Positions 1-30,759 of a stretch of DNA of 30,759 bases are shown here, piece by piece. The notes under the pieces were generated by a model that was not told the DNA's origin, ran no database searches, and saw only the letters and a program-made list of their open reading frames with translations. This DNA is from a virus, in IMG/VR virus record IMGVR_UViG_3300025087_000247, positions 1-30,759 of that record, one strand, 5' to 3'. A program made the position numbers and the translations under genes. Numbering within the stretch: the first letter of the stretch is position 1; each line of letters starts with the position of its first letter.

Positions 1-1334
1 CGAATTTAACTACAACTGCGCTTAATATCTCTTCTTTAACTAACCAAGGAGCTACGGGAGAAAAGGGAACACTAACCGCAACGGGGTATAATTCAAACTT
101 TCTTTATGACTCTTTTACGGGAACAAACGGAACAGTTCTTACTTCTCATACCGCAGATACAGGGCATAGCTGGACGGCAATAAGTGGATTTACTGCACAT
201 ACAATAACTGGAAATAGAATCCATGGAGCTTCAGGGCTAAGAAAAACCCTTTCATCCGCAACTTCTTCAGGAACAAATATCTCTGTTACTTTTTCTATTT
301 ACGTAGTTAGTAACGTAAGCAGTTCAGAATCTCGTGTTATTGCTAGAAGTGATGCTTCTGGTGCGAATTATATCTATGCCGGATGGGCGCAAGGAACAGG
401 AAGTACAGGAGCTTGGACTATATCCACAAGAGTTGCGGATAGTAATTATTACGTAGCTTCTGGAGATTTAGAGACTTTAACCGTAGGGCAGACTTATAAC
501 GCAGAGTTAGAAATAAGTGGAACAACTGCTACGCTTTTTGTAAATGATGTTCAAAAAGCTACTGGTTCTGTCGCGGCTGTTTCTTCCGCCGGAAAAATTG
601 GGGTTTATTCTAACAACGGAGAATCTACCACTGGTTATCACATAGGAAATATTGGAGCTTATAATCATCCAACTGCTGTTCTTCTTGCTGGTTTAGGAAG
701 TACAGGAGATATAAATACTTTTACTTCTGTTGTTGGAACTTCTGCTGGAGATAGTTTTTCAATTACTGATGATTTTAATAGAGCCGATGCTAATCCTCCT
801 AGTGGTAATTGGGTAGAAGACGCTGGAACTGGTTGGTTTATAACTACTAACTGGTTGGAAGATGATACTAATAGTGGAGTTTCTGTACTTAGGCATACTG
901 TAGCTTTAGACAACGCTTACAGGCAGTTTGCAAAAATACATGTTTTAAACAAAGTTTCAACTGATCAAGTAGGGCTTAGATTTAGAATGACCAGTACATT
1001 TACTGATGCACATTATAGACTTTTATGTACTAACACAACTACTACTTGGCAAAGTCATGGGGGATCAACAGTACAAAGTGGTTCTTTAGCTTTAGCTTCT
1101 GGAAATTGGTTAGGCTTAGAAGTTGAAGGCACTGGAACAGATACTGTAGTAAAAGTATGGGTATGGGCAAATGATCCTGGAGCTAGAAGTACTTGGGGTA
1201 CTGCTGGTTTGACATTTACTAATAATCCTGCAACTGCTGCTAATACTGGTTTATACATTGGAATTGGGGATTATGCAACGTATAATTATCGAGTAGATGA
1301 TTTTGCAGCGGGGAGTTCCGCAAATGCGCCTTAA
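1..1334 (+). CDS. Partial secreted or tail-spike protein with two LamG/concanavalin-like domains
   Basis: The reading frame is open from base 3 to the stop at 1332-1334, giving 443 visible residues with no start, so the N-terminus lies left of the window. Visible residues 1-30 contain TNQGATGEKGTLT, which resembles the C-terminal junction of the next gene (GSNGEKGVLSL). The missing part may therefore be a beta-helix like that neighbour. Residues about 34-220 (beginning YDSFTGTNGT) and about 256-440 (beginning DDFNRADANPPSGNW) are two jelly-roll modules of the LamG/concanavalin superfamily, which usually bind or act on polysaccharide. The first resembles the module near the end of the protein at 3669, sharing TVGQTY and TTGYH. 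No catalytic residues can be assigned. The stop overlaps the next start by 11 nt. The role as tail spike or exported polysaccharide-binding protein is inferred. Confidence 0.75.
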   Translation, partial: NLTTTALNISSLTNQGATGEKGTLTATGYNSNFLYDSFTGTNGTVLTSHTADTGHSWTAISGFTAHTITGNRIHGASGLRKTLSSATSSGTNISVTFSIYVVSNVSSSESRVIARSDASGANYIYAGWAQGTGSTGAWTISTRVADSNYYVASGDLETLTVGQTYNAELEISGTTATLFVNDVQKATGSVAAVSSAGKIGVYSNNGESTTGYHIGNIGAYNHPTAVLLAGLGSTGDINTFTSVVGTSAGDSFSITDDFNRADANPPSGNWVEDAGTGWFITTNWLEDDTNSGVSVLRHTVALDNAYRQFAKIHVLNKVSTDQVGLRFRMTSTFTDAHYRLLCTNTTTTWQSHGGSTVQSGSLALASGNWLGLEVEGTGTDTVVKVWVWANDPGARSTWGTAGLTFTNNPATAANTGLYIGIGDYATYNYRVDDFAAGSSANAP

Positions 1335-2832
1335 ATTATTAATTTTGGCATTATTTATTCTTTTATTCCCTGCACTAGCACAGGCAACGATACATTATGC
1401 TTCAGCCACTGGTTCTGCTAGTTGGGCTTCTAGTATATCACAGAATACTCCTTGTTCAGCTACGACAGCTATGTCCAATGCTTTAGCTGGAGATACGGTA
1501 TATTTTCGGGGGGGTATTTATGCTTTAGGCCAATCAGATAATAATATTAAAGGAGTTGGAGTGCTAACTCCTAGCCATAGTGGAACTTCTGATACTAATA
1601 GAATTGTATTTGAGGCTTACCCTGGAGAAACTCCTCATTTAAGGACAACAGTTTCAGGTTCAATTATCTCTAGGGCTTGGGGAGATACAGGGCATGATTA
1701 TACTACTTTAAGAGGGTTTACTATTTCTGGTATTGGTGCAGTAAATGGTAATTTTGGTAGTGTAGGAATAGGAAATGGTAGTATAGGAACTGTAATAGAT
1801 AGATGTATTTTTGTTGGTGATCCTGCTGGGGGGACTAATACAGATAATATCTCAGGCATTGCTTTTGGTGAAGATTCAAATTATACGGTTATAAGTAATT
1901 GCACATTTACAGATTATTGGGATACAGCTAATAACCATAATACTAGCGCGATTAAAACTTATTTTGCTCAGTATTTAACTGTTACTAATTGCAACTTTAT
2001 TCACAGCACTGTCGCAATTTATAATAAACAAGCAAGTAATTTTAATAATTATAGTAATAATTATATCTACAATTCTAATACTGCTATTTTAGTTAACGTA
2101 GATAATGTAGGCAATTCAAGTAATGGCACGGTGGCTAATAATATAATAATTGATTCCTCTTATTCTGCTCTTACATTAGAAAGACAATCAACTAACTATA
2201 CCCCAAATTGGGCTATAAATAATAATACTATTTATAATCACTCAACAACAGCAAGAATGATTAGTATAAATAATTCTACTGGTAGGTATGTTTATAATAA
2301 TATCTTAGGGGGTAATGTAAATGAAGGTACTGTTAGATACATAGCAGATTCAACTATTGATGCTGATGATCATAATTTATACTATAATACTGTTTTTTCA
2401 GTGTATAGAAATACTACTAATTACTCTTCTTTATCTGCATGGCAAGCTTCAGGAGTTTTAACTGGAGGTGGCAATCCTGGAGTAGGTTCTTTAAGAACAG
2501 TTACACAAAATATATGGCAAAATAGCTCTGGAACTTTAAGTCAAATAAATGACTTCATTCTAGTTAGTGGTTCACCAGCTTTAAACACAGGTAGAACAGG
2601 TAATATAGGTGCCAATCCTACTACAGTAGGAGTAACAAACTTAACAAACTTCTCTGTTATTACTAATTTAGGAGGAATTGGGAGCAATGGAGAGAAAGGA
2701 GTTTTAAGTTTAAAAAGTAATATTATTAAAACAAATCTTAGTCTAGGTAGTAGTGGAAATTACACTCCTCTTTCTTCACTTATTTTAGTATCAAAAATAA
2801 TTATAAAAAAAATAAATATCTTAATACAATAA
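1324..2832 (+). CDS. Secreted right-handed beta-helix (pectate-lyase-like) protein
   Basis: This 502-residue protein starts at ATG 1324, not at the upstream in-frame ATG 1297, because GGGGAG lies about 9 nt before it and the signal peptide then begins at residue 1 (MRLKLLILALF, cleavage likely after AQA, residue 21). The mature part is Asn/Thr/Ser-rich, with repeated short strands (TVISNCTF, LTVTNCNF, NGTVANNII) typical of the pectate-lyase-like or parallel beta-helix repeat fold. Such folds act as polysaccharide lyases, hydrolases or phage tail spikes. No substrate can be named. A signal peptide is unusual for a virion protein, so it may be exported from the infected cell. The tail (about 430-502) resembles the junction seen in the previous protein and ends in INILIQ. 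By eye the gene is richer in A+T than its neighbours, perhaps indicating later acquisition. Confidence 0.8.
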   Translation: MRLKLLILALFILLFPALAQATIHYASATGSASWASSISQNTPCSATTAMSNALAGDTVYFRGGIYALGQSDNNIKGVGVLTPSHSGTSDTNRIVFEAYPGETPHLRTTVSGSIISRAWGDTGHDYTTLRGFTISGIGAVNGNFGSVGIGNGSIGTVIDRCIFVGDPAGGTNTDNISGIAFGEDSNYTVISNCTFTDYWDTANNHNTSAIKTYFAQYLTVTNCNFIHSTVAIYNKQASNFNNYSNNYIYNSNTAILVNVDNVGNSSNGTVANNIIIDSSYSALTLERQSTNYTPNWAINNNTIYNHSTTARMISINNSTGRYVYNNILGGNVNEGTVRYIADSTIDADDHNLYYNTVFSVYRNTTNYSSLSAWQASGVLTGGGNPGVGSLRTVTQNIWQNSSGTLSQINDFILVSGSPALNTGRTGNIGANPTTVGVTNLTNFSVITNLGGIGSNGEKGVLSLKSNIIKTNLSLGSSGNYTPLSSLILVSKIIIKKINILIQ

Positions 2833-2845
2833 AAAGAGGTTAAAA

Positions 2846-3055
2846 ATGAAAAAGTTAATTATTATTATTTCTATTCTTTTTCTTTCAGCTTGTGCAACTG
2901 TTGCTGGTCCGGAAATAAAAACGGCTGATCCGGAAATTCAAACGGCAAAAGCACAAATGGGAATGGGAGCTTTAACTCTTAGTGCTAGAAAAGGTCTTGT
3001 TACGACCACAACTGGGCCTAATGGAAATACTTCCATTATGGTAACAATCAAGTAG
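2846..3055 (+). CDS. Small lipoprotein
   Basis: This 69-residue protein has a type II signal peptide: MKK, a hydrophobic stretch, then the lipobox LSAC with the lipidated cysteine at residue 16. The +2 residue is Ala, which in Gram-negative bacteria would favour the outer membrane. The mature 54 residues contain a near repeat, PEIKTADPEIQTAKA, and no domain I recognise. GAGG lies 6 nt before the ATG. It sits between two other signal-peptide genes in the same direction. An outer-membrane spanin (Rz1-like) was considered, but it is not proline-rich and has no partner inner spanin. Superinfection exclusion or host-surface modification are other possibilities known for phage lipoproteins. The function remains unknown. 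Confidence 0.75.
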   Translation: MKKLIIIISILFLSACATVAGPEIKTADPEIQTAKAQMGMGALTLSARKGLVTTTTGPNGNTSIMVTIK

Positions 3056-3072
3056 TAAAAGGAGTTTTAAAA

Positions 3073-3591
3073 ATGAAAAGATTTCTTTCTGTTTTCGTAG
3101 CAATAGCTTTTCTCTCTCTTGCTTCTTATTCCGAAGCGGCTTTTACTGCGGGTATGACACAGATAGCAAAAGAAGCAGCTATGGACGCTGCTTATATAAC
3201 TGGTGCTCCGGTTATTAAAATGGCCTTGGGTCTGCAAAGTGCAAATACGGCGATAAATACTGCGACTACTGATTACACTTCTTTTACTGATCTTGGAACG
3301 GCACATGGATACACGGCTGGTGGGAATACTCTTTCTTCCTGCACTTCCGTTTCTACTGCTGGTTCTTCCCCTCTGGCAGCAGATTTTAACTGCACTGGTG
3401 GACTTGTTTGGACGGCTACAGACAGCACTGGTATTACTGCTGACTGCGCAGTTCTTTATAACAGCACTTCTGGAAAAATAATGGCTCTTTATACCTTTAC
3501 CTCTGCTGCTGCAACAGGTAACGGAGCTACTTTTACAATAACTCCTCCGACTGTTTCTTCTTCCGTTCGCGGTATGATGTATATTCAATAA
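3073..3591 (+). CDS. Exported small structural-like protein with signal peptide
   Basis: This 172-residue protein begins with a Sec signal peptide (MKRFLSVFVAIAFLSLAS, cleavage likely after SEA or SEAA, residue 22 or 23). The mature part has a Gly/Ala/Thr-rich beta pattern with GTAHGYTAGGNTL followed by strands such as LVWTAT, CAVLYN and KIMALYTF. This resembles small beta-sandwich virion proteins that accompany phage tail fibres or decorate heads, in which a GY-x-x-GG motif is common. That resemblance is from memory and not certain. Three cysteines in the mature part could form disulfides outside the cytoplasm. GGAG lies 8 nt before the ATG. It ends in MMYIQ, like the -IQ ends of both beta-helix neighbours. 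A terminator follows 9 nt after the stop. Confidence 0.7.
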   Translation: MKRFLSVFVAIAFLSLASYSEAAFTAGMTQIAKEAAMDAAYITGAPVIKMALGLQSANTAINTATTDYTSFTDLGTAHGYTAGGNTLSSCTSVSTAGSSPLAADFNCTGGLVWTATDSTGITADCAVLYNSTSGKIMALYTFTSAAATGNGATFTITPPTVSSSVRGMMYIQ

Positions 3592-3599
3592 GTTAAAGA

Positions 3600-3641
3600 G
3601 GGGAGTTAGTGCAAGGAAAAAGGCTAGCTCCCCTTTTTTTA
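3600..3641 (+). terminator. Rho-independent terminator after the exported-protein gene
   Basis: A 10-bp stem (GGGGAGTTAG at 3600-3609 with CTAGCTCCCC at 3624-3633, one G-T pair) is followed by a run of eight bases, seven T and then A. It lies between the stop at 3591 and the strong ribosome binding site before 3669. It also argues against a GTG start at 3609 for the next gene. Confidence 0.85.
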
Positions 3642-3668
3642 TCCTTCTTTTCTTTTGGAGGTTTTAAA

Positions 3669-6443
3669 ATGAAGAAGATTCTTTATTTATTTTTCCTTTC
3701 TTTTTTTCTTTCTTCGACTAATAGCTTTGCTGTTTATTCCTTGCCTACAAGTAGCAATTCTAACGGGACAAATAACGCTAGAAATAGTATAACTTGGGCA
3801 GGGAATGTAGGGGTTCTCGGAGGGATTCCAGATAGGGCTACTATTTATACAACCGTAGCAGTAGGTGGGAATATTCAAACGGCGATAAATAATTGCCCTT
3901 TAGGACAAGTTGTAAAACTCGCTTCTGGAACACATTCTATTTCTTCTCAGCTTTATTTAAAAAGTGGAATAACTCTCCGTGGAAGTGGAATGGGAGTTAC
4001 GATTATCCAACCTACTACTGCTATTTCCGGTAGTCCCGTTAGATTTTCTTCCGGTGGGACTTTAAGCTCTTCCCTTGTTTTTTCCACTGGACTTGCAAAA
4101 GGTTCTACGGTTATCGGAACTTCTACTTCTCATGGTTGGGCTGTTGGGGATAAGATTCTTCTAGATCAACTTTTAAGTAGTTCTGATTCTCCTCCAGTAG
4201 ATGATGGAAGTAGGACTTATACTGACTATGCAAGAAATAGCGATAGACTTCCTGGACAGATAGTGAAAGTTATTAGAGTTATTTCTTCTACTTCTGTAGA
4301 AATAGAAATCCCTACTTATTGGAACTATAACTCTTCTCGAAGCCCACAAGCTACTAAAATAAATAACTGGATGGATAATGCCGGGATAGAAGATTTAACT
4401 ATTAATAACGCAAATGGAGGGTCTAGCCAAACAGGTTGGGGAGGTTCTTTAACTATGCACGCTACAGATAACTGCTGGTTAAAGAGAGTAGAAGTTATTG
4501 GTTCTTACATGTCTGCTATTAATATCCGTTATGGGTATAGAGATACTATTCAGTTTTCTAAATGGCATGAGGGAATTCCAGCAACTCCTTATCAGGGTTC
4601 TCCTCAGTATGATACAAGTAGAGCTTATGGAGCACAACTTAATCCCGTCAGTGCTTCTCTTTTTGAAGCAAATGAAATTTATCATTTAGACATGGCATTT
4701 ATGCTTGTTGGGCAATGTTCAGGGAATGTTTTTGGGTATAACTATATTTGGGGAATGCAATACGCTCCAAGTGCTTCTTGGCAAGTGGATACAGTAAGAG
4801 CACATGGCGGGCATCCTATGATGAATTTAATAGAAGGGAACTGGACTGTAGGAACAATGAAGTTTGATAACACTTGGGGGACTTCGAGTCATAATACTTT
4901 TTTTAGAAATAAAATACGACTAGAGACAAGTAGAACTAGCTCTGCTCAGGATTTTAACTTCTATCCAACAGTTTGGTATAATAACGCAATAGGGAATGTT
5001 TTAGGTACAGCGGGTTTTGAGACGGCTTATTCTACAACTGCTGGAAGCTCTACAAAAGCGATTATAGGTTATTCAAGTTCTAATCAACACTTTTTCCATG
5101 CAAACTGGAACTCGGTTAATAACACAACTCTTTACAATGGAAGTGAGGATCAAGTTCTTCCTGCTTCTTTTTATCTTTCTTCTAAACCCTCTTGGATGGG
5201 AAGTGGAACTCCTTGGCCGGCAATAGGTCCAGATGTTTCTCCAATGGCACCGGCACAACCTGCTTTTGGAGATATGCCTTGGGATATACAAGAAGAAACA
5301 GACACAACTCCACCTGTTCTTTCTGCTGGAAGTCCAAGTGGGAATCTTCCATCTGGAACTACTTCTACTTCTGTTTCTCTTAGTACTAACGAAGCTGCTA
5401 CTTGTAAATGGAGCCTTTCTTCTGGAACTTCTTATGCCTCTATGAGTAATACTTTTACTACTACAGGAAATTTAACTCATTCTTTTACTAAATCTGGATT
5501 AACAAATGGAAGTTCTTATAATACTTATGTAAGATGCTCTGACGGGATTAATGTAAATACCTCTGATTATCTTATTTCTTTTACTGTTAATAACACAACT
5601 CCTACACTTTCTGTTTTTGATACTTTTACTGATCCTAATGGAACTGCACTTACGGGGCATACTTCTGAGACTTCTGCTACTTGGGATAACAATCCCTATG
5701 CAGGAACTGGAACAATTACAATACAGAATAATAGAATCTATAGCAATCAAGCCTTTGGGACTTATTATGTTTCTAACTATGCTCCCGTTTTAAATGCAAC
5801 TCTTAGTGCAGATTTATACGTCGCTAGCAATGCTACTTATGCTGCTTCTGGTTTAACTCTTAGACAATCAATAACTGATGCCACGATGTATGTTTTTAGA
5901 TATAAACTTAGCGAAGGTGCCTGGGTTTTAGAAAAACTAGTAAGTAATGTTGTAAGTAATTTAGGAAGTTATCCGGCTACTTTAACAGTAGGGCAAACTT
6001 ATCACATGACTTTTGTTATCAATGGCTCGACACTTAATGGTTTTGTAAATGGAGTTAATATCCTAACTGTTACTGATACTTCTATATCTACCCCTGGATA
6101 TATCGGGGTAAGGCTTTATTACGGGAGTTCTACAACTGGTTATCATCTTGATAACTTTGAACTTCTTACTTCTGCAAATGCTTATGCTGCTCTCACTGGA
6201 AAAGGAAGTACCGGGGGATTTGGATATTTAAGTATAAGTTCTTCAAACCCCGTTACAAGATCTTTCTTCACTGGACCTTTTGGTGGTACTGGGGCAGGAA
6301 ATTTACCTTATCCAGTAAAAACAACAGGGAAGATTATTGCTGAAACTACTGAAGGTAGCTTTGGAGATATTTCAACAGAAATATCCTTCTCCGCATCAAT
6401 ACCAAAATATAATAAAAAAACTGGAAGGATTATTATTCAATAA
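3669..6443 (+). CDS. Large secreted beta-helix, Ig-like and LamG-like tail-spike or depolymerase protein
   Basis: This 924-residue protein starts at ATG 3669 because GGAGG lies 8 nt upstream and the signal peptide begins there (MKKILYLFFLSFF, cleavage likely after SFA, residue 21). The upstream GTG at 3609 lies inside a terminator. Visible order: a pectate-lyase-like beta-helix (about 60-510, starting with IQTAINN, VVKLASGTHSI and ITLRGSG); an Ig/FN3-like module (about 545-640, TTPPVLSAGSPSG then EAATCKWS and YNTYVRCSD, with two cysteines likely paired); a LamG-like module (about 648-835, FDTFTDPNGTAL, related to the module in the first gene); and a short C-terminal domain (about 842-924) ending GRIIIQ. 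The layout resembles exported bacterial polysaccharide-degrading enzymes as much as phage spikes. The substrate is unknown. Confidence 0.8.
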   Translation: MKKILYLFFLSFFLSSTNSFAVYSLPTSSNSNGTNNARNSITWAGNVGVLGGIPDRATIYTTVAVGGNIQTAINNCPLGQVVKLASGTHSISSQLYLKSGITLRGSGMGVTIIQPTTAISGSPVRFSSGGTLSSSLVFSTGLAKGSTVIGTSTSHGWAVGDKILLDQLLSSSDSPPVDDGSRTYTDYARNSDRLPGQIVKVIRVISSTSVEIEIPTYWNYNSSRSPQATKINNWMDNAGIEDLTINNANGGSSQTGWGGSLTMHATDNCWLKRVEVIGSYMSAINIRYGYRDTIQFSKWHEGIPATPYQGSPQYDTSRAYGAQLNPVSASLFEANEIYHLDMAFMLVGQCSGNVFGYNYIWGMQYAPSASWQVDTVRAHGGHPMMNLIEGNWTVGTMKFDNTWGTSSHNTFFRNKIRLETSRTSSAQDFNFYPTVWYNNAIGNVLGTAGFETAYSTTAGSSTKAIIGYSSSNQHFFHANWNSVNNTTLYNGSEDQVLPASFYLSSKPSWMGSGTPWPAIGPDVSPMAPAQPAFGDMPWDIQEETDTTPPVLSAGSPSGNLPSGTTSTSVSLSTNEAATCKWSLSSGTSYASMSNTFTTTGNLTHSFTKSGLTNGSSYNTYVRCSDGINVNTSDYLISFTVNNTTPTLSVFDTFTDPNGTALTGHTSETSATWDNNPYAGTGTITIQNNRIYSNQAFGTYYVSNYAPVLNATLSADLYVASNATYAASGLTLRQSITDATMYVFRYKLSEGAWVLEKLVSNVVSNLGSYPATLTVGQTYHMTFVINGSTLNGFVNGVNILTVTDTSISTPGYIGVRLYYGSSTTGYHLDNFELLTSANAYAALTGKGSTGGFGYLSISSSNPVTRSFFTGPFGGTGAGNLPYPVKTTGKIIAETTEGSFGDISTEISFSASIPKYNKKTGRIIIQ

Positions 6444-6476
6444 AAAAAAGTGGGCTGCGTATACTTAACCACGCAG
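6436..6476 (+). promoter_or_regulatory. Possible promoter/operator before the replication operon
   Basis: CTGCGT (6455-6460) and ACGCAG (6471-6476) form a perfect 6-bp inverted repeat around a 10-nt centre. TATACT (6460-6465) overlaps its left arm and centre and could be a -10 box. The possible -35, TTCAAT at 6436-6441, is weak and 18 nt away. There is no T-run, so it is not a normal terminator. An alternative stem pairs GTGG (6450-6453) with CCAC (6469-6472). A repressor site or mRNA hairpin are both possible. Confidence 0.3.
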
Positions 6477-6489
6477 AAAGAAGGAAAGA

Positions 6490-6741
6490 ATGAATCTTTA
6501 TGATATTCAAAAACCATTAACACAAATGGCTTATGAAGAGGTTAAGGATTTTATAAGAGAGTTAAGATATCAAAGAACAGTAGATCACTCTCCTCCAAAG
6601 AAAGAGAAGAAAAAGAGAGAGAAGAAAGAAAAGAAAACAGATATCTCTCTTCTCTTTCAACTAACTTCAGAACAGGCAGATGAGTTTTTACTTCTTTTAG
6701 AAAAGGAGAAAGAGAAAAATGAATATTCAGGAACAATGTAA
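6490..6741 (+). CDS. Small charged hypothetical protein, first gene of the replication operon
   Basis: This 83-residue protein starts 6 nt after AGGA. It has three visible parts: an N-terminal amphipathic helix (about 5-28), a lysine/glutamate-rich linker with PPKKEKKKREKKEKK (about 35-49), and a C-terminal helix with SEQADEFLLLLEKEKEK. The lysine stretch could bind nucleic acid, but no family is recognised. It overlaps the next gene by 23 nt, which suggests translational coupling in the operon that leads into the DNA polymerase. Confidence 0.65.
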   Translation: MNLYDIQKPLTQMAYEEVKDFIRELRYQRTVDHSPPKKEKKKREKKEKKTDISLLFQLTSEQADEFLLLLEKEKEKNEYSGTM

Positions 6742-6874
6742 GAAAGCTGGTTGTAAAGGATGGAATAATCCCCTGATTTGTGGAGGAGTTAAGCCTTGCC
6801 CGCTTGACGAAAAAGCAGCAGAGATGTTAAAAAAGGAGAAAAAAATTGGGATTTCTGGAAAAAGAAGAACTTAA
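6719..6874 (+). CDS. Tiny four-cysteine (zinc-finger-like) protein
   Basis: This 51-residue open frame begins at ATG 6719 and has GGAG about 10 nt upstream. Cysteines at residues 7, 12, 21 and 28 (C-x4-C-x8-C-x6-C) could bind one zinc ion. The C-terminus is very basic (KKEKKIGISGKRRT). It overlaps the gene before by 23 nt and the polymerase start by 29 nt. The packing, cysteine spacing and ribosome binding site support a real gene. A nucleic-acid-binding or replication-accessory role is only a guess from the context. Confidence 0.55.
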   Translation: MNIQEQCKKAGCKGWNNPLICGGVKPCPLDEKAAEMLKKEKKIGISGKRRT

Positions 6875-9542
6875 TCCTCCATTAACAGGACAGTATTTAG
6901 AGGATATAAAGGAAAATGCAAGGATACTTCTTGTTCTTGATTATCCGAGTAATGATAATGTTAAAGAGAGGAAGATTAACTACGGTTCAGTAGCGACTAT
7001 TCTTTCTATGTGCATGAGTAGTGCAGGGATTATTTTCTCTTCTTGTTCTATTTGCTATGCTATTCCTCTAGCGAATGAGAATAAGACTATTTATAAATAC
7101 TTTACGGAGAAAGGAGGATTTACTACTGAGGCACTTCCGTTTTTAGAACTGCTAAAGGAGAATATAAAAAAAGCAAATCCTACCGTTATTGTTCCAGTAG
7201 GAGAACTTTCTCTGCAAGCCCTTACAGGAAAGAAGGGAATAGAGAAATGGAGAGGAAGTGTTCTTGAAAGTCTCTATGGAGATACTAAATGTATTCCTAT
7301 TATTCATCCAAGAGATTCTTTTAAACGATACTTATTGAAATACCACATTGCCGCGGATTTTAAGAGAATAGAAAAAGAGAGTTATTTTAAAGAAATAATA
7401 AGACCAAAGAGAGAGTTAAAGATAAATCCCTCTTTCTGCGAGGTTATTTCTTACCTTGATAATATCTTGGAGAAAAAACTAACAGTAGCTTCAGATATAG
7501 AATGCCCAATTCCAAAGTGTATAAAGGATAAAGAAAGTGGGATTACTAAAATCTACGGTACAAGGGGTGTCACTTGTATTTCTTTTGCTATATCTCCTTT
7601 TGCTTGTATGTCTATCCCGTTTAATAATTTCGTCTGGACGGAGGATGAAGAGGTAGAGATTTGGCTTCGTATAGCAAAGATATATGAAGATAGAGAGATA
7701 AAAACAAAATGGCAAAATGGGGCAGCTTTTGACCTTATTTATCTTTTCATGGTTCATAAATGCCTTGTTCTCGGACCGATCTCTGATACTCTTATAAAAA
7801 CAAATGTTCTTTATCCAGAGTTTCCTAAGTCTCTTGCGTTTCTTACTTCTACTAGAACAGATGAATGTTATTACAAGGATGATGGGAAAGAGATAAATGT
7901 AGACGGAACGAGGGATTGGAATCAATACTATATTTACAACGCAAAAGACTCCGCGGTGGATTATGAAATAGATACTTCTCTTGATGAAGAACTTCTTGAG
8001 AGCAAGAACAAAGCTCAATGGGATTATTCAGAAAGACTTATAGAGCCACTTTTTTATATGCAATGCAGAGGGATAAAGGTAAATATAGAAAAACTCTTAG
8101 AGCATAAGAAAGAAGCGAAAGCTTATCTTAAAACTCTACAAGATAAACTTAATCTCCTTACTGGAACTACTCTTAATGTCTCTAGCCCGAAACAGGTTAT
8201 TGAATATTTCTATAAGACTAAAGGCTTTTCAGAACTTACAAAAACAGTCAAAGACCCTGACACTGGAGTTAGAAGTGAGAAGGTAACAGTAGATAACAAA
8301 GCCATGACAAAGCTTGCAAGGAAATATGACTGTGAAGAAGCAAGACTTGTTAAGCAAATAAGAGGCACTAGGAAACTTATCGGAACTTATCTCGAACCTC
8401 CTTTTGACGAAGATGGTAGACTTCGTTGTTCATTTAAACAAAGTACCAAGTTCGGGAGACTTGCTTCTTCCAAAACCCCTTTTAAAACGGGGTATAATAT
8501 GCAGAATCTTCCGAAGGTTTTTCTAGAATTCCTAGAACCCGATGAAGATCATATGTGTTTTGAGTTGGATAAGAAACAAGCAGAGTGGGTTGCTAGTGCT
8601 TATTATTTTAATGATGTTAATATGATAAAAGCAGTAGAGGAAGGAGCGGATATACACGTAAGAACTGCACAGTTAATGTTCAAAGCACCAAAAGAACTTA
8701 TAGAACTAGAAGATTCTATCCTCGGTCCACTTACTGAACCTACGGAAATAGAAGCTTTAAGAAGAGAAAAATGTCCAGAAGTTTTTAATTACCCCATTCT
8801 TCCAAACATGTCTATGCGGCAAAGTGGAAAGAAATGCAATCACTCTTTTAACTACGGACTTAGTGCAAATGGATATTCAAATAACTATGACATGCCTACT
8901 TCTGTAGGAAAAGTTTGCTATGCTCTTTATCACTCTGCATATCCAGGGATTAAACATGGGCATGAGAAGATAAGAAATAAAATAGTAATGGATAGGACTC
9001 TTGTTAATGCCTTTGGATGGGTAAGGCGCTTCTTAGGAAGATTAGACGATGATACTTTCCGGCAGGCTTATTCCTTTTATGGCCAAAGCACAGTAGGGAG
9101 ACTTCTGAATGAAGGACTTATTACGACTTATAACGATCAGTATACTCCAGAACTTTCTTCTTTCATGCGTGACGTTGATATTTTCAATCAAGTTCATGAT
9201 AGCATTAAGGGGCAATACCCCGACAATGAAGAAAGCTTGCGAAACTTTGCCAAAGCACTTAAACAAATGCAACGAAACCTTGATATCCCTCTTAAAGCAA
9301 ATGGGAAAACTTATACAATCAGGACGGATGGAAAAGTAGGTTATAACTTAAAGAAAATGAAACCCATTCCTCTTTATGGAACAGAAGAAGAGATTTATCA
9401 AGCTTTAATAGAGATAAAAAAAGAACTTAAACCACTAAAAAAATCTCTTCCTTCTCTTCCAGAAGTAGTAGAAGAAGCACTCTTTCAGGAAGAAGAGGAT
9501 GAGATACAGAAAAGGATACAGGGAAAAGAATATGAATTTTAA
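6846..9542 (+). CDS. Family A DNA polymerase with N-terminal uracil-DNA-glycosylase-like domain
   Basis: This 898-residue replicative polymerase probably starts at TTG 6846, with GGAG 7 nt upstream. Residues about 25-175 look like the UDG superfamily fold (ILLVLDYPS, VPVGELSLQALTG, then IIHPRDSFKR), but the usual GE-x-PG and HPS motifs are altered, so glycosylase activity is doubtful. The 3'-5' exonuclease has ExoI D217-x-E219, ExoII N291...D296 and ExoIII Y364-x3-D368. The polymerase has motif A with D575 and E580 (ELDKKQAEW), motif B with R658, K662, Y670 and G671, and motif C with H784-D785-S786. All catalytic carboxylates are present. Residue 666, equivalent to Phe762 of E. coli Pol I, is His. 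The gene is the core of the replication operon. UDG-like domains fused to phage polymerases are, to my recollection, known in SPO1-type phages. Confidence 0.92.
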   Translation: MGFLEKEELNPPLTGQYLEDIKENARILLVLDYPSNDNVKERKINYGSVATILSMCMSSAGIIFSSCSICYAIPLANENKTIYKYFTEKGGFTTEALPFLELLKENIKKANPTVIVPVGELSLQALTGKKGIEKWRGSVLESLYGDTKCIPIIHPRDSFKRYLLKYHIAADFKRIEKESYFKEIIRPKRELKINPSFCEVISYLDNILEKKLTVASDIECPIPKCIKDKESGITKIYGTRGVTCISFAISPFACMSIPFNNFVWTEDEEVEIWLRIAKIYEDREIKTKWQNGAAFDLIYLFMVHKCLVLGPISDTLIKTNVLYPEFPKSLAFLTSTRTDECYYKDDGKEINVDGTRDWNQYYIYNAKDSAVDYEIDTSLDEELLESKNKAQWDYSERLIEPLFYMQCRGIKVNIEKLLEHKKEAKAYLKTLQDKLNLLTGTTLNVSSPKQVIEYFYKTKGFSELTKTVKDPDTGVRSEKVTVDNKAMTKLARKYDCEEARLVKQIRGTRKLIGTYLEPPFDEDGRLRCSFKQSTKFGRLASSKTPFKTGYNMQNLPKVFLEFLEPDEDHMCFELDKKQAEWVASAYYFNDVNMIKAVEEGADIHVRTAQLMFKAPKELIELEDSILGPLTEPTEIEALRREKCPEVFNYPILPNMSMRQSGKKCNHSFNYGLSANGYSNNYDMPTSVGKVCYALYHSAYPGIKHGHEKIRNKIVMDRTLVNAFGWVRRFLGRLDDDTFRQAYSFYGQSTVGRLLNEGLITTYNDQYTPELSSFMRDVDIFNQVHDSIKGQYPDNEESLRNFAKALKQMQRNLDIPLKANGKTYTIRTDGKVGYNLKKMKPIPLYGTEEEIYQALIEIKKELKPLKKSLPSLPEVVEEALFQEEEDEIQKRIQGKEYEF

Positions 9543-9735
9543 ATATAAAATAAGCATTCTTGATGAAATAATAAATGCTATAAATAGTAAAAGAGGCTTA
9601 GAGGAGATAGAATTATCAAAAGAAGAATATCAATTATTACTTCTTGATAATCGCTTTAATGCACATCCCTGTGTATTTATTGAAGTAACAGAATGTAAAA
9701 CTATTTATTCTATCCCAATTAAAATAAAATATTAA
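9532..9735 (+). CDS. Small hypothetical protein overlapping the polymerase end
   Basis: This 67-residue protein most likely starts at ATG 9532, giving an 11-nt overlap with the polymerase gene. An upstream in-frame ATG at 9499 would lie deeper inside the polymerase. The ribosome binding site is weak (AGGGAAAAG), so coupling to polymerase translation is likely. The sequence is a helix-rich N-terminal half (ILDEIINAIN, ELSKEEYQLLLLD) followed by short strands (CVFIEVTE, IYSIPIKIKY). No family is recognised. Confidence 0.6.
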   Translation: MNFKYKISILDEIINAINSKRGLEEIELSKEEYQLLLLDNRFNAHPCVFIEVTECKTIYSIPIKIKY

Positions 9736-9774
9736 AAAAGGAGTTTGATTTTATGCAGCATTGGAGTGTGAAAA

Positions 9775-10959
9775 GTGGCAAGGCATTATGCAGACTTCTT
9801 AAGTGCTTATCTTCAATACAGCGAGAGGACAGAACCTCCGCTGCAATTCCATATTTGGAGTTGCCTTTCTATAATAGGAACGGCACTTCAAAGAAAGGTT
9901 TATTTAAAATGGGGATTTAATACCGTTTATCCAAATCTTTATGTAGTTTTTATCGGCCCTTCTGCCTGTGGGAAAGGTCTTGCAATGAGACTTGCAAAAG
10001 ACCTTCTTAAAGAAATACCCTCTGTATTTCTAGCCTCAGAATCAATAACAAGAGAAGCTCTTATACAAGATATAAAAGCAAGCAATAACAACTACGACGA
10101 TCCCTCTGATGGTTTTACAAAATCTCACTCTTCTTTAGGAGTTTTTAGTGAAGAACTGGCAGTATTTCTCGGGCAGCAAAATGTCAAATTCATTGCCGAT
10201 CTTACCGACTGGTTCGATTGTAAAGATAGTTGGGAATATCGGACTAAAGGTTCTGGCACGGATTCTATTAATTGTGTTTGTCTTTCTTTACTTGGCGCTT
10301 CTGCTCCAGATTGGCTACGTAGTATTCTTCCACAAGAAGCTTTTGGTGGGGGCTTTACTTCTAGGATTATATTTGTGGTTGAAGAAGGGAAAAGGCAACG
10401 GATTGCTGACCCGACGATTCCGGAAGAAACGCTTGCTATGAGAGAGTTTCTTATAGAAGATTTAGAAAAGATAAATCTTTTAGCAGGGAAGATGCTTTTT
10501 CATCCAGATACGATGAAGGTTTATACAGAATGGTATGATAATGCAGATAAGAACTTACCGATAAAAGACCCATCTTTTTCCGGTTATTGCGAGAGAAGAG
10601 CTATTCATCTTCTTAAACTCTCAATGATCTGTAGTGCTAGTAGAAGTGACGAGAAGATTATAGAACCAAGGGATTTTGAACGGGCCTTAGCTTTGCTTTC
10701 AGCGGTTGAACCAAAGATGCCTAGAGCCTTTATGGGACTTGGAAAAGCACGGTATGGAGAAATGACTTCTGTAGTTCTTGAATATCTCTCTAAAGTAAAA
10801 ACAGCTTCGACCGCAGATATTTTAGAAAAGTTCCATCTTGATCTGGATGAATATACTCTTTCTATAGTAATGAAAACTCTTCTAGCTAGAGAGAGAATAG
10901 ATGCGTATTACGCCGAAGGACATACTCACTATAACTATAAAGAAAGGAGAAATGAATAA
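9775..10959 (+). CDS. P-loop helicase-like ATPase of the DUF3987 type
   Basis: This 394-residue protein is a probable replicative helicase or helicase loader. The start is GTG 9775, with GGAG 8 nt upstream and a stop codon just before it in the same frame. It begins with the family-like YLQYSERTEPPLQFH and YPNLYVVFIGPS. The Walker A loop is GPSACGKG at residues 61-68, with Gly in place of the usual Ser/Thr after Lys67. A probable Walker B is GVFSEEL near 125. GGGFTSR at 191-197 looks like the conserved segment that contributes an arginine. Residues about 325-390 form a winged-helix-like end (TADILEKF, LSIVMKTLLARERI). It lies one small gene after the polymerase, as expected for the replication partner. 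The match to DUF3987-type phage proteins is from memory of the pattern. Confidence 0.75.
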   Translation: MARHYADFLSAYLQYSERTEPPLQFHIWSCLSIIGTALQRKVYLKWGFNTVYPNLYVVFIGPSACGKGLAMRLAKDLLKEIPSVFLASESITREALIQDIKASNNNYDDPSDGFTKSHSSLGVFSEELAVFLGQQNVKFIADLTDWFDCKDSWEYRTKGSGTDSINCVCLSLLGASAPDWLRSILPQEAFGGGFTSRIIFVVEEGKRQRIADPTIPEETLAMREFLIEDLEKINLLAGKMLFHPDTMKVYTEWYDNADKNLPIKDPSFSGYCERRAIHLLKLSMICSASRSDEKIIEPRDFERALALLSAVEPKMPRAFMGLGKARYGEMTSVVLEYLSKVKTASTADILEKFHLDLDEYTLSIVMKTLLARERIDAYYAEGHTHYNYKERRNE

Positions 10960-11375
10960 TGAAAATCTTATGTGAAATAGGACTGCCTACTGGGATAAAT
11001 GCTAATCGAGTTCTAGAGAGAGTTAGAAATTTAGGGTATGTAATAGAAGAGATTCAAGAGTTAAAGGAAATAGTGGTAGAAGAGGTAGAAGTAAAAGAAA
11101 AAAGAAAAGAAACGCATAACTTATATACAGGAAAAGATTGTTCTTGTGTTGATGATGGAGGTATTTGTTGGATTTGTAGGAATATAACAGAAGGTGGCCT
11201 TGCTGCTTGTAAAACTTGTGGAGGAGCAGAAGGAAGTCTTACTACTGATTGCTGTGGAAGACAATTAACTGAATATGAAGAAAACCATATTTATCACTAT
11301 GAAGATTTAGATTTTAAAAACGGAGAATGGATTAAAATAAATCCAAGGGATTTAGACTCTTCTTGCGGAGAATAA
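10959..11375 (+). CDS. Cysteine-rich zinc-ribbon-like protein
   Basis: This 138-residue protein shares one base with the stop of the helicase-like gene (TAATG), with GGAG 9 nt upstream. Residues 1-50 look like an alpha/beta segment with a charged helix. From residue 61 the protein is cysteine-rich: C61, C63, C70, C73, C84, C87, C98 and C99, enough for two zinc sites. The CKTCGGAEGSLTTDCCG segment resembles a zinc-ribbon ending (CxxCGAxEGxLTxDCPG) seen in many small phage early proteins. Function is unknown; nucleic-acid or protein binding is the usual guess for such ribbons. Confidence 0.65.
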   Translation: MKILCEIGLPTGINANRVLERVRNLGYVIEEIQELKEIVVEEVEVKEKRKETHNLYTGKDCSCVDDGGICWICRNITEGGLAACKTCGGAEGSLTTDCCGRQLTEYEENHIYHYEDLDFKNGEWIKINPRDLDSSCGE

Positions 11376-11378
11376 GAA

Positions 11379-11480
11379 ATGTTTGATACCAAATGCCCTG
11401 AAAGTTTTATATATCCCTATGATTGTGGAACAGAATTACCTTGCCAAACTTGTCCTTATTATTGGAGAAATAAAAAATGA
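11379..11480 (+). CDS. Very small four-cysteine protein
   Basis: This 33-residue open frame has a well-placed GGAG 8 nt before its ATG. It lies 3 nt after the previous stop and overlaps the next gene by 4 nt (ATGA). Cysteines at 6, 16, 22 and 25 (C-x9-C-x5-C-x2-C) with LPCQTCPYYW at the end suggest a minimal metal-binding peptide. The operon-like packing is the main reason to accept it. No family is recognised. Confidence 0.5.
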   Translation: MFDTKCPESFIYPYDCGTELPCQTCPYYWRNKK

Positions 11481-11638
11481 GTAATCGAAAACAAAGAAAA
11501 GAAGAGAAGGAAATAAGAAGACTTAACAGAGGAACTCCCTTGAAAAATCAACCTACTAATTGGTGGATGATTCTAGACGATGAGATAGACTCTTTACTAA
11601 AGGAAGAAGAGAATGAAACACAAAATAGAAATCTGTGA
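11477..11638 (+). CDS. Small charged hypothetical protein
   Basis: This 53-residue protein starts in the ATGA overlap with the previous gene, with GGAG about 9 nt upstream. The N-terminal half is strongly basic (MSNRKQRKEEKEIRRLNRG) and the C-terminal half acidic (ILDDEIDSLLKEEENE), with a Trp pair at residues 29-30. It overlaps the next gene by 26 nt. No family is recognised; the packing and ribosome binding site support it. Confidence 0.5.
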   Translation: MSNRKQRKEEKEIRRLNRGTPLKNQPTNWWMILDDEIDSLLKEEENETQNRNL

Positions 11639-11804
11639 GAAGTGCAAGAAGGAGAAAGAACAACTCCTTGCTAATCCTAAAGGAGGATGTAGAACCTGTG
11701 ACTTTTCTTCTTTATCAGATTCTTCTGGAGTCTGTAAAGAATGCTTTGAGCTTTATACCCCGTTCGATCACTATCCAAAATGGAAAGCAAAAGAGGAGAA
11801 ATAA
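11613..11804 (+). CDS. Small protein with three CxxC pairs
   Basis: This 63-residue protein contains CEKC (8-11), CRTC (26-29) and CKEC (41-44). Three evenly spaced CxxC pairs suggest one or two zinc or iron sites of rubredoxin-knuckle type. The start overlaps the previous gene by 26 nt, with GGAAGAAGAG just upstream as a moderate ribosome binding site. The next gene begins 1 nt after its stop. It belongs to a run of cysteine-rich small proteins in this operon. Function is unknown. Confidence 0.6.
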   Translation: MKHKIEICEKCKKEKEQLLANPKGGCRTCDFSSLSDSSGVCKECFELYTPFDHYPKWKAKEEK

Positions 11805-11805
11805 A

Positions 11806-12411
11806 ATGTGTGAATGTAAAAACATGGATAAACATATCAGTGGAGAATGCTTTGTTACCGTTCCAAAATACTACCGAGACGAACACAAGGATGAAGTAAA
11901 TAGATGCCCTCTATGTGGAATAAGTCTTAACCATCTTGGTCTTTGCCCCCTTGGTTGCAGTTTTCCCAGAAAAGAAAAAGTCCAGGTTTTCGAAGGGCTT
12001 AACAAAGGAAGGGAAGGGAGAAGAGAAAGTAGGGTAGAGGAGAAAAAAGCATATAACTGCCTTACTTGCAAAACTTATCCTTGCAAGTGTAAAAAAGCTT
12101 CTTCTTCGTTTGCCCCTGTAGATCATGACGAGAAGTTAAAACAAATGCAAGAGATATTCGACAAGTGCCTCGAAATAGCAAATGGAAAGGGGCATGATTA
12201 CTCTGGAACTAAAGATGCTATGAGTAACTTCCATGACTTTGGCTGGAAAGGAATAGTGGTTCGCTTAGGGGATAAGTTTCATAGGATTAAAAACTTCTGT
12301 AAACAAGAAGAGCTTTTAGTAAAAGATGAATCCATAGAAGATACTCTTTTGGATATTATTAACTACGCCGCTCTTTGTCTTATTGAGAAGAGAATAGAGG
12401 AGAAGAAATGA
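11806..12411 (+). CDS. Zinc-ribbon plus DUF1599-like (nucleotide-modification-associated / MazG-like) protein
   Basis: This 201-residue protein starts at ATG 11806 (GGAG about 8 nt upstream). The longer open frame from 11635 lies over the preceding cysteine-rich gene and is not used. The N-terminal part has cysteines at 2, 4, 15, 34, 37, 47 and 51, and a second cluster at 85, 88, 93 and 95. Residues about 110-200 match the DUF1599 pattern: GHDYSG (129-134), NF, GIVVRLGDKFHRIKN (149-163), and DESIEDTLLDIINYA (174-188). This helical family is associated by genome context with modified nucleotides and resembles MazG-type nucleotide pyrophosphatases. A role in the phage nucleotide pool is plausible. 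Substrate and activity are unknown. Confidence 0.7.
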   Translation: MCECKNMDKHISGECFVTVPKYYRDEHKDEVNRCPLCGISLNHLGLCPLGCSFPRKEKVQVFEGLNKGREGRRESRVEEKKAYNCLTCKTYPCKCKKASSSFAPVDHDEKLKQMQEIFDKCLEIANGKGHDYSGTKDAMSNFHDFGWKGIVVRLGDKFHRIKNFCKQEELLVKDESIEDTLLDIINYAALCLIEKRIEEKK

Positions 12412-12578
12412 AAGTAATAAGAAATTTAAATATTACTTTTGAACTGACTGAAAATGAAGCTCGGGATGTATACCTTATATTAAAACAAAATCATACCTAT
12501 CCTTCTTGTAGTTTAAAGCTTTGCTCTGAAATAGTAAAAGCACTTGGGTATACACCACAAGAAGTTCCAGATATTTAA
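12408..12578 (+). CDS. Small hypothetical protein ending the replication operon
   Basis: This 56-residue protein starts in an ATGA overlap with the previous stop, with GGAG about 6 nt upstream. It reads as a short strand (VIRNLNITFELT), a helix (ENEARDVYLILKQ) and a second helix (CSLKLCSEIVKAL). No family is recognised. It is the last plus-strand gene before the convergent terminator. Confidence 0.55.
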   Translation: MKVIRNLNITFELTENEARDVYLILKQNHTYPSCSLKLCSEIVKALGYTPQEVPDI

Positions 12579-12636
12579 AAAAAAAAAAAAGAAAAAAGAA
12601 AAGCCCCAAAGGAGAAATCCCGAGGGGCTTTTTTAT
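12576..12636. terminator. Convergent bidirectional rho-independent terminator
   Basis: AAGCCCC (12601-12607) pairs perfectly with GGGGCTT (12624-12630), with a T-run on the right and a long A-rich run on the left. It can therefore stop transcription from both sides. It separates the plus-strand replication operon (ends 12578) from the minus-strand virion operon (ends 12636). Confidence 0.9.
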
Positions 12637-15600
12637 TACCATTTTATATTCCCTTCTTCCATAGTATTATGAATCGTAGGACCAATAATAGGAATATCCC
12701 TAACCATTGTTTTCCTAAAGGCATCCCAATTATCATCTACTATTCCTAGCTTTAGTGCATACCCTTTTGTTCCGATATCTCCAATTACAACTCCTGAGAG
12801 AGCTTCTGCAAGTCCAGAAGAACTTCGCATAGAGTTTTGCACGGTATCTGCCCAAAGACCAAAACCTCCTCCGCTAGCAAAATAGCGGCTTAGTTGTTGA
12901 AGAAGCGTTTCATCGTCTCGAATCTTCCCGGTTAAAAAATCTATTGCCTCCGCGGTAATTCCCCCGCTAATTGCCATTACTGGAATTAACTTCGCTGCCA
13001 TTAGCGGATCACTTTTCAGAGTTCTATAAACAAGTTTCGCCTGTTGGATTCCGAAAGTTTTAAAAAGTGTCAGCATTTTTATCCAAGGGCTTTCATTACT
13101 AACCCATCTTGGAAGACTCATTGCGTCATTTACAAACTGCGTCTGACGAACAAAGTTATAAGAAGCAGTTCTTCTATCGAATTCATTAAGCTCTGTTCTA
13201 CTTGCAAGAATCTCTTCTGGCTTTAGCCCTAGTTTTTCAAGCCGCATTGCTGCTCGTTTTCTACTTCCGCTATCAATAGGAGAATTTTGAAATTCTCTAA
13301 AAAGATCCGTAGCATATTCCCTTCCGGTTTCTGCTGCAAATAGCCTATTAAAAATCTCACTATGTTTAAACCCTGTATAAGTAAGGCTCTTATCAGAAAG
13401 ATTCTTCATTCCCTCTGCAAGTTTCGCAGCACTTAAAAACTCTGCACTTACTGGCTCTTCATTTTCAAACCGTGCAAATTCATTAGCATAAGAATGAAGC
13501 ATTGCGGCACTTCTTTCTGCTCGATCCATAACAGTTCTAGGATCGCTGAAGATATGCCCAAGGGCTTTAAGCGAACTCTTTGTATAAGAAGTCCCTATGG
13601 TATTTGCACTTTGTCCTAAGTTTCTTAAACCTGCTCGACCCATTTTTGTAAGAACTTCATAGCTAACTGCAACATCAGAAACTATCTGTGCAACTGGATC
13701 ATGAGCATAACTTCCGCCGACTATTCTTTTATTTATATCCGTAGCGTATTTATAAACATAATCTCCACTTTCTCTTTTTATATTTCCAAGAAGTTCTAAA
13801 GCCCCTTTTCCATTTTGCCCAAAGGCTTTAATAACCTCTAGTCTTTTAGTAGTAGAGAGAAAATAGTTATCAAAAACTATGTCTATATTCTTCTCAAACC
13901 CCTCTACATCGAACTCTCTTGCATATTCCATATTTCCATACTTAGGGCTATTCATTCTTCTACTAAGAATTCGATCAAGAAGAACTTCTGCTTGTGCCGG
14001 TGTATCTGCATAGCCTTTAGTTATCATTTGTTTTATAGCCGCATCGTGCTTTCTCCCCGGTCGGAGAAGAGTTTCAGGGTCGTAATAACGTGGCCAGTAA
14101 GGTTCATTAGAGTCAAATTCAAAGGGGACTTTTTCTCCTTTTAGGTTAGTTATCTTAACTCCATTAGCTATCATATCTTCTGCAATTTCGTTAAACTTTT
14201 CTCGGTAAAAGGTAGCGGCTGCCTTTACTTCCCTACTATCATGCAGTTGCCCGAACTCTTCTGTTTTATAACTAGATACTATTTCAAAAACTCTCTCTTT
14301 ATCTTTCTCTGAAAGCTTGGAGTTTATATTCTTCTTTATTGTCGCCATTTCTGCATATCGAAGATCGGACATTAAACGGATGGTAGAGAGTTTATCCGCA
14401 AGAGCTTTTGCACTCGGGCCGTGCGTTCTTAAATACTGCTCTCCATCGGAAGCAAGTCTTGCAGTTACTTCTTTAAGCCCGAAAAATCCTCTTTTAGAAA
14501 GCGAGGTTTCTACAAAAACCCTATCTGCTTCTTTAACTGCTTTCCGGATAGAAGTCTTTTTTGGACTTTTAAAATCCTCTCCGAATTTAGATTTATAAAG
14601 AAAGAGAAGAGCTTCTTTTACTTTCTCTTTATCACTAGCTGCTAGGTCTTTAAAAGAATCAAAGTCTGTTACCTGCTTAACTAAGACTTCTAACTCTTTT
14701 CCAGTTAAACCAAGAGCGGTTTTAATCCTCCCTACTTCTCTTCCAAGACTTCTCTCTATAACCTTCTCCCCTGAAGAAAGCTCCTTTCCGGTAAGAAGAA
14801 AATCTCTTACTTGCTCCGGTTCCATTTCAGTAAATTTTGTTAAGTATTCTTCTATTGAAATCTTCTCTTCTTTCGCCAGCTTTTCTACGTTTTGAAATTC
14901 TTCTTTAAGTCTTTTATTCGCCTCTTTCCGACTTGCTATTGTTTCTTTAGTAGTAAAGTCCTTTCCTGCTGCTCCAAGAGATTTAGGTTTTTTCAGGGAT
15001 TCAAGAACTCCCTTTTCATTTACAGAAAGAGTTTTTAAATCATTCTCTATCTCTGCTTTTGTAACTAAATTAATAACCTGCGCCCTTGCTATCTGTTCTG
15101 AAAAGAAAGAAGTAACCTGTTCATCTTTAAATGCAATCCAGACTCTATGTTCTTCCCCTCCAGTTATTTTACCTCCAATATGTGTAATTCCATCATAACC
15201 TATTTCTTCCAATCTTTTATTTACCTCTACTTTTCCTATTCTATCTGCTAGTCTTTTATATATATCCCCTCCATTTATTTTAAAATCAAAACCTGCATCA
15301 ATGTAGGGAGTTTCTCCAATTACTTTTCTTACTATTTCATTGGCTTCTTTTATTGAATACCCTTTATCTGCATCGAAAGGGTTTTTAATATCTACAAGTA
15401 ATTTTAAAACATTTGGTTGTGCTTCACGTATAGCCCTTTTTCTCGGATAAGAAACTTCATGAAATTGCGGATTCATTGTTTGGAGAGTTGCCCGTCCATA
15501 TTTCTCTTTTGCCTCTACTAAAAAAACCTGGGCCTCTGATAAGGAAGTAAATTCCTTTTTCCCTAATATTGCTCCAACACCAGAAGCTTCTGCATATTCA

Positions 15601-17771
15601 CTGGCAATTTTAGCATTTTCTGTAGTATAAATTCCTGGGCCATAAAAAGCATTTTCATCCCCACCTTTTACAGTTAATTTATCTATCGGTGCAGTTGTAC
15701 CATGATAAACAATTTTTCCTTTATTACTAAGTGTTTCTGCCTTTAACCCTACTACTTCAAAAAGAGCATCAATAATCCTCGGATCGAAATTATGCCCCCG
15801 CATTTCTTCAAAGATTTTAAGAAGCTCTTCCTGACTTGCTTCTTTTCTATAACTTCTTTTATTCGTAGTAAGCGCGTCATAAACATCTGCGGCACTTACT
15901 ATCTGAGCTTCGATAGGAATCTCACTTCCTTTCTTCTTCTCTGGATATCCCTTCCCATCAAATCTCTCATGATGTTTAAAGACAATATTCTTAACCGTTT
16001 CAGAGACATTACTAGTTTCTATTTCCTCTAACCCTTTCCTTGGGTGTTTTTCTATCTCTTTAAACTGTTCAGGAGTAAGGCCTTTATCACTAAAAAGAAT
16101 CTCTTTACTAACTTTTATCTTCCCATAATCATGCAACCAAGCTCCGTACATAAGATCATGTTTTATATTCTCCGGGATATTTAAAACCCTTGCCATTTTC
16201 ATAGCTATTCCTGCAACATGCTCTCCATGGGCTTTTAAATCCTTATCATACTGTGCTATTTTTCCAACTAACTCTTGAACTGTCGGTGGTTCTTTAACAC
16301 CTAAGAGAATTTCTAACTGCGAAATATGCTTCTCTGCAAGACCTCCAGTTGTTACTATCTGTTTCTTCCCCCATTTTCCAAGGTCAGTCCTATCATCCAG
16401 AACTGCAATAATCTCACTCCCGAGTCTTTTTAAAAACTGACTATCTATTCCAGAGACTTCATTTCCTCGAATCGGAGCAAGACCTTTTTTATTAACCGTA
16501 GGAGTATCCGCGCCAAAATCCGGTGTAACTCCTGCAACTCTTCCTACTAATCCATTCTCTTTATATTCCTCTTGAATAAGACTTAAGTCTTTAAGAATAA
16601 GTGAACCTTGCCTATGAGAAGAAGCACTGATAACATCAGGGTAATAGCCGTATTTAATTTTAAACTTTTCCATCGCGGCATTTCTTAAGGCCACTTTTGC
16701 AGGGTCGAAACCCGTCTTCTCGCTATACATTCCATCTATATCTTCCACTACTACTTTTTTAGAAACATCCGAAAGAACCATTCCCCCTTGGGAAGAGGAG
16801 AAAACCTTCGCTTCTGGAGTTTTTAAATCCAAAGAAAGCTGCTCTTCTTTTCCCCCTGAAGGTTTCTTTACTACTTCTAAATCCTTAACAACCTGAGAAG
16901 CTTTAAAATCTGGAACGCTTACAACCCCAGTAAAATCCGTTGCAACTTCAAGTGCTTTTTGTAAAGAAGGATTGTCTTTAACTGCCATGTTCATAGCCTC
17001 TTTACTAGGAACTCCTTCTTTTATTAAGTTCTTATATATCTCCGCTTTTTCTCCTGCAACTCCTCCCATAGAAAGAGTTATTCCTGTAAGAACAGAAGCA
17101 GTTATTTCCGTAAGATCAACTGTTCCTGTAGCTGCTTTCTGCTCTGCTCCACTTTGAAAACCAAACACTGCTCCCATTACTCCTGCTCTTTGTATCTGTG
17201 TAAGCGGAATTGCATTTATTGCTTCGAAAGTTTTTCCTATTCCAAAACGGCTTACAGAAGCTATTGCCCCATCTTTAACCGCTCGGACATAAGAACTGTT
17301 CGAATAGTCTTTCTTCTCTAAACTTCTCTGAAGAGAATCCAAAGTTCCCTTAACCCCTGCATAGCCAGGGCCAGCGATAAACTCTGCAATTCCCATAGGA
17401 GCACTTCCTATTCCTTCATAAAGACTTTTAACAAGACCACTAGTTCCTGCTTTCTTCTCCCAATAATCCGCTCTTTTATCAGAAAGCTCTTTTCCTTTTT
17501 TTAAACCAATAGCTCCGAGGAAGGAGCTGTTTGCTTTGTTAAAACCGGCAAGAGCGGAGAAGAGAGGGGCTTTTATCATGTTTTGGGTTAGGGAGTTTTC
17601 AGGCTTTTCTTCTATCTGAGAAGAAGGAGCTTGCCCCACAGACCCTCCTAAAATCTCACTAAGGCTAACCTCCCCTTCATTCCTTCCAGGCTCTTCCACC
17701 TTCTTCTTGGAAGAAACAGGAGGAGCCGAAGCCCCTCCATTTAAAAACTCATTTAAACTTAACTCTCCCAT
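12636..17771 (-). CDS. Giant polyvalent internal-virion protein with HD-GYP and ADP-ribosyltransferase-like domains
   Basis: This 1711-residue protein has GGAG 6 nt before its ATG and is the last gene of the virion operon, where short-tailed phages place their largest ejection protein. The N-terminus carries a repeated short motif (residues 2-13 and 33-44). Residues about 510-680 are a complete HD-GYP domain: H515, H518, HD at 547-548 with K551, H576, HHE at 600-602, GYP at 608-610, and D629-x2-D632. HD-GYP enzymes hydrolyse c-di-GMP and, in some cases, 3'3'-cGAMP. Residues about 687-890 look like an ADP-ribosyltransferase: YHGT (689-692), GPGIYTTEN (711-719), GYDGI (858-862) and a WIAFKDEQVTS ending. 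The middle is long and helical. Residues about 1591-1615 are hydrophobic and may insert into membrane. Delivery into the host is inferred from position and architecture. Confidence 0.85.
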   Translation of the reverse strand: MGELSLNEFLNGGASAPPVSSKKKVEEPGRNEGEVSLSEILGGSVGQAPSSQIEEKPENSLTQNMIKAPLFSALAGFNKANSSFLGAIGLKKGKELSDKRADYWEKKAGTSGLVKSLYEGIGSAPMGIAEFIAGPGYAGVKGTLDSLQRSLEKKDYSNSSYVRAVKDGAIASVSRFGIGKTFEAINAIPLTQIQRAGVMGAVFGFQSGAEQKAATGTVDLTEITASVLTGITLSMGGVAGEKAEIYKNLIKEGVPSKEAMNMAVKDNPSLQKALEVATDFTGVVSVPDFKASQVVKDLEVVKKPSGGKEEQLSLDLKTPEAKVFSSSQGGMVLSDVSKKVVVEDIDGMYSEKTGFDPAKVALRNAAMEKFKIKYGYYPDVISASSHRQGSLILKDLSLIQEEYKENGLVGRVAGVTPDFGADTPTVNKKGLAPIRGNEVSGIDSQFLKRLGSEIIAVLDDRTDLGKWGKKQIVTTGGLAEKHISQLEILLGVKEPPTVQELVGKIAQYDKDLKAHGEHVAGIAMKMARVLNIPENIKHDLMYGAWLHDYGKIKVSKEILFSDKGLTPEQFKEIEKHPRKGLEEIETSNVSETVKNIVFKHHERFDGKGYPEKKKGSEIPIEAQIVSAADVYDALTTNKRSYRKEASQEELLKIFEEMRGHNFDPRIIDALFEVVGLKAETLSNKGKIVYHGTTAPIDKLTVKGGDENAFYGPGIYTTENAKIASEYAEASGVGAILGKKEFTSLSEAQVFLVEAKEKYGRATLQTMNPQFHEVSYPRKRAIREAQPNVLKLLVDIKNPFDADKGYSIKEANEIVRKVIGETPYIDAGFDFKINGGDIYKRLADRIGKVEVNKRLEEIGYDGITHIGGKITGGEEHRVWIAFKDEQVTSFFSEQIARAQVINLVTKAEIENDLKTLSVNEKGVLESLKKPKSLGAAGKDFTTKETIASRKEANKRLKEEFQNVEKLAKEEKISIEEYLTKFTEMEPEQVRDFLLTGKELSSGEKVIERSLGREVGRIKTALGLTGKELEVLVKQVTDFDSFKDLAASDKEKVKEALLFLYKSKFGEDFKSPKKTSIRKAVKEADRVFVETSLSKRGFFGLKEVTARLASDGEQYLRTHGPSAKALADKLSTIRLMSDLRYAEMATIKKNINSKLSEKDKERVFEIVSSYKTEEFGQLHDSREVKAAATFYREKFNEIAEDMIANGVKITNLKGEKVPFEFDSNEPYWPRYYDPETLLRPGRKHDAAIKQMITKGYADTPAQAEVLLDRILSRRMNSPKYGNMEYAREFDVEGFEKNIDIVFDNYFLSTTKRLEVIKAFGQNGKGALELLGNIKRESGDYVYKYATDINKRIVGGSYAHDPVAQIVSDVAVSYEVLTKMGRAGLRNLGQSANTIGTSYTKSSLKALGHIFSDPRTVMDRAERSAAMLHSYANEFARFENEEPVSAEFLSAAKLAEGMKNLSDKSLTYTGFKHSEIFNRLFAAETGREYATDLFREFQNSPIDSGSRKRAAMRLEKLGLKPEEILASRTELNEFDRRTASYNFVRQTQFVNDAMSLPRWVSNESPWIKMLTLFKTFGIQQAKLVYRTLKSDPLMAAKLIPVMAISGGITAEAIDFLTGKIRDDETLLQQLSRYFASGGGFGLWADTVQNSMRSSSGLAEALSGVVIGDIGTKGYALKLGIVDDNWDAFRKTMVRDIPIIGPTIHNTMEEGNIKW

Positions 17772-17774
17772 TTC

Positions 17775-18935
17775 TTACTCCTCTTCTGCTGCAAATGGAG
17801 TCATTCTATATCCAGGCATTTTATTAAGAAGTATCTGCATCGAAGTTTCATTCCTTGCAGGGTTAGACATAAGAGGTTTTGTATCTACTTTATCTCCTTC
17901 TTTAACTCCTAGAACATCTCCTTTTTTCCAGCTAGGCCCATCTGCGGGAGCTATAAGAACAGATTTATATCCGGGAAAAAGACTCTTATTTTTTGAAAGA
18001 AGATGTTTTTCTTCTGGAACTTCTATCATACTCTCCATTCCAGAAACTCCACTCATTGCGTTTACTTTTAATTTAGCAAAGAAGAGTGCCGAGTTTGTAT
18101 CTAAATTATCCCCCTTTCCACCTTTCATTGCTTTTGTTTTCAAAAGAGAAGAGATATAGTTATTTGTCTGATTAAGCTCCTTCTGGTTATACTCCTGCTG
18201 TTTCATCTGTATTGAAGCAACTCTTTGCATGGAAAGAGCTTCTATTTCTTTCTCTCTAAGTCCAACTCCTGCCCATGCGATTTTATTCTGCTCACTATTC
18301 TGATTCGCTATTACACTATGTTGCCTCTTCTGCTCATTAAGCTGAGAGTAATTAAACTTCATATTCTGATTATGCTCAGAAATTCTAACCCCTAGCTCTG
18401 CACTTCTCCATTGATTCTCTGCACCTAACCTTGCCTTCGCTAGTCCAAACTCTGCACTTTTCCACTTCTCTTCAAATCCCATTCTTTTATTAAACTGATC
18501 TTCTTCCATATTTACTCTTGTAAGAAACTGCTCTGCTTCTTGATCGAGTCTTTCTTTCTGTAACTCTTTCTGTGCAGTTATTCCTTTATCTACATTTTCA
18601 CTCTCTACTCCTGCCGAGAATTTATCCCTCGCCATTTGCTGTGCAGCTTTTCTCCCCTCAGAAATTCCATAAAGCTGATCTCTAAGCGCAACTGCTCCTT
18701 GGACCTGCTGCAAATTACTTTGCAGAAGCTGTGCTCTATTTTGCATTAAACTATCAAACTGATCCGGTGTCATTCCCATAAGCTCTCTAGGATCATTAAA
18801 ACCTAAAGAGGAAGAGAAACTCCCTCCAGCTTTTAACGCCTGTTCTATCTGCGCCGGATTCACACCTTGAAATTTCTCCCCTATTCCTTTCAACTCCTTC
18901 TCATATTCAAGAGCTAACTTTTCACTTATTGCCAT
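17775..18935 (-). CDS. Long helical internal virion (probable ejection) protein
   Basis: This 386-residue protein lies 3 nt before the giant protein gene and 11 nt after the gene before it. It is almost wholly helical by eye, rich in Gln, Glu, Lys and Met (about residues 60-290 read as a long coiled coil), with no signal peptide. The C-terminal about 60 residues switch to a compact beta-like part (KSVLIAPADGPSWKKGDVLGV). The size, helical character and place between a glycine-rich protein and the giant protein fit the internal-core or ejection proteins of short-tailed phages, which form a channel through the envelope. There is no enzyme motif. The assignment is by context. Confidence 0.6.
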   Translation of the reverse strand: MAISEKLALEYEKELKGIGEKFQGVNPAQIEQALKAGGSFSSSLGFNDPRELMGMTPDQFDSLMQNRAQLLQSNLQQVQGAVALRDQLYGISEGRKAAQQMARDKFSAGVESENVDKGITAQKELQKERLDQEAEQFLTRVNMEEDQFNKRMGFEEKWKSAEFGLAKARLGAENQWRSAELGVRISEHNQNMKFNYSQLNEQKRQHSVIANQNSEQNKIAWAGVGLREKEIEALSMQRVASIQMKQQEYNQKELNQTNNYISSLLKTKAMKGGKGDNLDTNSALFFAKLKVNAMSGVSGMESMIEVPEEKHLLSKNKSLFPGYKSVLIAPADGPSWKKGDVLGVKEGDKVDTKPLMSNPARNETSMQILLNKMPGYRMTPFAAEEE

Positions 18936-18946
18936 TTCTCTCCTCC

Positions 18947-19423
18947 TTAAAAAAGACTTGGAGAGTTAAGAAATCCAAGTTTTGATTCTGTCATTTTTCC
19001 GGTTTCTAAACCTGTATTTCCAGACGGACTAGCTCCTAGAGAAAGATTCGTATTAAGCCCAAGAACCTTTGCCTGCTCAGGAGTTAACTGATCCAAATCT
19101 CCACCTTTCGCAAGAAGTTCTTTTAAAAACTTCAACTGTGCCTGTTGCTGTTGTTGTGCCGCAGAAGCTTTTAACTGTGTCATTCCTATAGAACTTGCAA
19201 CCTGAGAAATTCTACCTCCAGTAGTATCTCCCCCGATTGCCTGCCCAAGTAAACCTCCGATAACTGCTATATTTGCAGGAGTCATTTTTACTCCCCCCGT
19301 TGCTTGCTGCCCACTTCCCCCTTCTCCTAAAGCAAGATTAGGAACACCAAGAGAGAAGTTAGAACCATTTCCTCTTTCATTAACTCCCATTCCAAAGGGA
19401 TTAAGACTTAAGTCAATTGCCAT
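18947..19423 (-). CDS. Glycine/glutamine-rich internal virion protein
   Basis: This 158-residue protein starts at ATG 19423, with GGAG 7 nt upstream; a longer frame from 19471 would overlap the preceding gene. It has a Gly/Asn/Leu-rich N-terminal third, a hydrophobic glycine-containing stretch (ANIAVIGGLLGQAIGG, about residues 57-72), a glutamine run (about 97-101), and a helix (LKFLKELLAKGG). Small membrane-active glycine-rich proteins of this kind commonly sit among phage ejection proteins. That role is inferred from context. Confidence 0.6.
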   Translation of the reverse strand: MAIDLSLNPFGMGVNERGNGSNFSLGVPNLALGEGGSGQQATGGVKMTPANIAVIGGLLGQAIGGDTTGGRISQVASSIGMTQLKASAAQQQQQAQLKFLKELLAKGGDLDQLTPEQAKVLGLNTNLSLGASPSGNTGLETGKMTESKLGFLNSPSLF

Positions 19424-19436
19424 TTCTTTTCTCCTT

Positions 19437-20354
19437 TTATAGAAGTCCTGCAACTGCTCCAGCAACTCCACCTATAGCTGCTCCTGGAACTCCACCAAAC
19501 ATAAATCCCATAGAAGCTCCACCAATAGCACCACTAACAGCACTTCTTAACTTACTCCCATCACCTTTATCCGTAGAAACTGCACTTCCTGCAATACTTC
19601 CTAAGAAGTTCCCTCCGTATTGAAAAACTTTTAAATCCCAAAGGGCATCTTTTGCACTCATTTCTACAGAAGCATCGTCTAATTCATTTTTTATTGCAGA
19701 GTAAAGCTTCGCAAAATCCATAGCAGTTATGGCGATATCTCTTTTTGAAAGAATTCTTTTCGTTACATAATCCATAGTTATCATCTCATTCTTAAGAACA
19801 AGTTCTGCATTTAATTTAAAAGCATCATACCTAAGAGCAGCATCAGCTTTTGTAGTATCTTTCAGTTTCTGACTTCTAATAATCGCCTCTCCAATTGCAA
19901 AAGCAGAAGACATAACTGCATTAGCATTTCTCATTCCTGCTTTATATTTAGGAAGAATTATCTGATTAATATCCGCTTCAAGAAGAGCACTTTCCGCGGT
20001 CATAAGCGTATCTATCTTCCCACTAATATCAGAAATAAACGTACTTAATCCATTTACATTTGAATTTCTATACGCCTGAATAGCCGTTTCAAAATCTATT
20101 TCCGAATAAGTTTTTAAATAACTAAACGGAGCCGTGAAATCTGTAATTAACTTCCCACTTCCTAACAACATATTATTTGCATTAATCCCTACGTAACTAG
20201 CATAAGGGCTAACCCCTGACATGGCACTATTCATTGCCGCTGTTAAATCTATCGTAGCACTTCCAGTTCCTAAAAACTCTCCATGCCATGTTTTCATATA
20301 CTCTGGAAAATCTATCTTTCCAGAACTTCCTCCACCACCACCGGAACTTCCCAT
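19437..20354 (-). CDS. Internal virion protein with C-terminal glycine zipper
   Basis: This 305-residue protein has AAGGGGG 6 nt before its ATG. It begins with a Gly/Ser run and KIDFPEYMKTWH, a start that I recall in phage internal proteins of this locus. The middle (about 60-250) is helical. The last 35 residues are a glycine zipper (GAIGGASMGFMFGG, then GAAIGGVAGAVAGLL), a typical membrane-inserting pattern. It follows the GNAT-like gene by 3 nt. A role in forming the DNA-ejection channel is plausible and inferred. Confidence 0.65.
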   Translation of the reverse strand: MGSSGGGGGSSGKIDFPEYMKTWHGEFLGTGSATIDLTAAMNSAMSGVSPYASYVGINANNMLLGSGKLITDFTAPFSYLKTYSEIDFETAIQAYRNSNVNGLSTFISDISGKIDTLMTAESALLEADINQIILPKYKAGMRNANAVMSSAFAIGEAIIRSQKLKDTTKADAALRYDAFKLNAELVLKNEMITMDYVTKRILSKRDIAITAMDFAKLYSAIKNELDDASVEMSAKDALWDLKVFQYGGNFLGSIAGSAVSTDKGDGSKLRSAVSGAIGGASMGFMFGGVPGAAIGGVAGAVAGLL

Positions 20355-20357
20355 TTT

Positions 20358-20798
20358 TTACCCCCTTGTTAAAAAAGTATATTGCTTAAATCCAAGTCTT
20401 TTAGTTATCGCAATGACTTCCGGAACTTCCGTATATGCAATAAGCTTCTTACATTTATTTTGCTTTTTAAACTCTTCAAGAATCTCTATTCCTGCAACCC
20501 AAGCAAGAGAAGGAATCTCTCTAACTGCAAAGAGAGAATAAAGAAGAAGATTCCTCTCTTGAGTAATAGAATCCGTATCTATAGTAGTTGCAATAAAACC
20601 AAAAACTCTTTCTTCTAGCTTTCCTTCTCCTTCTTCCACACCTGCCCAAAGTTGCATACTCTCTGTAAGAAGACTTTGGAGAACTGCAAAAATTGTCTCT
20701 GGAGAATAAGAAGCTTTTGGAATTAAATTAGAAAGAAAAAGGGGCCGAAGCTTTTCCCAAATACTAACTATCTGTTCAGGACTCAATCGGATTAGCAT
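20358..20798 (-). CDS. GNAT-like internal virion protein, probably not catalytic
   Basis: This 146-residue protein starts 23 nt inside the end of the previous gene, with GAGGA 8 nt upstream. It reads like an acetyltransferase-fold protein of the kind found beside ejection genes: a strand (ERVFGFIATTID), then LLLYSLFAV, a helix (AWVAGIEILEEFKKQ), and a final CKKLIAYTEVP...ITKRLGF. The acetyl-CoA pyrophosphate loop (normally Q/R-x-x-G-x-G/A) is not visible before the helix, so it may be structural only. The assignment is from fold pattern and context. Confidence 0.5.
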   Translation of the reverse strand: MLIRLSPEQIVSIWEKLRPLFLSNLIPKASYSPETIFAVLQSLLTESMQLWAGVEEGEGKLEERVFGFIATTIDTDSITQERNLLLYSLFAVREIPSLAWVAGIEILEEFKKQNKCKKLIAYTEVPEVIAITKRLGFKQYTFLTRG

Positions 20799-21231
20799 TT
20801 GTAATTTCCTCTTTAAAAGTAAACCCTACTACTGGCGGAGTAGTTATTACTCCTTCTTCCATAGAATAAGAAAGAGAGATAAAAGAAACTTCATTTATTT
20901 TTAAATCCTTATTTATCCTATTAAACCCTTCTTTAACGGGAAAAAGAACCGTTCTCATTTCACTTTCTTCCTGGATATTTAACTGAACAACTAAATTCTT
21001 CGCCTTTGTCTCTTGGATATAAATAAGAAAATTAGTAAGAAATCCCGCGGGTTTTACTAAAAGAGCTTTATAAACAATCCCGGGAGAAGGAAGTTCTACA
21101 GTAAGAAAAGAATTTGCAAGCACTTTTATCTCAGTTCTTATTGGTTTTTTATTTAGCGCTTCTACTACCTGTTTTACCGATTGCATTTGTTCTTCTAAGC
21201 TATCTCCTCTAATAACCAAATCTCCCCTCAT
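20776..21231 (-). CDS. Hypothetical virion-operon protein
   Basis: This 151-residue protein starts in a one-base overlap (TAATG) with the previous gene and ends 23 nt inside the next. After an N-terminal helix (LEEQMQSVKQVVEALN) it is mostly beta: LTVELPSPGIVYKALLV, FLIYIQETKAKNLVVQLNI, VISFISLSYSM-like strands. This suggests a compact beta-sandwich structural or assembly protein. I do not recognise a family. Confidence 0.65.
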   Translation of the reverse strand: MRGDLVIRGDSLEEQMQSVKQVVEALNKKPIRTEIKVLANSFLTVELPSPGIVYKALLVKPAGFLTNFLIYIQETKAKNLVVQLNIQEESEMRTVLFPVKEGFNRINKDLKINEVSFISLSYSMEEGVITTPPVVGFTFKEEITNANPIES

Positions 21232-21593
21232 TATTTCTCTCCTCTTGTAAATGCCATATTTTCTAAAAGCTTTATCTCTTTCTCTATCTTCGGAACAGCA
21301 AGTTCTAGAATCTCTTCCATAGTTTTTAAGGGATTCTGGAATTCTATTTGCTGAATAGTAGTAAGAACTAGTTCTTTCTTTTCTTTAAACTCCGGGTGCT
21401 CTTCGAGAAACTTTCCAAAAACCTTTGTAGTATATGCAAGCTTTTTCCCTAACTTATCTACGGTCTCTGGAAGATAAAGAAGTGCCGTCTCTACTCCTTT
21501 AATAAAAACCCTAGAAAGAACTTCGTCAAAAACTTCCTTATCTCCATCTATAACTATTTTTAAAAACTCTTCTTCGTTACAGAATTTTTCCAT
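21231..21593 (-). CDS. Hypothetical helical protein of the virion operon
   Basis: This 120-residue protein is nearly all helix and rich in Glu, Lys and Leu (FDEVLSRVFIKGVETALLYL; MEEILELAVPKIEKEIKLLE). AAGGA lies upstream of the ATG. It is tightly packed between the propeller-like protein and the beta-rich protein. It could be an assembly factor or minor internal protein. No family is recognised. Confidence 0.6.
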   Translation of the reverse strand: MEKFCNEEEFLKIVIDGDKEVFDEVLSRVFIKGVETALLYLPETVDKLGKKLAYTTKVFGKFLEEHPEFKEKKELVLTTIQQIEFQNPLKTMEEILELAVPKIEKEIKLLENMAFTRGEK

Positions 21594-21596
21594 TTT

Positions 21597-22943
21597 TTAT
21601 CCTTCCTTGTTTATATCCACAAAGCTATGCCCTCGGTTATATCTCTTATCAATCTTATCATACTGAACTATCATCCAATCAGGAGAACTATAAGAGAAAC
21701 TCGAAGCAAAAAACTCTATCTTAAACTCACTACCTGCCACATGAGGCTTACAGACATTTTCATTATTAAGCCTATAAAGTGGGCTAAGAAACCACGGGCC
21801 ACCTATCTTCTCTCTTGTATGGATTCTAAAAGAAAGATTCTCTTCCAAAACTCCACTATCTACTCCAAGAGAAATTTCTTCTATAACCTTAAGTCCTGGG
21901 TCTTTAAAGTCAAAAATAGAAGTAATAAACTTTCCATTTTCTAAACTAGGAATAGCAGAAACAAGAAACCTATCTCCACTTCCTATAGAAGCCAGGAAAT
22001 TTCCGGTTAAAGAATAAAGCCCTTCAGAATTCAGAACAAAAGTCTTTCCTTCTGTTTTTATAAAAACCTCTTCAGTGTTTTTCTTAAAAAACATCCTTGT
22101 TCCTAAATCTTTAAACAAATACCCGAAGCCTAGTAAATTAACCTTCTCCTCTCCACTAATTCCCCAAAGCTTTCCCTTTCCATCTATAAAATACAAAACC
22201 CCTTCTCCAAGGCACCAGCTAAATGAATCCCTAGGGCCAGTAGAAGAAATAACTCTCTTTCCAAAAAAGTGCTCTGTAGGAAGAAGCCTTACAACTCCTC
22301 TTGTTCCAAGAACCAAAGGAGAGTTATTTAAAACACTAACTCCTACTACTTCTCCTATTTCTAACAAACACTGATACCCTGCTTCTATGTTATCCTCACT
22401 AACAACACAGTCTATATTCCCTATCCCTGAATAAGAAATAAAAGACTTCCCTATTTCTAAAGAGGGAATTGCGTTTGGAATAAATTCATTATAATTCAGT
22501 GTATGATTCCCTATTAATAATTGCCCGTTATAATTCACCATTTCTTTTCCTACTGGCACTTCTTCAGTATACGCAAAATCTCCATTACTATCAAGACTTA
22601 TTACCACAATGCCGTTAGAAAAAAGTGCATAAGTCTGATAATCTGCACAAACCCATTTTCCTCCGGTAGGAATTCCACTAAAAAGACAACTTCCTAAACT
22701 AGAACTTCCTATTTCCCAAATGCTATTAACAGAGAATAAATAAGAAACACTTCCTATTTCAAAAACCTGATCGGAAGAAGAAAGAGAAAGAAGAAAGGAA
22801 AAATCCTCTTTCTCTACCGTTTTAAACCCTTCACTAGTAGGTTTCATATTCTCCACTTCGCTAAAGAAATTCTGATTCCTCCCACCTGAAGGACTGATTC
22901 CTCGATGAAAAAGAAGATCAAAAATCAACCTTGCTTGTAGCAT
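21597..22943 (-). CDS. Beta-propeller-like tail hub or nozzle protein
   Basis: This 448-residue protein follows the adaptor-like gene by 3 nt, with GGAGGG upstream of its ATG. The N-terminus (HRGISPSGGRNQNFFSEVENMKPTSEGF) is followed by repeated four-strand patterns through most of its length (VFEIGSVSYLFSVN, WVCADYQTYALFSNGIVVI, GVLYFIDGKGKLWGIS). These look like propeller blades. In P22-type short tails, the protein after the adaptor (gp10) is a beta-propeller hub, so a similar tail-plug or nozzle role is inferred. No enzymatic motif is visible. Confidence 0.6.
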   Translation of the reverse strand: MLQARLIFDLLFHRGISPSGGRNQNFFSEVENMKPTSEGFKTVEKEDFSFLLSLSSSDQVFEIGSVSYLFSVNSIWEIGSSSLGSCLFSGIPTGGKWVCADYQTYALFSNGIVVISLDSNGDFAYTEEVPVGKEMVNYNGQLLIGNHTLNYNEFIPNAIPSLEIGKSFISYSGIGNIDCVVSEDNIEAGYQCLLEIGEVVGVSVLNNSPLVLGTRGVVRLLPTEHFFGKRVISSTGPRDSFSWCLGEGVLYFIDGKGKLWGISGEEKVNLLGFGYLFKDLGTRMFFKKNTEEVFIKTEGKTFVLNSEGLYSLTGNFLASIGSGDRFLVSAIPSLENGKFITSIFDFKDPGLKVIEEISLGVDSGVLEENLSFRIHTREKIGGPWFLSPLYRLNNENVCKPHVAGSEFKIEFFASSFSYSSPDWMIVQYDKIDKRYNRGHSFVDINKEG

Positions 22944-22946
22944 CTT

Positions 22947-23627
22947 TTATCCCTCCAAGACTAAGGAAACATCTTCTACTTCTTCTTCAATCGCATCGTT
23001 ATTTATCTCTCTTATTGTATCCATAATAACCCCACTAAGCTCTGCCCCTCCAGAAGAGTTTCTTCTATTTATATCCAAAACATACATCGCTGTAGTAACT
23101 ACTAACTCTGGATAATTAACACTCCACCAGTTAGAAGAAAACTCATCGGAAAGAGAAAGGATATTAAACCTTCCCTTTAGCATTATCGAATATTCTTCCT
23201 CTGCATAGCAGTTAAAAACAACTCCCCTAACCAGTCCATCACAAAAGACTAAATCTGCAAAGTTTGAAAAGACAAACATCTTATCAAAAGTCTTCTCAAA
23301 AGTCTCAGTAGAAAACGGATAGTAAGAAATAGGAGTTCCAGTTTCTTCATAATAATTAAGAGGAAAACTTTCTACTTTTGTCAACCTCTGCCTCTCCTCT
23401 GCATTACTAATCCAAACTTCCTTAATAACCTTACACTCCATAGGGATAATAACAAACCTCTTCCCTACTTCTAACTTCCTAAAAAGAACCTGATCTTTCT
23501 TAGAAGAAAAAGTCTTACTATCTAAAAACTTAATCCCGTTATTTATCGCTTCATCTATCGAAGCATTCGTCCAAAATAAAAAGCCGGAGGCGCTTTTAAA
23601 CGCCTCCCTAAGTTCACTTATATTCAT
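22947..23627 (-). CDS. Probable head-to-tail adaptor protein
   Basis: This 226-residue protein has GAGGGA upstream of its ATG. The N-terminus (ELREAFKSASGFLFWTNASIDEAINNGIKFLDSKTF) resembles the start of phage adaptor (gp4-like) proteins, in which helices pack under the portal. Mixed strands follow, including a YPELVVTTAMYVLDINRR stretch near the end. Its place between the structural genes and the propeller-like protein agrees with an adaptor role. The assignment is a pattern and context call, not a firm family match. Confidence 0.55.
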   Translation of the reverse strand: MNISELREAFKSASGFLFWTNASIDEAINNGIKFLDSKTFSSKKDQVLFRKLEVGKRFVIIPMECKVIKEVWISNAEERQRLTKVESFPLNYYEETGTPISYYPFSTETFEKTFDKMFVFSNFADLVFCDGLVRGVVFNCYAEEEYSIMLKGRFNILSLSDEFSSNWWSVNYPELVVTTAMYVLDINRRNSSGGAELSGVIMDTIREINNDAIEEEVEDVSLVLEG

Positions 23628-23640
23628 AACAATCCCTCTT

Positions 23641-25446
23641 TTAAACCGCTTGAGTTATTAACTTCCATCCAGTATTTCCTGTTCCAGTTTTCTTTATATA
23701 AATAACCCCATTGGTATAATCTATACACAAACTTCCAACGGGAGCAGCGACATAACTTTCCGGAGTTCCAGAATAAACAAATACCTCTACCTGTGTCCCA
23801 ACGGAAGTGTCTAAATTTGGATAAAGCTTTAACTTATTTATCTTTAAAAGCCCATCTCTATATCCACCAGCGGCAGAATTCCCGGACCCGCCATAGTAAA
23901 ACTTTATCGGAGTATCAGAAGCAGAGTTAAAAACGGTGAAAGATAAATCCGTTGTCTGATCCGCAGGAAGTTGAATACTATACCTAGTCATTGGCGGAGT
24001 TCCTGTATGATAGAAATACGAATTTTCTAATATCCCAACACCTAGGAATTTAAAAAGCGCCGCGGTATCCGGAAAACCGTTTCCAGAATAAGTAAAAGAA
24101 TTATTCCTAAAAACCTTCTTAGTCCCTAAAGTCGTAGACCCCCCTACATCCACAAATCTCTGTGCTCTATCACTATAAAAAGTACAATCCTCTACCGTCA
24201 AAGCTGAATCAAGTCCCATAAGAATAGTCTGAGCACTTCCAGCATACTGATTCGTATCTTGAATAAAAGATACATTTCTTATCAATCTTCCCCCGCCTTG
24301 AAATTCCCCATAAACCCTTCCGCCTAAAAGACTAAACTCACTACTGTTAAGAATTAAAGTAGTATTTAAAGTATTCGAAAAATTACAATTCTCAAACACT
24401 ACATTATGCACATAAACCTGATTAGAAGCCGCAATTACAGAAGCTCGATAAGAACTTCCAAAAGTTACATTCTTAAACGAAGCCCTATTAACTCCAGGAG
24501 TTGCATTTGGTTCTATATCCATCCCTGAACCAAAGTCTAAAACTGCAACTACCCCTGTATTATACCCCCCTCCGGTTATCTCTCCCGTATCAACTGTTAA
24601 ATCATAAACACTTGCTACAGTAAGCCCATGTCTTCTAGCATCTTTTATATAAAGATTCTTAAAAGAAATTCTATTCGAATCATACCCACTTCCTAAGCCC
24701 GCAGAAACTCCATCACCAATATAAATCCCATCACTGCCTGCTTTTTTTATCTCTATATTCTCTCCTTTAAAATCCTTTACTCCATAAATAGTAATCCCGT
24801 TTGCTATCGCCTCTGGATTTCCAGTATAACTTAAATTATCCGCGTTTCCATTTATAGAAACATCAGAAAGAGACACTCTAGTACAGTTTACAAAAAGAAA
24901 ACCATACCCTCCCCAGCGAGAAGCAGCAACGGGAGTAGCATTTTTAACCTTTATCGTAGCCCCATTTCCTTCTATTACTAATCCATTTACATTTTTAAAC
25001 CCAACAGCTGCTGCATAGTTAGCATAATCATAACTAAGTGTATATGTCCTTCCCGGTTTTAAAACTACCTTTCCTGTTCCTGCACTATTCACTGCACTTA
25101 TAAGACTTGTCCAAGCAACTGTATCATCAGTTCCACCAGTTGCCCCATACTCCTCTGGAGAAAAACTTCCTGCTTCTAAATTACTAATAGAAGTATCTAT
25201 CCCATCAAGTCTATTATTAGTAGAGCTAGAGTAATCATCAAAAACACTTTTATCCGCTTTTAAATCTAACGCATCACCAATGTCTAAAGCCCCTACAGTA
25301 AGATTAACTGTACTTAAATTAGTAAAACTCCCATGTGTTCCAGTAAACCAAGTTCCATAAAATCTTTCACTAGTATTAGTCGCCCCATGGCTAAAAGAAG
25401 CAAGAAATAAAACAAAAGAAAGGCTAAAGAAAAGTTTTCTTAGCAT
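23641..25446 (-). CDS. Tail-spike protein: signal peptide, coiled coil, pectate-lyase-type beta-helix
   Basis: This 601-residue protein starts with a clear Sec signal peptide (MLRKLFFSLSFVLFLASFS, cleavage likely after HGA, residue 22), unexpected inside a virion operon. Next comes a short trimeric-fibre-like helix (DALDLKADKSVF...NRLDGIDTSISNLE, about 57-91). EEYGATGGTDDT, the typical opening of the pectate-lyase-3 domain, follows at about 97. The beta-helix runs to about 500. The end has PVGSLCIDYTNGVIYIKKTG and GNTGWKLI, a motif common near the C-terminus of phage fibres. It is therefore phage-type in origin, possibly a depolymerase for host surface sugar. The start overlaps the previous stop by 7 nt, with GGGGA about 7 nt upstream. 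Catalytic residues cannot be assigned. Confidence 0.8.
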   Translation of the reverse strand: MLRKLFFSLSFVLFLASFSHGATNTSERFYGTWFTGTHGSFTNLSTVNLTVGALDIGDALDLKADKSVFDDYSSSTNNRLDGIDTSISNLEAGSFSPEEYGATGGTDDTVAWTSLISAVNSAGTGKVVLKPGRTYTLSYDYANYAAAVGFKNVNGLVIEGNGATIKVKNATPVAASRWGGYGFLFVNCTRVSLSDVSINGNADNLSYTGNPEAIANGITIYGVKDFKGENIEIKKAGSDGIYIGDGVSAGLGSGYDSNRISFKNLYIKDARRHGLTVASVYDLTVDTGEITGGGYNTGVVAVLDFGSGMDIEPNATPGVNRASFKNVTFGSSYRASVIAASNQVYVHNVVFENCNFSNTLNTTLILNSSEFSLLGGRVYGEFQGGGRLIRNVSFIQDTNQYAGSAQTILMGLDSALTVEDCTFYSDRAQRFVDVGGSTTLGTKKVFRNNSFTYSGNGFPDTAALFKFLGVGILENSYFYHTGTPPMTRYSIQLPADQTTDLSFTVFNSASDTPIKFYYGGSGNSAAGGYRDGLLKINKLKLYPNLDTSVGTQVEVFVYSGTPESYVAAPVGSLCIDYTNGVIYIKKTGTGNTGWKLITQAV

Positions 25447-25856
25447 GTCTGTATCCCCGTTCCGTCACTGATAAATCTTAAAACTTCATATTGCAAAGTT
25501 AATGAAACTGAAGCAAGTGTATCGTTTATAAAAATCCCTTGCCCGACATTCAATGTAACTGTATTCGCAGTTGCATCTGTTTTTTTCAAAACATAAGTAA
25601 TCCCAAGAGTAAGAACTGCCGGATCGACGGTAAAATTCTGGCTATTAACTCCTGCATTTGCTTTTATAAATGTCTCATCACTAAGGATTGTATGTGTCGC
25701 TCCAGTAACTTCTATCGGTTCATAAATCGGAGCACCTGTTAAGTGTAAAAGAATTGCCGCTTCTAAATCATTTATCTTCGCCCTAGCTTCTCTTACTAAA
25801 GCCGCAAAGGTATTTACTATAGAAACATCTTCTGGTTTTGTCGCATCGAGACTCAT
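25440..25856 (-). CDS. Small virion structural protein
   Basis: This 138-residue protein has AGGAG upstream of its ATG. It has an N-terminal helix (SIVNTFAALVREARAKINDLEAAILLHL) and then a beta-rich domain (THTILSDETF, YVLKKTDATANTVTLNV, VLRFISDGTGIQ) of a kind common in head or tail fibre accessory proteins of phages. It lies between the small DHTHG-containing protein and the tail spike, whose start it overlaps by 7 nt. A role in fibre attachment or capsid decoration is inferred. Confidence 0.6.
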   Translation of the reverse strand: MSLDATKPEDVSIVNTFAALVREARAKINDLEAAILLHLTGAPIYEPIEVTGATHTILSDETFIKANAGVNSQNFTVDPAVLTLGITYVLKKTDATANTVTLNVGQGIFINDTLASVSLTLQYEVLRFISDGTGIQTC

Positions 25857-25868
25857 TCTTCTCTCCTT

Positions 25869-26177
25869 TTAAACCACACTTGTTATTAAACCATTAATAA
25901 CCGTAACTGTCTTTCCATCTACAGTTGTAAAAGTAGCAGAAGAAACTCCTCCAGCAAGAGGATTTGCCGGGGTTCCATGTGTATGATCCCCTTTTGAAAA
26001 ACTAGTACTACTCCCTGCACTAGCAGAAAGACCAAAACTTGTCTCACTAGAAACAGTAGCAGAACCAGAAAGCATATCACTTCTTCTAACCACTTGTCTA
26101 TTATCCGTAAGAAGTGGATCAGTTTCATCCACTAAATAAGGCCCAAAATTCCCTATATAAATCTCCACATCTGCCAT
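25869..26177 (-). CDS. Small fibre-like structural protein with DHTHG motif
   Basis: This 102-residue protein starts at ATG 26177, with AAGGAG 6 nt upstream. A GTG at 26225 in the same frame lies inside a terminator and is rejected. It contains TSFSKGDHTHGTPANP (about 64-80), a motif common in phage tail or head fibres, and ends with TVDGKTVTVINGLITSVV, like other small fibre or decoration proteins. It is the first gene after the capsid-gene terminator. Confidence 0.65.
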   Translation of the reverse strand: MADVEIYIGNFGPYLVDETDPLLTDNRQVVRRSDMLSGSATVSSETSFGLSASAGSSTSFSKGDHTHGTPANPLAGGVSSATFTTVDGKTVTVINGLITSVV

Positions 26178-26200
26178 AAAAACTCCTTTAAAAGACTTAA

Positions 26201-26236
26201 AAAAAGGGATAGCAGTTAATACCACTATCCCTTTTT
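26201..26236. terminator. Hairpin terminator just after the major capsid gene
   Basis: AAAAAGGGATAG (26201-26212) pairs perfectly with CTATCCCTTTTT (26225-26236) around a 12-nt loop. The stem is preceded by A and followed by T in either direction. On the minus strand it lies 18 nt past the capsid gene stop and 24 nt before the next start. It probably lowers transcription of downstream genes relative to the capsid protein. Confidence 0.85.
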
Positions 26237-26253
26237 ATTTCAATTATTCATTA

Positions 26254-27528
26254 TTAAGGAGAGACTGTTCCATCAACTCCAATGTTATCCAGCCACCCGT
26301 GGGCTTTTTCGAAATGAAGTTCCAAACCAGCTTCAGTCAAGAATTCCGATTTTTCGCCGTCAAGGTCATTTGCCTGCCGATTCGGCAAATACTTTGTATC
26401 GTCTATATATCTATAATTGAGATACTTCGCATCGACTATAAGTCCCGAATGCCGAAGGGGAGCAAGAAGAGTGAAAAGAGGATGCATTTTAAAGTGCAAC
26501 TCTCCGAAACAAGAAACGAGAGTTACTACTTTAATCCCGTAAGAAGTAATTCCAGGAGTTATCGTCATTGTCGCATCTGCATCTACCATTCTTTGAATAC
26601 CGAGAAGCAGGCCAGAACCGCAAAGGCAAAGTTTCTCCGAGGAACCGTAACGGAAAAGAAGTTCCAAGTATTCATCCATGAAAACTTTCCCGCCAGATGC
26701 CCAAGTTGCACTGTTCAGAGAAGCGTAATCCTTCACGTTTGTAGAAAGGAAGTTCCTAATCCCTTTCGTAGTTCTTTCCAACTTCCCGTTAGTCCCCGTT
26801 CTCTGAGTCGGTTGAGAGAAAATGAAAGCTTTTTCCATTTCTATCGAGTGCATTTCAAGTGCTTGTGCTCTGGCTTCTTTAACCTGATCGCCAGTTCTCA
26901 GTCTCGTTGCTTTCCCTGTTCTGGTCAAATCCAGAGAAGTTCTGAAAATCTGAGTCTGATTGTAGAACTCAGTCGGATCGTAGATAATCGAAGAAGGAGA
27001 AGTTCCACCTTCAGAGTTTACAGAACCGATAACTATCATAGAACTGCCAGCACTTACCGCTGCATGAATAGCCTGCCCCAAATCATTTGCACTATCCGTT
27101 TCCAGCAAAAGGCAAGTGACATAAGAACTAGCACCGTTAATAACCGGAGCAACAGAAACTTTCGCAGTAAGTCTTGTCGCCGGAACAGCATTTACACAAA
27201 GCATTACTTGATGGCTGACATTAAACTTCCCTGCATCTTCCGCAGACATTTTTACATAAAACGTATCCCCGATTGCTGCTCCTGCATAAGCATCGGAAAG
27301 GTTCGTTCCACTATAAATCCCCGTTACTGTTCCTACCTGATCCGGCATTTCCTGTTGAAACCAGTGATATTTCGGATCATCTGTCTTTTCACTTTTCATC
27401 ATGGAAAGAATAGCTGTAAGTGCCGCGCCACCATTCGGATACAGTTTAAGAACCATCTGTCTCCAGTTTTCCGGCCTTTGTCCTGTTACTGTAAAATCTC
27501 CACTTCCTCTCATTCCTAAAAATGGCAT
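26254..27528 (-). CDS. Major capsid protein, SU10-like (HK97-fold)
   Basis: This 424-residue protein has a strong AAAGGAG upstream of its ATG. It lies after the scaffold gene and before a terminator, as expected for the most abundant virion protein. The segment with EFYNQTQIFRTSLDLTRTGK, followed by KEARAQALEMHSIEMEKAFIF and RTTKGI, matches the pattern of the SU10-type major capsid family (HK97 fold). It should form the hexamers and pentamers of the icosahedral head. There is no visible N-terminal delta domain or protease, which fits the use of a separate scaffold. Confidence 0.85.
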   Translation of the reverse strand: MPFLGMRGSGDFTVTGQRPENWRQMVLKLYPNGGAALTAILSMMKSEKTDDPKYHWFQQEMPDQVGTVTGIYSGTNLSDAYAGAAIGDTFYVKMSAEDAGKFNVSHQVMLCVNAVPATRLTAKVSVAPVINGASSYVTCLLLETDSANDLGQAIHAAVSAGSSMIVIGSVNSEGGTSPSSIIYDPTEFYNQTQIFRTSLDLTRTGKATRLRTGDQVKEARAQALEMHSIEMEKAFIFSQPTQRTGTNGKLERTTKGIRNFLSTNVKDYASLNSATWASGGKVFMDEYLELLFRYGSSEKLCLCGSGLLLGIQRMVDADATMTITPGITSYGIKVVTLVSCFGELHFKMHPLFTLLAPLRHSGLIVDAKYLNYRYIDDTKYLPNRQANDLDGEKSEFLTEAGLELHFEKAHGWLDNIGVDGTVSP

Positions 27529-27556
27529 TTTCCTTCTCCTTTATTTCTCTTCTTCC

Positions 27557-28477
27557 TTAGTCGTTAAGATTCATCAACTCTTCTGCCGCTGGATCGAACA
27601 TTTCTTTTTTCCCCGTTTTATTAATCGGTGAGGAAGTTCCGGTTTTTGACCCTGCAAATGCGGGCTTTCCTTCTCCCGTATTAGTCTGGACATTTTTCCC
27701 TGAAGGAGAAAGAGGTTCTTTCAGACCTAGCCTTTTTCGGCACAAATTCGCAGTAAGAGCAAAAATCTCGGGGTATGGTTTTTCTTTATTCCCTTGCTCA
27801 ATTTCTTTAAAAACCGTCTGCACGTAATGACTATGTTCTTTCAAATCCTCATTACTTTCATAAAAAGCACTAACAGCGTTATTAGTAACTATTTCTCTCT
27901 GAACAATAAGCTCCATCATTACTGGAAGTGCATCTGCTAAGTAATCCATAAGCTCTGCGCGAGATTCATAAATCGCAGTGTTTATTTGTTCAGGCTTATC
28001 TATTATCGTATCTAACTGCTCTTTTGTCAAGAAGTCTTTTTTCTGATAGAGTTTTTCAAAGAGATTTGGAAGATTAACTTTCTCTTTCTTTATTTCTTCC
28101 CTCTTCTCCTCTTCTTTCTTTTCCTCTTTAAGAGGAGGATAAACTTGCTGCTTTCCTTCTCTTGCATTCAGAGCAGAGATTCTGGAAAGTTCACTTCTTA
28201 ATTGATTAATAACCTCGTCTCTAGGATCAATTTCTTCTTCTTTCTTCTCTTCTATAACTATTTCTTCTTTCTCTACTTTCTCCAGGTTCTCCTGTACTGT
28301 TTCTTCTTTCTTTTCCTCTTTCTTCTCTTCCTTAACCTCTTCTTTCTTCTCTTCCTCTACCGGAGTACTTCCGTCAAAGAAAGATATTAAATCTCCAATT
28401 TCCTTTTTCTGAAACCTTGCTCCTTCCATTTCTGTTTCTTCAAAGGCTTTTAGTTCTTCTTCATTCATCTCAGCCAT
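27557..28477 (-). CDS. Scaffold-like capsid assembly protein
   Basis: This 306-residue protein lies directly before the capsid gene, the usual place of a scaffold. The N-terminal third is an extreme Glu/Lys low-complexity stretch (about 40-85 and again about 118-135). A helical middle follows (LFEKLYQKKDFLTKEQLDTI...), and then a Gly/Ser/Thr-rich linker to a DPAAEELMNLND end. High charge, helical content and location are typical of phage scaffolds, which guide shell assembly and then leave. The upstream ribosome binding site is GGAG/GGA within 11 nt of the ATG. Confidence 0.7.
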   Translation of the reverse strand: MAEMNEEELKAFEETEMEGARFQKKEIGDLISFFDGSTPVEEEKKEEVKEEKKEEKKEETVQENLEKVEKEEIVIEEKKEEEIDPRDEVINQLRSELSRISALNAREGKQQVYPPLKEEKKEEEKREEIKKEKVNLPNLFEKLYQKKDFLTKEQLDTIIDKPEQINTAIYESRAELMDYLADALPVMMELIVQREIVTNNAVSAFYESNEDLKEHSHYVQTVFKEIEQGNKEKPYPEIFALTANLCRKRLGLKEPLSPSGKNVQTNTGEGKPAFAGSKTGTSSPINKTGKKEMFDPAAEELMNLND

Positions 28478-28479
28478 TT

Positions 28480-28731
28480 TTATTCCATCTCCTCTTTATC
28501 TTTTTTCTCTTCCTCAGAAGCTATTCTCAAATCTACAAGAATAGCTTCTGGAAGAGTTTTAAAATACTCCAACTCACTAACTCTAGCTCTTAACTCTTCA
28601 TCTGTCCATTGATCGTCCCCATATCGGAGAAGTTCCATTAAATATTTATCTCTCTCTTCTATTTCTCCCTTTAAAGCTCCCCAAAAAGAACTACTAACAA
28701 ATCCCTCCCATTCATTTATAGATATCTCTAT
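28480..28731 (-). CDS. Small portal-following protein with non-standard start (ATA) or one-base deletion
   Basis: The frame gives about 83 residues (EISINEWEGFVSSSFWGALKG... to EEKKDKEEME), a pattern I recall for small proteins directly after the portal gene, with an EW-x2-F-x3-x2-W start. No ATG, GTG or TTG occurs in this frame between the portal stop (28745) and the conserved segment. Upstream in-frame ATGs lie within the portal coding region. AAGGGGG ends 8 nt before ATA 28731-28729, which could serve as the start. Alternatively, an ATG at 28736-28734 leads at once to a stop, and one extra A would join it to this frame as MQIEIS. It is helical; the function is unknown. Confidence 0.6.
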   Translation of the reverse strand: MEISINEWEGFVSSSFWGALKGEIEERDKYLMELLRYGDDQWTDEELRARVSELEYFKTLPEAILVDLRIASEEEKKDKEEME

Positions 28732-28744
28732 TGCATTTACCCCC

Positions 28745-30730
28745 TTAACTTCGCATCTGCAAGAACTCCTGCATATCAATAAGATTTCCTTTTTGTACTT
28801 CCCCGGTAACTTCTGCATTATTAGTCGTAGCAGCTTGGACATTTCCACCTCTCCGAATAAAATCATTTACATTTATCGCCCCATTTAACCTAGCCGCATG
28901 GGAGAAAATCCTTGCAATATCAAAAGTCTGATTTAGAACCGGATCAGAAGAAACCATCTTCATAGTCTCCATCCAAAACTGAACCTCTGTCTGACTCGCA
29001 GTTCTAGTAGTTCCATCTTTAAACTTAACATCAAAATCTGCTATTAAATCAAACGGATCAACAGGAACTTTCTGTCCATAACTAATCCCAAACTCTTCCA
29101 TAAGCTCAAGAGGCCAATCTCCTACAGCTTTTACATAAGTCCCTTCACTCATAAGTTGCTGCGTATGGCTCGCATGGAAGTAAGACATATCTTGAAGATA
29201 CTGTTTAGAAACTATCTTCGCCATTCTATCAAGCCTTGAAAGTGCCATATTCATTGTTCCATTAAACTCCGAAGCACTTACTCTTTCTCCTCTATCTTGC
29301 ACTATTCCTTGTGTTCCATCAGAAGCTCCTGAAGCTCTACTCATCATTCCCATTATCTGCTCTGCATCACCCATGTTCTTTTGAGTAATATCCATAACAG
29401 TAAGTTGTTTAACTGTGTTTTCTATCCCCCTTCCCCAAGCACTTCTTCTAAGTCTTATTAATTTTCCTGGTTCAGGGTTTTTTAAATCCTCCATATTTAT
29501 CAAAGAAGGATCAACAATCAACATATCATTCATTGCTTTTCTTACATTCGCAATATGACTATTAAACATAAAATCCAAAACAGTCTGAAGACCTCCGATA
29601 AGTTCCATTCTAGTAAGTGGCGTTATCGAATACCCGTCAAAATCCGGTGCCGCTACGGCTATTGGAAACATATTATGATTAAGCCCTAGCGGAACTGCTT
29701 TCGTAATTACCTCTTCATTCGCCATTTCAAAAAGCCATTTTTCGGGGTATTCCCCTCTCTCATTCCCTTCTAAAACTCCCTTCAACCCCCAATCTTTAGG
29801 AATAATCTCACAATACATCGGAACCATTGTTACATACTTAGCAGTAGTCGGAGTCTCTCTTTCTTCTCTAGAAAGAATCCTTTTAGAAGCATCAGTAAAG
29901 TATTTAGAACTTCTATGCATTGTTTCATTTTTAGAAATATATTTAACATTAACCCTATCCCCAAGCAAATCACTACTCAACAACCTATTCATACTTATAA
30001 ACTCTATCCAACCTATATACTCCATCGCTTGCACGTTATGAATAGAAGTATTCGGATCAGGAAGAAGTCTATAAGGATCAATATTAATACACTCATTCCC
30101 TTCAAAAAGAAGAGCTTTTATATTCTCCTTTGTAACTTTACTAGGAAGTTGAAGGCCCATATTCGACCACTGTGGAACTTCCACTCTCTGAGGCTTTTTC
30201 CCCCAAACTTGTTTCCAACTAAGTGTCGTAGCTCCTATTCCATAAGAAAAACAATCCCTAAGTGAGGCATAAATATCCAAAATACTTTTAAACCTATCCA
30301 CTTGTTGATTAACAACTAACTCTAGAAGTTTTGCCGGAATAGTATCCTCTGGTCCAACTCCCTCGAACTGAAAAACATCCCCGCTTAAAAAAGCCCTCAT
30401 CATATACGCTAGAATAGTCTCAAGAGTTGCATAAGAATAAGGAACAACTATTGAAGTAGGCTTCCTAACGTCAGAACTCTTAACAACCCTCTCCGCTTCA
30501 CTAAGAGGAATATAAACCTTCAACGTCTTATCTATCTCATTCCAAACGCCATGCCTTTTACTCATAACTGCATAACTCTCATCCGCATAACGAATAAGTT
30601 TCTCTAGAATCTTCTTATGTGTATCCGACTTAGGATGAAGATCAATACCGAATGGATATTCATACCCTAAATCTCTTACTGTTATAAGTCCACTTTGGGA
30701 ATTTCCACTCCCTTGAATAACATTCGGCAT
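28745..30730 (-). CDS. Portal protein (head-tail connector)
   Basis: This 661-residue protein has GGGAGG upstream of its ATG. The size, the INIDPYRLLPDPNTS segment (a common portal signature) and the C-terminal helical part (MGMMSRASGASDGTQGIVQDRGERVSASEFNG, then a helix ending HASHTQQLM) fit the portal proteins of short-tailed phages. Twelve copies would form the ring through which DNA enters and leaves the head. It is the first complete gene of the minus-strand virion operon. Bases 30742-30759 could encode the last residues (KDQVL) of the preceding gene, which by normal gene order would be the large terminase, but this cannot be confirmed. Confidence 0.85.
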   Translation of the reverse strand: MPNVIQGSGNSQSGLITVRDLGYEYPFGIDLHPKSDTHKKILEKLIRYADESYAVMSKRHGVWNEIDKTLKVYIPLSEAERVVKSSDVRKPTSIVVPYSYATLETILAYMMRAFLSGDVFQFEGVGPEDTIPAKLLELVVNQQVDRFKSILDIYASLRDCFSYGIGATTLSWKQVWGKKPQRVEVPQWSNMGLQLPSKVTKENIKALLFEGNECINIDPYRLLPDPNTSIHNVQAMEYIGWIEFISMNRLLSSDLLGDRVNVKYISKNETMHRSSKYFTDASKRILSREERETPTTAKYVTMVPMYCEIIPKDWGLKGVLEGNERGEYPEKWLFEMANEEVITKAVPLGLNHNMFPIAVAAPDFDGYSITPLTRMELIGGLQTVLDFMFNSHIANVRKAMNDMLIVDPSLINMEDLKNPEPGKLIRLRRSAWGRGIENTVKQLTVMDITQKNMGDAEQIMGMMSRASGASDGTQGIVQDRGERVSASEFNGTMNMALSRLDRMAKIVSKQYLQDMSYFHASHTQQLMSEGTYVKAVGDWPLELMEEFGISYGQKVPVDPFDLIADFDVKFKDGTTRTASQTEVQFWMETMKMVSSDPVLNQTFDIARIFSHAARLNGAINVNDFIRRGGNVQAATTNNAEVTGEVQKGNLIDMQEFLQMRS

Positions 30731-30759
30731 TTTTCCTCCCTTTAAAGCACTTGATCTTT

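Follow-up and report, generated by a model that had tools for sequence, protein, structure and literature searches.

An HD-GYP phosphodiesterase domain within a predicted polyvalent ejection protein of a podovirus-type phage

A giant gene of a podovirus-type phage encodes a protein of 1711 amino acids (aa) that contains a complete HD-GYP domain, in a chain that is best read, on the indirect support of sequence similarity and gene context, as a polyvalent, T7 gp16-like ejection protein. Enzymes delivered from the phage head and polyvalent proteins are both known; what appears to be new is an HD-GYP domain on a predicted polyvalent ejection protein. On balance, we lean towards the view that this ejection protein of a short-tailed phage delivers an HD-GYP enzyme that hydrolyses a 3'3' cyclic dinucleotide. 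The original prediction had placed a complete HD-GYP domain inside a putative ejection protein, and had proposed a profile search, a structure prediction, and a search for homologues as checks.

The window, by which is meant the whole stretch of DNA that was analysed, is a viral record of 30,759 bp in which the giant gene forms an uninterrupted frame (Table 1). The same phage is also represented by a contig of 48,878 bp, which is probably complete because it carries a 127-bp direct terminal repeat; the genome, of about 49 kb, has a podovirus-type gene set and includes a phage lysozyme, and no integrase was noticed among its predicted genes. A different phage contig, IMGVR_UViG_3300025030_000159 (hereafter L008), encodes an orthologue of 1455 aa with an HD-GYP domain in the same place. 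Identity between the two proteins is 64% in the HD-GYP domain, 60-63% in the C-terminal part, 41% in the HAD-like module that precedes the HD-GYP domain, and 27% at the N-terminus. Since HD-GYP domains are common in bacteria and in viral records containing bacterial DNA, an assembly chimera or host contamination has to be considered as the source of the fusion. Two assemblies agree, however, one of them a probably complete genome with a terminal repeat, and a relative with a 63% identical C-terminus carries the same HD-GYP fusion, leaving this explanation a negligible probability; the orthologue with the same fusion excludes a chimera and argues against a decayed remnant, and an assembly artefact was accordingly rejected on the L008 orthologue and the complete genome.

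Table 1. Features of the giant gene and its surroundings in the window. L008, L229, L230, and L231 are related viral records described in the text.
Feature	Coordinates	Strand	Basis and remarks
Giant gene (1711 aa), product predicted to be a polyvalent ejection (internal virion) protein	12636..17771	-	Open frame; 1455-aa orthologue in L008; syntenic giant genes in relatives
Residues 1-324, N-terminal region, fast evolving	16800..17771	-	27% identity to orthologue
Residues 327-495, HAD-like module (DxD, SSHR, DDR), predicted function	16287..16793	-	Motifs kept in L008; partial AF2 fold
Residues 505-666, HD-GYP phosphodiesterase domain	15774..16259	-	HD_5, AF2, Foldseek
H515, equivalent to PmGH ligand H189	16227..16229	-	Residue mapping
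HDYGK 547-551, metal ligands H547 and D548 and catalytic K551	16119..16133	-	Residue mapping
H576, equivalent to PmGH ligand H250	16044..16046	-	Residue mapping
HHERFDGKGYP 600-610, ligands H600 and H601 and GYP motif	15942..15974	-	Sequence
D629 (equivalent to PmGH ligand D305) to D632 (equivalent to PmGH D308)	15876..15887	-	Residue mapping
Residues 686-889, ART-PolyVal ADP-ribosyltransferase, missing in L008	15105..15716	-	PF18760
Residues 900-1711, C-terminal gp16-like ejection-protein region	12639..15074	-	phrog_342, phrog_684; homologous in L231, L229, L230
305-aa neighbour, likely ejection protein	19437..20354	-	phrog_7477
Major capsid protein (SU10_MCP)	26254..27528	-	Profile match
Portal protein (SU10_portal)	28745..30730	-	Profile match

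The profile search matched residues 505-666 to HD_5 (PF13487) with 109.5 bits and an E-value of 2e-31 (profile positions 7-170 of 170), and a translated search gave 114.6 bits, a match that is far above chance level. The interval originally given for the domain, 15735-16240, was right, and its best boundaries lie at about 15774-16259 on the minus strand. The active site was mapped onto that of PmGH of Persephonella marina, the first active HD-GYP enzyme to have its structure solved (PMC4159591), using a phmmer alignment that was extended by eye N-terminally as far as residue 509. Seven of the eight PmGH metal ligands are identical in the phage domain (PmGH/phage: H189/H515, H221/H547, D222/D548, H250/H576, H276/H600, H277/H601, and D305/D629), and the eighth, the third-metal acid E185, is changed from Glu to Asp (D511). 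The catalytic residues D183 and K225 of PmGH correspond to D509 and K551, its D308 to D632, and its substrate residues R314 and K317 to R639 and R642, while the HHE-xx-DGxGYP motif is present as HHERFDGKGYP at residues 600-610. All of the residues claimed in the original prediction (H547-D548-x-x-K551, H576, H600-H601-E602, DGKGYP at 605-610, D629, and D632) are in place; D509, D511, and H515, which it did not list, are present too. All mapped active-site residues are kept in L008, and the ratio of non-synonymous to synonymous substitution (dN/dS) in the HD-GYP domain between the two phages is about 0.26, which is only a sign of purifying selection because synonymous sites are near saturation.

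The predicted structure points the same way. An AlphaFold2 (AF2) model of residues 325-690, made from 50 aligned viral sequences, reaches pLDDT values of 92-98 throughout the HD-GYP domain. Its top Foldseek matches in the PDB, among them 9rbz, are HD-GYP phosphodiesterases: PA4781 (4r8z, E 8e-10), PmGH (4mcw, E 1e-9), DvhD with c-di-GMP, and Bd1817, followed lower down by the c-di-AMP phosphodiesterase PgpH and V-cGAP3. To judge from this fold match, the metal ligands would converge. Among predicted viral structures, the single match with E < 0.001 was gp79 of Bacillus phage G, a protein of 159 aa. The claim of a complete HD-GYP domain is thus borne out by sequence, active-site mapping, structure prediction, and the orthologue.

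Although fold and active-site residues are held in common with the bacterial enzymes PmGH (PMC4159591) and PA4781, the phage domain differs from them in having Asp for E185, His for R192, and one additional residue in the substrate loop. R192, which braces D308 in PmGH, is replaced by H518, and by His likewise in L008; the L10/11 loop, which carries the equivalents of R314 and K317, has one extra residue in both phage proteins that is absent from the 48 other viral HD-GYP domains compared. Activity and specificity could therefore differ. These two changes, together with the precedent of Bd1817, a solved but inactive HD-GYP relative (PMC4159591), would suit a domain that is catalytically silent, with a binding or structural role, or one that acts on some other phosphate substrate. 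Such an outcome is considered quite unlikely, given that two diverged phages retain both catalytic residues and every one of the eight ligand positions, with Asp for Glu at only one of these, and that Bd1817, unlike the phage domains, lacks the Tyr of GYP (PMC4159591).

Two further modules flank the HD-GYP domain, and neither was mentioned in the original prediction. Following it is an ART-PolyVal ADP-ribosyltransferase domain (PF18760), which scores 39.6 bits when residues 686-889 are scanned alone, against a cut-off of 31.2, and 30.9 in the whole protein; the H and Y of the H-Y-D triad are visible by eye (YHGT and GPGIYTT), and the strand-5 Asp is placed without confidence. The L008 orthologue has no ADP-ribosyltransferase. 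Preceding the HD-GYP domain, residues 327-495 or thereabouts contain, in order, the motifs DIDG, SSHR, and DDR (DIDK, STHR, and DDR in L008), which we take to resemble those of HAD phosphatases. Searches of this region against the PDB and family profiles gave no match, and HAD is a reading of its motifs since no family profile matches. The AF2 model shows a strand-helix-strand arrangement with pLDDT 70-82 in the first half of the module, and a weak Foldseek match (prob 0.69) was obtained to 1xpj, presumably a HAD-type structure; the module is described here as a predicted HAD-like phosphatase. The first 324 residues gave no match in a PHROG search and include one mildly hydrophobic stretch near residue 220.

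The chain is large and has two unrelated activities over cut-off, HD_5 and ART-PolyVal, and the presence of the ART and HAD-like modules places it among the polyvalent proteins. These were defined by Iyer et al. (2017; PMC5512222) and predicted to be injected; the protein-modifying domain most often found in them is ART, and some of them carry the nucleotide-signalling domains GGDEF, RelA/SpoT, and 2H. Like them, the phage protein is a giant multidomain chain encoded with virion genes, including an ART and several unrelated activities; it differs from them in that the main text of that study contains neither HD-GYP nor "HD domain," and in that the domain found here is predicted to degrade a signal rather than to make one (PMC5512222).

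The assignment as an ejection protein draws on several indirect lines. The C-terminal 712 residues match phrog_342, an internal virion protein family with an endolysin domain, at E 1.5e-6 over about 300 residues, a weak match, and phrog_684, a virion structural protein family, at E 4.4e-5; the corresponding values for the C-terminus of L008 are 1.5e-3 and 3e-7. The gene ends the head and tail operon, after the portal, major capsid protein, tail, and ejection-protein genes, and its 305-aa neighbour matches phrog_7477, a family also matched by a Vibrio phage protein that in turn matches the DNA ejection protein family phrog_4287 at 5e-56. The AF2 model of the C-terminus (pLDDT 38) is too poor for reading a fold, and only mild hydrophobic stretches occur, near residues 220 and 1595, compared with the two membrane-spanning regions flanking a cytoplasmic part that would be expected of a T7 gp16-like protein. 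The original description as a putative ejection protein is supported indirectly, by the C-terminal PHROG similarity, the gene position, the ejection-type neighbour, and the giant proteins encoded in the same slot by 18 related phages, some of which include virion transglycosylase domains. With the T7 gp16-like internal virion proteins (phrog_342), the phage protein shares a similar C-terminal region and its place as the last of the ejection-protein genes. The N-terminal enzyme of T7 gp16 is a peptidoglycan transglycosylase, whereas the phage protein has cytosol-type enzymes instead, and its cargo lies N-terminal to the region matching gp16-type profiles. The body of T7 gp16 (residues 411-1118) is located in the host cytoplasm after ejection (PMC8954989). 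Packaging of the giant protein in the virion would be expected on this reading. The weakness of the C-terminal match to internal virion proteins leaves some room for a late, non-ejected cytoplasmic protein, or one that stays in the particle, with the HD-GYP domain acting only late in infection. The position of the gene at the end of the virion operon, adjoining a relative of DNA ejection proteins, and the transglycosylase domains and phrog_342 matches of the syntenic proteins fit a role on entry and render a late role unlikely.

The distribution of the fusion is narrow. A portal search among viral contigs recovered 126 relatives, and in the 47 long related records searched whole besides this phage, some of them fragments, HD_5 was found in L008 only. 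Three more records (L229, L230, and L231) encode C-terminal homologues without HD-GYP, that of L231 being 30.6% identical over 494 residues (E 3e-65). In 18 of 19 regions of related phages, a giant protein of 1207-2496 aa occupies the corresponding slot, in most cases near a DNA polymerase gene. Pfam searches over 20 giant proteins found LPD23 in five, SLT transglycosylase in three, ART-PolyVal in three, HD_5 in two, DNA methylase in two, and GemA in one, and PHROG searches found internal-virion and transglycosylase families; apart from the C-terminal relatives in L008, L229, L230, and L231, homology of these proteins is judged from position, size, and cargo. When the C-terminus was aligned by hhalign to the syntenic giant proteins from Desulfofustis, Vibrio, Microcystis, and Caulobacter phages, no match was obtained. 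The picture is that of a slot for a polyvalent ejection protein with exchangeable enzymes, of which HD-GYP is one; being present in only two known phages, HD-GYP is dispensable for the architecture.

In isolated phages, a full-length tblastn search detected HD-GYP domains only and nothing related to the fusion; the domains that were checked belong to proteins of stand-alone or sensor type, encoded on fecal contigs that lack annotation. An HD-GYP domain attributed to "Microcystis phage MaAM05" was set aside, as the sequence carries coaD, secE, and trxB and looks like a mislabelled bacterial contig. In a scan of viral contigs with an HD-GYP DNA pattern, the domain lay in a giant virion-type gene only in this lineage among the matches listed (120 stretches), and a second DNA pattern, for a motif conserved in the C-terminus, picked out just the same two phages. 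Short-pattern scans of GTDB genomes for the HAD and HD-GYP module and for the portal, which are insensitive, gave no relative from which a host or prophage could be named.

What the analysis establishes is the domain with its full active site, its conservation under constraint, the exchangeable cargo, and the gene context; packaging, delivery, substrate, and benefit are proposals. In the mechanism that we propose, the gp16-like C-terminal 800 residues or so would be carried inside the head and leave it together with the DNA, and the middle cargo, comprising the predicted HAD-like phosphatase, the HD-GYP domain, and, in this phage, also the ADP-ribosyltransferase, would thereby reach the host cytoplasm. 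There, the HD-GYP domain would bind a di- or tri-metal cluster and linearise a 3'3'-linked cyclic dinucleotide, from whose linear product the HAD-like module may next take off phosphate. Acting from the first minutes, it might hold down, around the point of entry, the level of an alarm nucleotide (CBASS cGAMP, for example) or of host c-di-GMP. The most likely function would be to hydrolyse a 3'3' cyclic dinucleotide, whether an alarm or c-di-GMP, shortly after the phage has entered. The T7 core was seen to hold four gp16 subunits (PMC8954989), and a virion of this phage would probably bring in only a few enzyme molecules. With ejection proteins present in such low numbers, bulk depletion of a host pool would be slow, and an instant collapse of the c-di-GMP pool, suggested originally, is doubtful; so small a dose would perhaps be enough to blunt a rising alarm or to act locally.

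The substrate is not readable from the sequence, the best candidate by sequence being V-cGAP3 and those by fold and NCBIfam model being c-di-GMP enzymes. One possibility, less probable than the general reading, is that the ejected domain serves counter-defence, with the cyclic dinucleotide of an immune system, such as CBASS 3'3'-cGAMP, as the specific target that it removes before the effectors are triggered. The best PDB sequence match of the domain is V-cGAP3 (5z7c), a 3'3'-cGAMP phosphodiesterase, and V-cGAP1-3 of Vibrio cholerae, with which the HD-GYP fold is shared, are host enzymes that linearise 3'3'-cGAMP. V-cGAP1 both linearises cGAMP and removes its 5' phosphate (PMC9813507), a second step that the HAD-like module could mimic. 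That phages have enzymes for breaking down immune nucleotides is established (PMC12657218), and the cargo is swapped among phages, as an arms race would predict. Within HD-GYP, however, sequence similarity is no guide to substrate, and the nearest structures by fold are PA4781 and PmGH, while the best named NCBIfam model is that of the NosR-family c-di-GMP phosphodiesterase, whose 108 bits for the domain fall short of the cut-off that the family sets for whole proteins. This model, and the fact that HD-GYP enzymes are typically c-di-GMP phosphodiesterases, would favour an ejected enzyme that lowers host c-di-GMP and so alters physiology (motility, envelope, and biofilm) rather than immunity. 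Few ejected molecules would be slow against a whole-cell c-di-GMP pool, and a slow change of lifestyle would be of little gain to a lytic phage; this explanation is regarded as rather improbable. The most elaborate form of the proposal, in which a virion-borne HAD and HD-GYP chain on a gp16-like carrier with exchangeable cargo linearises and then dephosphorylates a cyclic-dinucleotide alarm, pre-emptively from DNA entry and before phage gene expression, is likewise put forward only as a speculative one.

Early hydrolysis of a cyclic dinucleotide by an ejected enzyme would have partial counterparts in other phages. For jumbo phages, enzymes of the same HD-GYP family have been predicted to act against cyclic-nucleotide immunity (PMC7824862); there the enzyme is phage-encoded with no mention of fusion to a virion protein, whereas here it forms part of a predicted ejection protein in a podovirus-type phage of about 49 kb. 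No virion-borne HD-GYP was found in the open-access literature, in agreement with the original statement that none was known, although such absence is no proof. T4 Alt provides the model of an enzyme that is carried in the head and, once injected, works on the host immediately, but it is an ADP-ribosyltransferase of the R-S-E type and has no relation to HD-GYP. Acb1 and other phage anti-CBASS nucleases are likewise phage enzymes that remove a cyclic nucleotide signal; they belong to a different enzyme family from HD-GYP, and Acb1-type nucleases were not found described as virion-borne fusions in the open-access literature.

The usual view of phage enzymes against immune nucleotides is that they are produced once infection is under way, at a time when alarm levels may have begun to climb. 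If the proposed reading is correct, an HD-GYP enzyme borne by an ejection protein would be at work from entry onwards, and the arsenal that polyvalent proteins inject would come to include signal-destroying enzymes. The presence of giant genes with exchangeable enzymes in one slot makes ejection proteins worth searching for further enzymes of early counter-defence.

All 18 giant genes among the regions fetched from related phages (L229-L247) occupy one genomic slot, and the swappable enzymes of the proteins encoded there comprise a transglycosylase, an ADP-ribosyltransferase (ART), a DNA methylase, LPD23, and HD-GYP. Known domains are absent from most cargo regions of these 18 proteins. In the giant protein of the window, the HAD-like module preceding HD-GYP is conserved and matched none of the family models searched; it is possibly a new phosphatase family.

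Features of the window
Feature	Position	Strand	Remark
Large proteins	1297-6443	plus	Starts resemble signal peptides
258-aa protein, DUF1599 (nucleotide modification associated) domain	11635-12411	plus	Adjoins giant gene
ART-PolyVal (ADP-ribosyltransferase)	15105-15716	minus	Immediately behind HD-GYP
Part of HD-GYP aligned to L008	15717-15998	minus	blastn
HAD-like module	16287-16793	minus	Precedes HD-GYP

The large proteins near the start of the window have weak matches to beta-helix or 3-keto-disaccharide-hydrolase, and the relative phage contig L008 has a comparable large gene at the corresponding position. The 48,878-bp contig of the same phage (G001) carries a 127-bp direct repeat at both ends, which indicates a complete genome. 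In record MW495066 (“Microcystis phage MaAM05”), a cGAMP phosphodiesterase gene is surrounded by coaD, secE, trxB, and a tRNA, and the record looks like a bacterial contig.

When the two phages are compared, ART-PolyVal is present in the window phage and missing from the L008 orthologue: a cargo domain that has been gained or lost. Part of HD-GYP is the sole DNA stretch that blastn still aligns to L008 (76% over 289 bp), and synonymous difference to L008 is lower in HD-GYP (0.60) than in the C-terminal part (about 0.7). Both observations may stem from the domain having passed from one phage to another.
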